This document shows positions 1-64,000 of a stretch of DNA of 64,000 bases, one piece after another. The stretch comes from an uncultured Elusimicrobium sp. GTDB lineage: Bacteria; Elusimicrobiota; Elusimicrobia; Elusimicrobiales; Elusimicrobiaceae. Position 1 is the first letter of the stretch; the number at the start of each line of letters is the position of its first letter. The notes beneath the pieces are model-generated. The model did not search any database. It had not been told where the DNA came from and worked only from the letters and a program-made list of their open reading frames with translations. The DNA lies in the NCBI GenBank assembly GCA_902794125.1, contig CADBFX010000007.1:1-64000 (forward strand), given 5' to 3'. The position numbers and the translations under genes were made by a program.

Positions 1-114
1 ACGAACCAACACGGCAAGAAGGTAGCCAGAGGGGTATATTTTGGGTTGGTAGATTTTAAGGCACAGAACGGGCGAGAACATTGCCAGAAAGTGGTCAAAA
101 TACTTGTACCGTAG
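1..114 (+). CDS. C-terminal fragment of secreted protein with FlgD-like/T9SS-type terminal domain
   Basis: The first base of the window is in frame with an open reading frame that ends at TAG (112-114), giving 37 residues of a truncated protein. The piece contains GKKVARGVYFGLVDF followed by a basic VVKILVP end. This matches the usual close of FlgD-type Ig-like and type IX-sorting-like C-terminal domains (G-x-x-V-A-x-G-V-Y-F ... K-x-x-V). The main body lies outside the window, so its function is unknown. It sits 24 bases before a PorV-like barrel gene, a pairing that makes sense if the barrel helps the protein reach the surface. That link is inference. Confidence 0.6.
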   Translation, partial: TNQHGKKVARGVYFGLVDFKAQNGREHCQKVVKILVP

Positions 115-138
115 GCCCGGAGGATAAAAATCAACTTT

Positions 139-1116
139 ATGAAAATAAAAACTTTAGTTGTTAGTTTGCTTGCTATTGCAACCGGCACTGTTGTACAGGC
201 CAAAATTCACGAGAACGCCGGTACAAGTGCAGCGGCTTTCTTAAAAATTGATGCGGGTGCTCCCACGGCACAAGCGTTAGGGAATGCATATGTATCTATT
301 GCCGACGGACCGGAAGCCTTGTTTTGGAACCCTGCCGGTGCAGCCAGTGCCACTACGCGGGAATTGGGGTTTACCTATTTGGATTATTTACAAGGATATA
401 AAGCCCGCACATTAGCATATTTACAACCGATTGGTAAAACTATTATTGGTGTGTCGCTTAACTATATGGATATGAGCGGGTTTGATTTCCGTGGCGAACA
501 CGGTGAACTCAACCCCGAAATTGGTACCCCGGTGCGCAACTTTGTAGGCGGCTTGTCTATTGCGCGCGGATTTATTAACCAAAAGTTACAAATCGGCGGT
601 ACAGCTAAGTATGTAACGGAACGGTTATATAATGGTTCCGGGTACAACAATTATGATAACGTCGGTTTTGATGTGGGTGCCAAATTACGCTTAGTTAATT
701 GGTTGGGTTTAGGCGGTGCCTTAGTAAACATTGGCGACAAAGAAGAAATGCCTAAAGGGCTTCGCTTAGGGGCCGATTTAAATACCCGTTTTTTCACTAT
801 TTCCGGTGAGTATATGAAGTACCATGATGATAATGCCCGTTATGGGGTAGGGTTGGAAGTTCATATCCCGGAAGATATGCTCCAAGTAGCCCGGTTTGAT
901 TTACGCGTTGGTTATTACACGCGCGAAAATACGGGTGTAAACACCAAAGATTCGTGGGTAGAAAAAGTAGGGTTGGAAGAAACTTCCCGCGTGTCGTTTG
1001 GGTTTGGATTGTATAGTTCGGAACTGTTTGGATACGGAGCCTCGTTAGATTATGCTGTCACGCCGTTTGGTGCGTTGGGCACCTCGCAGCAGATCTCGGT
1101 GGCTGTCCAATTCTAA
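139..1116 (+). CDS. PorV/PorQ-like outer membrane beta-barrel protein
   Basis: 325 residues with a signal peptide (about 1-21, ending VVQA). The mature start contains AGAPTAQALGNAYVSIADGP and EALFWNPAG, the hallmark of the PorV/PorQ and UPF0164 branch of FadL-like barrels. Alternating hydrophobic strands follow, and the last residue is Phe, as in many outer membrane barrels. In Bacteroidetes PorV is the shuttle protein of type IX secretion; elsewhere the family is less well understood. A GGAGG lies about 16 bases before the ATG, which is far for a ribosome site, so the start is chosen by the signal peptide. The next gene starts 2 bases after the stop. Confidence 0.75.
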   Translation: MKIKTLVVSLLAIATGTVVQAKIHENAGTSAAAFLKIDAGAPTAQALGNAYVSIADGPEALFWNPAGAASATTRELGFTYLDYLQGYKARTLAYLQPIGKTIIGVSLNYMDMSGFDFRGEHGELNPEIGTPVRNFVGGLSIARGFINQKLQIGGTAKYVTERLYNGSGYNNYDNVGFDVGAKLRLVNWLGLGGALVNIGDKEEMPKGLRLGADLNTRFFTISGEYMKYHDDNARYGVGLEVHIPEDMLQVARFDLRVGYYTRENTGVNTKDSWVEKVGLEETSRVSFGFGLYSSELFGYGASLDYAVTPFGALGTSQQISVAVQF

Positions 1117-1118
1117 AT

Positions 1119-1301
1119 ATGGGGAAAAAAAGGATTTTATCGCTTAACAAAAAAGGTCAAACCGCGGTAGAATATATTATAGTGGCGGCCGGACTTTTTA
1201 CGGCGATTATTTCCTTTTACGTGTTATATTCCCGTTTTGTTCCGCAACAGTTTGACCAAGGGGCAAAACTGATTTTGTCGGAATATGAAGCCGGTAAATA
1301 G
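1119..1301 (+). CDS. Flp-type pilin-like protein (class III signal)
   Basis: A 60-residue protein with a short basic leader (about 12 residues), then KKGQTAVEYIIVAAGL, the class III prepilin pattern: cleavage after Gly, Glu at +5 with Tyr next, then a hydrophobic helix. It begins two bases after the stop of the barrel gene, so it is probably translationally coupled. Its hydrophilic tail is very short. It may be a minor pilin or a structural pilin of the Tad apparatus encoded downstream. No prepilin peptidase is present in the window to process it. Confidence 0.75.
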   Translation: MGKKRILSLNKKGQTAVEYIIVAAGLFTAIISFYVLYSRFVPQQFDQGAKLILSEYEAGK

Positions 1302-1335
1302 ATTTGTACGGTAAATTTACAAATTAGGAGGAGTT

Positions 1336-1563
1336 ATGAAATACATCGTTGCGTTGCAAAACCGCTTAGACATGCTCAAAGCGCAAGCCTTGGGGTGTCT
1401 AAAGAAAAAAGAAGGCCAAAACACGATTGAATACGTGCTCATGCTCGTAGTAGTCGTAGGTGTGGCTGGTATTGCCGGTGTAGCCATTAAAAAGTTCATG
1501 CCTGAACTTTTTGATAACGTCAAAACCAAAATTTTGGGTGGCGTGAACTCGGCTGCTGAGTAA
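1336..1563 (+). CDS. flp: Flp pilin, likely major pilin of the Tad pilus
   Basis: A 75-residue protein preceded by a strong AGGAGG site six bases before ATG. The roughly 26-residue leader ends KKKEG, followed by QNTIEYVLMLVVVVGVAGIA, the Flp/class III prepilin motif with Glu-Tyr at +5/+6. The mature protein would be about 49 residues, typical of Flp pilins. The strong ribosome site and the Tad assembly genes just downstream suggest this is the main pilin; that is inference. Confidence 0.85.
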   Translation: MKYIVALQNRLDMLKAQALGCLKKKEGQNTIEYVLMLVVVVGVAGIAGVAIKKFMPELFDNVKTKILGGVNSAAE

Positions 1564-1569
1564 GTCTTT

Positions 1570-2055
1570 ATGTCATTCATCAAGAAGCGTGGCGGGCAGG
1601 TGACGGCAGAATTGATGCTGATATTACCTGTATTTATGTTGATGATATTCTTTGTACTGGAATATGGCAACATCGCCTATCACACGATTATTGCTAACCA
1701 CGCTTCTTATGAATTTGCCCGTATCAGCTCGCTCGTAGGTGTTAAAAAACCGGGCGGCCGGCCGGACCGAACGGTAATGACCCAAAAGATTAATCAGGCC
1801 AAACAAAAAGTATTTGGCTCCAAGGCGGGGGGAATTACCGTAAAATTAGACGTGGAGACCACCGGTGTGGACCCCATGTATAAAAAACACCGCCATGAAG
1901 ATGTAGTAGTTACTGTGACGTATCCCGTACGCTTGATGTTCCCGGGCACCAGTTTCGTGCTCGCCAGCGACCCTCGTAAAGAGGGGATTCGCCGTATCAA
2001 AGCTGTTTCACGTATGCCGATTGAAAAGGCATATGTCAGTTCCGATACGAAATAA
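1570..2055 (+). CDS. tadE: TadE-like pseudopilin
   Basis: 161 residues. The N-terminus MSFIKKRGGQVTAELMLILP has a short basic leader, a Gly-Gly/Gln cleavage site and Glu five residues later, followed by a single membrane helix. This is the TadE-like arrangement. The remaining roughly 120 residues would lie outside the inner membrane. TadE proteins are minor pseudopilins needed for Flp pilus assembly. It starts six bases after the Flp gene stop without an obvious ribosome site, so coupling is likely. Confidence 0.8.
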   Translation: MSFIKKRGGQVTAELMLILPVFMLMIFFVLEYGNIAYHTIIANHASYEFARISSLVGVKKPGGRPDRTVMTQKINQAKQKVFGSKAGGITVKLDVETTGVDPMYKKHRHEDVVVTVTYPVRLMFPGTSFVLASDPRKEGIRRIKAVSRMPIEKAYVSSDTK

Positions 2056-2097
2056 AGATTTGGTATTATTATTTTATAAGCCGTTTAAGGAGAATAC

Positions 2098-2853
2098 ATG
2101 AAAAAGGGAATTTTTCTTCCGTTGGTAGTAGCTTTACTGGCCGCCATCGTTTATGCCATGATTGTTAGCAGCGCGGAAAAGAAGTTAAACGCGTCTAAAA
2201 ACATCAAACAGGTGTTTGTGCCGATTCGTGATATTAAGGAACGTGAAGTCATCAAGCGGGACTTTATTAAGCCTGTTCCCGTTCCGGCGGCTTATTTGCA
2301 AAAAGATGCCTTTACTTATACGACGGACTCTGATTTTAAATCCATTGAAAACGCCGTTGCGCGTATTCAAATCCCCAAAGGCAACCAAATTTCTAAGTAT
2401 GCTATTACGTCGCTCTCGCCGGAAGCTGGGCTTTCCAGCAAAATCCCGGTGCAGATGCGCGGTTACGTTATTAACGTGCCGATAGCCACGGCCAGCATGA
2501 TTAAGCCGGACGATAACGTGGACGTACTCTTAACGTTTGAAGCCCTGATGAAAACAGGTGCCCGCCAAAAAGTAGCCATTACGTTATTACAAAACGTAAA
2601 GGTGTTGGGTGTCGGTTCCGATTTAGGCCAAGGCTTAGATGCCAAAACTGCCGCTGCGATGAAGAGCAAAGAAGAAGACGGTGCTGCTTTTACGGATAGC
2701 TCCACCTTGGCTCTTTCGCTTTCGCCGCGTGATGCACAGTACTTGGCGCTGGCGCAATCGGAAGGGGACATTTCCGTTATCTTGCGTTCGCACGGGGATG
2801 TAACGAACTTCTTAATCGAAGTAGCAACTTTTGATAAATTATTTAACAATTAA
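2098..2853 (+). CDS. cpaB: CpaB/RcpC pilus assembly protein
   Basis: 251 residues. An N-terminal membrane anchor (about 4-25) is followed by an SAF-type segment (VFVPIRDIKEREVIKRDFIK, about 40-60) and the RcpC region with VINVPIATASMIKPDDNVDV, the typical description of CpaB. The protein acts in the periplasm and is thought to help the secretin channel. An AAGGAG site lies seven bases before ATG. Its position between tadE and the secretin gene is canonical for Tad loci. Confidence 0.88.
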   Translation: MKKGIFLPLVVALLAAIVYAMIVSSAEKKLNASKNIKQVFVPIRDIKEREVIKRDFIKPVPVPAAYLQKDAFTYTTDSDFKSIENAVARIQIPKGNQISKYAITSLSPEAGLSSKIPVQMRGYVINVPIATASMIKPDDNVDVLLTFEALMKTGARQKVAITLLQNVKVLGVGSDLGQGLDAKTAAAMKSKEEDGAAFTDSSTLALSLSPRDAQYLALAQSEGDISVILRSHGDVTNFLIEVATFDKLFNN

Positions 2854-2864
2854 TAGGATCAATC

Positions 2865-3611
2865 ATGATTAATACAAAATTTATTACAAAAGTTTCTTTA
2901 CTAACGTTACTGTCGTGTGTGCTTCTGCCGTCTGTGGCAGCGGCCAAAAAAACACGGCTGGTGGCGGTTAGTGCTGATGTGGTGGAAATCAGCGGTACCA
3001 TGCAAAGCGTAAAAGGTTTTTCATGGAACCAATTATTTGACTTTGAAGAAGCCACGATCCCCGGTATTTTATCGCTCGGTGAATTTGAACGTAAAACAGC
3101 CGTTACGACTCGTCTTCGTTTGATGGAAACCGAAGGCCGGGCTCAAGTGCTTTCTAACCCGAAAATCGTTACCGCGTCCGGAAACAGTGCAAAAATTTCT
3201 GTCGGTGGTAAAGTGCCAATACCGATTGTAAACAACCAAGGGGTAGGTTCCCAGTTGGAAGAATACGGTATTTTGTTAAACGTGCTTCCCACTATCATCC
3301 CGGAACGCAATAACATCATTGATTTGCAAGTACAATTAATGGTTTCTACGGTGGACTATTCCCGAACCGTAGTCGTCGGGTCTGCTTCCGCGCCTTCTTT
3401 CAACAACCGCGAAGTGGAAACCCACGTGGAACTTAACAGTGGCGAAACGTTGGTGTTGGGCGGGTTGAAAAGCAGTGCCCGCAACGTGGCAGAAGACCGC
3501 GTACCTTTCTTGGGCCGCTTGCCGCTCATTGGTTTGTTCTTTAAGAACAAAGACGTTACCGAAGAGCAACGTTCGCTCTTCCTGTTCATTACCGTAGAAA
3601 TTGTAGAGTAA
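2865..3611 (+). CDS. cpaC: Minimal CpaC-like secretin domain protein
   Basis: 248 residues with a signal peptide (about 1-26). Almost the whole mature chain is the secretin C-domain: RAQVLSNPKIVTASGNSAKI, the VGGKVPIPI segment, LNVLPTII, ETLVLGGL and the closing VPFLGRLPLIGLFF. The N-terminal N0/N1/BON domains found in ordinary CpaC/RcpA proteins (usually 400 or more residues) are absent. It should form the outer membrane pore for the pilus. It follows cpaB by 11 bases with an AGGATC ribosome site. Confidence 0.85.
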   Translation: MINTKFITKVSLLTLLSCVLLPSVAAAKKTRLVAVSADVVEISGTMQSVKGFSWNQLFDFEEATIPGILSLGEFERKTAVTTRLRLMETEGRAQVLSNPKIVTASGNSAKISVGGKVPIPIVNNQGVGSQLEEYGILLNVLPTIIPERNNIIDLQVQLMVSTVDYSRTVVVGSASAPSFNNREVETHVELNSGETLVLGGLKSSARNVAEDRVPFLGRLPLIGLFFKNKDVTEEQRSLFLFITVEIVE

Positions 3612-3618
3612 TTTTGTT

Positions 3619-5961
3619 ATGGCAGAAGAAAACGAATCCCAAAAAACAGACGCAAAAATTATTGCTTTTGCCGGGCCGAAGGAAGGCGCAGGGAAAACAA
3701 CCCTGGTGCTGAATTTGGCATTGGGGTGGGCAGGCATTCAGAAGCGCCCGGTGCTTATTGTACCGTTGGACCCACTCGCCCGCCAAGAGCATAGTTTTTA
3801 TTTGGATATTGCTAATCCCGTCAGTGTGGCCGATTTGTTGCAAGTGTTAGGGAATACCTCTATCGCGGTGGTAGGGGGGTTGTTGCGTGGTAAAATTTCC
3901 ATGTCCCAATGGGGAGTGGGTTTATTGCCGCTGGGAAATACCCGCGTGCAAGTGGCTTCCATTAGCCCGAAAATTTTAATTCCGATTTTATCCCGTCTTG
4001 CCCAAACCTTTGATATCTTTTTAGATGTAGATTCCAGTTTTCCTATGCAGGCGTTCTCGTTTGATATTGCTGACAAAATTTTCTGGGTATCCAACGCTAC
4101 GCGCACGCACATTAACTCCACCGTACAACTTTTTAACGATTACAAAGAGCAACGCTATCCGATGGACCGCGTGAGCGTGATTTGTAACGGTTATGATATG
4201 CCGGGTTCCATTCCTTACGAGGAAATGGAGCGTTTTTATGCACAATTAGGGCGTGAAGTGGATGTGTTTTTGCCGTGGGATGCCTCGGTAATGACTTCTT
4301 CTAACCAACGCGAAGTGGAAATTATTACCAATCCTCAATCGGAATGGGTAAAAGGATTGCGCTTGGTATTGGCTAAAATCCGTGATTTAAAACCGGCCCC
4401 GAAAGATTGGGAAGCGTCTGTTTCCGATGAAGAATTTACCCAAGCCGCCAAAGAAATTTGGTCGCCTATTCTGTTTGACGACGGCAAAGGCGGTGCGGTC
4501 GGCACGGACCACGTGGCCCTGGCGGAAGGGGAAGAACCCAGCAACAAAAATAAGATGTCGTTCTGGGACGATTTGAAACAAAAAATCCATAAAGAAGTGG
4601 TGCACACGCTGGAAATTGAACACATCGTTATTAGCGATGAAAGTACCGCCAGCGAGCAAACCCGCAAACGCGTGGCCGCGATTGTGGACGATATTTTACA
4701 GAAACAACCGAATTTGCAATTTTCACGTGATCAGCGCACCCGGTTTACGTCTGAATTATTAGACGAAATTTTAGGGTTAGGGCCGCTGGAAGTACTCATG
4801 AGGGACCCAGCCGTCACGGAAATCATGGTCAACGCCTTTGACCGTATCTTTATCGAACAAAAAGGTAAGTTGACCCTCACAAAATACAAATTTAGAAATA
4901 ACGAACAGGTGGTGCAGGTTATTAAACGTATTGTGGCCCCGCTTGGCCGCCGTATTGACGAATCTGTGCCGCTGGTGGACGCGCGCTTGAAAGACGGTTC
5001 CCGTGTAAACGCAATTATTGCGCCGTTGGCTGTTTCCGGCCCGACGCTTACTATCCGCCGTTTCTCCACCAAACCGTTCGGCCCGGAAGATTACTACCGT
5101 TTTGGTACAATCAGCCCGGAATGTATGGAATTTATTAAAAAATGCGTTAAGATCCGCAAGAACATTATTGTTTGCGGTGGTACCGGTACCGGTAAAACTA
5201 CGTTCCTAAACGCTATTTCCGGTTACATTGCCGATGACGAACGTATCATCACCGTAGAAGATACCGCGGAACTTCGTTTGCAACAGCCGCACTGGGTATC
5301 GCTGGAAAGCCGTCCGCCAAACGTAGAAGGAAAAGGGGCGGTAACAATTCAAGATTTAGTTAAAAACTGTTTGCGTATGCGTCCGGACCGCATTGTAGTA
5401 GGGGAGTGCCGCGGTGGCGAAGCATTGGACATGTTACAGGCCATGAACACCGGTCACGAAGGTTCTTTGACCACAATTCACGCCAACACTCCGCGCGACG
5501 GTTTATCCCGTTTGGAAGCAATGTGTATGCAGACCGGGGCCGATTTGCCGATTTTCGCTATCCGCGAAATGATTTCCTCGGCTGTAAACATGATTGTACA
5601 GTTGTCGCGTTTCTCGGACGGTTCCCGTAAAGTAACCTATATTACCGAAATGCACGGTCAAAAGGACGGGCAAATCCAATCTACCGATTTGTTCCGCTAT
5701 GTGCAGACCGGGGTAGATGAAAACGGAAAAGTGCAAGGTGTGTTTGCGCCTACCGGCAATTTGCCGACGTTTTATGAAGAATTTGCAGCTAAAGGACAGC
5801 CGGTTGATGAAATGGTATTTAAGAAAGGAGCGGTTCCGTTAGATGAAAACGGAGAGCCGGATTTAGCCGCTGTAAAGCGTTTGCAAGCCGGCAAGACGGA
5901 CACTCCACCGCCTCCTGTTCCGCCGGCTCCGAAACCGCCGCGTGCGCCGAAAGGGGCTTAA
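3619..5961 (+). CDS. cpaF: CpaE-CpaF fusion: MinD-like domain plus secretion/pilus ATPase
   Basis: 780 residues joining two proteins that are normally separate. Residues about 10-260 are a CpaE/MinD-like ParA-family domain with [10 protein letters not shown] (20-29) and later switch-like strands. Residues about 320-735 are a CpaF/TadA-type ATPase with Walker [10 protein letters not shown] (520-528), Walker [10 protein letters not shown] (about 589-597), and the His-containing [12 protein letters not shown] region. The tail is Pro-rich and probably flexible. CpaF powers Flp pilin assembly; CpaE directs the machine to a cell site. No frameshift or internal start separates the domains, so the fusion looks genuine. 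Confidence 0.9.
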
Positions 5962-5975
5962 TTGAGGTTTTGAAG

Positions 5976-7610
5976 ATGAATAAACATCGTTTATCTTGGG
6001 GAATTTTGGTAGCAATAGGGCTTTTGGTAACAGGAGCCCTGGCTCCGTTGCAGGCCCGCGAACTGAGTGCCAAAGACCGCACAAAAATTCGCTGTGCCCA
6101 AGAAAAGATGCGTATTTTGGCAGATATTTTTAACGTTAAAGTTCCTAATGATCAAAAGGTGTATGAGTATCCGGGTGAATGTACCAGCAACGGTCAACCT
6201 CGTAAATACAAAATGCCGGAATGGTTTGCCGACGAACTGGCCCGCATGGATAAAAACAAAATCGTTTTTATTAAAACCGAAAACCAAACATACAGCGAAG
6301 TGGATCTGTGGCGCCAGGCTTTTTCCAACGTATATGTTTTCTTGGAACGGGCCGATAAGTCGTTAGACCCCAATCAACCCATCGTGTTGGACCAACTTTC
6401 CCGCGGGTATGTAGGAAACCGCATCAACTTAATGGCCACGGTGGACCGTTTAAACAAAGATTTACTGCGTAATAACCAACTCTTTGTGATGAAGGACAGC
6501 ATGGACGGTCGGGCGCGTTCTATGTTATCTACCTTTGAATTAATTAACAGCGAATTTTTTAGTACGATTGAATCTTTTTCCAGCCCGCTTAAACAGCGCG
6601 AAAATAAATATCGTCAGTCTGTAATGGCGGTTGTGGTATTGGCTAACCATTTATTTTCACAATTTATGGGAGCGCCTATCCCCACTTATCCGCCGGACCC
6701 GAAGATTTATGTAACTACCCGTGCCGACAAAGCCTTTAGTACGTTACTTATTTTAATTGGCTCTTTCTTGGCTGGGTTTGCCGTCTATTTATTACTGGAA
6801 AACAAGCGCGACCGCATGTTGGAAATCTGGGCGGACTACCGGGAAAAAAGTGTGGTGTGGGCCGAAGATTTCAACCGCCAATTCGTAACGATTGATATTA
6901 AATATATCGTGTTTGGTACAATAGCCGTATTTGCCGTGTTTGGGTTAGTGATGGGGCTTATGGCTGGTGGTTTTTTGGGCGTGCTGCTTTTCTTAATTGT
7001 CTTATTTTTCGGGGCAGTGCTTAGCGTGCGGATGCCGGGAGCCGTGTTGGATGCTTTAAAAAAGAGTCGCGGTAAACGCATTAACGCCCAATTGATGGAT
7101 TCGCTGATTTTGCTTTCCAACTCGCTTCGTTCGGGTATGGATATTGTGCAAGGATTTGAACTTGTTTCGCGCGATATGACGCCCCCGATTTCCGACGAAT
7201 TTGGCTTGGTAGTAAAAAACTACCAATTAGGAACTCCCTTTGAAAAAGCATTGGATGGTCTGTCCGAGCGTGTGGAAAGCCGCATGCTTTCGTATATTAT
7301 TAAAGCTATTATTATTCAGCGCCAGGTCGGTGGTAACTTAACCGTTATTTTTGCGCGCTTAGTAGAAAACATCCGCGAAGAAAGTAAACTGGAAGAAAAG
7401 TTGCAAGCTATGACGGCACAACAGAAAATCCAGTCTATCGTGGTCAGTATCATGCCGTTTGTGATGATGCTGGTTATGTTTATGTTTAACCCGGATCAAA
7501 TGCTCTCGTTCTATACCAGCCCGCTGGGACTTTGTATCTTTATGTTCTGTGTGGTGTGGATCGGTATCGGTATGAAAGTACTACAGAAAATGGGCGAAGT
7601 GAAGGTGTAA
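5976..7610 (+). CDS. tadB: TadB-like inner membrane platform protein with exported N-terminal extension
   Basis: The ATG at 5976 is preferred over a TTG at 5970 because GAGG at 5964-5967 is eight bases before it. The 544-residue protein is much longer than ordinary TadB (about 300). It starts with a signal-peptide-like segment (about 1-29) and a roughly 220-residue hydrophilic region with CAQEKMRIL and YPGEC, which would be periplasmic. Membrane helices follow, then a T2SSF domain (about 370-500) with LLSNSLRSGMDIVQGFELV and IIIQRQVGGNL. The C-terminal half is the TadB platform for pilus assembly. The extension is not recognised. Confidence 0.82.
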   Translation: MNKHRLSWGILVAIGLLVTGALAPLQARELSAKDRTKIRCAQEKMRILADIFNVKVPNDQKVYEYPGECTSNGQPRKYKMPEWFADELARMDKNKIVFIKTENQTYSEVDLWRQAFSNVYVFLERADKSLDPNQPIVLDQLSRGYVGNRINLMATVDRLNKDLLRNNQLFVMKDSMDGRARSMLSTFELINSEFFSTIESFSSPLKQRENKYRQSVMAVVVLANHLFSQFMGAPIPTYPPDPKIYVTTRADKAFSTLLILIGSFLAGFAVYLLLENKRDRMLEIWADYREKSVVWAEDFNRQFVTIDIKYIVFGTIAVFAVFGLVMGLMAGGFLGVLLFLIVLFFGAVLSVRMPGAVLDALKKSRGKRINAQLMDSLILLSNSLRSGMDIVQGFELVSRDMTPPISDEFGLVVKNYQLGTPFEKALDGLSERVESRMLSYIIKAIIIQRQVGGNLTVIFARLVENIREESKLEEKLQAMTAQQKIQSIVVSIMPFVMMLVMFMFNPDQMLSFYTSPLGLCIFMFCVVWIGIGMKVLQKMGEVKV

Positions 7611-7613
7611 TTT

Positions 7614-8504
7614 ATGAATAGTCTTGCATTTTCCTTAGGGCTTAATTTACTCTTGGCAGCCGGCATGTTCGGTATGTTCGTGGGTGTGTTTGCGCTTTTG
7701 GCCCCGAAAGAGAAAAAAGAAGAACTCATGGACGTGGCCGTTCGGCGTTTTAAATCTACGTCCAGCTTTGCCCGCTTAAAACCGGAAGAAAAATTTTTAG
7801 ATAGGCTGGCCGTTTTCTGCTTACGTAATTTCAATTTGGAATCTAAATTAGAGCAGATGCACCTGCTGTTAGGCAGCCCGGATAACCCACAACCGGTGGA
7901 CATCTTGTATACCAAGGTAATTGCTGCGTTGGTTATTCCGGCGGCACTGATGTTGTTGTTCCAATCTTTGTGGATGGTGATTTTTGTGCCGGTATGTTTT
8001 TATCTGCCGGATTTGCTGATTTTAAGTAAAATTCAAAAACGCCAAGCCGAAATTTTGGGCAACTTTTCTACGACGGTGGATTTGGCTGCCTTGATTATTG
8101 AATCCGGTTTGGATTATTTAACCGCTTTTGAAAGAATTATTAAAATTGCCAAAGAAAAAACGATTTTGGAAGAAGAATTGGAAAAAACTATTAACGAAAT
8201 TAAACTGGGTTATTCCCGCCGCGAAGCGTTGGAACGCTTTTCTGCCCGCACCGGCGTACAGGAAGTACGTTCTTTGGTGGGATTGATTATTCAATCCGAC
8301 GAACTCGGTACCAGCTTAGTGGACTTGCTGCGCAACTTCTCATCGGACTTGCGCTCGCGCCGTTTAAGCCGCGCAGAGAAATTGGCCGCGCAAGCTTCTA
8401 CGAAGATGTTGTTTCCGATGTTTATGTTCATCTTCCCGACGATTTTTATTTTAATTTTATCGCCAATGATTATGGGCCTTGTCAGCGGCGGGATTGGTTT
8501 TTAG
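7614..8504 (+). CDS. tadC: TadC-like inner membrane platform protein
   Basis: 296 residues, three bases after tadB. It has an N-terminal membrane helix, a paired central helix region (about 100-130), a T2SSF domain with STTVDLAALIIESGLDYLTA and IIQSDELGTSLVDLL, and a closing helix pair. This is the standard TadC arrangement, the partner of TadB in the inner membrane assembly platform. The length is typical. Confidence 0.88.
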   Translation: MNSLAFSLGLNLLLAAGMFGMFVGVFALLAPKEKKEELMDVAVRRFKSTSSFARLKPEEKFLDRLAVFCLRNFNLESKLEQMHLLLGSPDNPQPVDILYTKVIAALVIPAALMLLFQSLWMVIFVPVCFYLPDLLILSKIQKRQAEILGNFSTTVDLAALIIESGLDYLTAFERIIKIAKEKTILEEELEKTINEIKLGYSRREALERFSARTGVQEVRSLVGLIIQSDELGTSLVDLLRNFSSDLRSRRLSRAEKLAAQASTKMLFPMFMFIFPTIFILILSPMIMGLVSGGIGF

Positions 8505-8514
8505 AGGAATAGCT

Positions 8515-10026
8515 ATGAAAAAAACAGTTTCCTTGGTGAGTTTTTTACTGATGTTGGGTGTGGCGGCGCAAGCGGCTACATCTTCTGCTAATACGTTTCG
8601 CAAAGAAATCCCGGTTCGCCAACATGGCAAAGAAGAAGGGATGTTCTTGGATTTAGGTAAAATTTCGTTGGGAACTTTAAATGATGTAGAAGAAAAGAAA
8701 CAGTACCTTTCTACCGTTCAATTGGAAAAGCAACGTATCCAAAATTATACGCTTCGTATGGTGTATGATAATGCTTATCAGTTGTATAAGGTGGGGGATT
8801 ACCAACGTGCACAAGAAATGGCACAAACGATTTTAAGCATTGATCCGAATTTTAAGCAAGCCCAAACCTTGGCCCGCCAAGCCCAATACATGGGAACGTA
8901 CGGCACTACTTCGGAGGCGCAAGTAATTGAAGCTAAATTCCAAGAAGCATCTCGCTTATATGACAGTGGCCGCTTGGTGGAAGCGAACGATAAATTAAAT
9001 GAAATTTTAACCATTCAACCCGGTAATTTGCAGGCACAATCGTGGAAACAAAAAATTGATGAGGAAATCGCCCGCGAATATGCCCGCCGCGGGGACGTGG
9101 CTGCTAAAAACGGCAATTATCAAGAAGCATTAGAAGCTTGGTATAATTCGCTTTTGATGCGTAAAGATGACCCGAAATTGGTAACCAAAATTGCCGATGC
9201 GGAAAACAAATTGCGCAAACAGCAAGTGGAAGAATCCATGCGCCAAGCGTTGGAATTTTATAACAAAGGGCAATACGTGGAATCGTATGCGGTATTTGAA
9301 CGTATTACGAAAATCCAACCCGGTGATGCACGGGTACAAAAATACATGTCCCAACTTAAAAACGAAATTGCCGCCGGTTATTATAATGCAGGCAACAAAT
9401 CTTACAATGCTAATCGTTTTGATCAAGCCATCGCTTATTGGAATAACGCCAAAAAGTGGGGGGCCGATGCGCATACGATTGATTGTTTGATTAAGAATGC
9501 CCGCGATGCAAAAGAAAATCGCATTCGTATCAAACAAGAGCAAAAAATTATTGAAACTAAACGCGCTGAACAAGCCGCTATTCAGGCTCAGGAAGAAGCG
9601 AAAAAAGCCGAAGAGGAAGCCATCGCTAAGCAGCAAAAAGAAGACGAAGAAGAACAGATTGAAACGGTGGACGTGATTGACACGATCCCGGGGGCTACTC
9701 CCGGCAGTTCAACAGTGGGTGGCTCAACGGTGGGCGGATCTGGTTCAGTGCCCGGAGTGCCCGGAGTGCCCGGAAGTACAGCCGGCGGAAACGGCCCGGC
9801 GGGGCGTGAAGGTAGCGAAGCTTTACCGACCATTGGCGGTTCCATGACCCGGGTATCTGCTGAAGCCAGCGCTGCTTCTCGTGCCAAATACATTGAAGGA
9901 TTGGACGCTTTTAACCAAGATGATTATGAACGCGCCCGCAACGCGTGGAACGTGGCCAAACAATTAGATCCGGGCAACACGGATGCTGATTTGGGCTTAC
10001 GTAAAATTGAAGAATTATTGAAATAA
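8515..10026 (+). CDS. Exported TPR protein with Gly/Pro-rich linker
   Basis: The start is ATG 8515, with AGAGGAA just upstream overlapping the tadC stop; an upstream in-frame start would lack the signal peptide at the N-terminus. The protein has 503 residues: signal peptide (about 1-20), several TPR-like helix pairs (LYKVGDYQRAQEMAQTIL, LYDSGRLVEANDKLNEIL, FYNKGQYVESYAVFERI, YNANRFDQAIAYWNNA), a charged AEEEAIAKQQKEDEEEQ helix, a low-complexity Gly/Pro segment with VPGVPGVPG, and a last TPR. A scaffold role like that of TadD is likely from its place in the Tad locus. TPR proteins are hard to assign further. Confidence 0.75.
   Translation: MKKTVSLVSFLLMLGVAAQAATSSANTFRKEIPVRQHGKEEGMFLDLGKISLGTLNDVEEKKQYLSTVQLEKQRIQNYTLRMVYDNAYQLYKVGDYQRAQEMAQTILSIDPNFKQAQTLARQAQYMGTYGTTSEAQVIEAKFQEASRLYDSGRLVEANDKLNEILTIQPGNLQAQSWKQKIDEEIAREYARRGDVAAKNGNYQEALEAWYNSLLMRKDDPKLVTKIADAENKLRKQQVEESMRQALEFYNKGQYVESYAVFERITKIQPGDARVQKYMSQLKNEIAAGYYNAGNKSYNANRFDQAIAYWNNAKKWGADAHTIDCLIKNARDAKENRIRIKQEQKIIETKRAEQAAIQAQEEAKKAEEEAIAKQQKEDEEEQIETVDVIDTIPGATPGSSTVGGSTVGGSGSVPGVPGVPGSTAGGNGPAGREGSEALPTIGGSMTRVSAEASAASRAKYIEGLDAFNQDDYERARNAWNVAKQLDPGNTDADLGLRKIEELLK
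9748..9774 (+). repeat. Three 9-bp tandem repeats (GTGCCCGGA)
   Basis: Three exact copies encode Val-Pro-Gly units inside the low-complexity linker of the TPR protein, preceded by Gly-Ser-Thr-Val repeats. The repeat number could vary between strains. Confidence 0.85.
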
Positions 10027-10041
10027 CGAGGATTGTGTAAC

Positions 10042-11148
10042 ATGAAATTAACTTCTAAGTGGGTCTTATGGTTCGGCCTGGTAGCTATCTATGCCTCTAT
10101 TGTAGGAGGATTGTTCTATTACAATTTATTTAAATTCGTGTTTGACAAAAAATTGCAAAACGAAATGGTGGAAATGGTCCGCTCCAAAGCGCCGGATTTG
10201 GTGCAATGGCTGGCGGCCCGCCCCAAGAGCGAGTCTACCTTCCGGGAAGCGGAAGTAATGAAAGGAATGGTTCGCAACGATGACCGTATTAAAAGTTTAA
10301 TTTACTTAAACTACGACGGCTCTATCCGCTGGCACGAAAACACAAAATTCTTGCGCATGGCGTACACCGACTACAATAATAGCGTCGGTTTTGACACCAA
10401 TGCCGTGGTTTTGGCGATTCGAGATCGTTTACCGCGAGCCATTATGTTTGGTAACGGCGATTATTACGATATGGCTATTCCGTTATTAGCCAAAGACAAT
10501 ATGGTGGCGGGGGTAGTCAACGTAACGGTATCGCGTGCGGGGGCCAAACAGTTAATTCATTCTTCCATGATCCGCTACGCCCTGGGCGCTTGTATTATGA
10601 TGCTACTCATCGGCGGGGTGTTATATTTATTCTTGTTATTGCGCATTATCCGCCCGTTAGCCGCTTTAAAAGATAGCATTGATGCCGTATCACTTAACCA
10701 TTTGGTGTTGTCGTTCCCGTCCCGAAAAGATGAAATCGGCGATGTCGGTCGTTCCGTTTCGGACTTGTTATATAAGATACGCGAAGACATTAAAGGCCTG
10801 GAAGATATGGAAATCATGTCTGTTGAAAAAGAAAAGACATGGTGGAAAACTATTTTTGCCGTAGCTGTTCCGAAAGGATCGCGCGCGCTTGTGGTAGATG
10901 AGAACAACAACGTGCTATATAGCAATTTTGAAATCAATATTCCGGGGAAAGATAAAGTTCACTTGTTGGATATTTTTGATAGCCGTCAGCAGGGTATTAT
11001 CCAAGTGGTGGGCGAAGCATTTGAGAACCCCACAAAAGTTTTACGTAGCACGATAGATAATAATGATGTACAATTTTTATTGAAAGCAGTTCAATTGCCG
11101 GATGATGCGGGTAAAAACCGCATTGTGTTGGTGCTGGAACCCAAATAA
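10042..11148 (+). CDS. Membrane sensor-like protein with HAMP domain and no output domain
   Basis: ATG 10042 is chosen because ACGAGGA at 10026-10032 lies nine bases before it. 368 residues: first membrane helix (about 8-28), a periplasmic sensor region of about 140 residues, second helix (about 175-200), then a HAMP domain (RIIRPLAALKDSID ... SRKDEIGDVGRSVSDLL). A short helix and a roughly 80-residue PAS-like module follow (ALVVDENNNVLYSNFEI). No kinase, cyclase, phosphatase or chemoreceptor signalling domain is visible. It may report to the kinases encoded at 12491 and 14370, which is inference. Confidence 0.7.
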   Translation: MKLTSKWVLWFGLVAIYASIVGGLFYYNLFKFVFDKKLQNEMVEMVRSKAPDLVQWLAARPKSESTFREAEVMKGMVRNDDRIKSLIYLNYDGSIRWHENTKFLRMAYTDYNNSVGFDTNAVVLAIRDRLPRAIMFGNGDYYDMAIPLLAKDNMVAGVVNVTVSRAGAKQLIHSSMIRYALGACIMMLLIGGVLYLFLLLRIIRPLAALKDSIDAVSLNHLVLSFPSRKDEIGDVGRSVSDLLYKIREDIKGLEDMEIMSVEKEKTWWKTIFAVAVPKGSRALVVDENNNVLYSNFEINIPGKDKVHLLDIFDSRQQGIIQVVGEAFENPTKVLRSTIDNNDVQFLLKAVQLPDDAGKNRIVLVLEPK

Positions 11149-11169
11149 CCATTTGATAAGGGAGTGTAT

Positions 11170-11439
11170 ATGAAAATAGAAATCAAGAAGGTTGGTATTA
11201 CATCTGTCTTATTTTCCGTATTCCCGGTGGCCGTATTCCTGGTAATGCTGGTCAGCGCGTTTATGGAAATTTTCAATCCGGATGCGGTGCTCAACGCGGC
11301 GTACATCATGGGCCTTATTTTCCGGGCCGTGCAAAGCACGTTGTTGTTCCTGGTATCCACCGTGTTTTTCCTGTTAGCCTACAATCTCTTGTGTGCCATT
11401 GGGATCCGCGGGGTACGTGTAGATTTGGAAGATAAATAA
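11170..11439 (+). CDS. Small two-helix membrane protein, possibly DUF3566-like
   Basis: The ATG at 11170 follows AAGGGAG (11158-11164) with five bases between; an in-frame GTG at 11164 overlaps that site and is rejected. 89 residues: a short basic start, two hydrophobic helices (about 9-32 and 45-77) and a charged VRVDLED tail. The pattern of two helices ending in YNLLCAIGIRGVRVDLE resembles DUF3566, but only weakly. Its place between the HAMP protein and the thioredoxin-like protein suggests an accessory role in the pilus membrane complex. Confidence 0.55.
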   Translation: MKIEIKKVGITSVLFSVFPVAVFLVMLVSAFMEIFNPDAVLNAAYIMGLIFRAVQSTLLFLVSTVFFLLAYNLLCAIGIRGVRVDLEDK

Positions 11440-11458
11440 AAAGGGAGACTTATTTTAC

Positions 11459-12406
11459 ATGAAAAAAATAATTGTATTGTTGATGGCAGCCGTCATGGCT
11501 GGCACATCTTTTGCAGCTCCTGCTGCTAAAACCTCAGCAAATAAGGCAGCTAAAAAAGCCAAAGCCGAATTTATCATTATTGAAGATGATGTATATGCGG
11601 CTGGGAAAGAAGAACCCCGATTAACCCAAGGCGTAGCTGGTTTTTTGGAAGTTGAACCGGTGGTAACCCATGTTCCCGTGTCCGAAGCAAAAAATGATAC
11701 ACGTTTTGCGGGTATTCAATATGATTTCTTGCCTGTCTATTTAATTAAAAAGACTGATGCTGTGCGCAAAAAAATGGCCCAACATATTGAACACGGATAT
11801 GTAAAAGAAAATAATGATTTTGTAATTTTGGAACATCAAACTCGTCAAGGTGTTTATACGGAAAAAACGGCTAAACCGGGTGTGATGGAAATTTTTGTAA
11901 TGTCCCAATGCCCGTACGGTGTAATGGCCGAAAACATGGTGATTGAAGCCAAAAAAGAAGGCACTTTCCCGACAGACAAAGAAGTGCGCTTGCACTACAT
12001 CGTGAACTATGATGAAAAAAATGGTTTCAATAGCTTGCATGGTTCCGGCGAATGGGAAGAAGATGTCCGCCAATTGTTAATTGCTAAATATTATCCAACC
12101 AAATTCTGGAAATATTTAGAAATCCGCAATAAAGATTATCGTTCCAGCCGCTGGGATAAAGCCATGGAAGATGCCGGTATCAATGCTAAAAAAATTATGA
12201 AAAAATTTGATACGGAAGGTTTGGAACTCTTGAAAGCCGAAGCCAAATATGCCGAAGAATATGGCGTAAATGCTTCGCCGACTTTCTTGTGGGAAGGTAA
12301 AGTGCAATTGGATTTTGGTACAGCTTCCCAAATTGACGGTTTTGGATTTTTAAATCCGAACAAAAACAGACCGGGAGCTGCTGCCGCCCCAACGGGTAGT
12401 TGCTAA
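11459..12406 (+). CDS. Exported thioredoxin/DsbA-like protein with CPYG motif
   Basis: 315 residues with a signal peptide (about 1-19) and a basic Ala/Lys-rich start. A thioredoxin-like module begins near residue 138 with VMEIFVMSQCPYG. This is the first strand and catalytic Cys of a DsbA-like fold, but the second Cys of CxxC is replaced by Gly. The fold continues to a cis-Pro-like segment, YGVNASPTFLWEG. The C-terminal residue is also Cys. One catalytic Cys suggests an isomerase, reductase or binding role rather than a standard oxidase. It could act on the cysteine-rich proteins encoded at 18189-29269; that is inference. AAGGGAG lies eleven bases before ATG. Confidence 0.68.
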   Translation: MKKIIVLLMAAVMAGTSFAAPAAKTSANKAAKKAKAEFIIIEDDVYAAGKEEPRLTQGVAGFLEVEPVVTHVPVSEAKNDTRFAGIQYDFLPVYLIKKTDAVRKKMAQHIEHGYVKENNDFVILEHQTRQGVYTEKTAKPGVMEIFVMSQCPYGVMAENMVIEAKKEGTFPTDKEVRLHYIVNYDEKNGFNSLHGSGEWEEDVRQLLIAKYYPTKFWKYLEIRNKDYRSSRWDKAMEDAGINAKKIMKKFDTEGLELLKAEAKYAEEYGVNASPTFLWEGKVQLDFGTASQIDGFGFLNPNKNRPGAAAAPTGSC

Positions 12407-12428
12407 GCATTTTAGTAATTTACAACAG

Positions 12429-12463
12429 ACGGGGGCTGGAGGATGTTCCGGCCCCCGTTTTCC
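12429..12463 (+). terminator. Rho-independent terminator
   Basis: ACGGGGGC (12429-12436) pairs with GCCCCCGT (12451-12458). A further TGGAG/TTCCG pairing lies inside, and TTTTCC follows. It sits directly after the thioredoxin-like gene and closes the first Tad block. Confidence 0.85.
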
Positions 12464-12490
12464 TAAAATGAACTTGCTGGTAAAGACATC

Positions 12491-14386
12491 ATGAAGAAAA
12501 AAAGATTGAGAGGTTTATTTTTTAATGCAATCTTGGCACTGAGTTTAATTTCGCTGGTGCCGGTGTTCTTTATTGGCTTTCACGTGATGCGGGTGGATAG
12601 CCGCATCTTACAAAACGAAATTCTGCAAAAGCAACGCACGGTAGTCGGCCGCTTGTCGTCGGTACTTCATTCTCACATTACGCATACCGCTCAATTGTTT
12701 TCCGTCTTTGCGGATTTACATACTGATTTCGGCGGGCATGAATTTGTCCACCAGCAAGATTTAACTTATCTTCGCACCCGCAATCCTTCTATTGTTTATT
12801 TGGCCGTGTTGGACCAAAATGCCCGGGCAGTTATTTCTTCCGGCGAGTCTGTTTTAGGGGACCAATTCCCGGAATTATGGCCGCAAATTAAGGAGTCTTC
12901 CTTCCAAGCAGGCGAAGAATTCTTAGGTAAAGTTTACCGGATAGAGAACCAGTTATTTACGTTGATGACTTTCCCGTTGCGCCAGCATTTGGAAGATACG
13001 CACGTACAAGGAGTTTTGCTGGCAGAACTTGACTTGCGGGAAATGGGCCGAACCCTCGCCCAAGCCTATCCGTTGGACATGGAAGCATGGGTCGTTTCGG
13101 GGGACGGGGATGTTGTTTCTTACAGCGGCGCTCCGCGAGAATTTTTATCGGAAACCACGCAAGCCTTATTAGAACGAACTTCTGCTATTCAAGCCCAATT
13201 AGGAGTTTCGTCTAGCGGAAAAGTTACATTTCCGGATTCGGGTTCGTGGCTGGTAACGTCGGCCAATTTATTTTTGCCGGGTTGGAAAGTGTATGTCGCC
13301 CAACGGGCCAATGTCGCCACACAACTATTGCGGGAAAGCACCGTTAATTCGGTGTGGGATGTAGTATTTATTTTTGCGGTTATGTTGTTGTTTGTGGTAG
13401 GGGTCAGTTATTTAGTTATTATTCCCATTATCCGGCCGCTAGACCGTTTGCGCCGCGCTATATTGCGTTTGCGGGAAACGGAGGGGGAACTTATCCGTCG
13501 GGAAGATGTGGAAATTCCCAATAACGAAATCGGTGATTTATCGGAACTATTTGTAGAAATGTCAGAGGCTCTTTATTCTCGTCGGAAAGAATTGCTGCAG
13601 GTACAGCAAAAATTGGCTTCTTCCAACCAGGATTTGGAACAACGGGTGGAAGAGCGTACCCGCGAATTAAAAGAGACTACGAACGAACTAGTCAAAACGG
13701 AACGGCTGGCGGCTATCGGGCAGATGGCTTCTATTATCAGCCACGAAATACGCAATCCGCTGGCGGTAATTAGTAACGCTACGCGTTTAATTAAAATGCT
13801 GGTAGCTTCGCCGGATCCCAAAATTATCAAACAATTTGGCATTATTGAAGCGGAAATCAAACAAGCCAACAGCATTATCAGCGAAGTGTTAGGATATGCC
13901 CGCACCCGTGAACTAATGCTTAGCACGGTGGAAGTGAACAGTTATGTAAACGATTTATTAGCGGCCTACCCGTTACCGCCCGGCATTCATTTAGAGCGGC
14001 AAATTGACGAAGAATCTGTGCGGATGAAAGTAGATGCGGAAGAAATTAAACAGGCGCTTCGCAATATTATTTCTAACGCGGTAGAGGCGATGGGAACGGA
14101 GGGAACTTTGACGGTAGGAACCAAAGTGGGCCGCCGGGTAGTGTGTATTTTTGTAACAGATACCGGCCCGGGTATTACGGAAGAAATCCGTCGTAAAATG
14201 TTTGCGCCTTTCTTTACCACCAAAGCGCGCGGAACGGGGTTAGGGCTGGCAGTTGTGGGTAAAGCCATTAGCCGTCACCATGGGAAGTTGCTCATTACCA
14301 GCGGTCCCGGGAAAGGAACTTGTTTTCAAATTTATCTAAAAATTTATCGCAAAACAGGAGATACAGACTATGGAACAGCAAGTTAA
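12491..14386 (+). CDS. Membrane sensor histidine kinase (Cache-like sensor, HAMP, HisKA, HATPase)
   Basis: 631 residues. A first helix (about 9-32) is followed by a roughly 260-residue extracytoplasmic region resembling a double-Cache sensor and a second helix (about 290-318). A HAMP-like linker and a coiled coil come next, then HisKA with the phospho-acceptor in SHEIRNPLAVI (His about 418). The HATPase shows the N-box IISNAVEAMG, DTGPGI and GTGLGLAVV. It overlaps the next gene by 17 bases, so the two are co-translated. It probably phosphorylates the regulators encoded at 14370 and 15513. The ribosome site is weak. Confidence 0.88.
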   Translation: MKKKRLRGLFFNAILALSLISLVPVFFIGFHVMRVDSRILQNEILQKQRTVVGRLSSVLHSHITHTAQLFSVFADLHTDFGGHEFVHQQDLTYLRTRNPSIVYLAVLDQNARAVISSGESVLGDQFPELWPQIKESSFQAGEEFLGKVYRIENQLFTLMTFPLRQHLEDTHVQGVLLAELDLREMGRTLAQAYPLDMEAWVVSGDGDVVSYSGAPREFLSETTQALLERTSAIQAQLGVSSSGKVTFPDSGSWLVTSANLFLPGWKVYVAQRANVATQLLRESTVNSVWDVVFIFAVMLLFVVGVSYLVIIPIIRPLDRLRRAILRLRETEGELIRREDVEIPNNEIGDLSELFVEMSEALYSRRKELLQVQQKLASSNQDLEQRVEERTRELKETTNELVKTERLAAIGQMASIISHEIRNPLAVISNATRLIKMLVASPDPKIIKQFGIIEAEIKQANSIISEVLGYARTRELMLSTVEVNSYVNDLLAAYPLPPGIHLERQIDEESVRMKVDAEEIKQALRNIISNAVEAMGTEGTLTVGTKVGRRVVCIFVTDTGPGITEEIRRKMFAPFFTTKARGTGLGLAVVGKAISRHHGKLLITSGPGKGTCFQIYLKIYRKTGDTDYGTAS

Positions 14387-15491
14387 GATTTTAGTAGTGG
14401 ATGACGATAATAACCTGCGCGAAACGCTGGTGGACTTGCTAGAAATTGAAGGGTACAAAGTTTACCAAGCCGGCACCGCGGCAGAATGTTTGGAAATTTG
14501 CGCCAGCGAATTTTTTAACATTATTTTAATGGATTATAACTTGCCGGATGAAAACGGGATGGAACTTATCCGCAAAATCCGCGCTTTTAACCAAGATTCG
14601 CAAATTATTATGATTACCGCATTCGCTTCTTTGGGTGCTATCATGGAGGCTATGCAGGAATCGGTGTACGACTTTTTGATTAAACCGGTAGATTTTGATT
14701 ATTTAAAACGCACCATCAACCGCGCGCTAGACAAGTACTTCTTGGAAGAAAGTAATAAGGCATTACTAGCACAGTTGAAAACCCGCAACGAAGATTTGGA
14801 CCGATTAAATAACATGAAATCCAAATTTTTCTCTATTGTGTCGCACGACTTATCAAACTCGCTGATGACGCTTAAGATGAGTTTTGATATGCTCAAAAAG
14901 AAACTAACGCCGGATGAAGACCAACAGAAAAAAATGATGTTTATGGATGAGTCTATCAGCCAAATTGAGCATTTGATTAAAGATTTGGTGGACTGGGCCG
15001 CTATTGAAAAAGGCAAGTTGCGTATTGAAAAAACACGCTTTGAACTTACGGAGAGCCTAAAGAAAACGGCAGAAATTTTTAAGGCAAAAGCCGCTAAACA
15101 TAACATCCGCGTTACGTTTGAAAGTTGCGGGGCGGTTAACGTGCTTGCCGACGAGAAACGTATCCGGCAAGTGATTTCCAATTTGTTAGAAAATGCGGTA
15201 CGTCATACGCCCGATAACGGTACGATAGAAATTGTCGTTAGCAAAATAGATGAAAAAAATGCTAAAGTGTCGGTAACGGACTCTGGCGATGGCATTGATC
15301 CGGCTGCAGCGCCCAACTTATTTACGAGTTTTATCCAAGTAGGGGCCAAAGACCGGGTTGGCCGTTTAGGGCTAGGGCTGTCGATTGCGAAAGAAATTGT
15401 AATGAATCACGGTGGGCAAATTTGGGCCCAGAGCGACGGGCTTGGAAAAGGGGCCTCGTTTAATTTTACGTTACCCGTGGAAAATGCTTAA
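14370..15491 (+). CDS. Response-regulator/histidine-kinase hybrid (REC-HisKA-HATPase)
   Basis: 373 residues and no membrane segment. Residues 1-120 are a receiver domain with acidic VVDDDNN and phospho-acceptor Asp 55 in LMDYNLPD, plus Lys 105 in LIKPVD. A kinase core follows with His 159 in SIVSHDLSNS, the N-box NLLENAVRH, DSGDGI and GLGLSIAKEI. The receiver-first order is that of soluble phosphorelay kinases. AACAGGAG sits upstream of ATG inside the preceding kinase gene. It likely relays signal from the membrane kinase to the NarL-type regulator. Confidence 0.87.
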   Translation: MEQQVKILVVDDDNNLRETLVDLLEIEGYKVYQAGTAAECLEICASEFFNIILMDYNLPDENGMELIRKIRAFNQDSQIIMITAFASLGAIMEAMQESVYDFLIKPVDFDYLKRTINRALDKYFLEESNKALLAQLKTRNEDLDRLNNMKSKFFSIVSHDLSNSLMTLKMSFDMLKKKLTPDEDQQKKMMFMDESISQIEHLIKDLVDWAAIEKGKLRIEKTRFELTESLKKTAEIFKAKAAKHNIRVTFESCGAVNVLADEKRIRQVISNLLENAVRHTPDNGTIEIVVSKIDEKNAKVSVTDSGDGIDPAAAPNLFTSFIQVGAKDRVGRLGLGLSIAKEIVMNHGGQIWAQSDGLGKGASFNFTLPVENA

Positions 15492-15512
15492 TTTAAAAGG
15501 GAGTGAAAAAAT

Positions 15513-16205
15513 ATGGCGAAGAAAAAAATAACGGTATTAATTGCGGATGACCAAACGTTGTTCCGGGAAGGGATCAAAGATGTTTTAACCGGGGAAAAAT
15601 GGTTGGAAGTAGTTGGTGAAGCGGCGGATGGAATTGAAGCTGTGGCTAAAGCCAAAAAATTAAAACCGGATGTGGTTCTTATGGATATTAAACTGCCCAA
15701 AATGGACGGTATTAATGCCACACGCCAAATTCGCGAAGCTTGCCCGACGGTAAATGTGCTTATGTTGTCCAGCTTTGAAGATGAAGCCCACGTGCTGGAT
15801 GCCATTCAAGCCGGTGCGAACGGTTACTTATCCAAGATGTTACCGGCGGCAGAACTCGTCAATTCTATTAAAACCTTCACCAGTGAAGGGCTTATGATTC
15901 CGCAACAATTGATGGGCAAACTCCTCCACGGTCTTCGCAAGATGGGCGACAGCGGTATGCCGTCGCAATCTTCGCTTACCAAAACCGAAATTAAAGTAAT
16001 GGACTATTTAGGTAAAGGTCTTAGCAACAAAGAATTAGCCAAAGAACTTGGTTGCAGTGTAAAAACCATTAAAAACCACTTAAATAGTGCTTTTCATAAA
16101 TTAGGGGTCAGCAGCCGCACGGAAGCGGTGGTGAAAGCTATTGAAAAAGGACTTATTTCCTCGGAAGGTACTATCGTGCCGGAAGAAGGGGAAGAGGATT
16201 ATTAA
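15513..16205 (+). CDS. NarL/FixJ-family response regulator
   Basis: 230 residues. The receiver domain has ADDQTLFREG and phospho-acceptor Asp 58 in LMDIKLPKMDG. A LuxR-type helix-turn-helix occupies about 165-220: LTKTEIKVMDYLGKGLSNKE, LGCSVKTIKNHLNSAFHKLG. AAAAGGGAGTG precedes the ATG. The next, pilin-like gene begins directly at the stop, so regulator and pilin set share a transcript. Likely targets are the Tad genes and the strong promoters at 18069 and 25223; this is inference. Confidence 0.9.
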   Translation: MAKKKITVLIADDQTLFREGIKDVLTGEKWLEVVGEAADGIEAVAKAKKLKPDVVLMDIKLPKMDGINATRQIREACPTVNVLMLSSFEDEAHVLDAIQAGANGYLSKMLPAAELVNSIKTFTSEGLMIPQQLMGKLLHGLRKMGDSGMPSQSSLTKTEIKVMDYLGKGLSNKELAKELGCSVKTIKNHLNSAFHKLGVSSRTEAVVKAIEKGLISSEGTIVPEEGEEDY

Positions 16206-16394
16206 TTGAAACGTTATAAGCAGACTTTTTGCAACGCCTTACTAAAAGTGCAGGGCCAAGCAACGATTGAATACGTGCTGATGCTCTCCACGATAGTGGT
16301 GTTGTTGTCTGCTTTTATGACGGCATTTCACAACGATATTGTGCGTTGGTTGTTTTCTTTCGTAGGGCAGATGTTACCTACCAAAACGGGGTGA
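16206..16394 (+). CDS. Flp-like pilin, second copy
   Basis: 62 residues starting at TTG 16206, directly after the regulator stop. The leader ends KVQG, followed by QATIEYVLMLSTIVVLLSAF, the class III prepilin pattern seen at 1336. The mature part is about 45 residues. It is likely translated by coupling and is probably a minor pilin. Confidence 0.75.
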   Translation: MKRYKQTFCNALLKVQGQATIEYVLMLSTIVVLLSAFMTAFHNDIVRWLFSFVGQMLPTKTG

Positions 16395-16397
16395 AGT

Positions 16398-17504
16398 ATG
16401 TGTAGCGGGCGGATGATAAATACACTTAAAAACAAAAGGGCGCAGATTCTGCTGCCCTCAGTTTTGCTTGCGCCTATTTTTATTTTGGTTATTTATTTGC
16501 TCTTTGAAACAGCCAAAGTGTCCATGACGAAAATTCGCCAGCAGTTTGCGTTGGATAACGCCGCCTATTCCCAAATGACTTCTGCCAGTTCTTATTTAAA
16601 TGCAGTGGCCATGAGTAATGGGCCGCTGGCGTACCGTGTAGTAAGTTATTATGCGGAAAAAACTCCTCCACTACAACCAAAAGAGAGTGTTGGAGGCAAT
16701 CCAATTATGATTTTTGAAATGTTTTACAAAGCGGGTGCCGTGCCAGTTATTAATACGGCCGATCAAGAAACCGGAGAAAATGCAAAACCGCCCAAGCCGG
16801 AATCGGACGATTGGGGAATTAAATACTACCCAAATACACGCCCCAGTTGGGAAAAGGAAACACCGGGGAACCCTCCGGAGGAAGAGGGTGAAGTTGTTAT
16901 GACAAGCAAAGATTTGGCGGATAAGTATCACTTTTCTACCCACTTAATTGCGGTGCCCGTTATCGTGCAGTATTTGTCCACCTATGCCCAGCTGGGTACC
17001 ATTTATGATTCCCAGGAATATGTGTATAAAGAGCTGACCAAAAATGCAAAAACATTTCGCGAAGTTTACTATGCTAACGTTAGTGATTGTAAATTATCCC
17101 AATGTGCTTCCGAAAGTGCGCGTACGATTAACCGTTTTACGGTACAAACAAAAAAGATGGAATTGGATAAAATGCGTTTTTATGTGTCGGATTCGGATGG
17201 GCCTGGTACACCGCACGGGGGAGCACATCCGGTATCTATTGGTGCTGTAGAAACTTTAAACGGTAGTAAATTATTTCAATTTGCTTATTTGGACCCTTCC
17301 AGCCGGGGGCGGCTGCGTAACATGGGGCAAGGCATTTTATTAAAGCAGCGTTTTAAATTGCCGAAAAACAATTTTAATATTAACTTGGAAAATAAATACA
17401 AACCGTACGTTCGTACGCGGGTGTCGGTAACGTGTCCGCGCTCCAATAATAATTGTGTGTGGCCTAATCCGCTCCCCAAGTACAGCGTTACGTTGGATCC
17501 TTAA
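16398..17504 (+). CDS. TadE/TadG-like membrane-anchored pilus protein
   Basis: 368 residues. The N-terminus contains KNKRAQILLPSVLLAPIFIL, a prepilin-like or TadG-like anchor in which the +5 Glu is absent. A long soluble region follows, with an acidic Pro-rich segment (KPPKPESDDWG, NPPEEEGE) and two Cys pairs near residues 229-234 and 355-361. ATG 16413 is an alternative start five codons later. Placed between two pilin-like genes, it is probably a large minor pilin or tip component. The family assignment is from shape and context only. Confidence 0.6.
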   Translation: MCSGRMINTLKNKRAQILLPSVLLAPIFILVIYLLFETAKVSMTKIRQQFALDNAAYSQMTSASSYLNAVAMSNGPLAYRVVSYYAEKTPPLQPKESVGGNPIMIFEMFYKAGAVPVINTADQETGENAKPPKPESDDWGIKYYPNTRPSWEKETPGNPPEEEGEVVMTSKDLADKYHFSTHLIAVPVIVQYLSTYAQLGTIYDSQEYVYKELTKNAKTFREVYYANVSDCKLSQCASESARTINRFTVQTKKMELDKMRFYVSDSDGPGTPHGGAHPVSIGAVETLNGSKLFQFAYLDPSSRGRLRNMGQGILLKQRFKLPKNNFNINLENKYKPYVRTRVSVTCPRSNNNCVWPNPLPKYSVTLDP

Positions 17505-18046
17505 TGCTTAACTTATCTTGTTTACGTTCCCGCAAAGGCCAGGCAACGACGGAAGTCGTGTTGCTGTTCCCGTTTTTTGTTATTTTTATTGTATTTATTA
17601 TTAAAATTTTTGGGCTTTTAGTGCTTACACAAAAAATGGAAATTGCCGGTTATTATGCGGGCCGGCGTTATCAGTTGCAGTCCCACACGACGGACACATT
17701 TGCTAACTCGTGGGATAGGCGTTACCTTCAAAAAGATATTCAAACCAAGGTGGAAAATTATTTGGGCTTTAACAACCCGGGAATGCGCAAGTTTTTAAGT
17801 TTGCAAGATTTAAAAATGACGGTAGATACCGGCAGCACGTATATTAAAATAAAAATAACGGCCCGAACTAAGCCGTTTAATATTAAATTTTTGTGTAATT
17901 ATAATAAGGACCATGTTTGCCAGAACAAAAGTAATTGTTTGCGCGGCTACTCTTTTCTGTGCGAGAAGGGGGGCGAAATTAGCGTCATTAAATACGTTGG
18001 TTTTAACGAACGCCCGTTGCCGTACTTACGCCCGGAAAGTAAGTAG
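17504..18046 (+). CDS. TadE-like pseudopilin, second copy
   Basis: 180 residues. It starts in a TAATG overlap with the preceding stop. RSRKGQATTEVVLLFPFFVI gives the TadE signature: basic leader, Gly/Gln cleavage site, Glu at +5, then one helix. The exported part has a small Cys cluster (FLCNYNKDHVCQNKSNC). It closes the second pilin set, and the promoter for the Gly-rich cluster begins 22 bases after its stop. Confidence 0.75.
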   Translation: MLNLSCLRSRKGQATTEVVLLFPFFVIFIVFIIKIFGLLVLTQKMEIAGYYAGRRYQLQSHTTDTFANSWDRRYLQKDIQTKVENYLGFNNPGMRKFLSLQDLKMTVDTGSTYIKIKITARTKPFNIKFLCNYNKDHVCQNKSNCLRGYSFLCEKGGEISVIKYVGFNERPLPYLRPESK

Positions 18047-18068
18047 CAAAACATGGTGGGTTTAGGCC

Positions 18069-18097
18069 TTGACAAACAAAGAATGGGGGCTTATACT
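18069..18097 (+). promoter_or_regulatory. Sigma70-type promoter of gene A
   Basis: TTGACA (18069-18074), a 17-base spacer and TATACT (18092-18097) form a near-consensus promoter in the gap after the pilin genes. It is the strongest promoter seen in the first 25 kb and suggests high expression of the following cluster. Confidence 0.85.
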
Positions 18098-18103
18098 TAA
18101 GAA

Positions 18104-18188
18104 GTAGGCTGTTATAACTCTGTGCTGAGCGTTCTGGTGGAACGGGTCAACAAGAGTCATTTTTATTATTCTGTAAAAGGGGTTTGAT
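18104..18188 (+). promoter_or_regulatory. Structured 5' leader of gene A, shared with gene F
   Basis: The leader contains a hairpin CGTTC/GAACG followed by AACAAGAGTCATTTTTATTAT. The second leader at 25251 has a hairpin followed by AACAGCGAAATTTTTATTAT. The similarity of position, order and sequence suggests a common control element. The ribosome site of gene A is AAAAGGGG just upstream of ATG 18189. Confidence 0.55.
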
Positions 18189-19034
18189 ATGTTCAAGTTA
18201 AAACCGGGAAATGTGTTCCAAAAGATTAACGGCATGGACCGTAAACAGGCCTATACGTGGGGCGCGGTCGTGGTCGTTGCATTTATTGCGTTGCTCACCT
18301 TGGCTTCTTATATTGGGAATGCGGACGATTCTTCCATGGCGGGGTTTGATGCGCAAGGGTACGATTTGGCGCAACTTCCGTTCGTAAACGACGAAGCGGA
18401 AGCTTATTTACTTTCCTCTAAATATCCGGATATGCAGAACAACCAATCCTCTTTGTTCTATTCTCCGCAAGAGAAAGAAGAACGCCAAGAAGCCGATGCT
18501 GAGGCAGAAGGCGGACGGGAAATGGATATAGACGGGGACGATTCGTCTTCTTCCGGGGGTGCTACTTCCGACGAGGGGGGATCTTCTTCTCGTCGTTTTG
18601 GCCGTGGTGTAGGGCGCGGTGGTAGTGCCGGAGGCGGAGCAACGTCCATTGGTCAATTAGGTTTTGCCGGAAGTGCCAAAGCAGACGGTAGCGGAAACAG
18701 TTACACATGGGGCAGCAATCCGCGCGGTGATTTTAGACCTTTCTCCGACCAAGATAAAGGTTCCGGCGGTATGGCAAGTTTGCAAAACCAGGATGCTAAA
18801 AAAGCGCTTTCTCAATTTGCCCGTGGCAGTTCCGCCGCGGCACGCTTGCGCGACAATAAAGGTGCTAACGCAAAACGTGCCATGATGGGTGGTAACATTA
18901 AAGGTGGCGAAGCCTTTGGCGATGACGGAGTAGATTTGAGCAAATTGGGGGCTTTGGCGCTGGACACCAACGCGCCGGTGCCCACTTCGCTTGACTTGAG
19001 TGATTTGAGTGATAAAGTAAAATCCAAACAATAA
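18189..19034 (+). CDS. Cluster gene A, 5' part: single-helix, acidic then Gly/Ser-rich protein
   Basis: 281 residues, not recognised. A basic tail of about 20 residues is followed by one membrane helix (about 22-42), an acidic stretch (EKEERQEADAEAEG) and a Gly/Ser/Arg-rich region (GRGVGRGGSAGGG). Then comes a segment with ARLRDNKGANAKRAMMGGN that resembles the conserved NEGARAF region of genes B and D. The reading frame ends at 19034. A different frame continues at once with coding-like sequence, and removing one A from the run at 19019-19022 would join them. So this is probably the first part of a roughly 500-residue protein. It starts the promoter-driven cluster. Confidence 0.7.
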   Translation: MFKLKPGNVFQKINGMDRKQAYTWGAVVVVAFIALLTLASYIGNADDSSMAGFDAQGYDLAQLPFVNDEAEAYLLSSKYPDMQNNQSSLFYSPQEKEERQEADAEAEGGREMDIDGDDSSSSGGATSDEGGSSSRRFGRGVGRGGSAGGGATSIGQLGFAGSAKADGSGNSYTWGSNPRGDFRPFSDQDKGSGGMASLQNQDAKKALSQFARGSSAAARLRDNKGANAKRAMMGGNIKGGEAFGDDGVDLSKLGALALDTNAPVPTSLDLSDLSDKVKSKQ

Positions 19035-19059
19035 AGACGAGCTTTCCTTTTGGGAAAAA

Positions 19060-19704
19060 TTGGGCCAGCGTTTTTTGGAAGGAATGGTGGATAAAATGGT
19101 GGATGGCCTTGGTAATTTAATGAACCAAGGGCTTGATAGTTTGTTCTCTATGGGATCTAGAAATAGTGCCTCTAGAAATTATGGGAATGAGTTTATTGAT
19201 AAAATGGGAACTGTGAATAAGGATGCTTGTAAACAGAGCTATCAGTGTATGCAAAACTTTACCTCAATGCTTGGAAGTAAAGAAAAGGCATACAACTATT
19301 TAACGTCTGATCAAGATCTGAATAGTTTTATGAAGTCCAACGATTTGAGTAAGAGTGATTTGCGAAGAAATATGAAGAGTAACGGCGGTTCTATTTCAAC
19401 GACGACCGATGAAAATGGTATGTTTATTGGGGTGACGGATCCTAACGCTACTACATATTCTTCTGGTCGTCAAAATGCACGTCGTCGAAGCACGCTGTCT
19501 GATACAGACAGATACAATGACGATGTGGACAGATATAACGAACAGGTGCGAGAATATAACCGTCGGCTTGACGAAAGCCAACGTTCTTCGAATGGCGGCG
19601 GACAGCAACGGAGTTCAGGCGGATGCGTTAGATATTCTTGTGATTTAGACTATGTTTGGAATTCTAGTACGTGTTCCTGTGAGCCGAGGTTGTATTCTTT
19701 TTAG
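19060..19704 (+). CDS. Cluster gene A, 3' part: Cys-containing domain in shifted frame
   Basis: The nominal start is TTG 19060, with no ribosome site. The open frame actually begins at 19021, where NNKDELSFWEKLGQRFLEGM reads as ordinary protein overlapping the end of gene A. The W..LGQRFLEGMVDKMVDGL stretch resembles the WGDKLLQKLFDGIL stretch of gene F, where it is continuous with the membrane-anchored half. The tail is Gly/Ser/Arg-rich and ends in a small Cys knot-like piece (GGCVRYSCDLDYVW ... TCSCEP). Best explained as the second half of gene A, separated by a +1 frameshift that is a mutation, a sequence error or programmed. Confidence 0.6.
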   Translation: MGQRFLEGMVDKMVDGLGNLMNQGLDSLFSMGSRNSASRNYGNEFIDKMGTVNKDACKQSYQCMQNFTSMLGSKEKAYNYLTSDQDLNSFMKSNDLSKSDLRRNMKSNGGSISTTTDENGMFIGVTDPNATTYSSGRQNARRRSTLSDTDRYNDDVDRYNEQVREYNRRLDESQRSSNGGGQQRSSGGCVRYSCDLDYVWNSSTCSCEPRLYSF

Positions 19705-19716
19705 TGGGAGGAATTT

Positions 19717-21374
19717 ATGAATATCTTTAAAAAACTGTTAGATAAGGCCGGTAAAATGGCTTTGTCGGGCTTGCAACTAGCAGGCCTTACGGCGGTAGTC
19801 GGGGCGGCCGGGGTAGGTGCTTGGCAGTATCTAAGTGCGCCCGCGGAAGCACCAGAGTTTAGTTTGCCGCAATATAACCCCGGTACCGTGGTACTTCTTT
19901 TGCGGCGGACGGGACAGAATCCCCTACTACGCCATCTTCTATGCGGTTTTCTACGCGTAATTTTAAACAATTAGAGCGTTCGGAAATTGCCGCCAAAGCC
20001 GCTGAAGAAATGGCTGAAAATGAATCTTATACTATCCCGGAGGCCCCGGCCTCTGAGGGAGGCGGTGCTCCTCCCACCGGTGGCGGAGCGGTGAATATGG
20101 GCGACATGGCCGAAGGTTTGGGCATGGGCGCTAACGCATTAGGAGCGGATGCTTTTAATGGGCCTGGCGGCCTGGGCGAAGGTGGCTTGGCCGGTACGAT
20201 GGCGGGTATCCAGAATATGGTATCCGGTGCCATGCAGCAAGGGCAAGGAGCCAGCGGAACCGGTGGCGGCCCGAACGGTGCACCCGGGAACGGCGACCCC
20301 GGTGCCGGGCAGGACGGCGCAGCGGGTGGACCCGGTGCGGCTGGTGGTCCTAAATTAGCTAGTGCAACCCCAGGCTGGAAGGGTGGCGGTAGTGGTTCCG
20401 GCGGTGGTGGTAGCGGGTCTTCCTTTGTATTGCAGGACAGTGGCAAGAATAGAGGTGGAGGTGCTGAGAATTTAGGCAACATTGGCGAAATGGTAGCCAA
20501 TGCCCAAAAAAGTGCCCAAGGAGCCGTGTCCGAAGCCAATATGCGGGCTCAAAAGTTTTTTGGAAACGAAGACAGATTTTCGCAAGGTCGTAACTCTATT
20601 GCATTAGATGGTAAAAACTCTAAAGAAACAAAAGAATTAGGCAACATCCGCAAACGCTCCATAGATGCGGCCAAAAATAAGTTTCGCTCTCCCAACGAAG
20701 GTGCACGTGCTTTCTTGGCCAGCAGTAATATTTCCGGCGGGCTTCGTTTTTCAGCAGACAATGTAATGACCGGGCAAGGTGCCGGGTCTAAAGATTTTGA
20801 AGCACCTTCCGTAGGGGCGATAAGCGGTATCCGATCTTGGGGTGATAATAAGTTGGATGATCTGACTGACATAGACCAACAGCGCAAACAAGACCGCAAT
20901 AAAATTAAAAAATTATTGTGGATTGCATTGCCTCTCGCATTGACATTGATTCCTCTAATTGGGGCATTTTCTACATTGGCAAGCATCGTTGCAAGTATCC
21001 CGATAATTGGGCACGCGTTATCTCTTGCGTTTTGGATAACAGCTGGCTTGTTGGCGGTTGCTGCGTTGGTGCCAACCATTATGCTATTAACTCAAAGTAT
21101 CCAATATGCCAATAAGTATGGTGGGGAAGGTATTTCCACCTGGGGTATTGCGGTATCGTCTGTGTTAACAGGAGGAATTCTGTCTTCCCTTATCCCATTT
21201 ATCGGAAACGTAGTAGCTTCCGTATCGGTGGGCGTGTGGGCCACTTTCCCGCTAATTGGTGCGGGTCTTGCGTGGGCGATTAATAGTTTTGCGGGTCAAG
21301 GGGACGAGTCAACTATTCAGCAGAACCAAGAGACATATAATTCCGATATTTTGGAAAACCCGCGTAACCAATAG
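19717..21374 (+). pseudogene. Cluster gene B: Gly-rich membrane protein interrupted by a frameshift
   Basis: A GGGAGG site precedes ATG 19717. The first frame gives a basic tail, a membrane helix (about 17-37) and PEFSLPQYNPGTV, then degenerates and stops at 19974. A second frame reads TSFAADGTESPTTPSSMRF from about 19893 and continues to 21374. Adding one G at 19890-19891 makes one protein of about 550 residues. It has a very Gly-rich middle (20050-20460), a conserved block with NEGARAFLASS and KDFEAPS also present in gene D, and three or four C-terminal helices (20915-21290). Function not recognised. A genuine mutation or a consensus error are equally possible. Confidence 0.65.
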
Positions 21375-21383
21375 GGGGATGCT

Positions 21384-21692
21384 ATGACAAAAGAAGAAAT
21401 AATAAAAATGTTGGAAGAAAAAGCCCCCTTTATTGACTGGCGCAATCCCAAGCGGCCGTCAAAAACTTGGTACGTGGTGTGGGGAATACTAACATTAGTT
21501 TGGGTGGCCGGAATATTCTATTTCCAGGCGCTTATTAACGAAGACCAACGCGCGTTGGATGCGTTGCACTTGCAACAGCAACAAAGAGAAGACCGTATCC
21601 GCCGGGCCGCCGCGTATGATAAGGCCCGTACCGAGCAACAGTTTTCTACGAATACGGTAAAAAATGCCGTAGATGCTTTAAATAAGAGGTGA
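21384..21692 (+). CDS. Cluster gene C: small single-helix membrane protein
   Basis: 102 residues, nine bases after gene B, with a GGGGG site before the ATG. An acidic N-terminal helix (EEIIKMLEEKAPFIDW) is followed by one membrane helix (about 28-47) and a charged, Gln-rich, likely helical tail (LHLQQQQREDRIRRAAAYDK). It is not recognised. Its stop overlaps the ribosome site of gene D, so the two are co-translated. Confidence 0.7.
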   Translation: MTKEEIIKMLEEKAPFIDWRNPKRPSKTWYVVWGILTLVWVAGIFYFQALINEDQRALDALHLQQQQREDRIRRAAAYDKARTEQQFSTNTVKNAVDALNKR

Positions 21693-21697
21693 ACCTT

Positions 21698-23302
21698 ATG
21701 AAATGGCTTACTATTTTAAAAAGTACCGTTGGAAAGGTCACCATGACGACCCAAAAAGCCTTGCTGATTTCGGCCGGGGTCGGAGTGGGAGCCACTTTAA
21801 TTATCCAGAACGCGGCTACCGTGCAAGCGGAAAGAGAACTGGCTGTACGTTCTGTGTCGTCTATCAGCAACCCCTACAATTATGAGGGGATGCGCCGCGG
21901 GGCGGACAATAATATGACGTCCATCAACGTAAAAGATGGTCGTAACCAAATTGCCAGTCGCGAAGAACGGGAACGGTTGGAAGGCTATCGCCGCCGTGGG
22001 TTTAGCGACGAAACCTTACGCCACATTGATAATTTAGACGCTACGGTTAGCGGTGCTTTTGGCCGCGCTAACACAATGGGCGACTCCGAGGCCCTTACCA
22101 TGGGCTCTAACGAAACGGATGAAATTCCCAGCGGCTCGGCCGGTAATTCAGGGGTTTCTTTCCGTGCGCCGGGTATAGACTTGGGCGGCGGTGAAGGAAG
22201 TAACGGAGCCGGTGGAGCTGGCCCTAGCCGCAGTCGTGCTGCCGGTAGACCCGTTGGCGAAGGCGGTTCCGGATCTGGTGCGCAACTGGCCAATGCTTCT
22301 ATGGCAAGAGCTTCCGGTACGGGTATTGGTGCTTCGGGTGCCGGGGGCGGTAGCGGAAATGAACCCCGTAGTTTAGGCCGTGGCGGAGCGGGAAGAGACG
22401 GCTATCAATTTTCGGGTGCTATGCCTAGCGGGTCCAACTTGGTTTCCGCGCGTGCAGAGGCGTTAGGAACCGGCAACGGAATGGGGAACCCTAACTTTTT
22501 GGCAAGCAGCCGCGGTTCCCGGACATATAAAGGAAGACAAACTCCCAGAGGGGACACTGAGTTAAAAGATATTACCAAACGCTCTGCCGCTGCGGCCAGA
22601 AACAGCGAGCGCTCTAACAACGAAGGCGCGCGTGCTTTTATGGCCAATTCTACTGAATCAGGTGGTATGCAATTTGAGGGAGCCACCGATGCAACTACAT
22701 CCGGCTCGGCTGATTTTGAAGCTCCCAATGCCGCCCGTTTAAAAGGGATTAAAGACTGGGGAAATACGATAGATACGGAGGCCCTGGAACGTAGCAAGAG
22801 ACGTAACGAAATTATTATGTGGTTGTTAGGAACCGTGGTGGCAACCGCTCTAGCAATTCCGTTTGGATACCATTTGATTAATAAAGGTAGAAGTTCCGGC
22901 GGTTTCTGGGGTGTTGCCATGATGATTGCCGGGTTTGTGCTTTTAGCGGCTGCCGCAGCTGTGGCAACGACGCTTATTGTTAAAGCGGCAAAATTTGCAC
23001 ACGATTATACCGGCGGAACAACATCTACTGTTTCCTATATTGTCGGCGGGGTTGCTATTGGTGCGTTAATCTTTACGGGTATTGCGGCTATGTCTAACCA
23101 ACAATCTCCCTTGCATAAGTTTATGGATAAAGCCATGGGTAAAATGCGGCACTTTATGGGAGATGCCATTAAAGGAGCGGCTGTTTCTACCGCTTTAAGT
23201 ACGGGGAAAGAAGCCCTTGCTAATGCAATGAACGATGACGGACAAGGTGCCGAGAATAATAAGCACGATAATAATAACAATGGTAGCGGCGCCAATAAGT
23301 AA
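21698..23302 (+). CDS. Cluster gene D: Gly-rich multi-helix membrane protein, paralogue of B
   Basis: ATG 21698 is chosen because AAGAGG (21684-21689) lies eight bases before it; a GTG at 21689 overlaps that site. 534 residues: membrane helix (about 20-40), a charged region (REERERLEGYRRRGFSDE), a Gly/Ser-rich region (about 130-280), a conserved block with NNEGARAFMANS and SADFEAPN closely matching gene B, and three helices in the C-terminal third. The last residues are Asn/Asp-rich. It is not recognised. The intact frame here is the best evidence that gene B was once a single frame. Confidence 0.72.
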   Translation: MKWLTILKSTVGKVTMTTQKALLISAGVGVGATLIIQNAATVQAERELAVRSVSSISNPYNYEGMRRGADNNMTSINVKDGRNQIASREERERLEGYRRRGFSDETLRHIDNLDATVSGAFGRANTMGDSEALTMGSNETDEIPSGSAGNSGVSFRAPGIDLGGGEGSNGAGGAGPSRSRAAGRPVGEGGSGSGAQLANASMARASGTGIGASGAGGGSGNEPRSLGRGGAGRDGYQFSGAMPSGSNLVSARAEALGTGNGMGNPNFLASSRGSRTYKGRQTPRGDTELKDITKRSAAAARNSERSNNEGARAFMANSTESGGMQFEGATDATTSGSADFEAPNAARLKGIKDWGNTIDTEALERSKRRNEIIMWLLGTVVATALAIPFGYHLINKGRSSGGFWGVAMMIAGFVLLAAAAAVATTLIVKAAKFAHDYTGGTTSTVSYIVGGVAIGALIFTGIAAMSNQQSPLHKFMDKAMGKMRHFMGDAIKGAAVSTALSTGKEALANAMNDDGQGAENNKHDNNNNGSGANK

Positions 23303-23310
23303 ATAATCTA

Positions 23311-23344
23311 AGTGGGAGAAATGCCCAAGGGTGTTTCTCCCACT
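23311..23344 (+). other. Intercistronic hairpin between D and E
   Basis: AGTGGGAGAAA (23311-23321) pairs perfectly with TTTCTCCCACT (23334-23344) around a 12-base loop. It is followed by ATTTTAAGAGG, so the T-tail is poor and the ribosome site of gene E stays free. It may be a partial terminator or an RNA-stability element that sets the D:E ratio. Confidence 0.75.
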
Positions 23345-23360
23345 ATTTTAAGAGGTCTTT

Positions 23361-25205
23361 ATGCCGGAAGAATTACCAACCACTCCACCTGCCCAACAAC
23401 CGGAACCAGGGGTGGAGAAAAAACGAAAAGAATCATCGCTTCTGCTGTTATGGTGGATGCGAATGCTTCTTTTTTTTCGCACTTGGTTGGGGTGGCTGAC
23501 CATTGGTTTGGTGGCCACGTTGTTAGTGGTTACTACTACGATTCCGGTCGGCCGGTTGCCTTTTTTGCGTAATATCGTGTATGCGATGGGCTATTCCAGC
23601 GAAGAAGCCGCAAATCTTACTTTCTTTAAAGCATTCTTAGGCTGGAACGAACACGCCAAAATTGCCCGCGGGGAACTGCCGGACCCGAATGCTGTTTTAG
23701 TGTTTGGCAGGGACGGTGGATTTTTAGATGCAGCCAACCGTAAGGGAGCTGCTACTTCCTCTTTGATTAATTTCCAACGGTTATATGCTGCCCAAGCCCG
23801 CCAAAACGGGAAACGCCGGGTGGATATGATTTCGGGCGTGGCGGATAATGCCCCCGGGGCGAATAAATCGCCGGATGCAATTGCTTTAAAGGGGAGTGAC
23901 GTGTCGGCCCAAACGCAGGCCAACGAAGCTGGTGTTTCCGAAGTGTTTTTTGGCGATGATTCCGGCATGATACAGCGCAACCCAAAAGATGCTTACAACT
24001 CTACTCAAAATTTAAAACGCTTGGCTTCCGCTAAAGGGATTATTGGTGGCGGTGGAACTAATACGCTTGGCTTGTTAATTGACCGTGCCGTGCGGGTAGA
24101 TTCAAACATTGATTCTATTTTGCAAGCAGTAGATTCAAGCAATTCTTTCGGCAATTTGGGCAATATCATGAAATTAGGCAGCGATAACCCCGGCCGGGAA
24201 GATTTGTATTACGCTTGGCTTTTGTCGCGTGCAGCGCGCCGTGCCCGCCAGGCCAGTTTACAAAAGAAATTAGCGTCGATGGCATATATGGGGGGCGAGT
24301 TGCCCCGTTATGTATTTGTAATGGGTAGTAGCGGCGGATTAGGTTTTAACCCGGATGAATTTGAAGCCGATATGGAACGCATGAAGGACTATTTTGAGCA
24401 GGATGAAAAGTGTGAAAAAGCAATTAACAATTCCAATACGGCAGAATACCAAGCCACTGTAAACAATATGGTAGCTTCTATTAAGCAATTAGTGACGAGC
24501 TTCTTCCCTGAAAATTGTGGAACGGTAGAAAGTGTTATTAGTTCTTTTAGAAATAATATAGGTGACATACAGGCGGCTTGTCGGTCTATGCAAGCCGCTT
24601 ATCAAAACATCGGTAAAGAATGTGGCGCCGTGGTATCGGTGGATACTTCCCAGTGTTATTCGCCTGCATGGCTACCCCAGGTTAATAATTTTAATGATTA
24701 CTGTATAGAAACTTTTAGCTATTATCAACAATTAATAGACGAGGCAATAGCGACGATAGCTGCCAAAACAGATGAAATTTCCACTTTGAAAGCCACAATA
24801 ACCACACTTGAAGGAAGACTAGCTAATTTAAATACTCAATTGGCGGCGTGTGAAGATGATGCCTGCCGTGCCGGCGTGCAAAGCCAAATTAATGCAGTTA
24901 CAGCTGATAAAGAGCAAGCCGAAAAAGATAAGAAGCAGGCAGAAGATGATAAAGCTCAAGCCGAAAAAGATAAAAAGAAAGCCGAAGAAGATAAAGAGAA
25001 CGCTAAAAACAATAACTGGACGGATAGCCACAAAGCCGGCAAAACGGATTTGGCCTCTAACAGCGAAGTACAAAGCACGATTGGAAACACTTACTATGAA
25101 GGAAATTTTGATGTGGCCAACGCGGGTGGAGGCGAGCGTGGCCAGTTAAGAGGCGGCTATTTCCCGACGATGACCGGTTTCGGTAGAAAGGGGCGCGACT
25201 ATTAA
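23361..25205 (+). CDS. Cluster gene E: membrane-anchored protein with coiled-coil tail
   Basis: 614 residues with an AAGAGG site before the ATG. A Pro-rich tail precedes a hydrophobic region (about 26-62) holding one or two helices. The next 300 residues look globular (VGRLPFLRNIVYAMGYSSEE, ELPRYVFVMGSS) and carry several Cys (KCEKAINN, ENCGTV, AACRSM, KECGAV). A long coiled coil follows, including five exact-register 7-residue repeats DKxxAEx near 516-550. It ends with a Gly-rich FPTMTGFGRKGRDY. It is not recognised. The coiled coil suggests oligomerisation or a spacer across the periplasm. Confidence 0.7.
   Translation: MPEELPTTPPAQQPEPGVEKKRKESSLLLLWWMRMLLFFRTWLGWLTIGLVATLLVVTTTIPVGRLPFLRNIVYAMGYSSEEAANLTFFKAFLGWNEHAKIARGELPDPNAVLVFGRDGGFLDAANRKGAATSSLINFQRLYAAQARQNGKRRVDMISGVADNAPGANKSPDAIALKGSDVSAQTQANEAGVSEVFFGDDSGMIQRNPKDAYNSTQNLKRLASAKGIIGGGGTNTLGLLIDRAVRVDSNIDSILQAVDSSNSFGNLGNIMKLGSDNPGREDLYYAWLLSRAARRARQASLQKKLASMAYMGGELPRYVFVMGSSGGLGFNPDEFEADMERMKDYFEQDEKCEKAINNSNTAEYQATVNNMVASIKQLVTSFFPENCGTVESVISSFRNNIGDIQAACRSMQAAYQNIGKECGAVVSVDTSQCYSPAWLPQVNNFNDYCIETFSYYQQLIDEAIATIAAKTDEISTLKATITTLEGRLANLNTQLAACEDDACRAGVQSQINAVTADKEQAEKDKKQAEDDKAQAEKDKKKAEEDKENAKNNNWTDSHKAGKTDLASNSEVQSTIGNTYYEGNFDVANAGGGERGQLRGGYFPTMTGFGRKGRDY
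24906..25010 (+). repeat. Five 21-bp repeats coding a heptad coiled coil
   Basis: Five consecutive 21-base units encode DKEQAEK, DKKQAED, DKAQAEK, DKKKAEE and DKENAKN inside gene E. The units differ at several bases, so the repeat is old or under selection for protein rather than DNA identity. Confidence 0.85.
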
Positions 25206-25222
25206 AATTAAAAAATTACCCC

Positions 25223-25250
25223 TTGAAAATATGGCATTTATTAGTATAAT
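25223..25250 (+). promoter_or_regulatory. Sigma70-type promoter of gene F
   Basis: TTGAAA (25223-25228), a 16-base spacer and TATAAT (25245-25250), beginning 18 bases after the gene E stop. It gives gene F its own transcript with a leader of roughly 165 bases. Confidence 0.8.
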
Positions 25251-25420
25251 AGAAGTAAGGTAGTGTCAGTACATAAGTTGTTACGGAGTGGGGGACCATC
25301 TCCGAACAGCGAAATTTTTATTATGTAGTTGTACGTTTTTCAGTGGGAAAGTTGCGCTGCGAGGCAACCTCTTCCCCGGGGATAACCCCAACAGCAGTTT
25401 TATTTTTACAGGAGGCTCTT
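25251..25420 (+). promoter_or_regulatory. Long structured 5' leader of gene F
   Basis: No open frame with a plausible start explains this stretch. It contains a hairpin with CGGAGTGG and CCATCTCCG around a GGGA loop, followed by AACAGCGAAATTTTTATTAT as in the gene A leader. Two smaller stems follow: GTTGC/GCAAC, and GGGG/CCCC around ATAA. A clean AGGAGG (25410-25415) precedes ATG 25421. It does not match a riboswitch class that I recognise. Confidence 0.55.
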
Positions 25421-28400
25421 ATGCCAGAGGAAAAGAAAGAAAACAAGGCTACTCCTAACTTGGCACCTTCCGCAGGAGGGAAAAAGAAGGAAGCCTTTAC
25501 CTTTAGCGATAAGATTAAGAACAGCAAACAAGCGAGTTCTAAATCTTTTGCCAATCGTGCTTCCTCCAAAATTGGGAGTGACGGCAAACCGCGTCAAACG
25601 CTTTTTGAGCGTACTAAACGGGATGCACCGTTCTTTATTGCGGCTTTAGTGGCACTTTTGTTATTACCGTTTTTATACAAGTACAGCGGTAATGTAAACG
25701 AAGAACCCACTATGGTTACCCCCGGGGGAACAGATACAATTTTTGACCCGGATGCTATGCGTTCCGGCTTTGACTTTACCGGCGACCCCGAACAAGTGGT
25801 TGCCTTGCAGTCCGGCCGTGATTCCATAGATCTTATTTTGGGGCTGAAATCTAAAAACGAAGAAGAGTCCGATTCTTCTTCGTTAGATGAATTATATCGC
25901 AGTGGATTTGATGATTCTTCTGTCGCTACTTCGGCTTCTACCGAAATTGGTGATGAAGAAAATAACACCACCAACATCTACCGCTATCGCAAAAATGCCA
26001 AACCGGCTACGCGTGCGGCTTTCCGCCGTGCGGCCACCAAGCTTAACCGCTTAGGCTCAGCTGGTGCGGCAAACCGCAGCGGGAGTAGATTAGGCGTAGG
26101 CATGTGGGGGGGCGGTTTGAAAACGGCGGCCAAAAAAGTCCGCGGTGAAACGCCTCAATCTGCTCCGAAACCGGTATCTTTGCAACCGTTGCAAGCGGCT
26201 GGGAAGCCTTCCCGCTCGTACTTTGGTAACAATGCGGGGGCGGAAGCTCGCCGTTCGCGCGATGCTATGTCTAAATCCAACGCGCTTCAGGCCTTGAATG
26301 ATGCCCAAATGCGCCCGGTGGACCCCGGCAAGATTGGGGGTATCTTTGGCGGCGATTTTGGTGGCCCGGGCGGCGGTAACGGTAAATTGGACCGTGCCTT
26401 CACCTTTAATGGTAAAGAACCCTGGTGGTGGGATTTGATGAAAACTCGTTCCCAAATGGAATGGGAAAAGAAATTCAACCGCAAGTGGAACTGGATTGAA
26501 TGGGGCGACAAATTACTGCAAAAATTATTTGACGGCATTTTGTCCTGTGTGCTCACCGGTACGGATGATTGGTCTATGGGCCGGATGTTCGGTGCTAAAG
26601 AAGGCTCCGGTAAAGCGGCCAAGTGTCTGAAATTTACAAAAGAAGCTTGGGAACAATGTAGTGAATGTTTAAAATATGGGCCTTTTGGTAAAAAATCTTG
26701 CGTAGGTATGTATCCAAGTGTAGATTCTCCGTGGCAAGATGGAGCTACTGCCGAAACGAACTTGGGCTTCTTCGGTTCCCGGTTGGATTGTTTGACCAAT
26801 GGTATCTTTGGTGCGCGCAAAAACCGCAAAGCAGGCGAGGGCGTTGTGTCCGAGGCGAACGATTGTAACTCATTCTACTTAGATGGTAGATATCGTGCCA
26901 CGGTAAGAGGTAAATACACCTTATTCCATTATGTGGTGGGTGTTCGCGAGCAAGATCTGGGGCAATATAACCGGGAAAACTCTGCCGATAAACGCAAAGA
27001 GTATTTAGTCGTTGGTTATATCGGCCGCGGTGGAGATTTTGCCGTTGACCCGAATGACTTTTCCCAACGGATTAACGAAAAAACATTTATCCCGCTTTTT
27101 ATTGAGAGCGTTGCTGTTAAGAATAGCAAACTGAAAGAGAAATGCGAAAGCGACGATGATATGTATTGCGTGCACGACCGGAAACAATCAGGCGTTTCTA
27201 ATCGGGTTGCTTCTGGTAAAGCCACTATTGAGAGCGATGATTTGGAAGGCATGTTGGCTCAGCTGGTCACGCCGTCCGGCAAAAGAAGTTCTAAGGCCAG
27301 CGCTACTGTACTTAAATACAACGACCTTCTTGCCAAATTGAGAAAGGGTGGCATTATGGTCAGCAATACCACTTATACAGCAACAGCAGGAGAGGAAGTT
27401 TCTACTCCTATATTATCTGCTAAAGGTGGTAAACAAGGCAAAGGTTGGGTGACAGGTGCCCGTTGTGCCTATCCGTTAGCGTTTGCAACGTGCCATAATA
27501 ACGGTGCTTTGGTAGCTAAAGCGGCCGGTGGAGAAACAAAAGCCGGTATGCCTGCGGCGTTTATTACAATTCCCAATGCGGTACGGATGAAAGATAAAAT
27601 TAACAACCAATTCATGGTTGTGTACCGCATCCAAGGGGAAGATAACACAGATGCTACCAGCATGACGGTACAAACCGATAAGGCTAATAGCCGTGCATTC
27701 TTTGCTAACGTGCATGCTTCTAACACGGGCTATCCGAACGATGCCCAGATTGTCAATGACGGAGGTTTAGATTTTTCTAATGATGATATCAAGTACACGT
27801 TGGCCGTAACGGGCCGCGGGAAGGAAATGTTGGAAAAAATGAACGCTTCCGCAGCTAATAGTGAACGCCGTGCCATTGTAACGTGGGAAATCCGTCAATG
27901 TTACGACTATGTTACTCCGTGGGCCGGAGGCCGTGCAATTTTTGACGGTGCTTGCGGCCGCCCAGTGCAAAGGGATGAAAAGGGTAACGTAAAAGAGGGC
28001 GTTGTAGCTAGCTCCATCCCGGGTACGGTAGTCAGTTCCGCTACTTGTGTGTACTACGATGGGGATGATTCTATTAACCCGTATATCCCCGTTTGTAGAG
28101 ATGGCGAAAAACAGTTCAATCCTAACCCGAAAGTAGAAGGGCAATGCCAGAAAGTGCGTGTTTGCCAAAATGACGCTTGGGGTGCTTGGCAGAATAATCC
28201 GGATGACCCGGATTGTACACAACGATGCCGCGATGGGGAAAAACAATTCGATCCCGATCCGAAAGTTGCGGGGCAATGCCAAAAAATACGCGTTTGCCAA
28301 AATGGACAGTGGAATGGCTGGCAAAACAATCCGGACGATCCGGATTGCAAGACAGCGCCAGTCCCGCCGTCAACGGTGCGTTTCTATCCGCGTGTAAAAA

Positions 28401-29269
28401 AGATAACTGATAAGCCGGATATTTTAAAACCGGGTCCGCGCCCTGGGAAAGATGAGAACGGTAATCCCAAATGGAGCGACTGTAAATTAACGGTAGATGA
28501 AACGTTACTATTGCCCAAAGAACAAGAAACGAAGGATTATTTCAAGGCTGCCAAAGCCAAGTTTGATAACGCCAACAAAGACGCCAAAGTAACGTTGGAA
28601 TATCAAGAAGACCAATTAACGGTAGCCAACTTGGTGGATGCTATTATGATAGATCCGGGTAACGGAACGGTTCCTGCCAATACGGTTTGTCTGTTAGGTA
28701 AAACGATTGGTGCTGCCGCCCGGGACCCGCAAGCCGATACGTTTGACAACCTGTTCGGTGCGTTCTTAGCGTATATGAATAATGACTCGGCTTCGTTCCC
28801 GAGTAAAAAGACTTACAATAAGGACGGAGTGCCTATCACCGATAGACGTTTCTTACCTAATTCGGGATACTGGTGGGGCGGTTATGTCTGGAAGGGAGAC
28901 CGTGAACCTTATGAGAAGCAACTCAAAGATAGCGGTATTTGGACAACGTTCCCATTGGCCGAGTTAAATAGAACGCCCTTAGAAAAACAAGGGAATCTAA
29001 TGAAAAACAAGGATGATGAAGCAAACCGGAAGAAATATCATGATGAAATTTATCCGGACTTAATGAAACGGAATCCTTGTACCTACCAAGTAGGAAAGAA
29101 AATAACGCAAGCCAAAGTATTGGAATATGTTGACTTGTTGTGTAAGAATGGGGAAAGAACTAAGCCCAAAGCGTGGCATCCATATAAGGCCTATGGAAAT
29201 CCTCAACATAGTAATAACACGCATCACCAACAAGAACATGGCCAAGGAAATCATCCAACAACCAACTAA
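25421..29269 (+). CDS. Cluster gene F: 1282-residue membrane-anchored, Cys-repeat protein
   Basis: ATG 25421 follows AGGAGG at 25410-25415. A basic cytoplasmic tail of about 68 residues leads to one helix (about 70-87), then an acidic/Ser-rich linker and a Gly/Arg-rich stretch with AAFRRAATKLNRLG. A Trp-rich region follows (EPWWWDLMKTR, WEKKFNRKWNWIEWGDKLL). The next roughly 500 residues look globular, with paired Cys (SCVLTG, CLKF, QCSECLKYG). Two 44-residue repeats starting CRDGEKQF, each with four Cys, come next, then a C-terminal domain with Trp/Tyr/Gly (SGYWWGGYVW) and a His/Gln/Asn-rich end. The function is not recognised. The layout suggests a large envelope or surface protein stabilised by disulfides. 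It is the largest gene in the window. Confidence 0.75.
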   Translation: MPEEKKENKATPNLAPSAGGKKKEAFTFSDKIKNSKQASSKSFANRASSKIGSDGKPRQTLFERTKRDAPFFIAALVALLLLPFLYKYSGNVNEEPTMVTPGGTDTIFDPDAMRSGFDFTGDPEQVVALQSGRDSIDLILGLKSKNEEESDSSSLDELYRSGFDDSSVATSASTEIGDEENNTTNIYRYRKNAKPATRAAFRRAATKLNRLGSAGAANRSGSRLGVGMWGGGLKTAAKKVRGETPQSAPKPVSLQPLQAAGKPSRSYFGNNAGAEARRSRDAMSKSNALQALNDAQMRPVDPGKIGGIFGGDFGGPGGGNGKLDRAFTFNGKEPWWWDLMKTRSQMEWEKKFNRKWNWIEWGDKLLQKLFDGILSCVLTGTDDWSMGRMFGAKEGSGKAAKCLKFTKEAWEQCSECLKYGPFGKKSCVGMYPSVDSPWQDGATAETNLGFFGSRLDCLTNGIFGARKNRKAGEGVVSEANDCNSFYLDGRYRATVRGKYTLFHYVVGVREQDLGQYNRENSADKRKEYLVVGYIGRGGDFAVDPNDFSQRINEKTFIPLFIESVAVKNSKLKEKCESDDDMYCVHDRKQSGVSNRVASGKATIESDDLEGMLAQLVTPSGKRSSKASATVLKYNDLLAKLRKGGIMVSNTTYTATAGEEVSTPILSAKGGKQGKGWVTGARCAYPLAFATCHNNGALVAKAAGGETKAGMPAAFITIPNAVRMKDKINNQFMVVYRIQGEDNTDATSMTVQTDKANSRAFFANVHASNTGYPNDAQIVNDGGLDFSNDDIKYTLAVTGRGKEMLEKMNASAANSERRAIVTWEIRQCYDYVTPWAGGRAIFDGACGRPVQRDEKGNVKEGVVASSIPGTVVSSATCVYYDGDDSINPYIPVCRDGEKQFNPNPKVEGQCQKVRVCQNDAWGAWQNNPDDPDCTQRCRDGEKQFDPDPKVAGQCQKIRVCQNGQWNGWQNNPDDPDCKTAPVPPSTVRFYPRVKKITDKPDILKPGPRPGKDENGNPKWSDCKLTVDETLLLPKEQETKDYFKAAKAKFDNANKDAKVTLEYQEDQLTVANLVDAIMIDPGNGTVPANTVCLLGKTIGAAARDPQADTFDNLFGAFLAYMNNDSASFPSKKTYNKDGVPITDRRFLPNSGYWWGGYVWKGDREPYEKQLKDSGIWTTFPLAELNRTPLEKQGNLMKNKDDEANRKKYHDEIYPDLMKRNPCTYQVGKKITQAKVLEYVDLLCKNGERTKPKAWHPYKAYGNPQHSNNTHHQQEHGQGNHPTTN
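28094..28357 (+). repeat. Two 132-bp tandem repeats in gene F
   Basis: Units at 28094-28225 and 28226-28357 encode two 44-residue copies with the plan CRDGEKQF, GQCQK, RVCQN, W..WQNNPDDPDC. Each has four Cys. The protein copies are nearly identical while the DNA differs at many third positions, indicating an older duplication kept by selection. Confidence 0.88.
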
Positions 29270-29275
29270 ATAAAG

Positions 29276-29310
29276 AATCCCCGGGAATTTATTCCCGGGG
29301 ATTTTTCTTT
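29276..29310 (+). terminator. Rho-independent terminator after gene F
   Basis: AATCCCCGGGAA (29276-29287) pairs with TTCCCGGGGATT (29292-29303) around TTTA, followed by TTTTCTTT. A strong terminator that closes the Gly-rich cluster. Confidence 0.92.
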
Positions 29311-29336
29311 ACCCGTTTCTTTCTTTTTTCTATCAT
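29308..29336 (+). promoter_or_regulatory. Leaderless-type promoter of TPR gene at 29343
   Basis: TTTACC (29308-29313), 17 bases, TATCAT (29331-29336), then six bases to ATG 29343. No ribosome site is present. Transcription would start at or next to the initiation codon. Confidence 0.6.
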
Positions 29337-29342
29337 ATACAT

Positions 29343-31028
29343 ATGACGGAAAAACGGTTTTTTATTCTTGTTTTGTGTATTACTGTCTTATCGGCAGCGC
29401 TTCCGGCGCAGGCAGGGTTCCCGTTTTCTTTCCGCAAGCCCGCTATCAGGACCGATTATTCCCAAACCGTGTGGGACCAAATTATGCAGGAGCAAGCCGT
29501 TTCGGATATCCGCCGCGGTATGGGCGAAATGGCTCAGGCCCAATATTCTGCCGCCTCTAATAGTTTTGCGAAAGCCGTTATTAAAAATGCCAAAAATCCT
29601 TTAGGATATTTGTTGTTAGGAGCTTCGCTTTATTGGGCGGGGAAAGTGGATGATGCGATTAGCGAGTATAAAGAAGCCCTGATACTAGACCCCAATAACG
29701 CCATGGCTTACCAACTTTTAGGTATTGCCGCCGGTTGGAAAGGCGATGTAACTACGGCGCAAAATTATTTTTTAAAAGCCAACGCATTGGACCCAAACAA
29801 AGCCGATACACATATGAATTTGGGCTCTACATACGCTGTACAACATAATTTGGATAAAGCGTTGGAGCATTTCCGCCGCTCGACAGAACTTGCCCCGCGG
29901 GAGCCATTGTATCACTATCAATTAGGGACGCTTTACGAAGCCCTAGGGCGCGATGAACAAGCGGAAGAATCTTTTAAAAGAGCACTTCATTATTTTTCCG
30001 CCTACGAAGACGCACAACTAAGTTTAGGAGCGTTGTACGAAAAAATGGGGCAACCCGAACAGGCTCTCAAATTTTATAAAAAAGCTGTTAAAACAAAACC
30101 CGGCGATTATGTGGCGCGCCTTCGGTATGCGTTTTTACTCGTGCGCCAAGGGCAAGAACAAAAAGCACGCGAAGTGATAGAGGAGTCCTTCTCTATTGCT
30201 AAATTTAACGACGAAGGCCTTGCCTTAAATGCGGTTTATCGCGCCAGCGGGCGCACGGCTCAGGCCTTTGAAAAGCAAATTAATGAATTTGCGGAAAGTT
30301 TAGGTAAAGTATCTCCCGCTAAACCTGTCCAAATAGAAGTAGCGCTAGAGTACGACCCCGAAACTCCGCCCGCTCCGCCCAGCAAAGGCAAAGGGAACTC
30401 TTTTGAGCAAGTTTACCAACAAATGCGCGCCACCGGCGTCGATTTGCCAGGCCAATTAAATAAACGTACGTTCCAGCGTACATTTACGTTGCCCGCGACG
30501 GACCGGACTTCCCGTGAACAACAAATCAACGATTTTATTTCTGGCGTGCGCCAGGCCGTGGCGCAGGGGGAAGATAAATATCAAGTCAATTTATCACTCC
30601 AAGGTCGTACAGCCGATTACGCCGCCCCGGGAGCCATTACCCAAACAAACACCACCACCCCCAAAGCGGTGTACGACCCGCGGGTCGTCGGGAATGATAT
30701 GGGGTTGTGGGTTATGGGGCGCAGTTGGCTTAAATTTGTAGATGAGACTGCGGAAGATTTGCAGGAATATACATGCCTGCCCGGCAATATGTGTTTGCTA
30801 CTTAAGGGGCTATCTTCTTTGGCCCGCGGGGAAGCCGGTTCGGCGCAGGTTGTTTTTGAACAGGCAAGCGAGTCGGCCCCAAAAGATGTGTTACCGCTAT
30901 TGGGCCGGGGTACGGCGGCTGTCATTGCCGGCGAGGACGAATTGGCGCGTCGGTACTACGAGCAGGCACTCACACTGCAACCCGGTAATAAAACTGCATC
31001 GCGGAATTTAAAAATATTGGCGGAATAA
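29343..31028 (+). CDS. Exported TPR-repeat protein
   Basis: 561 residues. A signal peptide (about 1-24, ending PAQA) is followed by about seven TPR units between residues 55 and 290 (GYLLLGASLYWAGKVDDAIS, AYQLLGIAAGWKGDVTTAQN, THMNLGSTYAVQHNLDKALE and so on), a Pro-rich linker, a less regular middle with LPGNMCLLLKG, and a final TPR pair. TPR arrays bind partner proteins, here probably in the periplasm. It ends flush against rsmA (TAA then ATG), so the two genes share a transcript. Confidence 0.78.
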   Translation: MTEKRFFILVLCITVLSAALPAQAGFPFSFRKPAIRTDYSQTVWDQIMQEQAVSDIRRGMGEMAQAQYSAASNSFAKAVIKNAKNPLGYLLLGASLYWAGKVDDAISEYKEALILDPNNAMAYQLLGIAAGWKGDVTTAQNYFLKANALDPNKADTHMNLGSTYAVQHNLDKALEHFRRSTELAPREPLYHYQLGTLYEALGRDEQAEESFKRALHYFSAYEDAQLSLGALYEKMGQPEQALKFYKKAVKTKPGDYVARLRYAFLLVRQGQEQKAREVIEESFSIAKFNDEGLALNAVYRASGRTAQAFEKQINEFAESLGKVSPAKPVQIEVALEYDPETPPAPPSKGKGNSFEQVYQQMRATGVDLPGQLNKRTFQRTFTLPATDRTSREQQINDFISGVRQAVAQGEDKYQVNLSLQGRTADYAAPGAITQTNTTTPKAVYDPRVVGNDMGLWVMGRSWLKFVDETAEDLQEYTCLPGNMCLLLKGLSSLARGEAGSAQVVFEQASESAPKDVLPLLGRGTAAVIAGEDELARRYYEQALTLQPGNKTASRNLKILAE

Positions 31029-31790
31029 ATGCGGCAAAAGTACGGACAACATTTTTTAATAGATAAAAATATCATCACGCAAATTGTGGATGCGGCACTT
31101 TTGTTGCGGGCAGAAAATTTGGTGGAAATCGGCCCCGGCAAAGGGGCGCTAACGCAGGAGTTAATTGCGCGCGGCGAACATGATTTTTCGGTAATAGAGA
31201 TTGATCCGGCCATGGTAGCGTATTTGGAAAAGACATTGCCTGCCTCGGCCAATATCCACATTGTAGAGCAAAATTTTTTAGAGGCAGATTTATCTTCTTT
31301 GCCACAGATCCCGACGGTATTTGTTAGTAATTTGCCGTACGAATCGGCCGCGGATATTTTGGATAAAGTACTTTCTTGGCCGTATTTTAAAACGGCCGTA
31401 TTTATGTTTCAAAAGGAACACGTACTAAAAATACGGGCGCGGGCGGGGGAAGATTTTTATGGCCCACTGAGTATCTTTAGCCAATTGCGTGCCCGGATAA
31501 GCCCTATTTGCAAAGTGGGGCGCAACTGTTTTGCGCCGCCACCCAAAGTGGAAAGTGCGGTGCTTGCGTTTGAAAAAATTACTCCGCCGGAAATTCCGTG
31601 GCAGAAGATTAGCCGCGCAGTGCGGGTAGCTTTTTTGCACCGGCGTAAAACGTTACTAAATGCTCTTGTATTAGGGGGATGCGATAAAGAAAAAGTGACC
31701 GGCGCGATTGCCGCGTGTGGGCTTAAACTTACAGTCCGGCCGGAAGAAGTAACCCCGCAGCAATATGTAAAATTGGCACAATACTTGTAA
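31029..31790 (+). CDS. rsmA: 16S rRNA dimethyladenosine transferase RsmA (KsgA)
   Basis: 253 residues, complete. The N-terminus RQKYGQHFLIDKNI, the SAM-binding EIGPGKGALTQEL and the catalytic VSNLPYESA motif identify the RsmA family. It dimethylates two adjacent adenines near the 3' end of 16S rRNA during small-subunit assembly. It starts directly after the TPR gene stop and has no ribosome site of its own, so it depends on coupling. Confidence 0.93.
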   Translation: MRQKYGQHFLIDKNIITQIVDAALLLRAENLVEIGPGKGALTQELIARGEHDFSVIEIDPAMVAYLEKTLPASANIHIVEQNFLEADLSSLPQIPTVFVSNLPYESAADILDKVLSWPYFKTAVFMFQKEHVLKIRARAGEDFYGPLSIFSQLRARISPICKVGRNCFAPPPKVESAVLAFEKITPPEIPWQKISRAVRVAFLHRRKTLLNALVLGGCDKEKVTGAIAACGLKLTVRPEEVTPQQYVKLAQYL

Positions 31791-31812
31791 ATATTTTTTA
31801 GATTACTATAAT
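31785..31812 (+). promoter_or_regulatory. Promoter of gene at 31831
   Basis: TTGTAA (31785-31790), 16 bases, TATAAT (31807-31812). A GGAGG site lies at 31820-31824, so this transcript keeps a short leader with a ribosome site, unlike the leaderless ones elsewhere in the window. Confidence 0.6.
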
Positions 31813-31830
31813 ATAGAGAGGAGGTTATAT

Positions 31831-32472
31831 ATGAAAAATACCATTAAAAATATCATTTTACTTAGCACTTTGCTGTTGCCATTGGGAGCATTCGCTCAAA
31901 TAGAAAAATACGAATCTCTTAATGAGGTATGTGTGGTAGAGAAACAAGGAGATGGATATAAATTTTTAAACAACAATGAATTGAAAGCACGGATAAGAGA
32001 AGTTGTTGGGAAATCTACCCGGAATAATTTTGAGTGGTTTTATGTATACAAAAAAGACCGCCTAGATTTGTATTATCTCATCCAAGCTAAAGTATATCCG
32101 CAAATGAGAGATGCTATGATTGAAGCTCCTGCTGAAGAAATGAAGACATCTATCAGCGCCTGTGCTCTCACACAAGAGAACCAGCGTTTGGCCGCCTCCG
32201 TTTCGTATGAATATACTTCTAAGGACCGAATATGTGCTTGCTTAAGGCAAAATGGGAAAATTAATTGCCGCATAAAGCATACGGATTTAGGCAACGCTTC
32301 GTTTGAAGAATTTGCTCCGTTCTTTGAATCGGGCGGTTATCCGTCGGTAATTATTGGAATTGTCCCCCGCGTAGTTTTTAAGGCGGTGTGGGACTCTCCA
32401 AAAGAATATCATCAAAAGGTGCCCCCTTGCGACAGCAATACAACCAATGAAGAGATTGTTTCCAAATTATAA
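31831..32472 (+). CDS. Exported protein of unknown function
   Basis: 213 residues with a signal peptide (about 1-22, ending AFAQ) and a GAGGAGG site. The mature part has four or five Cys (NEVCVVEK, SACALT, RICACLRQNGKINC, PPCDSN), an FEWFYVYKKDRLDLYY strand pair and a short C-terminal tail. I do not recognise a family. The Cys spacing suggests disulfides in the periplasm. It is monocistronic, with its own promoter and a terminator embedded in the opposing gene. Confidence 0.6.
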   Translation: MKNTIKNIILLSTLLLPLGAFAQIEKYESLNEVCVVEKQGDGYKFLNNNELKARIREVVGKSTRNNFEWFYVYKKDRLDLYYLIQAKVYPQMRDAMIEAPAEEMKTSISACALTQENQRLAASVSYEYTSKDRICACLRQNGKINCRIKHTDLGNASFEEFAPFFESGGYPSVIIGIVPRVVFKAVWDSPKEYHQKVPPCDSNTTNEEIVSKL

Positions 32473-32482
32473 ATAGTAGTAT

Positions 32483-33433
32483 TTATAGCAGTTTTTCTAA
32501 GATCCGCTCGTTTAATACAAACGGGCGGATTTTATGTAATAGGAGAGATTCTGTGGCGGCGTATAATTGTGCTTCTCCGGCGAGGTGGGGGGCATAAAAT
32601 TGGCCGGCTTGTTGCAACGCTTCTTGTGGCACTAAGCCGATGATTTCACTCCCGGTTACTTCTAAATTCCACTTGGCGGCTTCCTTTTTGCAAGCTTCAA
32701 AAACCGATGCAAGACCCGTTGTATAAAAATCTGTTAAGTTAAAAGATACTTGCGCGCAGCGGTAATTTTCCATATACCAACCGATGGCTTTGACGGATTT
32801 TAACCCACCGTTTTTTTCGCGCAATACGGCGGCTATGGCTTTGGCGGGGGTTACGTCTTGCGTATTAAGAGAAATATTAAATGCAATTAAAAAATTACGC
32901 GCACCGATAACCGTCGCTCCGGTACGGGCAATCGTGTCGGAATACGTTTTGGGCCCAAAGTCCGGTGGAAGAGCCGTTAACTTTTCCCGCAAGTTTTCAT
33001 ATTCACCTTTTCGCAAGAACGCTAAATTTTTTCGCTCGGTTGTTGTGGCGCTGGCTTCATACAGATAAACGGGGATGTTAAATTGAGTAGCTACTTGTTG
33101 CCCCAACTGTTTGGCGTAAGTAGCCACTTCCGACAGGGTAATATCTTTTACCGGCACAAGCGGACATACATCCACCAGCCCCAAGCGCGGATGCGTTCCA
33201 TGGTGCGTGCGCATATCGGCATGGGTAATCATGGTTTTGTACAATGCCAAGCATGCCCGGCATACGGCTTGCGGCTCGCCCACAAAGGTAAATACCGTGC
33301 GGTTAGCGTCGGCATTCGGGTCCACATGCAACAGACGAACTCCCGCTTCGTTGCGAATGGCCAGGGAAAGTTCTCTTAGCAGGGAATCATTTTTACCTTC
33401 GGACACGTTTGGCACGGCTTCTATTAATTGCAT
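32483..33433 (-). CDS. ftcD: Glutamate formimidoyltransferase
   Basis: 316 residues from ATG 33433; a longer open frame upstream is low-complexity and crosses a promoter, so it is rejected. The start QLIEAVPNVSEGK, the HADMRTHHGTHPRLGLVD block, VYLYEASATT and VIGARNFLIAFN are typical of the transferase domain. It moves the formimino group from formiminoglutamate to tetrahydrofolate in histidine degradation. The cyclodeaminase half found in mammals and some bacteria is absent, so this is the single-domain form. No other histidine-degradation gene is nearby. Confidence 0.88.
   Translation of the reverse strand: MQLIEAVPNVSEGKNDSLLRELSLAIRNEAGVRLLHVDPNADANRTVFTFVGEPQAVCRACLALYKTMITHADMRTHHGTHPRLGLVDVCPLVPVKDITLSEVATYAKQLGQQVATQFNIPVYLYEASATTTERKNLAFLRKGEYENLREKLTALPPDFGPKTYSDTIARTGATVIGARNFLIAFNISLNTQDVTPAKAIAAVLREKNGGLKSVKAIGWYMENYRCAQVSFNLTDFYTTGLASVFEACKKEAAKWNLEVTGSEIIGLVPQEALQQAGQFYAPHLAGEAQLYAATESLLLHKIRPFVLNERILEKLL
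32499..32533 (+). terminator. Terminator for 31831, inside the end of ftcD
   Basis: ATCCGCTCGTTT pairs with AAACGGGCGGAT around AATAC, followed by TTTTA. On the opposite strand the same bases encode the last residues of glutamate formimidoyltransferase, so one stretch carries both a stem and codons. Confidence 0.6.
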
Positions 33434-33439
33434 AATTGT

Positions 33440-33468
33440 ATTATATGCTTTTTCTTTGTAATTGTATA
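33440..33468 (-). promoter_or_regulatory. Leaderless-type promoter of ftcD
   Basis: Read on the minus strand: TATACA (33468-33463), 17 bases, TATAAT (33445-33440), then six bases to ATG 33433. No ribosome site lies before the start. Confidence 0.65.
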
Positions 33469-33517
33469 ATAAAAAAATTATAAAAAAGAGTTGTGTTATT
33501 TTTATAGATTTATAGTA

Positions 33518-33523
33518 TAATAA
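33518..33523 (+). promoter_or_regulatory. -10 box of the cold-shock gene
   Basis: TATAAT with a weak TTGTGT upstream (33493-33498). It implies a transcript starting near 33530 with a leader of about 50 bases. Confidence 0.5.
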
Positions 33524-33530
33524 TTGTAGG

Positions 33531-33552
33531 TACTTGCGAAAGTAAGCACCTA
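33531..33552 (+). promoter_or_regulatory. GAAA-loop hairpin in cold-shock gene leader
   Basis: GGTACTTGC pairs with GTAAGCACC, with one mismatch and one G-U pair, around a GAAA loop at the very 5' end of the predicted transcript. It may stabilise the RNA or respond to temperature, as leaders of cold-shock genes can do. Confidence 0.5.
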
Positions 33553-33580
33553 AATATTTAAAAAAGGAAGTATTAGTAAA

Positions 33581-33784
33581 ATGCCTAAAGGAAAAGTAAA
33601 GTGGTTTAATGACCAAAAAGGTTACGGTTTCGTAACCCCCGAAGACGGTTCTAAAGATCTCTTTGTTCACTATCAAGAAATTCAGGGTGACGGTTTCAAA
33701 ACTTTGGCCGAAGGTCAAGAAGTTGAATTTGAAGTCGTTGAATCTGAAAAAGGCCCGAAAGCCGTTAAAGTCGTTAAACTATAA
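33581..33784 (+). CDS. cspA: Cold-shock protein (CspA family)
   Basis: 67 residues, complete. [20 protein letters not shown] and [11 protein letters not shown] carry the two RNA-binding motifs of the cold-shock domain. It is a small single-stranded nucleic acid binding protein that melts RNA structure. AAAAAGGAAG precedes ATG. It is monocistronic, with a structured leader and a strong terminator. Confidence 0.95.
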
Positions 33785-33802
33785 GTTTTAACACTTTATT
33801 AA

Positions 33803-33829
33803 AGGGCCCCGCAAGGGGCTCTTTTTTTT
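33803..33829 (+). terminator. Rho-independent terminator after cspA
   Basis: AGGGCCCC pairs with GGGGCTCT around GCAA, followed by eight T. Confidence 0.92.
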
Positions 33830-33839
33830 GGAGTATTAG

Positions 33840-35201
33840 ATGAAAAAAGGTCCTTCTGCCTCGTTAAAAGAATTATGGAAACTTTCTTATCCGCTCATCG
33901 TGCTTATGGGGGCGCAGATGGTGATGCAATTTGTGGACCGGATGTTTTTGGCCTGGTATTCGGCGGATGCCCTGGCAGCTTGTGTACCGGCGGGCCTTTT
34001 GGCTATGACGTTTGCTTCTCTTTTTATGGGACTGGCCGGATATACAAGTGTATTTATTTCGCAGTTTTCCGCTAAGAAAAAAAGAGCTTCTGTCACGCTT
34101 TCGTTATGGCAAGGGGTACTTTTGTCCCTTATTTCAGCCGGTTTATTGGCGGCGCTGACGCCTGTGGGCCGGGGGCTTATTTATTCCTTCGGGCACGAAG
34201 ATGCCGTATTGCACTTGGAACTTACCTACTTTACCATTTTAAATATTTTCGGCGGTTTTGCTGTAACCAACAATGCGCTGGGAAGTTTTTTTAGCGGGCG
34301 CGGAAACACTAAAGTTCCTATGTACACAGCCCTGGCGGGAATTGTGCTTAATGTGGGGCTGGACTATGTGCTTATTTTCGGCAAATTAGGTTTCCCTGCT
34401 TTGGGTATTCGGGGCGCGGCCTGGGCAACGGTGATAAGTTGTGCTTTTTCTACCTTCATTTTTTGCAGGTTGATAGGGGCGCGGAAAAACCAGTACACGT
34501 TTAAAGTCTCCCGCTTGGCAGGATTTTATAAACCTATATTTGTGCAAATGGTGCGCTACGGCGTGCCTAACGGTTTTGGCTTTTTGATGGACGTATTATC
34601 CTTTACGTTGTTTACATTTATGATTGGTAATATAGACACGGTTTCCTTGCAAGCCAGTAATATTGTTATGTCCATGCAACCGGTAGTATTTATGGTTATT
34701 TTGGGGATGGGGGGCGGTATTCAAATTTTAGTCAGTAAATACCAGGGACTCAAAAGGCCGGATTTAAGCGTGCAAGTAGTAAAAAATGCGTGCAAGTTAG
34801 GTTATGCCTATGCCGGAGCGGTATCTTTATTATTCTTTTTCGGCGCACCGCTTTTTCTGCATTTGTTTGTTCCAACGCAGACGCAAAATGCGCCGCAATT
34901 AATGGCGGTTACGTTGCCGCTTATGAAGTTGGTGAGTAGTTTTGTACTGATGGATGCAACGTATCTTATCTTTGGAGAGGCGTTACGCGGTGCGGGAGAC
35001 ACAAAATTTTACATGTATGTAATGGTGTTTTGCGCCTGGGGGCTTTTAGTGCCCGGCACGTGGGTGTTGGTGTACAAACTGCAAGCCTCTGTGTTTTGGG
35101 TGTGGAGCTGGCTTACTTTTTATGCCGGGCTGACGGCCGTGTTTATGCTCGTGCGTTTCTTACGCGGAAAGTGGAAAACGCTGGAAGTGACAAAAGCATA
35201 A
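33840..35201 (+). CDS. MATE-family efflux transporter
   Basis: 453 residues with about twelve membrane helices. The start LSYPLIVLMGAQMVMQFVDR and the two-fold repeated plan (second half from about 235, with RYGVPNGFGFLMDVLSF) match the NorM/DinF MATE group, which exports drugs or metabolites using an Na+ or H+ gradient. TTTGGAG precedes ATG. The T-tail of the cspA terminator is only ten bases upstream, so either readthrough or a promoter within that stretch drives it. Confidence 0.88.
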   Translation: MKKGPSASLKELWKLSYPLIVLMGAQMVMQFVDRMFLAWYSADALAACVPAGLLAMTFASLFMGLAGYTSVFISQFSAKKKRASVTLSLWQGVLLSLISAGLLAALTPVGRGLIYSFGHEDAVLHLELTYFTILNIFGGFAVTNNALGSFFSGRGNTKVPMYTALAGIVLNVGLDYVLIFGKLGFPALGIRGAAWATVISCAFSTFIFCRLIGARKNQYTFKVSRLAGFYKPIFVQMVRYGVPNGFGFLMDVLSFTLFTFMIGNIDTVSLQASNIVMSMQPVVFMVILGMGGGIQILVSKYQGLKRPDLSVQVVKNACKLGYAYAGAVSLLFFFGAPLFLHLFVPTQTQNAPQLMAVTLPLMKLVSSFVLMDATYLIFGEALRGAGDTKFYMYVMVFCAWGLLVPGTWVLVYKLQASVFWVWSWLTFYAGLTAVFMLVRFLRGKWKTLEVTKA

Positions 35202-35264
35202 AAATTTTGTACATTTTGGGGGAATAACGAGCCAATCTTGCTTGATACTTGGGGAGGTGTACGT

Positions 35265-36083
35265 ATGGAAGTTTTACACAAAGCAGATATCGGTGTTTTT
35301 GGCGGTTCCGGTTTTTACAGTTTTTTAAGTGATATTGAAGAAGTAAATATAGATACGCCGTTTGGCGAGACGAGCGATAGCGTTTTTATTGGAACTATTG
35401 GTTCGCATAGAGTGGCTTTTATGCCGCGCCACGGGCGGGACCATTCCCTTCCGCCGCATCAAATTAACTATCGTGCCAACGCTTGGGCTATGAAAAAATT
35501 AGGTTGCACCCGTGTCATTTCTCCTTGTGCGGCAGGCAGTTTGCAAAAAGAAATTAAGCCGGGAGATTTTGTGATTTGCGACCAATTTGTAGATTGGACC
35601 GATAATCGTAAAAGTACCTTTTTTGAAAAAGGTTCCGTGGTGCAAGGAAGTGCCGTGCAACATCCGTCCGCCGCAGAAATATATTGTCCACAACTGCGCC
35701 AATTGGCGGTAGAAACCGCCCGGGATTTAAATATCCCTGTTCATGACGGGGGTACGGTGGTGGTAATTAACGGGCCGCGTTTTTCTACCAAGGCGGAATC
35801 GGCCTTTTTCACCCGGCAGGGTTGGCAGGTAATTAATATGACTGCTTTCCCGGAGGCCTATTTGGCCAAGGAATTAAATATGTGTCCGCTCAATATTTCG
35901 CTGATTACCGATTATGATGCCGGGCTTGTGGGAGATGTGGCCCCCGTGTCGCATGAAGATGTATTAAAAGTATTTAACAGTAATATTGAAAAATTAAAAT
36001 CGCTTCTGTTTAAAATGGTAGAAAGAATTCCGTTGCAAGAGCGTTCTTGTAATTGTGCTAATACTACACAACTTAATTTCTAA
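35265..36083 (+). CDS. mtnP: 5'-methylthioadenosine phosphorylase
   Basis: ATG 35265 follows GGGGAGG by seven bases; a TTG 27 bases upstream is rejected. 272 residues: ADIGVFGGSGFYSFL, MPRHGRDHSLPPHQINYRAN, INGPRFSTKAES and INMTAFPEAYLAKEL are the phosphate, base and ribose sites of the MTAP branch of purine nucleoside phosphorylases. It splits methylthioadenosine, a by-product of SAM use, into adenine and methylthioribose-1-phosphate. The Cys-rich tail (CNCAN) is unusual. metK lies about 8 kb away. Confidence 0.88.
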   Translation: MEVLHKADIGVFGGSGFYSFLSDIEEVNIDTPFGETSDSVFIGTIGSHRVAFMPRHGRDHSLPPHQINYRANAWAMKKLGCTRVISPCAAGSLQKEIKPGDFVICDQFVDWTDNRKSTFFEKGSVVQGSAVQHPSAAEIYCPQLRQLAVETARDLNIPVHDGGTVVVINGPRFSTKAESAFFTRQGWQVINMTAFPEAYLAKELNMCPLNISLITDYDAGLVGDVAPVSHEDVLKVFNSNIEKLKSLLFKMVERIPLQERSCNCANTTQLNF

Positions 36084-36095
36084 TACAAAGCAAAT

Positions 36096-36127
36096 AAAAA
36101 GAGCCGGCTTAAAAACCGGCTCTTTTT
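36096..36127. terminator. Bidirectional terminator between mtnP and dacB
   Basis: AAAAAGAGCCGG pairs with CCGGCTCTTTTT around CTTAAAAA. A-tracts and T-tracts flank both sides, so it can end the plus-strand mtnP transcript and the minus-strand dacB transcript. Confidence 0.92.
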
Positions 36128-36138
36128 AAATGTACTTT

Positions 36139-37602
36139 TTAAGGTAATTGTAAGAGTTGCTTAATAACAGCTTCATGCATACGTAGTAAACTTTCATCTT
36201 TACTGGCTAAGTTATTCGCCATCAGCACAAACGCAATTAGCTTGCCATCTTTATCGTGTACATACCCGGCGGCGGCCTTTACACCGTCAATCGTGCCACC
36301 CTTTACACGAACTTGGTCCACCTTTTTGAAAGGTTTTAAAAAGCGGCGAAGCAGTAGTAAATCGCCCCGGTCGTCCGGCGTGGCAAGAGAATGATAGTAA
36401 ATATCAAAATAGGGGCTATTGGCCATATAAACTAACGTATTTAAAAGCGTTTGCGGCGTGAGCAAATTATCGCGCGCGAGGCCGCTTCCGTCGTATAACA
36501 CGGTATCGTTTGCCGTAGCGATTTTGTGTTGTTGTAAAAAGCGGTTTAAGGCGTTTAAGCCATTTTCTATACTTCCTTTTTTGCCTTCTTTTAAAGCCAA
36601 ATTGCGTAGCAGCATATCGGCATACAAATTGAAACTGCGTTTGTTCACAATCACAACAATATCTTTTAGGCGGGGGGAATAATATGTGTGTAAAAGTTGT
36701 TGCTGTGTATAATCGGGCGCTTGGAGGGTCGTTTGCGCCTCTTTCTGAACCGGGATATTATTTTCCACCAAGGCATTTTGCAACATTTGTGCGGCAAATA
36801 AGGCCGGGTCGGGCAGGGCGGCTTTAATTGTAAATCCGTTTAGATTCGTGGGAATCGTGCCGAAAATTTTTAAATTATATTGTTCGGGCGCGCCATAGAC
36901 ATACGCATTATCTTTTTTTGTTTTTCCGTCGGTTGTTACGAAATTTTGCAAATGTAATTGGGGAAGTTGCGGGGTGGTGCCGGCAAGTTCCGTAAGTTGA
37001 TTGGCGCGCAACTGGGGTTTGAAATGAATCTCAAATGAATTGTCGTTAAAACAAAGCGGGCTGGCCGGAGCCGCAAAGTAGTTGCCCATATTTTCCCAGT
37101 TAACTTTCGGCGAAACGGACGGTCCTTCAAAGGCAGAAACATCGGCTATTACCGTACCGGTTATTTTAGTAATGCCGGCTTTTTGCACGGCTTTTACCCA
37201 TTGTTCCACGACTTGTTGCCACGGTTGCCCGCCCGTTACGCGGGTGGAACCTAAGGTAGGGTCTGCACCGCCTTGTAGATATAAGTTGCCGTGCAGTACG
37301 CCGTTTTCATCCGGGCGTGTTTGGGCATACAAGCGCGTTTCAAAACGGTGGTCCGGCCCAAAAGTTTCCAGTGCGGCGGCGGTAGTTAATAATTTAAGAG
37401 TACTGGCGGGTGTCAAGCGGGTGTTTTCGTGTAGGGCAAAAATCGGCGTTGTGGGTGCATCGGCATAAGCGGCTACTCCGCCCCAAATAGCACCTTGCAA
37501 AACAGGAAGCGATTGTTGTTCTTCCACAAAGGATTGTAATACTTGTGCCGACGAAAAGGCGGGCAAGCATAAAAGAGATAAAAAAAGAGATAAAAAACGC
37601 AT
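36139..37602 (-). CDS. dacB: D-alanyl-D-alanine carboxypeptidase/endopeptidase (PBP4, DacB type)
   Basis: 487 residues with a signal peptide (about 1-19). LTPASTLKLLTTAAAL is the SxxK active site; GSGLARDN lies in the second motif region; VRVKGGTIDG corresponds to KTG, with Gly in place of Thr. The insertion between the first and second motifs marks the PBP4 class. It trims or cuts peptidoglycan cross-links in the periplasm. It starts six bases after the stop of the upstream minus-strand gene, so the two are co-transcribed. Confidence 0.9.
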   Translation of the reverse strand: MRFLSLFLSLLCLPAFSSAQVLQSFVEEQQSLPVLQGAIWGGVAAYADAPTTPIFALHENTRLTPASTLKLLTTAAALETFGPDHRFETRLYAQTRPDENGVLHGNLYLQGGADPTLGSTRVTGGQPWQQVVEQWVKAVQKAGITKITGTVIADVSAFEGPSVSPKVNWENMGNYFAAPASPLCFNDNSFEIHFKPQLRANQLTELAGTTPQLPQLHLQNFVTTDGKTKKDNAYVYGAPEQYNLKIFGTIPTNLNGFTIKAALPDPALFAAQMLQNALVENNIPVQKEAQTTLQAPDYTQQQLLHTYYSPRLKDIVVIVNKRSFNLYADMLLRNLALKEGKKGSIENGLNALNRFLQQHKIATANDTVLYDGSGLARDNLLTPQTLLNTLVYMANSPYFDIYYHSLATPDDRGDLLLLRRFLKPFKKVDQVRVKGGTIDGVKAAAGYVHDKDGKLIAFVLMANNLASKDESLLRMHEAVIKQLLQLP

Positions 37603-37608
37603 AACCGG

Positions 37609-39261
37609 TTAGTTAATCCACGGGTACCATTTATCACGGTCGCGGATGTTGATTAAAAGAGATACGGCCAACATATCCCGGGCGTTGATGGCTTGCGGTT
37701 TATCTAAATTGCAAGTGAAACGGTTAAAGGCCGCGTGATCGTTTTGGATACTCCCTTGGCTATCCATTTGCCCGGAGATTTGATAATCGGCTCGGAAGAA
37801 TCCCCACAAATGTCCGGTTATTCTTCGGAATAAAGAACGCCAAAGTGATTTTTCGGTAATTTGCGCAATTTCTTGTCCGTCTTTGGATATTACTTTCCAC
37901 GTCCGGCGTAAACGGAAGCGTTGGCGGACGGCCACTAATTTATCTTTGGAGCGGGCAAAATAAATTTCATATGTTTCTTTGGTTACCGCAAAACCTTTCT
38001 GCACGAGTAAGGCGGCTTTTTTGCCTTTGCGGTCGAAGAGTGTAATTTCGCTGAGCACCAATTGGCTCCACACTACGCCACAACAAAAAATAGCAACTCC
38101 AAGCGGTAAGAGTAATGAGCATACCGAGTAAATGGTGTTGTACGCAAACGAAGAGTTTGGCCACAAATGTAATGCTTCGCAAAGGCCAGTTCCACCCAAA
38201 GCAAGTAACGTAAAGACAATCAAAAGAGAGCCGGACCACAAAAATAAACTATCCCAGCGTGAAGACAAAGCAATTAGCGTATTGCCTTGGTTGTCTTTGG
38301 CGCGGAAAATGAGCGACGGCGTACCATACAAACGCATAAAACGAATGGGGTAGAGCGAATTAGGATTAGCCGGCTGTGCAACGGAAGCACGATAAAAAAT
38401 CCAATGGGCCAGGAGCCCTATCGTTTGGATTAACAGATACAACATGAGTAACGTAATGATTACATCAAACAACGGTCCCAACTGCCGGATGTACGGCGGC
38501 ATATGTGGGGAAACCAATGTGTTGATGTTTAGTTTTTTCACACGGTTTTTTAACTGTCGCAAATAAGAACGAAAATCTTTTTTGGGCGCGGTAACTCGCG
38601 GGGCGTTTTCGGGTTTGGTTTCTGCGGGGGCCTTGGTGGCAACCGGCACCGGTGCATCTATTTCTTCCGGTAAGACTTGCGGCGCGCTTAAATCTTCTTC
38701 GGATACTTCGGGCATAGCTGCAATGTTATAAGCTCGTTTGTCTTCGGTGGCTATTTCCAAAGACGGCTTTTTAGGAGCCATGGGGGAAATAAACGAAAAA
38801 ATCAGGTCGGCTTCTGCGTAGGATAAGTCCTTTGCCAAAATGGAGTAGGCCTGTTCGTTAATTAAAAAATACCCCGCGCTAAAGTCGTTTTTGGGGGTGA
38901 AAAAACTGATGTAGAAAAAAGGTTCTCCCGTGGAAAATTCAATGCGTTTTACTTCTTCGCCGGTATAAGAATTACCGACGATCTGCATTTTTTTACGTTT
39001 CACGTCCACCAAATCGGTATTTACTTTCTTTTCAATACAAGTTTCGGTGGTGCAGGCAATTGTTTTGATATCAATGCGGGCGGTGCCTTTTTGTAAAGAC
39101 AAAACGCCCCGCTGCGGAAGTTTAGCCGGAGCCGTCCACCCGGAGGGCATATCTATAGAGAAAGCACCGTCGGTAGAGGTAAACGAAACGGCACCAGCGT
39201 ACGGGGACGCGGCGAAGATAGAAAAAAATAGAAATAATTTTAAAAAAGGCCTTTTTGCCAT
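37609..39261 (-). CDS. Exported/membrane protein of unknown function
   Basis: 550 residues. A signal peptide (about 1-24) and a roughly 150-residue periplasmic domain (SFTSTDGAFSIDMPSGW) are followed by a Pro/Ala/Glu-rich linker and three or four helices (about 265-400). A C-terminal cytoplasmic beta-rich part contains FRLRRTWKVISKDGQEIAQI, resembling LURP/scramblase-like folds, though only weakly. It is not recognised. It shares an operon with dacB, so an envelope-maintenance role is plausible. Confidence 0.6.
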   Translation of the reverse strand: MAKRPFLKLFLFFSIFAASPYAGAVSFTSTDGAFSIDMPSGWTAPAKLPQRGVLSLQKGTARIDIKTIACTTETCIEKKVNTDLVDVKRKKMQIVGNSYTGEEVKRIEFSTGEPFFYISFFTPKNDFSAGYFLINEQAYSILAKDLSYAEADLIFSFISPMAPKKPSLEIATEDKRAYNIAAMPEVSEEDLSAPQVLPEEIDAPVPVATKAPAETKPENAPRVTAPKKDFRSYLRQLKNRVKKLNINTLVSPHMPPYIRQLGPLFDVIITLLMLYLLIQTIGLLAHWIFYRASVAQPANPNSLYPIRFMRLYGTPSLIFRAKDNQGNTLIALSSRWDSLFLWSGSLLIVFTLLALGGTGLCEALHLWPNSSFAYNTIYSVCSLLLPLGVAIFCCGVVWSQLVLSEITLFDRKGKKAALLVQKGFAVTKETYEIYFARSKDKLVAVRQRFRLRRTWKVISKDGQEIAQITEKSLWRSLFRRITGHLWGFFRADYQISGQMDSQGSIQNDHAAFNRFTCNLDKPQAINARDMLAVSLLINIRDRDKWYPWIN

Positions 39262-39269
39262 ATAAAATC

Positions 39270-39275
39270 ATTATA
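39270..39275 (-). promoter_or_regulatory. -10 box close to start of gene 37609-39261
   Basis: TATAAT on the minus strand ends eight bases before ATG 39261. No ribosome site is present, so the message would have a leader of zero to about two bases. Confidence 0.5.
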
Positions 39276-39390
39276 CAAATTATCCAAGTGGTTTTTAAGT
39301 TATTTTTCCGTGTTTGTACTACGAATTTCTATTGTGGGACAGGGGGAAAAAGTGATATCATATAAATACATTATTATAAAAGGGTGGATT

Positions 39391-40449
39391 ATGTTAGATA
39401 AAAAATCCTGGAGTGCCCGGTTAGCGGCCTTGCGTGCTTTGTTGCGCAGTCAAAAAGTAGACGGTTTTGTATTGACGAATAATTTGGACCAGTTTTATTT
39501 AACCAATTTCTTTTTTTACCCGGAAGAATCGGTATTTTTAATTCATTCAAAAGGCGTGGTGTGCTTCACGCGCGACTTGTACGTAGGGCCGTTTGGTGCG
39601 TATGCGTCTCAAATTAGAGTAATCGGCACGGAAAATCGCGTTCAAGCCGCGGTGCAGTATGCTAAAAAATTAGGGTTGAAACGAGTTGGGTTTGACGCCA
39701 CCAAAGAGCCGTATTTTTCCGGTTCTCTGATGCACAAAAACGGTCTAGTGGAATTGCCTAGCCTTATTTCGCAACTGCGTGAGCAAAAAGCGGCAGACGA
39801 ATTGAAATTAATGCGCCAATCTAATCGCATTGCTTACATGGCCTACGAATACGTTCGTCCGCGGGTTAAAACCGGCATGACCGAGTGTGAAGTGGCCGCT
39901 TTGTTAGAAAAATATATGCGCGATCACGGCGCTACGACTACTTCTTTTCTCTCCATTGTCTGTTTCGGCGAAAATACCGCCAACCCGCACCACGAAACGG
40001 GAACCCGGAAACTCAAAAAAGAAGATGCAATTTTAATGGATTTTGGTTGTGTTTACAAAGGATACTGTTCGGATATTACGCGCAGTTGGTGGCATGGCAC
40101 TCATGCCCCGGCCGAATATACTAAAATTTGGAATTTAGTAGAAAAAGCACGCCGCGCAGGTGTGAAAAAAGTATGTATCGGCACCGCCACGAAAGATGTG
40201 GATGCTGCTGCGCGCGGTATCATTGAAAGTGCCGGCTACGGCGTTTATTTCACGCACCGCACCGGGCATGGAGTAGGGTTGGAAGTGCATGAAAATCCTT
40301 GCAACAGCGCGGATTCTACCGCCATTTTAAAAGAAGGGAATATTGTAACCGTAGAACCGGGCATTTATCTGCCGGGTAAATTTGGGGTGCGGTTAGAAGA
40401 CACCATGGCTGTTGCCAAAACGGGTGCTAACATTTTGACGAAAAAATAA
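39391..40449 (+). CDS. M24-family Xaa-Pro aminopeptidase, copy 1
   Basis: ATG 39391 with AGGGTGG upstream; an in-frame start 81 bases earlier is rejected. 352 residues. The N-terminal creatinase-like domain (about 1-130) is followed by the pita-bread domain. Metal ligand segments are visible: DFGCVYKGYCSDITR, HRTGHGVGLEVHE, VTVEPGIY and RLEDT. It removes N-terminal residues before proline. It is cytoplasmic and followed after one base by a paralogue. Confidence 0.87.
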   Translation: MLDKKSWSARLAALRALLRSQKVDGFVLTNNLDQFYLTNFFFYPEESVFLIHSKGVVCFTRDLYVGPFGAYASQIRVIGTENRVQAAVQYAKKLGLKRVGFDATKEPYFSGSLMHKNGLVELPSLISQLREQKAADELKLMRQSNRIAYMAYEYVRPRVKTGMTECEVAALLEKYMRDHGATTTSFLSIVCFGENTANPHHETGTRKLKKEDAILMDFGCVYKGYCSDITRSWWHGTHAPAEYTKIWNLVEKARRAGVKKVCIGTATKDVDAAARGIIESAGYGVYFTHRTGHGVGLEVHENPCNSADSTAILKEGNIVTVEPGIYLPGKFGVRLEDTMAVAKTGANILTKK

Positions 40450-40450
40450 C

Positions 40451-41509
40451 ATGGCAATAAAAGATTTAACTTCTGTTCGCATGGCAGACTTGCGCCGCTT
40501 GTTAAAAGACGGTGCAGTGGGGGGCTATTTAACCGTTTGTCCGTTGGAACAGCGTTATTTATCAGGGGTGGAATTGTCGGCCGGCGAAGCCGTGTTTTTG
40601 ATTACCCCGAAAAAAGCCTACTGCATTACCAAAAAACTCATTGTTAGTAAAATGGCTCCGGCCAAAAAATTTTTGCAAACGGTAGATGTTCCTTATGGTT
40701 CTATGCTTAATGGAGCATTAGCCAAAATAAAAGAGCTAGGTATTAAACCGGTCGTTTTTGACCCGGCACTTACTGATTATGCCACCGGAGCACTTTTACT
40801 AAAAGCGGGTCTTTCCCGAGCGGACGGACTCGTGCAAGAGATGCGTCGGCAAAAATATGCGGACGAAGTGGCTAAACTTCGCAAAGCGTGCCAAATTGCC
40901 AAAGATGCTTTTGCCGAAGTAAAACCGCAAATTAAAACCGGCATGACAGAAGAAGATGTGCGCATTTTAATGGCACTGGCCATGCTCAAACGCGGGGCGG
41001 ACAGTATCCCGTTTAACATTGTTTGTTTTGGGGAAAACACGGCAGATTGTCATCACACGCCTTCTAAAACCCGCAAATTAAAAAAGAACGAAGCCGTATT
41101 AATGGATTTTGGTTGTTTTTACGAAGGATATACTTCGGATATTACCCGCAGTTGGTGGCATGGGGATAAAGAACCTGCTGAATACACTCGGATTTGGAAC
41201 ATTGTAGAGGCGGCCCGCCGGGCCGGGGTAAAAACATTGCGCCCCGGTGTACAAGCCGGCGAAGTGGATGCCGCTGCCCGCCAACTGATTACAAAGGCGG
41301 GTTATGGTAAAGAATTTTTCCATACGGTAGGCCATGGCATTGGCCTAGAAGAGCACGACGCGCCGATATTGCGCGCCGGCGCAACGGATGTATTGGAAGA
41401 AAATTATGTCGTAACGGTAGAACCCGGTATTTATTTTACGCATAAATGGGGCATTCGGTTGGAAGACAGTTTGCTCATCACAAAAACGGGTTCTAAAAAA
41501 TTGACGTAA
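40451..41509 (+). CDS. M24-family Xaa-Pro aminopeptidase, copy 2
   Basis: 352 residues, the same length as copy 1 and alignable throughout. Metal ligand segments are DFGCFYEGYTSDITR, HTVGHGIGLEEHD, VTVEPGIY and RLEDS. All five ligand positions are kept, so both copies should be active. The N-terminal domain is more divergent than the catalytic domain, suggesting different substrates or a heterodimer. Confidence 0.87.
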   Translation: MAIKDLTSVRMADLRRLLKDGAVGGYLTVCPLEQRYLSGVELSAGEAVFLITPKKAYCITKKLIVSKMAPAKKFLQTVDVPYGSMLNGALAKIKELGIKPVVFDPALTDYATGALLLKAGLSRADGLVQEMRRQKYADEVAKLRKACQIAKDAFAEVKPQIKTGMTEEDVRILMALAMLKRGADSIPFNIVCFGENTADCHHTPSKTRKLKKNEAVLMDFGCFYEGYTSDITRSWWHGDKEPAEYTRIWNIVEAARRAGVKTLRPGVQAGEVDAAARQLITKAGYGKEFFHTVGHGIGLEEHDAPILRAGATDVLEENYVVTVEPGIYFTHKWGIRLEDSLLITKTGSKKLT

Positions 41510-41517
41510 CACAATTC

Positions 41518-41532
41518 CGGGCGCTACGCCCG
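41518..41532 (+). other. Small hairpin before efp
   Basis: CGGGCG pairs with CGCCCG around CTA in the gap between the M24 gene and efp, just before the GAAGGAG site. There is no T-tail, so an mRNA processing or stability role is more likely than termination. Confidence 0.55.
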
Positions 41533-41548
41533 AAACGAAGGAGTAACT

Positions 41549-42115
41549 ATGTTAAGCACAACAGAATTTCGCGAAGGTCTGATTTTTGAAGACGAAAACG
41601 GACAATTAGTGGAAATTATTGAATTTCAACACCACCGCAAAAGCCAAGCCCGCGCGGTCGTGCGTGTGAAATTACGCAACATCAATACGGGGTCTGTGAT
41701 TGAAACTTCTTACCGCCCCGAAGATAAATTTAAAGAAGTGGAAGTAGAAAAACGTCCGTTTACCTACTTATACACCACCGGTGATATGGCCACGTTTATG
41801 AACGCGGAAACGTATGACCAAGTGGAAGTTCCGGTAGCCAAATTGGGCGATTTAACCAAATATTTAAAAGACAATATGGATGCCACCGGCATTTATATTA
41901 ACGATCAACTTTTTAACGTAGAATTGCCTATCAAAGTGCCGCTTAAAATTGCGTCTACCGTTCCCGGTGTCAAAGGTGATACGGTAGCCAATACCACCAA
42001 AGAAGCCACTTTGGAAACGGGTGCTGTGATTAAAGTGCCGCTTTTTATTAACGAAGGCGATGTGGTGCTGGTTGATACTCGTACCGGCAACTACGTGGAA
42101 CGTGTTGCTGCTTAA
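41549..42115 (+). CDS. efp: Translation elongation factor P with an unusual loop
   Basis: 188 residues with a GAAGGAG site. The C-terminal OB domains are canonical (GVKGDTV, ATLETGAVIKVPLFINEGD, VDTRTGNYVERV). EF-P relieves ribosome stalling at proline runs. In the N-terminal domain the usual PGKG loop is replaced by HRKSQARAVV, which by eye is two residues longer than the E. coli loop. No lysine-modification enzyme was seen nearby. It follows the proline peptidases. Confidence 0.93.
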   Translation: MLSTTEFREGLIFEDENGQLVEIIEFQHHRKSQARAVVRVKLRNINTGSVIETSYRPEDKFKEVEVEKRPFTYLYTTGDMATFMNAETYDQVEVPVAKLGDLTKYLKDNMDATGIYINDQLFNVELPIKVPLKIASTVPGVKGDTVANTTKEATLETGAVIKVPLFINEGDVVLVDTRTGNYVERVAA

Positions 42116-42120
42116 CAAAT

Positions 42121-42573
42121 ATGTTTATTAAAAAGTGCGCAGTGGCAGTCGTATTGATCGGGCTTATTTCACCTGCCCTGCGCGCTTTTGAAGTGCAGTA
42201 CGCAGCGCTCTTTAAAATTACAGATGTGCAGCAAGTAGACGGACTACCTGTCATGCCGTTATCTAACGGGAAATATGCAGATGTGCGTGTACTGGATAAA
42301 GAAACGTTTGATTTTTTAAAAACGTGCAACACTGTTTGTAAACAACCGGCTTTACAGGCGGGGAAGGTGCTCCCGAATATTCGGCCTGCCAAAACGCGGG
42401 AGAATATGTGGATTGCCGAGTTGGAAATAGACGGCAAATGGTTGCTGGTTAGTTTAATTTTTCGCAAAGGTAAGGACGTATCGGTAAAGTTTCCTCCGAG
42501 CGTGATTATTTTAAATAAAAAGTGGCAAAAGCAAGTGGAAGAACAACTGCTGGCCGCTTTAGAGGATAAATAA
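42121..42573 (+). CDS. Small exported protein of unknown function
   Basis: 150 residues with a signal peptide (about 1-22). The mature part has a Cys pair (CNTVCKQ), a strand-rich middle (MWIAELEIDGKWLLVSLIF) and a basic amphipathic C-terminus. I recognise no family. It lies five bases after efp and overlaps the next start by one base (TAATG), so the three genes form an operon. Confidence 0.6.
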   Translation: MFIKKCAVAVVLIGLISPALRAFEVQYAALFKITDVQQVDGLPVMPLSNGKYADVRVLDKETFDFLKTCNTVCKQPALQAGKVLPNIRPAKTRENMWIAELEIDGKWLLVSLIFRKGKDVSVKFPPSVIILNKKWQKQVEEQLLAALEDK

Positions 42574-42947
42574 TGCAGTGCTTTCTACAACGTACCGGTG
42601 AAGTGTTAGCCAGCCAAGTGGAATTGGCCAATACGTATGTGTCGCGCTTAAAAGGGCTGATGTTCCGCCGTGAATTGGCCAAAGGAAATGCGTTGTTATT
42701 GGACCCTTGTCCTCAAATTCATACGTGTTTTATGAATTTTGCGATTGATGCGGTTTTTTTAGATAAACAAGGTACTGTTTTATACGTAAAAGAACAGATG
42801 AAACCGTGGCGGTGGGGGCGCTATGTGCGCGGTAGCCGCTACACGTTAGAGCTCCCCGGTGGGGTATTAGCCGGGCGGGTGCAGAAGGGAGACGTGCTCG
42901 TTTTTGCAGATTATTTTACACAGAATCCTGTGCAGGAGAAAAAATAA
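42573..42947 (+). CDS. DUF192 family protein
   Basis: 124 residues. LKGLMFRRELAKGNALLLDP, IHTCFMNFAIDAVFLD and ELPGGVLAG mark DUF192, a small single-domain family of unsettled function, often exported. This copy has no signal peptide and should be cytoplasmic. A second, lipoprotein member lies at 47058-47510. Confidence 0.82.
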   Translation: MQCFLQRTGEVLASQVELANTYVSRLKGLMFRRELAKGNALLLDPCPQIHTCFMNFAIDAVFLDKQGTVLYVKEQMKPWRWGRYVRGSRYTLELPGGVLAGRVQKGDVLVFADYFTQNPVQEKK

Positions 42948-43715
42948 ATGATGAAGAAATGGTTGACGGTAGTAGCCGTGATATGTGTAGGGGCGGTAAG
43001 TGCCACTGCACATCATTGGGATGATTTTGGCGCCAATGTAACTAAAAACAATATTCGCGCTTTTACAAAAGATATCGGCGGTTTGATTGGAGCCGGTACA
43101 TATACAACGGGTCGTATTTTAGGTTGGGGAGGCTTTCAAATCGGTCCGCGTGCAGGTATGATTTTTAAAATGAGTAAGGGCCATGGTGATACGGAAGCCG
43201 AACGTAACCACACGGCCTTGGGCGACAGAAATGATGTCGGTTCTGTATATAGCCCGTGGTTACAAGCCGACATCGGGATGCCCTTTCGCATTGACGGTTT
43301 TATCCGCGCGAGCAGCTTTCAGGGCTTAACGATTGCCGGCGGTGGGCTTCGGTGGGGAATTACCCGCCCGAGCGAACTGCCGGGTGCATTTCAGCCGATG
43401 CTTGTAGTATCTGCCCATAGTGCTACGGCGAAAGATTTTTCTGCCTCGCACTACAATGCTAGCTTAGTGCTTTCCATGAAATACAAATATTTTGTTCCTT
43501 ATATTGGCGGAGGAGTAGATTACACAACGGTCAATGTGAGCAACGGTATTGGAGTGCAAGGCGCTGATTTGCGCGGCTCGCGCGAACATGCGGCCACGGC
43601 GCGTGCCACCGTAGGGGCTAACTTTAAATTGCCGTCATATTTGGATTTAAGTTTAGCTGCTAACTATGCGCATTACGGGTTGGGAGCGGAAGCATCGCTT
43701 TCCTTGCGGTTCTAG
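42948..43715 (+). CDS. Predicted outer membrane beta-barrel protein
   Basis: 255 residues. A signal peptide (about 1-21) is followed by alternating Gly/aromatic strands and a terminal SLSLRF with C-terminal Phe, typical of outer membrane barrels. It starts immediately after the DUF192 stop. No specific porin family is recognised. The HHWDDFGANV start suggests a metal-binding or surface-exposed N-terminus, but this is a guess. Confidence 0.62.
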   Translation: MMKKWLTVVAVICVGAVSATAHHWDDFGANVTKNNIRAFTKDIGGLIGAGTYTTGRILGWGGFQIGPRAGMIFKMSKGHGDTEAERNHTALGDRNDVGSVYSPWLQADIGMPFRIDGFIRASSFQGLTIAGGGLRWGITRPSELPGAFQPMLVVSAHSATAKDFSASHYNASLVLSMKYKYFVPYIGGGVDYTTVNVSNGIGVQGADLRGSREHAATARATVGANFKLPSYLDLSLAANYAHYGLGAEASLSLRF

Positions 43716-43731
43716 ACGGTTTTTTAAAATA

Positions 43732-43767
43732 AAACGGGCGTAAACTTTTTAGTTTGCGCCCGTTTTT
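43732..43767 (+). terminator. Rho-independent terminator after the barrel gene
   Basis: AACGGGCGTAAACT pairs with AGTTTGCGCCCGTT around TTTT, with a following T-run. A-rich sequence before it could also serve the opposite strand. Confidence 0.92.
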
Positions 43768-43779
43768 ACTGGAAAGTTT

Positions 43780-44322
43780 TTACTTCTTATAATAAATACT
43801 TTTTTTTACTTGATCTACTTTTTCTTTGCCAAGTAACTTTTCTGCAATCGCAAACGCAAAATCTATCGTTGCGGCTGCGCTTTGCCCGGTGATAATATTT
43901 CCGTCAGCAGCAGCATATTCGCCGGTAAAATGGCCGCCAAAATTTTCATCCATGGCGGTAAAGCACGTATAGTTTTTGCCTTTTAAATACCCTTGGTGTC
44001 CCAAAATGGTGGGGGAGGCACAAATAGCGGCAACCACTTTCCCGCCGTCTATAAATTCTTTAATAAGTTGCTGCAGGCGGGGGTTGTTTTGTAACACCTT
44101 ATACCCCGGCCCGCCGGGTAGCACCAACGCATCATAAATGGTCCCGTCAAACGAAGCGAATTTATTTAATTTTGTGCAGGTTAAACCAAAGCGTCCGGTG
44201 GTATCCTCGTCCGACAGTGCATAAATATCTACTTGTAAGCCGGCGCGGCTTAAAATGGCGTACGTGCCGATGGCTTCAATTTCTTCAAATCCGTTGGCTA
44301 GCATTAAAGCGACTTTTTTCAT
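43780..44322 (-). CDS. DJ-1/PfpI family protein
   Basis: 180 residues from ATG 44322, with GGAGAG upstream; a longer start would cross the metK terminator. The chain opens MKKVALMLANGFEEIEAIGT, with the conserved Glu. The nucleophile Cys sits in VAAICASPTILG and a later GNIITGQSAAATIDFA closes the fold. This is the YajL/DJ-1 branch, with protective or chaperone-like deglycase activity proposed. It is transcribed away from metK after a terminator. Confidence 0.85.
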   Translation of the reverse strand: MKKVALMLANGFEEIEAIGTYAILSRAGLQVDIYALSDEDTTGRFGLTCTKLNKFASFDGTIYDALVLPGGPGYKVLQNNPRLQQLIKEFIDGGKVVAAICASPTILGHQGYLKGKNYTCFTAMDENFGGHFTGEYAAADGNIITGQSAAATIDFAFAIAEKLLGKEKVDQVKKSIYYKK

Positions 44323-44332
44323 ATTCTCTCCT

Positions 44333-44357
44333 AAAAAATGCCCCGCTAAAGCGGGGC
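44333..44357 (-). terminator. Rho-independent terminator after metK
   Basis: Minus strand: GCCCCGC and GCGGGGC (44357-44340) around TTTA, followed by ATTTTTT. It lies between metK and the DJ-1-like gene. Confidence 0.9.
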
Positions 44358-44365
44358 GTTTCATT

Positions 44366-45526
44366 TTATTTTATAGCGGCTTTTAAAGCACTTACTTTAT
44401 CTGTCTTTTCCCACGGGAATTCTTTGCGGCCGAAATGCCCGAAAGAGGCCGTTTGCAGGTAAATGGGGTTACGCAATTTAAAGTGCTCAATGATACCAAG
44501 CGGGGTAAGCGGGAATACTTTACGCGCCAGTTGCGCTAATTTTTCATCAGGCAGAACGCCCGTTCCGTCCGTATCCACGTAAAATCCGACGGGTTCTTCG
44601 CGCCCGATAGCATAGGCAATTTGTACCGTGCATTCGTTGGCCAGTTTGGCAGCTACGATATTTTTAGCAATATAGCGCGCCATATACGCGGCCGAGCGAT
44701 CCACTTTGGTCGGGTCTTTGCCTGAGAAAGCGCCCCCGCCGTGCGGACAGCGTCCGCCATAGGTATCCACGATAATTTTTCGCCCGGTCAGCCCGGTGTC
44801 GGACTGCGGTCCGCCAATTACAAATTTCCCGGTGGGGTTGATGTAAATTTTCGTGTTTTTATCGGCCCAGCTTTTAATCACCGGCCAAATGGCGGCATCG
44901 GCAATTTGTTTTTTAGATTTTTCGGTGATTTGGTTGCCGGTTTTATCCAAAATAGCTTCGGTGTGTTGGGTGGAAACAACTACCGTATCCACACGTAACG
45001 GTTTACCGTCTTTATATTCAACGGTTACTTGGCTTTTAGCGTCCGGCCCTAAATACGGCAAGATTTTTTTAGTGCGGACTGTTTCCAACTTTTTCAAAAT
45101 TTCGTGTGAAAGGACCAGTGAAAGCGGCATAAATTCTTTCGTTTCGTTGACGGCATAACCTACCATCAACCCTTGGTCCCCTGCGCCGCCGACATCTACG
45201 CCTTGGCTAATATCGGGCGATTGTTTGCCGATTACGTTTACCACGGCGCACGTATTGCCGTTAAAACCAAATTGGGCATTATTGTAACCGATATCTTTAA
45301 TTACGTCGCGTGCTATTTGCTCCACATCTACCCAGGTGCGTGTAGTAATTTCGCCGCCTACGATTACGAGCCCCCTCGTAATGTACGTTTCGCAAGCAAC
45401 ACGGGCGGTTTTATCTTTTCTTAAAATTTCATCTAAAATAGCATCGGAAATTTGGTCGCACACTTTATCCGGGTGACCTTTGGAAACGGATTCTGAGGTA
45501 AAAAAACAATGGCCCTGTTTAATCAT
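44366..45526 (-). CDS. metK: S-adenosylmethionine synthetase
   Basis: 386 residues, complete. [39 protein letters not shown] and the [12 protein letters not shown] loop identify MetK, which makes SAM from methionine and ATP. GGAG lies eight bases before ATG. The gap upstream is short (about 50 bases) and shows no SAM riboswitch. A TATAAT on the minus strand (45576-45571) next to the upstream gene's stop could give it its own transcript. Confidence 0.95.
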
Positions 45527-45576
45527 TTTTTGCTCCTAAATACAAATTTGAGGGGGAAAACAACACTCCTATTATA

Positions 45577-47061
45577 CTATTTTACGGCTTCGTCTGCCTG
45601 GGCGGTTTGTTCCGGTTCAACGGGGGTGTCTTCTTGCAACGAGGCCAAAGGCAGCAAATCTTCCCCGTAGGCAAAATCAAACACAACACCGGCTATAAAT
45701 TGTAGTTGTTGGAAGAAATCTTGTTCGCTGATAAATTCGTTGGCGGCGTGGGCGGTGTTGCTGGATAATGGGTCCATGTTGGGGCCTAAGCCGTACGTAA
45801 TTACGTTTAATTTGCGTAAAAATTCATTGTCGCCGGAAGCGGGACTTAAACCCGGCACTGTAATTGCCCCCGGAAGTAATTTGGAGGTAGTGTGTTGGAT
45901 AGAGGCGAAAAGCGGGTCCGTACCGTCCATCGGTTTGGGAGCGGGGAGTTGTGGGCGCTCGATGATTTCCAACGAGATATTATCGCTTTCAGTAAATAAA
46001 TTTTTCAAATTTTCAAACAGTTCATCCGGATCTGAGCCGGGAAGTAAGCGCACATTGATAATGGCACTGGCCTCTCCTTTTGTTACCCCGGTATCTTGGC
46101 TGGCGGCCAGTACGGTGGGATTAAAAGTATCTTTAAGTTGGGATCGGAAAAATGGGTCAAACGCCATTACTTCAGCGGCGGATTGTTGATTTTGTGGAGT
46201 TCCTTCTAACAGGAAATGAATAGTTGTTTGACCGTCTTCATCTTGCAAGGGCAAAATAGATTTAAAAAAAGTGCGAGCCGTAGGAGTCACCCGGGCCGGC
46301 GGATTATAATCGGCAATTTTGGCCAGTGCCTGGGAAAGTGCATAAACCGCGTTGTCGTCAGTAGGCATAGAAGAATGTACGCCGGTTCCGTACGCTGTAA
46401 TCTTAATGTCCATATAAAGTTTAGTAGCAGCTTCGGCAAACACAATATCCACGCCGTCCGGATTGCGGATAACGCCGCCGCCTTCGTTTAAAGCAAAGCC
46501 GGGGTTAATTTTGTCCCAATGTGTACTGCTAAGCCACAATAACCCGGCGCCACTGCCTGTTTCTTCGCCGGAGGTGGCCAAAAAGATGATGTCGCGCTTA
46601 GGAGCTTTTGGTTGTTCCTTTAGCCACGTAAATAATGCCAAATACGCGGCTGTGTAGTTTTTGGCATCCGTAGCACCCAAGCCATATATATTACCGTTTT
46701 CTTCGGTGGCTTTGAAGGGGGGGTAAATCCACCCTTCCGTGGCGGAAGAAGTATCTAAATGCGAAATTAAAAGAAGCGGTTTTTGTTTTGGGTCCGTTCC
46801 CTTGATGCGGGCCATCAAATTGGCACGGCCTTTTTGCGGAATAAAAATATCCCAATCAATACCGTGCTTATTAAATTCTTTATAAATATAACGGGCGGCA
46901 CGAATTTCATCCGGCGACGGAACAGAAGTATCTATATTAATTAGGTTAATTAAATGACGTTTGGCTTCTTGCTCTAGCGGTTGCCAAGCATCCGGCGTTT
47001 GTTGAGCCACAGCGGGGAGCGTAAGTAAAGCAATGGCTAACAAACTAAGTCTGCGTTTCAT
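45577..47061 (-). CDS. Exported M20-family peptidase
   Basis: 494 residues with a signal peptide (about 1-19, ending AVAQ). LLLISHLDTSS, YGLGATDAKNYTAAYL and LATSGEETGSGAG carry the zinc ligands and catalytic acids of M20/M28-type di-metal peptidases; the dimerisation domain begins near GTGVHSSMPT. It acts in the periplasm, probably as a carboxypeptidase or dipeptidase. It overlaps the preceding lipoprotein gene by four bases. Confidence 0.85.
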   Translation of the reverse strand: MKRRLSLLAIALLTLPAVAQQTPDAWQPLEQEAKRHLINLINIDTSVPSPDEIRAARYIYKEFNKHGIDWDIFIPQKGRANLMARIKGTDPKQKPLLLISHLDTSSATEGWIYPPFKATEENGNIYGLGATDAKNYTAAYLALFTWLKEQPKAPKRDIIFLATSGEETGSGAGLLWLSSTHWDKINPGFALNEGGGVIRNPDGVDIVFAEAATKLYMDIKITAYGTGVHSSMPTDDNAVYALSQALAKIADYNPPARVTPTARTFFKSILPLQDEDGQTTIHFLLEGTPQNQQSAAEVMAFDPFFRSQLKDTFNPTVLAASQDTGVTKGEASAIINVRLLPGSDPDELFENLKNLFTESDNISLEIIERPQLPAPKPMDGTDPLFASIQHTTSKLLPGAITVPGLSPASGDNEFLRKLNVITYGLGPNMDPLSSNTAHAANEFISEQDFFQQLQFIAGVVFDFAYGEDLLPLASLQEDTPVEPEQTAQADEAVK

Positions 47062-47510
47062 AATTTCTCCGGTAGGGAAAAACGAAGTGTTTGCCCGGGC
47101 AGAACTTGGTGTTTGGCGGCTGTTTTAGCAGCTAATTCCAAAACGTATTGACCATATCCGGCCGAGCGGGCGACTTGATCGTCGGGTGTGTAGGTATAGG
47201 AGTGCGGCACTTGTTCATCTACGGAAGTTACTGTTTTATCCGCTCCGATAAATACAATGTCTAAATCAATTAAAGTGTTTTTCATCCAAAAAAGTTGATT
47301 TTGGGGAGTGTCAAACACAAAAATCATGCCTTCGTTTTCAGGCAAGTTTTTCACAAACATCAGTCCTTGTTCGTGTTCTTCGGGGGTGATAGCCACGCGG
47401 GCTTGTACGTTAAATCCGTCCGGCAGCGTAATTGTAACGGTCGGTTGGCTGGTGGGGGCACAAGCCGTTAAAAAAAACGAAATCAATAAAGGAAGCAGTA
47501 ACTTTCTCAT
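47058..47510 (-). CDS. DUF192 lipoprotein
   Basis: 150 residues from ATG 47510. The signal sequence ends LISFFLTAC, a lipobox, so the mature protein is lipid-anchored at that Cys. The DUF192 core shows GLMFVKNLPENEGMIFVFD, LFWMKNTLIDLDIVFI and YVLEL. Its function is unknown. It has a leaderless-type promoter facing away from oppD. Confidence 0.85.
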   Translation of the reverse strand: MRKLLLPLLISFFLTACAPTSQPTVTITLPDGFNVQARVAITPEEHEQGLMFVKNLPENEGMIFVFDTPQNQLFWMKNTLIDLDIVFIGADKTVTSVDEQVPHSYTYTPDDQVARSAGYGQYVLELAAKTAAKHQVLPGQTLRFSLPEKL

Positions 47511-47516
47511 GTTATA

Positions 47517-47544
47517 AGTGTAGCAAATTAGCACGGCGTGTAAA
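47517..47544 (-). promoter_or_regulatory. Leaderless-type promoter of DUF192 lipoprotein gene
   Basis: Minus strand: TTTACA (47544-47539), 16 bases, TACACT (47522-47517), then six bases to ATG 47510. No ribosome site. Confidence 0.62.
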
Positions 47545-47602
47545 AGGCCCTAATTGCCTTTTGAGCGCAGAGGGAAGTGATAATTTTCGTCGGTTAAATT
47601 AG

Positions 47603-47608
47603 TATAAT
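47603..47608 (+). promoter_or_regulatory. Leaderless-type -10 box of oppD
   Basis: TATAAT followed by six bases and ATG 47615. No ribosome site and no good -35 box. Confidence 0.6.
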
Positions 47609-47614
47609 AAAAAT

Positions 47615-48586
47615 ATGTCGGTTTCTGCAGTGTTAGACGTGCAAGACTTGCACGTATCTTTTCAGGTAGATAAACGGACCGTGCCGGTGGTGCGCGGCCT
47701 TTCGTATACCCTTCCCAAAGGAAAAGTATTAGCAGTGGTGGGCGAGTCCGGAAGTGGCAAAAGCGTGCATGCGTTGTCGCTACTTAAGTTGTTGCCATCC
47801 ACTGCGCGGGTAACGCAAGGGCGCGTGTTATTAAATTCCAAAGATATTTTTTCACTTTCTAATGTGCAGTTACGCGCGTTGCGCGGCCAGGAAATTTCCA
47901 TGATTTTTCAAGATCCGGCTGCCAGTTTAAACCCGGTGCTTACTATCGGGGAGCAATTGATAGAAACGTTGCGGGCCCATCAACATTTATCCCGGCAAGA
48001 AGCCCGCAAACAAGCCGTAGCGCTGCTGAGCCAAGTGGGGATTGCCCAGGCCGAAAAACGATTGGACGAATATCCGTTTCAATTTTCCGGCGGTATGTGT
48101 CAGCGCGTGATGATTGCCATGGCCTTGGCTTTGCGCCCAGCTGTGCTCATTGCCGACGAGCCGACGACCGCGCTGGATGTTACCATTCAAGCCCAAATTT
48201 TACGTTTAATTAAAAATTTACAACAAGAACGGGGTACCAGCGTTATTTTTATTACGCATAATTTGGCGTTGGCCTCGGAAATTGCCGATGAAGTATTAGT
48301 GTTATATGCGGGACTGTGCATGGAGCAAGCTCCGGCAAAAGAACTTTTTTCTCGTCCGCTACATCCTTATACGCAAGGGCTGTTAGCGTCTTTGCCGTCT
48401 GTTCAACATCCGGTAGACAAATTGCCGGCGATTGCCGGTTATCCGCCGATAGCAGGAGAAAATTTACAAGGTTGTCCGTTTGCACCGCGTTGCCCGTACG
48501 CCATGGAAAAATGCCGCCAAGAACTGCCGGCACTCACACAAAAAGGTGCACGCCGTGTGCGTTGCTGGCGGGAGGAAACTTTATGA
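47615..48586 (+). CDS. oppD: Oligopeptide ABC transporter ATP-binding protein OppD
   Basis: 323 residues. Walker A GESGSGKS, the signature FSGGMCQR, Walker B VLIADEPTTALD and the H-loop ITHN are all intact. The C-terminal oligopeptide/dipeptide extension with GCPFAPRCPYAMEKC, a likely Fe-S site, marks the Opp/Dpp D-F class. It energises peptide uptake with OppF. The end overlaps oppF as ATGA. Confidence 0.9.
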   Translation: MSVSAVLDVQDLHVSFQVDKRTVPVVRGLSYTLPKGKVLAVVGESGSGKSVHALSLLKLLPSTARVTQGRVLLNSKDIFSLSNVQLRALRGQEISMIFQDPAASLNPVLTIGEQLIETLRAHQHLSRQEARKQAVALLSQVGIAQAEKRLDEYPFQFSGGMCQRVMIAMALALRPAVLIADEPTTALDVTIQAQILRLIKNLQQERGTSVIFITHNLALASEIADEVLVLYAGLCMEQAPAKELFSRPLHPYTQGLLASLPSVQHPVDKLPAIAGYPPIAGENLQGCPFAPRCPYAMEKCRQELPALTQKGARRVRCWREETL

Positions 48587-49545
48587 CGGCCCGCGTGCAG
48601 ATTTGTAATTTATTTAAAACATATTACCGCCGGAAATGGTGGTTTAGTAAGGCCGAAGAATTCCCGGTTTTGAAAGATGTTTCGTTGGAAATTTCCGAAA
48701 ATAAAGTGCTGGGGTTGGTGGGCGAGTCCGGCTGCGGAAAGAGCACGCTTTGCAAAGTGCTTTTAGGTATTGAAAATGCAACGGATGGAAAAGTGATTGT
48801 AAACGGAAAAAATACGCAGCAACTTTCACGTTTGGAGTGGAAGAATTTACGCCGGGAATTGCAGGTAGTATTTCAGGACCCGTATTCCAGTTTGGACCCG
48901 CGTATGAACGTGCGACAATTACTTTGCGAGCCGTTAGATATCCATGGGCTGTATCCGGATTCGACTGAAAGAGAAAAAGTATTAAAAGACACACTTAGTT
49001 CGGTAGGTTTATCGGCAGATTATTTGACGCGGTACCCGCATGAATTTTCCGGCGGGCAACGCCAGCGTATTTGTTTGGCGCGGGCTTTGGTGTTGTCGCC
49101 CTCTATTTTAGTAGCGGATGAGCCGGTATCGGCCTTAGATGTTTCCGTACAAGCACAAATTTTAAATCTATTAAAAGAAATTAAACGTGAACGCAAATTA
49201 TCTATGTTATTTGTAACGCACGATTTTGCCGTGGCCCGGTTTTTATGTGATGAGATAGCTGTTATGTATAAAGGGCGCCTTGTAGAACGTGCCTTAGCGG
49301 ATGAATTATTCACGCACCCGCTACATCCTTATACACAGGCCTTACTTGCCGCAGTGCCGGAAGTGGGGGGGAAGTTGTCTGCGGCTGTCGAAAGCGAAAC
49401 AGAAAACTCAGACGATTTTGCGTGTCCGTTTGCGCCGCGTTGCCCGCGTGTAAAAGAGGCGTGTAAAAAAGCCGGGAACGAATTAACACAAGTAACGCCG
49501 GGCCATTTTTGCGCCTGCGTATTAGCCAAGGAGAAAAACAAATGA
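48583..49545 (+). CDS. oppF: Oligopeptide ABC transporter ATP-binding protein OppF
   Basis: ATG 48583 overlaps the oppD stop and follows GGGAGG; longer upstream starts lie inside oppD. 320 residues: Walker A GESGCGKS, signature FSGGQRQR, Walker B ILVADEPVSALD, H-loop VTHDF, and a Cys cluster (CPFAPRCPRVKEAC). It is the second ATPase of the importer. Its stop overlaps the start of the peptidase gene. Confidence 0.9.
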   Translation: MTARVQICNLFKTYYRRKWWFSKAEEFPVLKDVSLEISENKVLGLVGESGCGKSTLCKVLLGIENATDGKVIVNGKNTQQLSRLEWKNLRRELQVVFQDPYSSLDPRMNVRQLLCEPLDIHGLYPDSTEREKVLKDTLSSVGLSADYLTRYPHEFSGGQRQRICLARALVLSPSILVADEPVSALDVSVQAQILNLLKEIKRERKLSMLFVTHDFAVARFLCDEIAVMYKGRLVERALADELFTHPLHPYTQALLAAVPEVGGKLSAAVESETENSDDFACPFAPRCPRVKEACKKAGNELTQVTPGHFCACVLAKEKNK

Positions 49546-50687
49546 AAGAAACCCAACAACATTTACTAAACACTTTTTTATCGTTGGTAAAAATAGATAG
49601 CGAATCTTACAACGAAGGGAAAATACAAGCTTTTGTGGCGGGCGAACTTAAAAAATTAGGTTGCCGCGTGCAAGTAGATAACGCCGGGAAAAAATTTAAA
49701 ACAACCGCCAAAGGAAATGTAATCGGTTTCTTGCCGGGTACCATTAAAAGTGCTCCGTTTGTACTTGTAGCGCATTTGGATACCGTAACGCCGGGAAACG
49801 GAGTTAAACCGCTCGTCCAGAAAACGGAAATTACATCTGACGGAAAAACTATTTTAGGCGCCGACGACAAAGCCGGTGTGGCAACTGCTTTGGAACTTGT
49901 GCGCTATTTACAAACCAGAAAACTTCCGCATCCGCCGGTGGAAATAGTATTTACGTTGTGTGAAGAAAACGGAATGGGCGGTTCTAAAAATTTGGATATC
50001 TCCCTTATCAAAGGGCGCGAAGGATTGGTGTTGGATCACGAAGAAATCAACGATTTGCTTGTGCAAGGGCCCGCTGTTAATACAATTGAAGTAACTATAA
50101 AAGGGTTGGCGGCACATGCCGGGGTTTGCCCGGAAAAAGGGATTAGTGCTGTGGAAGTAGCAGCATACGCAATTGCCCAGATGAAGTTGGGGCGCATTGA
50201 TAAAGAAACGGTTGCCAATATCGGCCTTATTCAAGGGGGAAAAGCCACCAATATCGTTACGGAAGAAGTTTATTTAAAAGGCGAAGCGCGCAGTTTGGCC
50301 GAAGCTAAACTGGCCAAACAAACGGCGCATATGAAAGCTTGTTTTGAAGCGGCTGCTAAAAAATTTACAAAAAAAATAAATGGTAAGATATGCTGCCCGA
50401 AAATTACTTTTAATGTGATTAAGCGTTACAGTGCGGTGAATGTGTCTAAAACGCATCCGGTAGTAAAAGCCGTGCTGAAAGCGGCCAAAGAGCAGGGAGT
50501 TATAATCCGGGCCAATGCATCCGGCGGCGGGTGTGATGCCAATGTGCTTAGCGGGAAAGGTTTTACGCTGCCCAACTTAGGGCTTGGGGTGCGTAACTGC
50601 CACACCGTTCACGAAAAATTATTACTCAAGGAATTTTTTGCCGCGTTTGAAATTGTATTACAAACCGTGTTAAATTATAAGAAATAA
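49542..50687 (+). CDS. pepT: PepT-like M20 tripeptidase
   Basis: ATG 49542 overlaps the oppF stop (ATGA), with AAGGAG upstream. 381 residues without a signal peptide: VLVAHLDTVTPG, ILGADDKAGVATALE, TLCEENGMGGS and the C-terminal GVRNCHTVHE are M20 metal and catalytic segments of the PepT group. It would cleave peptides brought in by the surrounding transporter, since it lies inside the opp operon. Confidence 0.88.
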   Translation: MKETQQHLLNTFLSLVKIDSESYNEGKIQAFVAGELKKLGCRVQVDNAGKKFKTTAKGNVIGFLPGTIKSAPFVLVAHLDTVTPGNGVKPLVQKTEITSDGKTILGADDKAGVATALELVRYLQTRKLPHPPVEIVFTLCEENGMGGSKNLDISLIKGREGLVLDHEEINDLLVQGPAVNTIEVTIKGLAAHAGVCPEKGISAVEVAAYAIAQMKLGRIDKETVANIGLIQGGKATNIVTEEVYLKGEARSLAEAKLAKQTAHMKACFEAAAKKFTKKINGKICCPKITFNVIKRYSAVNVSKTHPVVKAVLKAAKEQGVIIRANASGGGCDANVLSGKGFTLPNLGLGVRNCHTVHEKLLLKEFFAAFEIVLQTVLNYKK

Positions 50688-50695
50688 GGAATTGT

Positions 50696-51721
50696 ATGCT
50701 TCGTTTTATTACTCGCAGACTTTTACTGTTGCCTTTGGTGGCGCTGGGAGTTACGTTTCTACTGTTTTTGCTTACGCAGCGCTTGAGCCCCGAAATGCGT
50801 GCCTCCTTATATGTAAAAGATCCGCGCCAGATGAACGCTTTGGAAGAAGTCATCCGGCAGTATGGATTGCGGGATAATGTTTTTAAGCAATACGGGCGAT
50901 GGCTTGGGCAAGTGGCGCACGGAGATCTGGGCTATAGCCCCAGTGCCAATATGCCGGTGGCCAAAGCCATTAAACAGTATCTCCCCGCTACGATTCAACT
51001 GGCGTTTGTTACCATGATATTGGTTGTATTTTTTGGGGTATGGTTTGGGGCGTCGTCGGCTGTTCATAAAAACAAGTGGCAAGATATCGTGGCGCGTTTT
51101 ATAAGCGTGGGTGGATTTTCGTTACCGATTTTTGTGTTGGGGTTACTACTCTTAATGGTGTTTTATGGGCAGTTAGGGTGGTTTGCTCCGGGCGGGTATT
51201 CGTTGCAAACCGATTTGGTGGTGCACGGGGGAGCCTTTAAAACATATACCGGCTTTTTGCTGATAGATGCACTTTTAAATGGGAATATGCGCGTATTTTT
51301 GGATGTACTTTCTCATTTAGTACTGCCGGCAGTTACCTTATGTATTGGTTCGTTCGCACTTATGGTGCGGGTCATGCGTTCAAGCATGCTGGAAGAGTTA
51401 AACAAAGAATACGTCCGTACGGCACGTGCCAAAGGGTTAACAGAGTGGCAGGTGGTGTATAAGCACGCCGGAAAAAATGCCATTATTCCTGTCATTACGC
51501 TTGCCAGTATCCAATTTATCCGTTTGCTGGGTGGAACGGTTATTGTGGAAACGATTTTTGATTATCCCGGCATTGGCCGTTTTGGGGTGTTGGCGGCGCA
51601 ACAATTAGATATTGCTGGTATTTTAGGGTTTTCGTTATTAGTTGCCGTCTTATTTGTAATCGGGAATTTACTATCGGACTTACTATACACGGCGGTGGAC
51701 CCGCGGATTCGGTTGGAGTAG
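50696..51721 (+). CDS. oppB: Oligopeptide ABC transporter permease OppB
   Basis: 341 residues with six predicted helices and the permease EAA loop (YVRTARAKGLTEWQVVYKHA). The start RFITRRLLLLPLVALGVTFL and end DLLYTAVDPRIRLE are typical. It forms half of the membrane channel. No substrate-binding protein gene is present in the window. Confidence 0.9.
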   Translation: MLRFITRRLLLLPLVALGVTFLLFLLTQRLSPEMRASLYVKDPRQMNALEEVIRQYGLRDNVFKQYGRWLGQVAHGDLGYSPSANMPVAKAIKQYLPATIQLAFVTMILVVFFGVWFGASSAVHKNKWQDIVARFISVGGFSLPIFVLGLLLLMVFYGQLGWFAPGGYSLQTDLVVHGGAFKTYTGFLLIDALLNGNMRVFLDVLSHLVLPAVTLCIGSFALMVRVMRSSMLEELNKEYVRTARAKGLTEWQVVYKHAGKNAIIPVITLASIQFIRLLGGTVIVETIFDYPGIGRFGVLAAQQLDIAGILGFSLLVAVLFVIGNLLSDLLYTAVDPRIRLE

Positions 51722-51723
51722 AT

Positions 51724-52551
51724 ATGTTGCAAAACCGTATTGTAAAACGTATTTATACAAACAAAACTTCGCTTATTGGGTTTTGTTTGGTGGCGTTTTT
51801 CTTGCTGGTGGCGCTACTAGCCCCGTGGTTGGCTCCGGTTCACAATAAAAATAATCCTTATCAAATGCCGCAGAAAAGTTACGCTATTGCCCCGCAACCG
51901 CCTTCTGCGCAGAATTGGCGACCTTTATTACGGGGTTGTGTGGGGGGCGCGGCTCGCGTTTGTGGTGGGCGTAACCGTGACATTTTTTGCTTTTTTAATT
52001 GGTCTTTTAATTGGTTCTATTGCGGCTTATTTCGGCGGGAAAGTGGATGAAGTGCTCATGCGTTTAACCGATGTAGTATTTGCCGTTCCTTCACTCGTGC
52101 TGGCGATGGTTATTGCCGCCATGCTGGGGCCGGATATTAAAAACATGATGATTGCGCTTACAGCCGTGGCGTGGCCTTCGTACGCAAGACTCGTGAGGGT
52201 GATTATGTGACTGCGGCCCGCACTTTGGGGGCCAGCGGCCCGCGGATTTTACTGCGCCATATTTTGCCTAACTCCATTTATCCGTCCGTTGTGGTAGCCA
52301 GCTTGGATATCGGATACGTGGTGTTAACGGCCGCTTCGCTTTCCTTTTTAGGGTTGGGCGCCCAGCCCGGAACGGCTGATTGGGGCCAATTAATTGCCAT
52401 GGCGCGTAACTGGGTGTTAGGCACGGCCGGGCATCCGTTTGCGTATTGGTACACCGTCGTAGCACCCGGGGGAGCGATTTTCCTGTTTGTGCTTGGGTGG
52501 AACCTATTGGGAGATGCCTTCCGCGATATTTTAGACCCCAGACAGGGCTAA
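51724..52551 (+). pseudogene. oppC: Oligopeptide ABC transporter permease OppC, disrupted
   Basis: Three frames are needed to read the expected protein. The first runs to about 51917 (ending SAQNW). The second covers about 51918-52190 (DLYYGVVWGARLAFVVG to WPSYARLV). The third covers about 52190-52551 (EGDYVTAARTLGASGPRILL to DILDPRQG). Against the family, about eight residues around the usual FGTxxxG segment and about seven residues before REGDYV are missing, so two short deletions of opposite frame effect fit. As written, translation stops at 52050 after 108 residues. Real decay or consensus error cannot be separated here. Confidence 0.8.
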
Positions 52552-52595
52552 AGTTTACTACAATTAAGATATATGCATTATTTAAGAGGTGTGTT

Positions 52596-54227
52596 ATGAT
52601 TCGCCGTAAAGATTTATATACTTCTTTGGTTGACAGTGCTTTTCGTTTTCCGGATAAAATTGCTTTAGTGGAAGCGGGTACGGGCAAAAAGGTATCTTAC
52701 CATGAACTGTTGATGCAGGTGGACCGTGCCGCCGATATGTTTTTTGAGCACGGTATCCGCAAAGGGGACCGGGTGGGTATTGTACACCGCAATGCAATTG
52801 ATACGGTAGTGGCTAACTATGGGCTTTACAAATTAGGGGCTGTCAGTATCCCGATGAACTTCATGGTTACCAAGCAAGAAGAAATCCAATACATCTTAAA
52901 TAATGCCCAAGCCAAAGCGGTGGTAACGCAAGCGGAATTTATCCGCCATTACGTGAAGGCGTTTCCGAACACTCCTACCATTAAATATATTTTTACGACC
53001 GATGAAATCCCGTCCTCCGCGGCGGATTGCCCGGCCGTTGTGAAATTTTGGGACGCGTTAGAAAAATCTACCGCACATGATGAAACGTCCGCCCCGGCTG
53101 CCGGGTTAGACGACTTGGCATTTATTCTCTACACGTCCGGCACAACGGGTCAACCCAAAGGCGCGATGATTTCCCACGGGAATTTGGCCTCTAACGTTAT
53201 TTCCTGTGCGCAGATTTTTAAAATTAACGATGATGATGTGTTTTTGTGTTTATTGCCCATGTTCCACTCGTTTGCGTGGACGACGTGTGTAGTAATTCCG
53301 TTGTACCTTAACTTAAAAGTAGTCATCGTGGCCAACGTAATGCCGGCCAGTAAATGGTTGGGTGCCATGGGAACAGAACACGTAACACTTATTTTGGCTG
53401 TACCGCAGATTTACGCGGTGCTATCTAAAGAAGCCAAAGGGCTTAAACAACTTTACTTGCGGTTCTGGCCGTTTAAATCGGTGCGGTTTGCCGTATCCGG
53501 TGCGGCTCCTTTAACCCAGGAGATTAAGGACCGTTTTGAAGAAAAAATCGGTGTTCCGATATTGGAAGGTTATGGTTTGACCGAAACGAGCCCGGTAGTA
53601 AGCGTGAATACCGAAGAACTGCAAAAGATTAAATCTGTCGGGCCGGCTTTGCCGGCTGTCAGTACACTAGTGGTGGATGACGAAGGCCACGAAGTGCCGC
53701 GCAACCATGAAGGGGAATTGTGCGTTAAAGGTCCTAACGTGTTCCGCGGGTATTGGGGCAACGAGACCGCTACTAGAGACGCCTTTACCGAAGACGGTTG
53801 GTTTAAAACCGGCGATATTGTGGAAATTGATGACGACGGATTTATTTTTATTAAAGACCGCAAAAAAGACATGATTATTATTAAAGGTCTAAAAGTATTT
53901 TCCGCCCAAGTAGAAGCCACTATTTGCGAATATCCGGCGATTGAAGAATGTGCCATTATTGGCGTGCCGGACGGTCGCGGCGGCGAATTTATTAAACTCT
54001 ACGCCGTTAAAAAGGAAGGGGTGGAACTCAACGAAAAAGAATTTAGAATGTTCCTTAAAACCCACCTGGACAACTATAAACGTCCGCGCGATTTTGAATT
54101 TGTGGAAGCGTTACCCAAAAATGCGCTTCGCAAAGTGTTGAAACGCGAACTACGTAAAGATGCGGTAGCCAAGCTGGCGGCCCGTGTGGCGGCCGGAGGG
54201 GCTTCGGCGGAGGAAAGCCTTGATTAA
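52596..54227 (+). CDS. fadD: Long-chain acyl-CoA synthetase (AMP-forming)
   Basis: ATG 52596 with AAGAGG upstream; a start 150 bases earlier lies in oppC. 543 residues: LAFILYTSGTTGQPKGAMIS (P-loop), GYGLTETSPVVS, GWFKTGDIVEIDDDGFIFI, KDRKKDMIIIKG and a C-terminal PKNALRKVLKREL with the catalytic Lys. It activates fatty acids to acyl-CoA through an acyl-AMP. The C-terminus overlaps the cca start. Confidence 0.9.
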   Translation: MIRRKDLYTSLVDSAFRFPDKIALVEAGTGKKVSYHELLMQVDRAADMFFEHGIRKGDRVGIVHRNAIDTVVANYGLYKLGAVSIPMNFMVTKQEEIQYILNNAQAKAVVTQAEFIRHYVKAFPNTPTIKYIFTTDEIPSSAADCPAVVKFWDALEKSTAHDETSAPAAGLDDLAFILYTSGTTGQPKGAMISHGNLASNVISCAQIFKINDDDVFLCLLPMFHSFAWTTCVVIPLYLNLKVVIVANVMPASKWLGAMGTEHVTLILAVPQIYAVLSKEAKGLKQLYLRFWPFKSVRFAVSGAAPLTQEIKDRFEEKIGVPILEGYGLTETSPVVSVNTEELQKIKSVGPALPAVSTLVVDDEGHEVPRNHEGELCVKGPNVFRGYWGNETATRDAFTEDGWFKTGDIVEIDDDGFIFIKDRKKDMIIIKGLKVFSAQVEATICEYPAIEECAIIGVPDGRGGEFIKLYAVKKEGVELNEKEFRMFLKTHLDNYKRPRDFEFVEALPKNALRKVLKRELRKDAVAKLAARVAAGGASAEESLD

Positions 54228-55728
54228 TTTGGCGCGCGTACTGCACCAGACCGCTCCGCAAGCGTATTATGTGGGGGGGATTGTGCGCAGTAGCCTTTTA
54301 CGGCGCGATTCTACCGATATAGACCTTGCCCTGCCGCCCAAAGACGTAAAAGAAGTGGCGCTTGCCCTTGCCAAAAAATTAAAAGCCGCCGTGTTTGAAA
54401 TGGACGCCGAATTTGGGGTATGGCGGCTGGTTACTCATAAAGAAAAAATTCAAATAGACCTCACGGCTTTTCAAGGCAAAGATTTAAAGGCTGATTTGCT
54501 CCGCCGTGATTTTAGTTTTAATGCGCTGGCGTACCCGGTTTGCGCTTTGCCGGAAATCTCTGTTCAACCTCGCAAAGAAGGCACAGCCCTTATACGTCTT
54601 AAAAAATTAAAAAAAGAAAACATAATAGATTATTCAAACGGGTTTCAAGCCGTCACCGAAAAAATGATTGAAATGAATAATCCGCGTGTGTTTAAAGACG
54701 ATCCTTTGCGGATGTTGCGTGCTTTTCGTTCGGCGGCAGAGTTGGGGTTCACCATTTCGCCCCGTACACTTAAACAAATTAAAAAAGATGCCGCTTTAAT
54801 TTCCAAACCGGCCGGTGAGCGCGTGCGTGAAGAGTTGGAACGCTTGTTTGCTACCTCTAAAGCGTATGAAAATTTGTTATTAATGGATAAATGCGGATTA
54901 CTGACGGCTCTATTCCCGGAACTGGAGCCGCAACGCTCCTGTGCGGAAGTTTATTACGGCCAGGGGGGGGTGCTGAAGCACACGTTGGAAGTGTTCCACC
55001 GGATTGAATATTTGTTGGATCATTTGGATAAGGCATTTGCTAAGTATGCCAAGAAACTATCCTTTGCCACGACGCAAAAACCGCTCTATAAAATGGCAGC
55101 GTTACTTCATGACGTGGCCAAACCCGCTACCGCCAAAGTACAAGGCGACCGATTACGCTTTTTCTATCACGAACAAAAAGGCGCGCGCATGGCCAAGGTG
55201 ATTTTAGAGCGTCTGCATTACAGCCGCGCGGAAATACGGTTAATTTGTGCGATGATTGGCGAGCATTTGCGCCCGAGCAATTTGGCCAGTAACGACGTAA
55301 TTACCGATAAAGGTGCGTATCACTTTTTCCGCGATTTGGGGGAAGCCGCTTTGCCGATGCTCCTTTTATGCTGGGCCGACTATACCAGCTATATTACGGA
55401 CGCTCAATTGCGCCGCGTGCTACCCAAAAGTGCCGAACCCATGATGAGTTTGGCCCAAGCTCAACGCACGGCCAACGTTGGCAAAACGTTGCGGCATTTG
55501 CAAGTGTTATCTTTGCTGTTTAAAAAGTATTTTGACCAACCTAAAAAAATACAACCTACGCGCCTGATTACAGGGCGGGATGTAATGAATGAACTTTCTT
55601 TACCGCCCAGCCCGAAAATTGGCGAAATTTTAGAAGCGGTAGCGGTTGCGCAAGTAGAAGGGAAAGTAACCGATCGGGAAGAAGCCTTGGCTTTTATTAA
55701 AACCTTACAAATAGCGAAGGGAAAATAG
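54220..55728 (+). CDS. cca: CCA-adding/poly(A) polymerase family tRNA nucleotidyltransferase with HD domain
   Basis: TTG 54220 is chosen because GGAGG (54209-54213) lies six bases before it and the start overlaps the fadD stop. 502 residues: YYVGGIVRSSLLRRDSTDID with the GG and DxD catalytic motifs, RRDFSFNALA, DPLRMLRAFR and a central HD domain (ALLHDVAKPATA). It adds or repairs the 3' CCA of tRNA. The tRNA gene just downstream has no encoded CCA, which makes the enzyme essential for it. Confidence 0.87.
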   Translation: MINLARVLHQTAPQAYYVGGIVRSSLLRRDSTDIDLALPPKDVKEVALALAKKLKAAVFEMDAEFGVWRLVTHKEKIQIDLTAFQGKDLKADLLRRDFSFNALAYPVCALPEISVQPRKEGTALIRLKKLKKENIIDYSNGFQAVTEKMIEMNNPRVFKDDPLRMLRAFRSAAELGFTISPRTLKQIKKDAALISKPAGERVREELERLFATSKAYENLLLMDKCGLLTALFPELEPQRSCAEVYYGQGGVLKHTLEVFHRIEYLLDHLDKAFAKYAKKLSFATTQKPLYKMAALLHDVAKPATAKVQGDRLRFFYHEQKGARMAKVILERLHYSRAEIRLICAMIGEHLRPSNLASNDVITDKGAYHFFRDLGEAALPMLLLCWADYTSYITDAQLRRVLPKSAEPMMSLAQAQRTANVGKTLRHLQVLSLLFKKYFDQPKKIQPTRLITGRDVMNELSLPPSPKIGEILEAVAVAQVEGKVTDREEALAFIKTLQIAKGK

Positions 55729-55757
55729 TTGTTCTTCCTGTGAAACTTTGCTACAAT
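55729..55757 (+). promoter_or_regulatory. Promoter of tRNA-Gly
   Basis: TTGTTC (55729-55734), 17 bases, TACAAT (55752-55757), about 26 bases before the tRNA 5' end. Confidence 0.7.
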
Positions 55758-55783
55758 AGTAGAGCAGAGCCAACTTACGTTAT

Positions 55784-55854
55784 GCGGGCGTGGTTCAATG
55801 GTAGAATGGAAGCTTCCCAAGCTTTAGACGAGGGTTCGATTCCCTTCGCCCGCT
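55784..55854 (+). tRNA. tRNA-Gly (anticodon CCC)
   Basis: A 71-base cloverleaf. The acceptor GCGGGCG pairs with CGCCCGC; the D arm is GTTC/GAAT. The anticodon stem is GAAGC/GCTTT with loop TTCCCAA, placing the anticodon CCC at 55816-55818. The T arm is GAGGG/CCCTT with TTCGATT. The discriminator base is T. The 3' CCA is not encoded. A T-run follows immediately and may end transcription. Confidence 0.95.
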
Positions 55855-55872
55855 TTTTTAATCAGGAATATT

Positions 55873-56517
55873 ATGGAAAACGAAAACCTTGATTTTGACG
55901 TAAAACCTACCGGAAATAAAGACCTTTGGTTATTTCTTATCATTATTGATATTGTGGCGTTGTGTGTGTGCGGATTTTTTCTGTATAAACACTTTGCACC
56001 GCAAGTTTTTGCGTGGGCCCGTCCTGCCGCAATAGAACAAGAAGAACAGCCCGCCGCCCAAACGCCGGTTGCTCAACCTGTGGAAGAAACGGTTACCGTT
56101 TCGCAAACAACGGTAGAAGTGGAAGCCCCGGCCCCGGTAACAGTGACTCCGAAAGAAGTTTCCATGGAAGCCGTGCTTGAAAAAGAAACGGCCGAAGCGG
56201 CTGCTGTCCAACCGTTGACCAGTGAAATTCAGCCGGTAGAAGAAAAGAAACAAAGCGTGATCGTGGAAATAAATCCGAAAAGTGCCAATTACCGCAAAGT
56301 GACGTTCCGCTGGTTCGGGGAAGGTAACGACGTGGCGATTGTCAGCGGGTTCACCAATCGCAAACCGCAAGCCCTCAGAAAAGTGGGCGATTATTGGGAA
56401 ACGACCCTGGCGATTGCTCCGGGTTCTTATAAATTTTTGTACATCATTGACGGCGAAAACAAGCAAGACCCATATTCGCCGGAAAAAGACGGTCGTTCCG
56501 TTGTAGAAGTAAAATAA
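55873..56517 (+). CDS. Membrane-anchored protein with CBM48/AMPK-like glycogen-binding domain
   Basis: 214 residues with an AGGAA site. A membrane helix (about 20-38) is followed by a Pro/Ala/Val/Glu-rich linker of about 95 residues. A C-terminal beta domain reads VTFRWFGEGNDVAIVSGFTN, GDYWETTLAIAPGSYKFLYI and DGENKQDPYSPEKDG, the E-set/CBM48 plan of carbohydrate-binding modules in glycogen enzymes and AMPK beta. No enzyme domain is attached. It may tether a partner or sense a glucan at the membrane. Confidence 0.78.
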   Translation: MENENLDFDVKPTGNKDLWLFLIIIDIVALCVCGFFLYKHFAPQVFAWARPAAIEQEEQPAAQTPVAQPVEETVTVSQTTVEVEAPAPVTVTPKEVSMEAVLEKETAEAAAVQPLTSEIQPVEEKKQSVIVEINPKSANYRKVTFRWFGEGNDVAIVSGFTNRKPQALRKVGDYWETTLAIAPGSYKFLYIIDGENKQDPYSPEKDGRSVVEVK

Positions 56518-56540
56518 ATTTAGTTGAAGTTTAAAAGAAA

Positions 56541-56567
56541 AAGAGGGGCCTTTTACAGGTCCCTCTT
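56541..56567 (+). terminator. Terminator-like hairpin
   Basis: AAGAGGGGCC pairs with GGTCCCTCTT (one G-U) around TTTTACA. The T-tail is weak (ATTGATTATT). Confidence 0.65.
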
Positions 56568-56649
56568 ATTGATTATTAGTACAAGAAACGCCGGCTTTTA
56601 TTTTTTTCTGAAATAATATGCCAGTATATTCTATTAAGCAGGAGAAAAC

Positions 56650-57195
56650 ATGTCGTCCCTTATACAATTAGTTAAACAGTTTATATCCGGAAACACGCCG
56701 CGGGGAATTAAGTTTAGAACTGTTTTATCCATCGTCTTAACTTTTTCTGTTCTTATTATAGAAATTCTCGTATATTACATCCATTGGGATTCTATTCCGG
56801 ATATGATTCAATATGATTATGATTTTTCCGGGGTGCCTAATAATATCTGCGAGAAAAAATGTATATTGTATAATCTCCTTCTTCAACTGTTTATTTGTGT
56901 TTTTGTATTTATAGTTAAGTACCTTTCCTACAAAACGAAGCGTGTTCGTCGTATTGTTTATGATGAACACAATAACTTAATTCCAATTATTGATAGACGG
57001 TTCTCTATGTTTGCGTGGGAACTCGCCATGCTTTTTGTGACGACGGAACAAGGTTATATTTTTGCGCTTATTGATATTGTTAAAAATCGTATGTGTGATG
57101 ATGTTGTAACGATGATATTTCTGTTTTGGCTCCTGGTGCTTATCTTTGAATTCCGCTCCGATTTAAAGGTATTAAAAGCTAAAACCGAAAATTGA
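56650..57195 (+). CDS. Small multi-helix membrane protein, possibly DUF1648-like
   Basis: 181 residues with an AGGAG site. Four hydrophobic segments are seen (about 24-42, 75-93, 120-138, 150-168). Between the first two, SIPDMIQYDYDFSGVPN resembles the LPxxIPxHxxxxGxPD motif of DUF1648. AT-rich codon use differs somewhat from its neighbours, which could mean later acquisition. Function unknown. It has its own terminator. Confidence 0.55.
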   Translation: MSSLIQLVKQFISGNTPRGIKFRTVLSIVLTFSVLIIEILVYYIHWDSIPDMIQYDYDFSGVPNNICEKKCILYNLLLQLFICVFVFIVKYLSYKTKRVRRIVYDEHNNLIPIIDRRFSMFAWELAMLFVTTEQGYIFALIDIVKNRMCDDVVTMIFLFWLLVLIFEFRSDLKVLKAKTEN

Positions 57196-57228
57196 AAAAA
57201 GCATAACAATATGTATTGTTATGCTTTT
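57196..57228 (+). terminator. Rho-independent terminator
   Basis: AAAAGCATAACAAT pairs with ATTGTTATGCTTTT around ATGT, a 14-base perfect stem with T-tail directly after the 56650-57195 gene. Confidence 0.92.
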
Positions 57229-57333
57229 AATGTAAAGTTCTGGCATTAGTTGCAACCAATCACTTCCCGGAGTCTAAATTCCCAGGATTAAAACGTCCGC
57301 CATTGTTTAACCTCTTTACGGTGGCGCGGGAAA

Positions 57334-57942
57334 TTAGCAAGTAACGTTTCTTTTAATAATGCTTCGTACGATACCTTCCACGTGGAAAGACGTCTTATCA
57401 GCCACGATGGGGGAGTAATGTGGGTTTTCCGACTGTAAAATAACAGTGTCCCCGTCTTGGTTAAACCGTTTGACGAGCACTTCTCCGTTATTCACGCAAA
57501 CTACCACGTCTTTATTCTGGGGTTGGTGGCTTTGTTCCACAATCAGCCAATCTTTAGGGGCAATCAGGTTCTCCATAGAGTCACCCTTGGCTTCCACCAT
57601 AAACCCTTTGCAAGCCGGGAAGTAAATCATGTTAGGGTCCACCGGTACAATGCGGGTGGGTTGCCCATCCAAAAGGGTCCCTTCCGGGCCGCATTTAGCC
57701 ATGCCGTACATCTTTAAATATACCACATTGCGTTCCGGGTCTTTTAAAATGATGTAATCACGAGGGTTGGCCGGGTTGCGCTTTAGATACCCTTTCTTTT
57801 CCAGTTGTTTAATGTGGTGAAATACCACGCTTTTGGCACTCACATTTAAGCGATCTGCTAGTTCTTCCATGGTCAGCGGGTCGCTGATATTTGTCTTTAA
57901 AATTTCCAATAATTCCAGCTGTTTTTGGTGAAGCGCTTTCAT
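57334..57942 (-). CDS. lexA: LexA-like S24-family transcriptional repressor
   Basis: 202 residues with GAGG before ATG. Residues 1-68 are a winged helix-turn-helix (MEELADRLNVSAKSVVFHHI). Residues about 80-195 are a LexA/UmuD self-cleavage domain. The cleavage site reads AKCG, so the bond would be Cys-Gly as in UmuD rather than Ala-Gly; the catalytic Ser is in GDSMENLI and Lys in VLVKRF. It likely controls a DNA-damage regulon. Three copies of a 10-bp repeat upstream suggest autoregulation. Confidence 0.85.
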   Translation of the reverse strand: MKALHQKQLELLEILKTNISDPLTMEELADRLNVSAKSVVFHHIKQLEKKGYLKRNPANPRDYIILKDPERNVVYLKMYGMAKCGPEGTLLDGQPTRIVPVDPNMIYFPACKGFMVEAKGDSMENLIAPKDWLIVEQSHQPQNKDVVVCVNNGEVLVKRFNQDGDTVILQSENPHYSPIVADKTSFHVEGIVRSIIKRNVTC

Positions 57943-57966
57943 AACACACCTCTTTTTAATTTTTTG

Positions 57967-57988
57967 TTGTTCTATATATTGTTCTATA
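57967..57988 (-). promoter_or_regulatory. Tandem putative LexA-like operators
   Basis: Plus strand TTGTTCTATA at 57967-57976 and again at 57979-57988, period 12. On the coding strand these are TATAGAACAA repeats about 25-46 bases before ATG, in the leader or promoter of the repressor. Confidence 0.55.
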
Positions 57989-58065
57989 AAATTTAAATAA
58001 AAAAGTAAAGTAAAATTTAAAAGTACTTAAAAAATAAGTATTTTTAAATTTAAGGAAATTATATT

Positions 58066-58075
58066 TTGTTCTATA
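58066..58075 (-). promoter_or_regulatory. Third putative operator copy and nearby -10 box
   Basis: A third exact TTGTTCTATA. On the minus strand it lies immediately before TATAAT (58063-58058), so a bound repressor would block that promoter. Confidence 0.5.
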
Positions 58076-58093
58076 TTTTTATTTTTTGGCAAT

Positions 58094-58121
58094 AAAAAAG
58101 CCCCGGTTTCCCGGGGCTTTT
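58094..58121 (-). terminator. Terminator of the cdd-gal operon
   Basis: AAAAAGCCCCGG pairs with CCGGGGCTTTT around TTTC; A-run on the plus strand gives the T-tail for minus-strand transcripts. Confidence 0.92.
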
Positions 58122-58132
58122 AGAGCTCTAAA

Positions 58133-59638
58133 TTACAGCTTTTTGATAAACCGCAAGAAGGCTTCTTGGCCTGCCGGAGTACGTTTATAAACGCCAGCAT
58201 ATTCCAGCACTTGGGCAAACACATGGCCTACTTCCGCTTGTAAAATAGCCGTGGCATTTTTAGCGGTAAAGGTATGCTTCTTAAGCAAAGTTTCGGCCCA
58301 ATCGGCATGTTTGGCCAACGTTTCGTTTTTGCGCAGGCCCTTAATATCCTTACGGATAAGGTATCCTTCCAATTCTTGTAGTTCTTTGGCTAACCGGGCC
58401 GGGAGTACCGCCAGACCCATTACTTCAATGAGCCCGATATTCTCCTTTTTAATATGGTGCACTTCCGCGTGCGGGTGGAAAATACCGAGTGGGAATTCTG
58501 CTGTGGTACGGTTGTTGCGCAGCACAATATCCAGTTCAAATAATTTACCGCGGCGCCGGGCAATCGGCGTGACGGTGTTGTGGGGCGTATCGCCCGTTTT
58601 AGATAGGATATCTGCTTTCGGATCGTTATAGTTGCGCCATTTTTTGAGGATATAATCCCCGGCTTCAATTAAATCTTTTTTAGAGCCGTTTAGACGGATG
58701 ACACTCATCGGCCATTTTACGATACCCGCTTTTACGTGCGGGAATTTAGCCAGTTTAAAGGGCGTTTCTATAGGAGCTTTGGCCATCGCAAAGGTGTAAC
58801 GCCCGCCTTGAAAATGGTCATGCGTTAAAATAGAACCGCCGACAATCGGCAAATCGGCATTGGACCCAATGAAATAGTGCGGCAAGATGTCAACAAAGTT
58901 GAGCAGCCGCGCGAAACTTTTTTTAGTAAGTTTCATGGGTTCGTGGTGTGCCGATAGACAAATACAGTGTTCGTTGTAGTACACGTATGGCGAGTATTGC
59001 AGATACCATGGGTCTTTATCTTTGAGCAAATCTAACGGAACGAGCCGTAAATTCTGGCGGGCCGGGTGGTTAATACGTCCGGCGTAACCCTCATTTTCTT
59101 TGCACAGCAGACACTTGGGATAAGAAGCGGCCTTCATTTTTAAGGCGGCGGCAATATCTTTGGGGTCTTTTTCGGGTTTAGACATATTAATCGTAATGTC
59201 TAACAGACCATATTTAGTACGGGCCTTCCAAATTTTATTTTTTGCCACGCGTTCCGTGCGGATATAATCCAAGGCGCGGGCGTCATGATAAAATTTGTCC
59301 GTCGCTTTTTTAGGAGATTTCTTGTACAAGGCAAAAAAATCATTTGTTACGTACGAGGGCTGGCCCGCAAATACGCCCATGAGTTGGGTGTCAAATAAAT
59401 CACGCATGGTGACGGTGTCCGGTGAGATAAGGCCTTGTTTGGCGGCGAAGTCGCAGATGTTTTTCAAGATTTCACACGGATACTCGGGCGATTTTCCCTT
59501 AAAGCCGCTGGGAGTGTAATCGGATAGGTGCAGTAACGTAAGCAATTGATTGACGGCCCAATCTTTGTCCCGCGCGGAGAGTAATTTTTGGGCCACGCCG
59601 TAGGCGACTAGTTGGTCAATAAGTAAATTAATATCCAT
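58133..59638 (-). CDS. galT: UDP-glucose--hexose-1-phosphate uridylyltransferase (GalT, class II)
   Basis: 501 residues, the length of the Firmicutes-type class rather than the roughly 350 of the E. coli type. SILTHDHFQGGRYTFAMAKA holds the catalytic His region, and CLLCKENEGYAGRINHPARQ and HEPMKLTKKSFARLLNFVD are class II hallmarks. It converts galactose-1-phosphate and UDP-glucose to glucose-1-phosphate and UDP-galactose. AAGGAG precedes ATG. It is the last gene of the operon. Confidence 0.92.
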   Translation of the reverse strand: MDINLLIDQLVAYGVAQKLLSARDKDWAVNQLLTLLHLSDYTPSGFKGKSPEYPCEILKNICDFAAKQGLISPDTVTMRDLFDTQLMGVFAGQPSYVTNDFFALYKKSPKKATDKFYHDARALDYIRTERVAKNKIWKARTKYGLLDITINMSKPEKDPKDIAAALKMKAASYPKCLLCKENEGYAGRINHPARQNLRLVPLDLLKDKDPWYLQYSPYVYYNEHCICLSAHHEPMKLTKKSFARLLNFVDILPHYFIGSNADLPIVGGSILTHDHFQGGRYTFAMAKAPIETPFKLAKFPHVKAGIVKWPMSVIRLNGSKKDLIEAGDYILKKWRNYNDPKADILSKTGDTPHNTVTPIARRRGKLFELDIVLRNNRTTAEFPLGIFHPHAEVHHIKKENIGLIEVMGLAVLPARLAKELQELEGYLIRKDIKGLRKNETLAKHADWAETLLKKHTFTAKNATAILQAEVGHVFAQVLEYAGVYKRTPAGQEAFLRFIKKL

Positions 59639-59647
59639 AATTTCTCC

Positions 59648-60622
59648 TTAGTATTTACGGTGTTGTTCCCAGTTCCAAGCTGTTTCAATAATACGGGTTA
59701 GATTATATTCCGGTTTCCAGCCCAACACTTGTTGTGCTTTGGTGCTATCGGCCACTAAAACTGCCGGGTCACCGGGGCGGCGGGGGGCTACTTCGGCCTT
59801 AAAGTTAATGCCGGTAATTTTGCGGGCTTCATCCACCAGTTCTTTGACGGAAAAACCGCTGCCGCTTCCTAAATTGAAGCGTTCGCTGACATTATCTTTG
59901 GCCATTTTCTCCAACGCCAAAATGTGTGCGCGGGCCAAATCGTTGACGTGAATATAGTCGCGCACGCAGGTCCCGTCGGGGGTGGGGTAGTCGTTGCCGA
60001 ACATTTTGATGCTGGGGCGTTTACCGGCAGCGGCTTGCAACACGATCGGAATTAAATGGGATTCCGGATTATGCGATTCGCCGATTTCGCCGGAATCGTC
60101 GGCACCGCTGGCGTTAAAGTAACGAAGGGCGGTGGCTTTTAAGCCGTAGGCCACATCAAAATCTGCAAGCATTTTTTCTACCATCAGTTTCGTATTACCG
60201 TAGGGGTTAATGGGCAATTGCGGATGCTGTTCGTTGATGGTGGGTTTAACAGGTTCGCCAAAGGTAGCCGCCGTGGAAGAAAATACAAAATAATGAATAT
60301 TGTTTTCTACCATGGCATCTAATAAATCGAGCACTTTGGCCACGTTATTGTGATAGTATTTAGACGGCTCTTTCACGCTTTCGCCCACTTCGGCAAAGGC
60401 GGCAAAGTGCATCACGGCTTCAATATTATATTTTTTAAAAGTTTCGGCTAGGCGGGCTTTATCTCCCAAGTCGGCCAGTTCAAACGGGTAGCCTTGCACG
60501 GCCTCTTTATGGCCTTTGGATAAATTATCCAGCACGACGGGATTATATCCTTTTGCGGCTAACATCCGAACGGTGTGAGAACCGATATATCCGGCTCCGC
60601 CAATAACTAAAATATTTTTCAT
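59648..60622 (-). CDS. galE: UDP-glucose 4-epimerase
   Basis: 324 residues. GGAGYIGSHTVRML is the NAD-binding Rossmann motif, NPYGNTKLMVEKML carries the catalytic YxxxK, and ALRYFNASGAD plus GTCVRDYIHVNDLA are typical GalE segments. It interconverts UDP-galactose and UDP-glucose. It lies nine bases before galT and 21 after galK. Confidence 0.94.
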   Translation of the reverse strand: MKNILVIGGAGYIGSHTVRMLAAKGYNPVVLDNLSKGHKEAVQGYPFELADLGDKARLAETFKKYNIEAVMHFAAFAEVGESVKEPSKYYHNNVAKVLDLLDAMVENNIHYFVFSSTAATFGEPVKPTINEQHPQLPINPYGNTKLMVEKMLADFDVAYGLKATALRYFNASGADDSGEIGESHNPESHLIPIVLQAAAGKRPSIKMFGNDYPTPDGTCVRDYIHVNDLARAHILALEKMAKDNVSERFNLGSGSGFSVKELVDEARKITGINFKAEVAPRRPGDPAVLVADSTKAQQVLGWKPEYNLTRIIETAWNWEQHRKY

Positions 60623-60643
60623 TTTTATTTTCTCCTTTAAAAG

Positions 60644-61816
60644 TTAATACATTTTTGTTTCCTGGCGGGCAGGACCACCCACGGAAGCAATGTAAAAATC
60701 GGCCTTTAATCCGGTTTTTTCGTGATATACTTTACTGACGGTATCAATGAGATTTTTTACCGCTTCATCTTTTACTAAACTTACCGCGCAACCGCCAAAG
60801 CCGCCACCGGTAATACGTGCACCCAGCACGCCGGGTACGCTCCAGGCTGTTTCGGCAATAATGTCTAATTCCGGGCAGCTGGTTTGGTAATCATCTCGTA
60901 GCGAAATGTGTGACTCGTTCATGAGTTTGCCGAAGGTTTTTAAATCACCTTCTTTCAGCGCTTTGGTGGCCTGTAAAGTACGTTGGTTTTCATAGACGGC
61001 GTGTTTAGCGCGCTTTTGTTCAATAGGATCTTTGATGAGTTCTTTATTGGCCTCAAATTCTTCTATGGAAAGTTCTCCCAGTGATTTGACAGGAAGTTTG
61101 GTTTGCAATGCTTTTAGAGCGTTTTCACTTTCGCGCCGACGGTCGTTATAGGCCGAAGTAACCAGCGAATGTTTTTTATTGCTGTTAATAATAACGATAG
61201 AAACGCCTTGTAAATTAAGCGGTACATGCTCGTATTTAAGTGTGTTGCAATCTAATAAAATGGCATGGTTCTCTTTACCCATGCCGCTGGCAAATTGGTC
61301 CATAATGCCGCAGTTCATACCGACGAATTTATTCTCGGCTTCTTGGCAGAATTTGACGAGTTCAATTTGCGGAATATGTAAATTAAATACGGCGTTCATG
61401 GCTACCGCGGTGGCGAGTTCAATAGACGCTGAAGAAGAAAGACCCGCCCCACTGGGAATATCGCCCCAAAACAGGAGTTCAAAACCTTGGTTCAAGTGGT
61501 AGCCGTGGTTTTGCAACGTTTTAATAACGCCCAGCGGATAGTTGGCCCAATCTTGTTTTTCATCGTAGGCGATATGATCCAAATCCACATCAATAATGCC
61601 TTTTTCGGGCAAGTTTAATGAGTGCAAACGAATTTTGTGGTCGTCGCGCTTACAGAAAACGCAATGCGTACCGAAAGACAGGGCACACGGAAATACGTGT
61701 CCGCCGTTATAGTCGGTATGTTCGCCGATTAAATTCACACGCCCCGGCGCAAAAAAGTAGAGTTTTTCCTTTTTGAAAACTTCGTTAAACTTGCTTCTGA
61801 GTGCTAGTTGGTTCAT
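60644..61816 (-). CDS. galK: Galactokinase
   Basis: 390 residues. APGRVNLIGEHTDYNGGHVF binds galactose, PSGAGLSSSASIELATA is the GHMP ATP loop, GMNCGIMDQFASGMG contains the catalytic acid region and GARITGGGFGGCAVSL closes the fold. It phosphorylates galactose at C1. GGAGAAACGT precedes ATG. Second step of the pathway encoded by this operon. Confidence 0.95.
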   Translation of the reverse strand: MNQLALRSKFNEVFKKEKLYFFAPGRVNLIGEHTDYNGGHVFPCALSFGTHCVFCKRDDHKIRLHSLNLPEKGIIDVDLDHIAYDEKQDWANYPLGVIKTLQNHGYHLNQGFELLFWGDIPSGAGLSSSASIELATAVAMNAVFNLHIPQIELVKFCQEAENKFVGMNCGIMDQFASGMGKENHAILLDCNTLKYEHVPLNLQGVSIVIINSNKKHSLVTSAYNDRRRESENALKALQTKLPVKSLGELSIEEFEANKELIKDPIEQKRAKHAVYENQRTLQATKALKEGDLKTFGKLMNESHISLRDDYQTSCPELDIIAETAWSVPGVLGARITGGGFGGCAVSLVKDEAVKNLIDTVSKVYHEKTGLKADFYIASVGGPARQETKMY

Positions 61817-61831
61817 ACGTTTCTCCTGTTG

Positions 61832-62767
61832 TTAGCGTACGGTCATTTTGAAATTCCAAGAATAGGTGCTGTTTGCTTCGGCTTGAGCCACGCGACGGAT
61901 TTTGTTAGCGGCGTATAGATCATCATAGACGCCGGTGCAAGGTTCTAGCGCAATGTTATAATCGCCGCGATAGCCGCCTTGTGTTTTCCACACGCCCAAA
62001 TAAGGTACTTGATCGGCGTCGTATGTGTAGATTAATTGTTCGTGAGTATCGGTATGTTCTATGCCGCACCAACCGTCGGTATTGGGAGCAGTAAAATAAA
62101 ATTTTTCGCAGTTGTTAGCGGTTACCGGTTCAGTGGCGGCTAAATCTAACGCTTGACCATGTACGTCAATCGTGTGGGGATAAGGATGTTTGGTGCCCCA
62201 CGGACCTAAGTGTTGGGTAGAATGTTCTACCGTCATTACTTGGGTTAAATTGTCCGGAATTAATAATCGCGTGGCCGGGGAGCAAGCTAGCAAAGAGTGT
62301 GGTGTCCAGATAAATTTAAAGGGAGTTTGCGAAGTATTTTTTACGGTATAAGAAAAAGTAATTTCGTTATCTTTTAGATGTACTTCTTTGGAAAAAATAT
62401 ACGGCAAACACAAACTTTTTACAGAGGCGGTAAATTGCAATTTATCAGCTTCAAAATGGCTTTCCCAAGGTAGTGCCCACACTTCGCCGTGGTCGGGGAT
62501 GGGGGTGCCTTTGAAAGGGCCGTCCGGGTATGGACAGGCATCAATGGAGGGGAAAACTTCGTCAAAGCCACTGGAATCATACTCCGAAAAAGGGGCCGCG
62601 TAGGGGGGCACTTTTAAGGTGTCCGCTTGGGACTGAAATAAAAATTCGCGTCCTGATTTTTTAGAAACTAAACTGGCAAGTTTACATCCGTAAGAAGGCA
62701 GAAAAGTGAGTCGCAAAAAGTCGTTTTCCAACAAGTTGGCCGGCAGGCCTTTATACATAGTGGTCAT
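61832..62767 (-). CDS. galM: Aldose 1-epimerase family protein (mutarotase)
   Basis: ATG 62767 is preferred, with GAGG five bases upstream; a longer frame would overlap cdd. 311 residues: LPSYGCKLASLVSKKSGREF, PDHGEVWALPW with the His/Glu region, FIWTPHSLLACSP and ALEPCTGVYDDLY. This divergent galactose-mutarotase-like fold interconverts sugar anomers and so feeds galactokinase. Confidence 0.82.
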   Translation of the reverse strand: MTTMYKGLPANLLENDFLRLTFLPSYGCKLASLVSKKSGREFLFQSQADTLKVPPYAAPFSEYDSSGFDEVFPSIDACPYPDGPFKGTPIPDHGEVWALPWESHFEADKLQFTASVKSLCLPYIFSKEVHLKDNEITFSYTVKNTSQTPFKFIWTPHSLLACSPATRLLIPDNLTQVMTVEHSTQHLGPWGTKHPYPHTIDVHGQALDLAATEPVTANNCEKFYFTAPNTDGWCGIEHTDTHEQLIYTYDADQVPYLGVWKTQGGYRGDYNIALEPCTGVYDDLYAANKIRRVAQAEANSTYSWNFKMTVR

Positions 62768-62798
62768 AAACACCTCGGATAGCGCCGGTGGGCGCAAG

Positions 62799-63233
62799 TT
62801 ATTTTTCCGAAAACTTATCAAACGGAAACGGCATTAAATCTTTTAACTGCTTTTTGTAAACGGTGCGTTTAGCACCGTCTAATACGGCGATAAAAACGGG
62901 CATGGTCGGGGCCATAAATTCGCTCATTACTTGGCGGCAAGCCCCGCAAGGAGAATTAAAAGCTAACCCCGGTAATTTTTGGGTAATTAACGCCAAAGCC
63001 CGAAACCGGCGTTGCCCCGCTCCGACGGCAGCAAAGATAGCATTTCGCTCTGCACATACCGTCAGCCCGTAGGAAGCATTTTCTATATTAGTACCGGTAA
63101 AAATGGCTCCTTTTTGTGTCAAAACAGCCGCACCCACCTTAAAATGCGAATAAGGTGAGTAGGAATTAGCCCGTGCTTGTTGGGCTGCGTCCAGTAAGTC
63201 GGAAATTTCTTGTTTTGTAAGAGGTTTCTCCAT
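62799..63233 (-). CDS. cdd: Cytidine deaminase
   Basis: 144 residues. GLTVCAERNAIFAAVGAG carries the zinc Cys and catalytic Glu, and NSPCGACRQVMSEF carries the other two zinc Cys. This is the small tetrameric class. It deaminates cytidine and deoxycytidine in pyrimidine salvage. It leads the operon with the gal genes, starting 31 bases before galM, from a leaderless-type promoter. Confidence 0.94.
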   Translation of the reverse strand: MEKPLTKQEISDLLDAAQQARANSYSPYSHFKVGAAVLTQKGAIFTGTNIENASYGLTVCAERNAIFAAVGAGQRRFRALALITQKLPGLAFNSPCGACRQVMSEFMAPTMPVFIAVLDGAKRTVYKKQLKDLMPFPFDKFSEK

Positions 63234-63239
63234 ATCTCT

Positions 63240-63267
63240 ATTTTATAATAAAAGCCGGAAAAGTCAA
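63240..63267 (-). promoter_or_regulatory. Leaderless-type promoter of cdd-gal operon
   Basis: Minus strand: TTGACT (63267-63262), 16 bases, TAAAAT (63245-63240), then six bases to ATG 63233. No ribosome site. Confidence 0.7.
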
Positions 63268-63294
63268 CCCCCGCACGCGTACGGAGCAGGTATT

Positions 63295-63303
63295 TGTTAT
63301 AAT
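63295..63303 (+). promoter_or_regulatory. Extended -10, leaderless-type promoter of SGNH gene
   Basis: TGTTATAAT (TGnTATAAT, 63295-63303) followed by six bases and ATG 63310. The extended -10 makes up for the missing -35 box. No ribosome site. Confidence 0.65.
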
Positions 63304-63309
63304 AGAACC

Positions 63310-63906
63310 ATGAAGAAAATTATTTTAGGTGTTTTGATTTTGCTGGGGGTGTGGTATTTTATGACGGATAAACCGGTTGTTAAGAATGTCGGTCGCCCGG
63401 TGCACACGCTGGTGGCTTTTGGCGATAGTTTAACAGCGGGCTATGGCGGGGGCGGAGTAAGTTATCCGGGGGTACTAGCCGAATTGACGGGATTAACCGT
63501 AATTAACGAAGGCCTTTCCGGTGAAACGGCCGCTCATGCACCCGAACGATTGGAACAGGTTCTTTCCCATCAGGCCGATATGGTGCTTATTGAGTTTGGT
63601 GCTAACGATTTTATGCAAGGGCGCAGTTTGGAGGTGGCAGTGGCAGCTGTGGCGCAGATAGTAGATGCGGTGCAGGCCCAAGGAGCGGTGGCCGTTATTG
63701 TGGACACCGGCGGCCCGGGCATGGGGCTTTATACGAAGGCTTATAAGAAACTGGCCCAAGAAAAACAGGCGCTTTTTGTATCGGGGATTTTGAAAGGAAT
63801 CTTTAATAAAAAACAATATAAATCAGACATGATCCACCCCAACGGAGCCGGATACCGGCTGGTGGCAGAACACGTGTATAAAGAAATTAAGCCATACTTG
63901 AAGTAA
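63310..63906 (+). CDS. SGNH/GDSL-family esterase (TesA-like), membrane-anchored or exported
   Basis: 198 residues. An N-terminal hydrophobic segment (about 3-18) is an anchor or signal. The four SGNH blocks are present: VAFGDSLTAGYG (Ser), NEGLSGET (Gly), IEFGANDFMQG (Asn) and DMIHPNGAGY (Asp/His). The family includes arylesterases and acyl-CoA thioesterase I. It probably acts at the cell envelope on acyl or acetyl esters. The next gene faces it with no clear terminator between them. Confidence 0.87.
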   Translation: MKKIILGVLILLGVWYFMTDKPVVKNVGRPVHTLVAFGDSLTAGYGGGGVSYPGVLAELTGLTVINEGLSGETAAHAPERLEQVLSHQADMVLIEFGANDFMQGRSLEVAVAAVAQIVDAVQAQGAVAVIVDTGGPGMGLYTKAYKKLAQEKQALFVSGILKGIFNKKQYKSDMIHPNGAGYRLVAEHVYKEIKPYLK

Positions 63907-63911
63907 AAGTT

Positions 63912-64000
63912 TTAAGCTTTTTTGATAATTAGCCCCATGAATACGGGGTATAAGGTAAGAAGGGCCAGTTTTACGCCCAAGATGGTTCCGGGTTGTTGCC
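63912..64000 (-). CDS. C-terminal end of a membrane protein
   Basis: On the minus strand a frame open at the window edge reads GTILGVKLALLTLYPVFMGL and ends IIKKA with TAA at 63914-63912. The 28 residues form one hydrophobic helix and a basic tail. The rest lies beyond the window, so no family can be named. Confidence 0.55.
   Translation of the reverse strand, partial: QQPGTILGVKLALLTLYPVFMGLIIKKA

What the first reader, a model, noticed from the sequence alone, without database searches (positions are those of the whole stretch)
3619..5961. Natural CpaE-CpaF fusion
Seen: one 780-residue frame carries a MinD-like domain with [10 protein letters not shown] and a full CpaF ATPase with GGTGTGKTT. 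Known: CpaE/TadZ and CpaF/TadA are usually separate proteins that cooperate in Flp pilus placement and assembly. The fusion fixes a 1:1 ratio and implies that the localisation factor sits on the hexameric motor.
Basis: partly seen in the sequence, partly recalled or inferred. Interest (0 to 1): 0.52.

Follow-up and report, generated by a model that had tools for sequence, protein, structure and literature searches.

The report
Pilus motor fused to its positioner
Across much of one bacterial phylum, the motor that drives a sticky surface pilus and a helper protein that is elsewhere separate are made as one chain, which limits how the two can fit together.

Summary
Window 3619-5961 (+) is one 780-codon gene: a MinD-type domain (residues ~12-255), a linker, and a full CpaF/TadA motor (~315-740), inside a Tad (Flp) pilus operon of an Elusimicrobiota genome. 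It is not an assembly artefact. The same join is one frame in 87 of 93 same-genus loci and in representatives of 19 family codes across the phylum, at the same operon place. Every Tad locus outside the phylum that I could check has separate cpaE and cpaF genes. The N-domain is CpaE/TadZ-like, but two modules of ordinary CpaE are missing: the receiver (REC) domain and, by a crude test, the basic C-terminal membrane helix. Its ATP site is intact in the window and its class and lost in most other lineages; the motor's ATP site is kept in 35 of 35 rows. So TadZ here is probably a built-in motor subunit, six per hexamer, rather than a membrane-targeted locator. A published Caulobacter model places twelve CpaE around six CpaF, joined through REC domains; that cannot apply unchanged here. 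The mechanism is inferred. Structure prediction failed (mean pLDDT 34.5). Outside the phylum only plasmids were tested.

The parts
3619..5961 (+). Fused TadZ/CpaE-like + CpaF/TadA gene, 780 aa
3652..4383 (+). MinD/TadZ-like domain, residues ~12-255
   Evidence: Pfam CbiA; profile matches to FleN, ParA, MinD and TadZ structures; hhalign 99.8% to plasmid CpaE
3673..3702 (+). Deviant Walker [11 protein letters not shown] with both lysines (K21, K26)
4384..4560 (+). Linker, residues ~256-314; lies where Caulobacter CpaF has its disordered NTD0; no strong basic amphipathic helix
   Evidence: NTD0/NTD1 boundaries from PMC11300603 (passages)
4561..5838 (+). CpaF/TadA motor, residues ~315-740 (three-helix NTD1, NTD2, catalytic domain)
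5176..5202 (+). CpaF Walker [10 protein letters not shown]; lysine kept in 35 of 35 fused rows
1119..1301 (+). Flp-type pilin candidate 1 (60 aa, GQTAVEY)
   Evidence: sequence; matched at the same position in relatives
1336..1563 (+). Flp-type pilin candidate 2 (75 aa, GQNTIEY)
1570..2055 (+). TadE
2098..2853 (+). CpaB/RcpC
   Evidence: TIGR03177 above cut-off
2865..3611 (+). Short secretin (248 aa)
5970..7610 (+). TadB, about 250 residues longer at its N-terminal side than TadB of other classes
7614..8504 (+). TadC
8479..10026 (+). TPR protein, TadD-like by position

Best explanation
An ancestral cpaE-cpaF gene pair was joined, probably once, early in Elusimicrobiota. The product is a Tad pilus motor in which each CpaF subunit carries its own TadZ (MinD-fold) domain, so a hexamer carries six. 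Shown: one reading frame, conserved across the phylum at the cpaE-cpaF place in the operon; the receiver domain absent; the motor's ATP site kept everywhere while the TadZ ATP site is kept in the window and its class but lost in most other lineages. Inferred: the tether replaces the recruitment that REC and the membrane helix give to free CpaE; the six TadZ domains form a collar on the N-terminal face of the motor, in the window possibly as up to three ATP-bound MinD-type dimers, and help seat the motor under the TadB/TadC platform; the ATP cycle of this collar is dispensable in many lineages.
For: Single frame in 87 of 93 same-genus loci and in 34 phylum representatives of 19 family codes. 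Operon order ...cpaB-(secretin)-FUSION-tadB-tadC in the phylum against cpaE-cpaF-tadB-tadC in plasmid Tad loci. The N-domain profile of the other classes hits the CpaE of 8 of 9 plasmid Tad loci at 66-119 bits (not that of L180), against 45.6 for the genome's own Soj; hhalign to plasmid CpaE is 99.8% (window class) and 100% (other classes). N-domain tree: 33 fusion rows are one side of a branch, support 100/99. CpaF tree: 9 plasmid rows are one side, 96/95. No stand-alone CpaE in the own genome. TadZ Walker A intact in 17 of 35, CpaF Walker A lysine in 35 of 35. A strong basic amphipathic 11-mer follows the MinD domain in 7 of 8 plasmid CpaE but in 1 of 35 fusion linkers. In situ work on Caulobacter places CpaE in contact with CpaF (PMC13170226, passages).
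Against: No structure: AlphaFold gave mean pLDDT 34.5. Outgroups are few and plasmid-borne; the window-class N-domain is diverged and a lone Soj falls inside CpaE, so two independent fusions are not excluded. The CpaF tree joins the window class with the plasmid CpaFs against the other fusions, which allows a single origin only if the root lies on the plasmid branch. The membrane-helix threshold was chosen after seeing the values. ATP-site loss is not special to the fusion: 6 of 8 plasmid CpaE lack the P-loop lysine too. A CpaE gene could lie in the missing ~12% of the genome.
Confidence: 0.6

Rival explanations
1. The N-domain still works as a true polar or membrane locator that carries the motor to the assembly site.
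For: CpaE/TadZ proteins are localisation factors in other bacteria (PMC6668835 and PMC13170226, passages); the window's ATP site is intact.
Against: No receiver domain and no strong basic amphipathic helix in the window's protein; in f12 the ATP site is gone, yet the domain is kept.
Confidence: 0.2
2. The N-domain is a passive relic: the genes were joined by loss of a stop codon and the domain is kept only because its removal would disturb the motor.
For: In several plasmid Tad loci cpaE and cpaF lie in the same frame, in two of them with a single stop codon between the open frames (L187, L188). The ATP site decays and the f12 domain no longer matches Pfam or the PDB.
Against: It is kept across the phylum; the class-wide consensus stays strong (59% mean column identity), and even the f12 version is conserved within its family (61%). 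Phylum paralogs without the domain exist, so it can be lost.
Confidence: 0.15
3. Two or more independent fusions, one in the window's class and one or more elsewhere.
For: The CpaF tree groups the window's class with plasmid CpaFs (97/91) against the other fusions; the linkers of the two groups do not match (the linker profile ZA_mid hits only the window's class).
Against: The N-domain tree puts all 33 fusions on one side of a branch, 100/99; the operon position is the same.
Confidence: 0.25

Closest known systems
CpaF/TadA, Tad pilus motor ATPase (solved Caulobacter CpaF, PDB 9e24, 8rkd)
   Same: Residues 293-720 align with the solved motor, E 4.8e-116; Walker A kept; followed by tadB and tadC.
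   Different: Carries a MinD-fold domain where Caulobacter CpaF has a disordered NTD0.
CpaE/TadZ (stand-alone CpaE of plasmid Tad loci; E. rectale TadZ 3fkq)
   Same: Same MinD-type core and same operon place next to cpaF.
   Different: Fused to CpaF; no receiver domain; no clear C-terminal basic amphipathic helix.
FleN/FlhG and MinD site-determining ATPases
   Same: Best solved-structure matches of the window-class N-domain profile (FleN E 2.5e-12).
   Different: Not in a flagellar or division context; fused to a secretion motor.
Archaeal FlaH beside the FlaI motor
   Same: Secondary ATPase beside a related hexameric motor, compared with TadZ in PMC6668835 (passages).
   Different: Compared by analogy only; no sequence test here, and FlaH is a separate protein.

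Membership tests
CpaF/TadA | TadA-type T2SSE ATPase with Walker A and three-helix NTD1 | tested here: met
   below the TIGR03819 cut-off, but aligns to solved CpaF over query 293-720
CpaF/TadA | Encoded beside tadB and tadC in a Tad locus | tested here: met
CpaF/TadA | Hexameric motor activity | not testable with these tools
   needs biochemistry or cryo-EM
CpaE/TadZ | MinD/ParA-fold ATPase core related to CpaE | tested here: met
CpaE/TadZ | N-terminal atypical receiver domain | tested here: not met
   MinD domain starts at residue 12; Pfam Response_reg found in 3 of 6 plasmid CpaE scanned, not in the window
CpaE/TadZ | C-terminal membrane-targeting amphipathic helix | tested here: inconclusive
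   7 of 8 plasmid CpaE against 1 of 35 fusions by a crude moment test with a threshold set afterwards
CpaE/TadZ | Polar or membrane localisation | not testable with these tools
   needs microscopy
Tad pilus locus | Flp pilin, TadE, CpaB, secretin, motor, TadB, TadC together | tested here: met
Tad pilus locus | Prepilin peptidase | tested here: met
   none named among the operon genes scanned; one Peptidase_A24 elsewhere in the genome (C20)

The most novel reading that the evidence does not exclude
TadZ is in essence a motor subunit of the Tad machine: it can work at 1:1 with CpaF, without a receiver domain, without its own membrane anchor and, in many lineages, without an ATP site. The twelve-to-six CpaE:CpaF arrangement modelled in Caulobacter would then be a lineage-specific elaboration and not the core design.
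Probability: 0.35. Interest if true: 0.68.

Novelty: new variant of a known kind. Interest (0 to 1): 0.5.

Why it matters
How TadZ acts on the Tad motor is open, and the in situ Caulobacter model rests on docking six CpaE dimers around a CpaF hexamer, with contacts through REC domains (PMC13170226, passages). A phylum in which the two are one chain, REC is absent and the ATP site is optional gives a natural experiment on stoichiometry, contact and the need for ATP turnover. It also offers one purifiable protein for structure work.

Tried and rejected
Assembly artefact: rejected. Structure prediction from 29 same-genus sequences gave pLDDT 34.5 and was not used; the second job was not spent. 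Outside the phylum only plasmids were tested: of 32 records whose match covers at least 80% of an f13 fusion (L151), 24 are annotated as separate genes and in the other 8 no single frame spans the match; the search kept only the 5000 best records. ATP-site decay as a hallmark of the fusion: rejected, because plasmid CpaE show it too. Membrane helix in 18-residue windows: only L153 beat 95% of shuffles. A first count of same-genus frames used too strict a motif (51 of 93) and was redone with profiles. Rows dropped: three of eight stand-alone CpaF paralogs fell out of the CpaF tree because the motif used for trimming did not match; the two f6 rows were left out of the N-domain tree; L180's putative CpaE matched no profile and is not among the 8 plasmid CpaE compared. 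G096 and G165 were not inspected at sequence level. Papers: searches listed none whose title or abstract start names such a fusion; I did not read all listed papers. The two 2012 TadZ papers are not held.

Full report
What is there. The frame at 3619-5961 (+) is a single 780-residue ORF. Pfam finds a MinD/ParA-type domain at 15-230 and a T2SSE ATPase at 386-666. NCBIfam places 358-676 in the TadA family, below that model's cut-off. Residues 293-720 align with the solved Caulobacter CpaF, E 4.8e-116. Caulobacter CpaF has a disordered NTD0 (1-79) followed by a three-helix NTD1 (80-149) (PMC11300603, passages); from that alignment the MinD domain and linker occupy the NTD0 position. The gene lies in a Tad operon: two Flp-like pilins, TadE, CpaB, a short secretin, the fusion, TadB, TadC and a TPR protein.

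Not an artefact. In the same genus, 87 of 93 fetched loci hold both halves in one frame; five are cut by contig ends and one (L074) is split by a frame break in the N-domain. Over the phylum sample, 195 of 247 genomes match at E <= 1e-30 (62 of 76 genera); the other 52 were not examined. I read frames for 30 loci of 34 chosen genomes: 29 have a long region upstream of CpaF in the same frame, and one (L131, f25) is CpaF alone. Thirty-four fused ORFs from 19 family codes were aligned. In two of these rows (f6: L171, L172) the N-region is not shown to be TadZ-like.

What the N-domain is. Profiles from the window's class match FleN, ParA and MinD structures and, more weakly, E. rectale TadZ 3fkq (E 2.9e-5). 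Profiles from the other classes match ParA-family 3ea0 best (E 4.9e-30) and do not list 3fkq at E 0.01. Against ORFs of nine plasmid Tad loci, the other-class profile hits the CpaE of eight at 66-119 bits and misses that of L180; the own genome's Soj scores 45.6. Profile-profile comparison with the eight plasmid CpaE gives 99.8% for the window's class and 100% for the others. In f12 the region has no Pfam match worth the name and no PDB match; it aligns to the other-class N-domains at 97% over 171 columns, while nine unrelated profiles and the window-class profile all stay under 1%, and plasmid CpaE reaches 49%. The f12 assignment therefore rests on one profile link.

What is missing. Canonical CpaE has a receiver domain before the MinD core: in the plasmid proteins scanned, the Pfam core starts at residues 131-235 in five of six (no match in L180), and Pfam sees Response_reg in three of six. 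In the window the core starts at residue 12 and no receiver domain is found. After the core, 7 of 8 plasmid CpaE have a basic amphipathic 11-mer with moment >= 0.43, against 1 of 35 fusion rows. The threshold was set after seeing the values, so this is a lead and not a proof. No second CpaE was found in the own genome, which is 88% complete.

ATP sites. The N-domain P-loop is intact in 17 of 35 rows: the window, 15 of 16 fetched rows of its group, and L149 (f11), whose signature lysine is Q. It is degenerate in 18, among them L140 inside the window's own order and all four f12 rows. The CpaF lysine is kept in 35 of 35. The state needs at least two changes on the tree. Loss alone is not peculiar to the fusion, since 6 of 8 plasmid CpaE lack the lysine as well. 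The window's domain probably binds ATP; this was not tested.

History. In the N-domain tree the 33 fusion rows are one side of a branch (100/99) against 8 CpaE and one Soj; the Soj falls inside the CpaE rows, and several branches are long. In the CpaF tree the nine plasmid rows are one side of a branch (96/95), but the window's class joins them against the other fusions (97/91); five stand-alone phylum paralogs sit among or below the other fusions, and three more were dropped. If the root lies on the plasmid branch, one fusion event is the simplest account, and two events are not excluded. The step is easy: in several plasmid loci cpaE and cpaF lie in register, in L187 and L188 with one stop codon between the open frames; these loci were picked by one-frame matches, so the share is biased. 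Of 32 plasmid records with a match over at least 80% of an f13 fusion, none showed a single frame across both halves.

How it most likely works. A published in situ model of the Caulobacter Tad machine docks six CpaE dimers around a CpaF hexamer, suggests contacts between dimers through REC domains, and has CpaE touch the base of CpaF in the piliated state (PMC13170226, passages). A fusion with no free CpaE gives at most six TadZ domains per hexamer and no REC contacts. I infer a motor-borne TadZ collar whose tether replaces recruitment. In the window the intact ATP site allows up to three MinD-type dimers; elsewhere the collar must do without ATP binding of that kind. No step of this mechanism has been shown experimentally.

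Known or new. The Tad system in Elusimicrobia is in print (PMC6668835, passages), and Tad-like loci are reported for Endomicrobium and Elusimicrobium minutum (PMC8809381, passages). My searches showed no paper naming the fusion in title or abstract start, in an open-access library only. I rate it a new variant of a known kind.

Noticed in passing
window 2865-3611; L135-L149, L153, L155, L158, L169, L173: The secretin is very short (248 aa here, about 224-290 aa in most relatives) against 644 aa in a plasmid Tad locus (L132); Pfam sees only the secretin domain. A phylum-wide mini-secretin without N-domains may be as unusual as the fusion.
   Followed up: partly
window 5970-7610; L135-L148: TadB is about 500-570 aa in the window's class against ~290 aa in other classes; the extra N-terminal part starts like a signal peptide and matches no family.
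   Followed up: partly
L155:16087-17301, L158:4518-5564, L169:4974-6029, L170:4995-6059, L173:2756-3994: Several lineages outside the class have a stand-alone CpaF-like ATPase without the TadZ domain, next to a secretin; a possible second motor.
   Followed up: partly
L140:6947-9181: Inside the window's own order one fusion has lost both Walker A lysines of the N-domain (GPREGVGATS), an isolated loss.
   Followed up: yes
L171, L172 (f6): Fused-length CpaF with an unassigned N-region and an altered motor P-loop (GNSG[SA]GKT).
   Followed up: no
window 139-1116: A PorV/PorQ-type outer membrane protein gene sits directly before the Tad operon and keeps this place through the class.
   Followed up: no
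window 12491-14386: A sensor histidine kinase gene lies downstream of the Tad operon, possibly its regulator.
   Followed up: no
PDB 3ea0 (ParA-family ATPase): Best structure match of the other-class N-domains, with a degenerate P-loop in the printed alignment; it may itself be a CpaE core.
   Followed up: no

What the first reader, a model, noticed from the sequence alone, without database searches (positions are those of the whole stretch)
18069..29310. Unrecognised six-gene cluster of Gly-rich, membrane-anchored proteins next to a Tad pilus locus
Seen: six genes in a row (A-F). A, B, D, E and F each start with a short basic tail and a membrane helix. A, B and D share Gly/Ser-rich middles and a block related to NEGARAF...DFEAP. 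A and F share a W...LLQKLFDGIL-like stretch. E has a heptad coiled coil; F has 1282 residues and Cys repeats. None matches a family I know. Inference: they form a co-expressed envelope-spanning or surface assembly, possibly a partner or cargo of the adjacent Tad machine.
Basis: partly seen in the sequence, partly recalled or inferred. Interest (0 to 1): 0.82.

Follow-up and report, generated by a model that had tools for sequence, protein, structure and literature searches.

The report
RNA-led envelope operon of gut Elusimicrobia
A six-gene operon of membrane-anchored proteins with no known relatives, found only in one family of animal-gut bacteria and usually beside their Tad pilus genes, is headed by a previously unlisted structured RNA that stays with these genes even where the operon has broken up.

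Summary
The cluster is real, conserved and larger than described. Genes A-F recur in order across Elusimicrobiaceae (F in 81 of 90 family genomes, none in 24 sister-family genomes). No Pfam, NCBIfam, PDB-sequence or fold match was found. The unit has clear ends: a near-consensus sigma-70 promoter (18069-18097) conserved in 36 of 37 relatives, and a terminator after F (29276-29303) conserved in 59 of 64.

Between promoter and A lies a structured RNA hairpin (18117-18157) with near-invariant internal-loop bases, strong covariation (97% of cells paired; slid controls 35-49%) and a U-tract. Rfam has no match. It occurs in 81 of 341 phylum genomes, all in this family, once or twice each. Every copy with a recognised downstream gene precedes A (52) or F (3). 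In the single-contig genome G090 (probably Elusimicrobium minutum) the genes are scattered; A and F each keep a copy.

Tad linkage is usual (37 of 41 loci with A) but separable. The likeliest reading is an inner-membrane-anchored envelope assembly serving the Tad machine, with leader-controlled expression; the Tad partnership is inferred. The claimed A/F helix is not supported.

The parts
18069..18097 (+). Promoter TTGACA-N17-TATACT of the A-F operon
   Evidence: 11 of 12 consensus. TTGACA-N17-TATACT or TA[AG]ACT upstream of A in 36 of 37 Tad-adjacent relatives and also upstream of Tad-less clusters and standalone F.
18113..18171 (+). Structured leader RNA (model R1); hairpin 18117-18157, U-tract 18160-18164
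   Evidence: CM score 59.3 bits; covariation; no Rfam match; family-restricted, upstream of A or F only. This copy lacks one base of the conserved GUGUUUGAG loop strand.
18189..19034 (+). Gene A, 5' part (281 aa): signal anchor, Gly/Ser linker, conserved N-terminal domain
   Evidence: relatives have one ORF; frame break near 19022-19030.
19027..19704 (+). Gene A, 3' part in another frame, variable C-terminal region
   Evidence: tblastn of relatives' A in frame 2.
19717..21374 (+). Gene B: N-terminal helix, Gly-rich middle, C-terminal membrane helices; frameshifted near 19885-19914
   Evidence: Relatives' B match 19717-19914 in frame 2 and the rest in frame 1; profile A5.
21384..21692 (+). Gene C: small signal-anchor protein with a charged helical tail
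   Evidence: Syntenic in relatives.
21689..23302 (+). Gene D: paralog of B
   Evidence: hhalign B-D 100%, E 5e-47; no further paralog outside the cluster in five genomes.
23361..25205 (+). Gene E: signal anchor, conserved PVGxIPxLRN block, helical domain with six invariant Cys
   Evidence: AlphaFold2 all-helical, pLDDT 70; no fold match.
25421..29269 (+). Gene F: near-invariant cytosolic FTFSDKIK...PKQTLFERTKRD segment, signal anchor, PWWWD block, Cys-rich outer domains
   Evidence: identity 77-87% in cytosolic plus membrane part, 17-31% in outer domains.
29276..29303 (.). Bidirectional terminator hairpin ending the A-F unit
   Evidence: terminator after F in 59 of 64 relatives versus 1/48 after A, 0/42 after B, 1/54 after E.
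29343..31028 (+). TPR protein with a signal peptide, associated with E
   Evidence: stays next to E where the cluster is dispersed.
16398..18046 (+). TadG-like and TadE-like genes at the end of the Tad locus
   Evidence: Weak TadE hits in this window; conserved position in relatives and order mates.
3619..5961 (+). TadZ-TadA fusion of the adjacent Tad locus (1570-10026)
   Evidence: CbiA plus T2SSE domains; RcpC, secretin and T2SSF neighbours; conserved across the order.

Best explanation
A-F is one transcription unit of Elusimicrobiaceae that builds an inner-membrane-anchored assembly reaching into or across the periplasm, most likely serving the neighbouring Tad pilus machine. Shown by sequence: one promoter, one leader RNA, A-B-C-D-E-F, one terminator; signal anchors in all six proteins; a near-invariant cytosolic and membrane segment in F with fast-changing, Cys-rich outer domains. 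Inferred: the conserved cytosolic tails dock on a conserved cytosolic partner (TadZ-TadA is the best candidate), the outer parts extend through the periplasm, and the Gly/Ser stretches act as linkers. Also inferred: the leader hairpin plus U-tract acts as an attenuator whose conserved internal loops are read by a protein or ligand, so expression is decided just after transcription starts. Because the same leader also stands before F where F is alone, A and F are co-regulated parts of one system.
For: Synteny in most relatives; tadE directly upstream of A in 37 of 41 loci. Promoter conserved; terminator after F in 59 of 64. RNA: 18 pairs, 97.0% of cells paired against 35-49% when slid, 150 double-change cells against 40 in shuffles; U-tract in 50 of 52 copies against 10% of random 14-mers; single copy in 34 of 37 genomes of the genus survey; only f1 positive among 341 phylum genomes; downstream gene A 52 times, F 3 times. 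In G090 the model located an A homolog (E 1e-62) at a separate site. Conservation gradient of F; invariant Cys in E and F; secretin, RcpC, TadA/B/C and TadE adjacent.
Against: No protein-level evidence of contact with Tad. The cluster or single genes sit away from Tad in several genomes, and Tad is present in sister-family genomes without it. The own promoter shows that expression is separable from Tad. The terminator scan did not flag the leader hairpin in the window or L115, and its outer stem is A/U-rich, so attenuation is unproven. The window's own copy folds no better than shuffles (z -0.33).
Confidence: 0.42

Rival explanations
1. A-F forms its own surface or envelope structure, independent of Tad; the neighbourhood is historical.
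For: Own promoter and terminator. Intact clusters away from Tad in L077, L082, L093, L128. In G090 F, A plus a D-like gene, E-TPR and Tad lie at separate sites yet all are kept.
Against: Tad adjacency is the rule, including the deep-branching genera g14 and g16.
Confidence: 0.33
2. A-F proteins are substrates of the Tad machine (minor pilin-like or tip components).
For: B and D have a short basic leader with an invariant Gly before the hydrophobic stretch; they follow the TadG/TadE minor-pilin-like genes.
Against: No Glu5 after that Gly in B or D, no pilin-type site in A, C, E or F, and no TadE-family hit in A-F.
Confidence: 0.1
3. The leader is only an mRNA-stabilising 5' hairpin or weak constitutive terminator, not a regulatory receptor (a rival for the RNA part alone).
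For: A hairpin near a strong promoter, followed by a U-tract.
Against: Internal-loop bases are near-invariant across genera while the apical stem is free to change in sequence and length, which suggests specific recognition.
Confidence: 0.25

Closest known systems
Tad (tight adherence) pilus systems
   Same: The adjacent locus has TadZ-TadA, TadB, TadC, RcpC, secretin and TadE-like genes; Tad in Elusimicrobia is already reported (PMC6668835).
   Different: A-F match none of the Tad components; they are restricted to one family, have their own promoter and can be separated from Tad.
Periplasm-spanning alignment subcomplexes of type IV filaments (PilN/PilO/PilP, GspC/L/M; from memory)
   Same: Several bitopic inner-membrane proteins with conserved cytosolic N-terminal peptides and periplasmic parts.
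   Different: No sequence or fold match; much larger, Gly/Ser-rich and Cys-rich proteins; two members have extra C-terminal membrane helices.
Structured leader RNAs (riboswitches, attenuators) in Rfam
   Same: Single hairpin with conserved internal loops between promoter and start codon, U-tract after the stem.
   Different: No Rfam 15 family matches; found only upstream of A and F.

Membership tests
Tad pilus component families (TadA/B/C/D/E/G/V/Z, RcpA/B/C) | Profile match of A-F to a Tad family | tested here: not met
   Pfam and NCBIfam: none for A-F
Tad pilus component families (TadA/B/C/D/E/G/V/Z, RcpA/B/C) | Fixed genomic linkage with the Tad locus | tested here: inconclusive
   37 of 41 loci linked; dispersed in G090 and some g12 genomes
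Type IV pilin / pseudopilin | Prepilin peptidase site with Gly-1 and Glu+5 | tested here: not met
   B and D: invariant Gly but no Glu5; A, C, E, F: no such site (alignments and sequences)
Any family with solved structure | Sequence-profile or fold match of F or E | tested here: not met
   nothing at E <= 0.001
Known Rfam RNA families | Covariance-model match of the leader | tested here: not met
Structured cis-regulatory leader RNA (as a kind) | Covarying stem with conserved loop bases, upstream of specific genes | tested here: met
Structured cis-regulatory leader RNA (as a kind) | Regulation by ligand or protein shown | not testable with these tools
   Needs a reporter or in-line probing
Periplasmic alignment complex (PilMNOP-like) | Physical link between cytosolic ATPase and secretin | not testable with these tools
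   Position and topology only

The most novel reading that the evidence does not exclude
A-F is a new kind of bacterial envelope machine, unrelated to known secretion or pilus parts, under a dedicated new riboswitch-like RNA class whose only job is to switch this machine.
Probability: 0.28. Interest if true: 0.9.

Novelty: new variant of a known kind. Interest (0 to 1): 0.7.

Why it matters
Six protein families without known relatives are nearly universal in a family of gut bacteria that includes rumen, poultry and termite lineages. The RNA leader ties them into one regulon even where the genes have scattered, so members of the system can be found from the RNA alone, as it did for A in G090. 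If G090 is E. minutum, as its size suggests, a cultured strain exists for tests. The steep conservation gradient of F (constant inside, changing outside) marks its outer part as a likely contact point with host or neighbours.

Tried and rejected
Ancestral A in the sister family f2: its Gly/Ser-rich gene after tadE (A8) is present in most f2 genomes but shows no demonstrable homology to A. Giant membrane-anchored ORFs near f2 Tad loci as F counterparts: no match. Rfam His_leader hits at 29221-29376 are the terminator hairpin and are below gathering. Foldseek of F and E against PDB and of F against viral models: nothing significant; E matches generic coiled coils and helical proteins. F in viral contigs: none. 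A/F shared helix: not supported. One large Python alignment timed out and was redone in a lighter form. A Pfam scan of all members of the F alignment was over the size limit and was not repeated. Papers: no description of A-F or of the RNA found.

Full report
What is in the window. Upstream is a Tad locus: TadE-like 1570, RcpC 2098, secretin 2865, a TadZ-TadA fusion 3619, TadB 5970, TadC 7614, a TPR gene, sensor and response-regulator genes, and TadG/TadE-like genes at 16398 and 17504. A-F follow on the same strand. None of A-F matches Pfam or NCBIfam.

Corrections to the observation. C also has a signal anchor. In relatives A is a single ORF of about 380-605 aa; here it is split by a one-base shift near 19022-19030. 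B is also frameshifted near 19885-19914. The leader RNA described below lacks one base in its conserved loop. Three indels within 1.8 kb, not seen in the relatives, suggest assembly error or decay in this genome. B and D are paralogs, A is related to D, and A and F share a weaker relation over membrane helix and linker; reversed alignments gave nothing in each case.

Distribution. F is in 35 of 36 same-genus relatives and 0 of 24 sister-family genomes, and in 81 of 90 family genomes. A scan of 84,980 species genomes with F gave 71 loci. All of those titled by lineage are Elusimicrobia from animal guts; a few are titled only 'uncultured bacterium'. Viral contigs gave none. TadA is in all 61 relatives tested and in 27 of 28 family genomes, so Tad is the older and wider system.

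Linkage with Tad. A directly follows tadE in 37 of 41 loci where this can be judged. The g14 genome and, by architecture, the g16 genome have Gly/Ser-rich genes and an E-like gene at the same place. Exceptions exist: L077, L082, L093 and L128 carry the cluster away from Tad. In the single-contig genome G090, F, A plus a D-like gene, E plus the TPR gene, and Tad occupy separate sites. G090 has 1,643,562 bases, which from memory is the size of the E. minutum genome; a paper search did not confirm this.

Boundaries of the unit. TTGACA-N17-TATACT lies at 18069-18097. TTGACA-N17 with TATACT or TA[AG]ACT recurs upstream of A in 36 of 37 Tad-adjacent relatives, and also in clusters away from Tad and before standalone F in G090 and L115. 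A strong terminator hairpin follows F at 29276-29303 and in 59 of 64 relatives, against 1/48 after A, 0/42 after B and 1/54 after E; D shows 14/50. A second promoter-like site lies before F (25223-25250), so F may also be started on its own.

The leader RNA. Between promoter and A lies a hairpin of consensus [AG]CUC[UC]GUGUUUGAG - variable stem - GGUCA[AGU]CA[AG]GAG[UC], followed by a U-tract in 50 of 52 copies against 10% in random local 14-mers. Copies were gathered by promoter and sequence motif at the two ends, not by pairing of the variable stem. On the 52-row alignment 97.0% of cells pair, against 35-49% when partners are slid; 150 cells changed on both sides against 40 in shuffles. Examples: the outer stem changes from ACUCU/AGAGU to GCUCC/GGAGC, and the inner stem varies freely. 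The seven relatives' copies that were folded do better than shuffles (z -1.9 to -4.1), the window's own copy does not (z -0.33). No Rfam family matches.

Regulon. A covariance model finds the window copy at 59.3 bits, one copy in 34 of 37 genus genomes, and none in 24 sister-family genomes. Over 341 phylum genomes there are 81 positives, all in family f1 and in four genera. Of copies whose downstream gene could be read and recognised, 52 precede A and 3 precede F (a few sites counted twice through overlapping loci); in four no gene was assigned, at least two of these at the edge of the stretch held. In G090 the model pointed to a site at 711 kb where an A homolog (E 1e-62) and a D-like gene follow; F at 646 kb has its own copy. 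Genomes of g15 and g16 lack it.

Protein features. F's cytosolic and membrane part is 77-87% identical between relatives, its outer domains 17-31%. E has six and F seven near-invariant Cys columns, which fits an oxidising compartment. AlphaFold2 models of F (residues 215-1283) and E reach pLDDT 70, with a well-predicted C-terminal domain in F. Neither has a significant PDB match, and F has no viral match.

Interpretation. Shown: a family-restricted operon with its own promoter, leader RNA and terminator; signal-anchored proteins; the same leader before A and before F. Inferred: an inner-membrane-anchored assembly extending into the periplasm and serving Tad, with an attenuator-type leader. The main rival is an independent envelope structure. 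The Tad link rests on position, and the leader's mode of action on anatomy alone.

Noticed in passing
window 18113-19914: Genes A and B each carry a one-base frameshift and the leader RNA a one-base loop deletion; none of the relatives examined shows them. Assembly error or decay.
   Followed up: partly
window 3619-5961: TadZ-like (CbiA/ParA) and TadA domains are fused in one protein, and the fusion is conserved across the order.
   Followed up: partly
L045:1028-2350, L053:490-1740 and L130-L159: In sister family f2 a different Gly/Ser-rich, N-anchored protein stands directly after tadE in several loci; nearly universal in f2, no demonstrable homology to A.
   Followed up: yes
L166-L167 (G171, genus g16): Tad is followed by several large proteins with 26-32% Gly+Ser and C-terminal membrane helices, then an E-like and an F-like gene, without the leader RNA.
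   Followed up: partly
L056:1-9672, L058:1-8107: Giant membrane-anchored repeat proteins (over 2700 aa) downstream of Tad loci in two f2 genomes; not related to F.
   Followed up: partly
window 29343-31790: The TPR gene and rsmA travel with E even where the cluster is dispersed.
   Followed up: partly
window 11459-12406: A protein with a weak DsbA-like match sits in the Tad locus; possible disulfide helper for the Cys-rich E and F.
   Followed up: no
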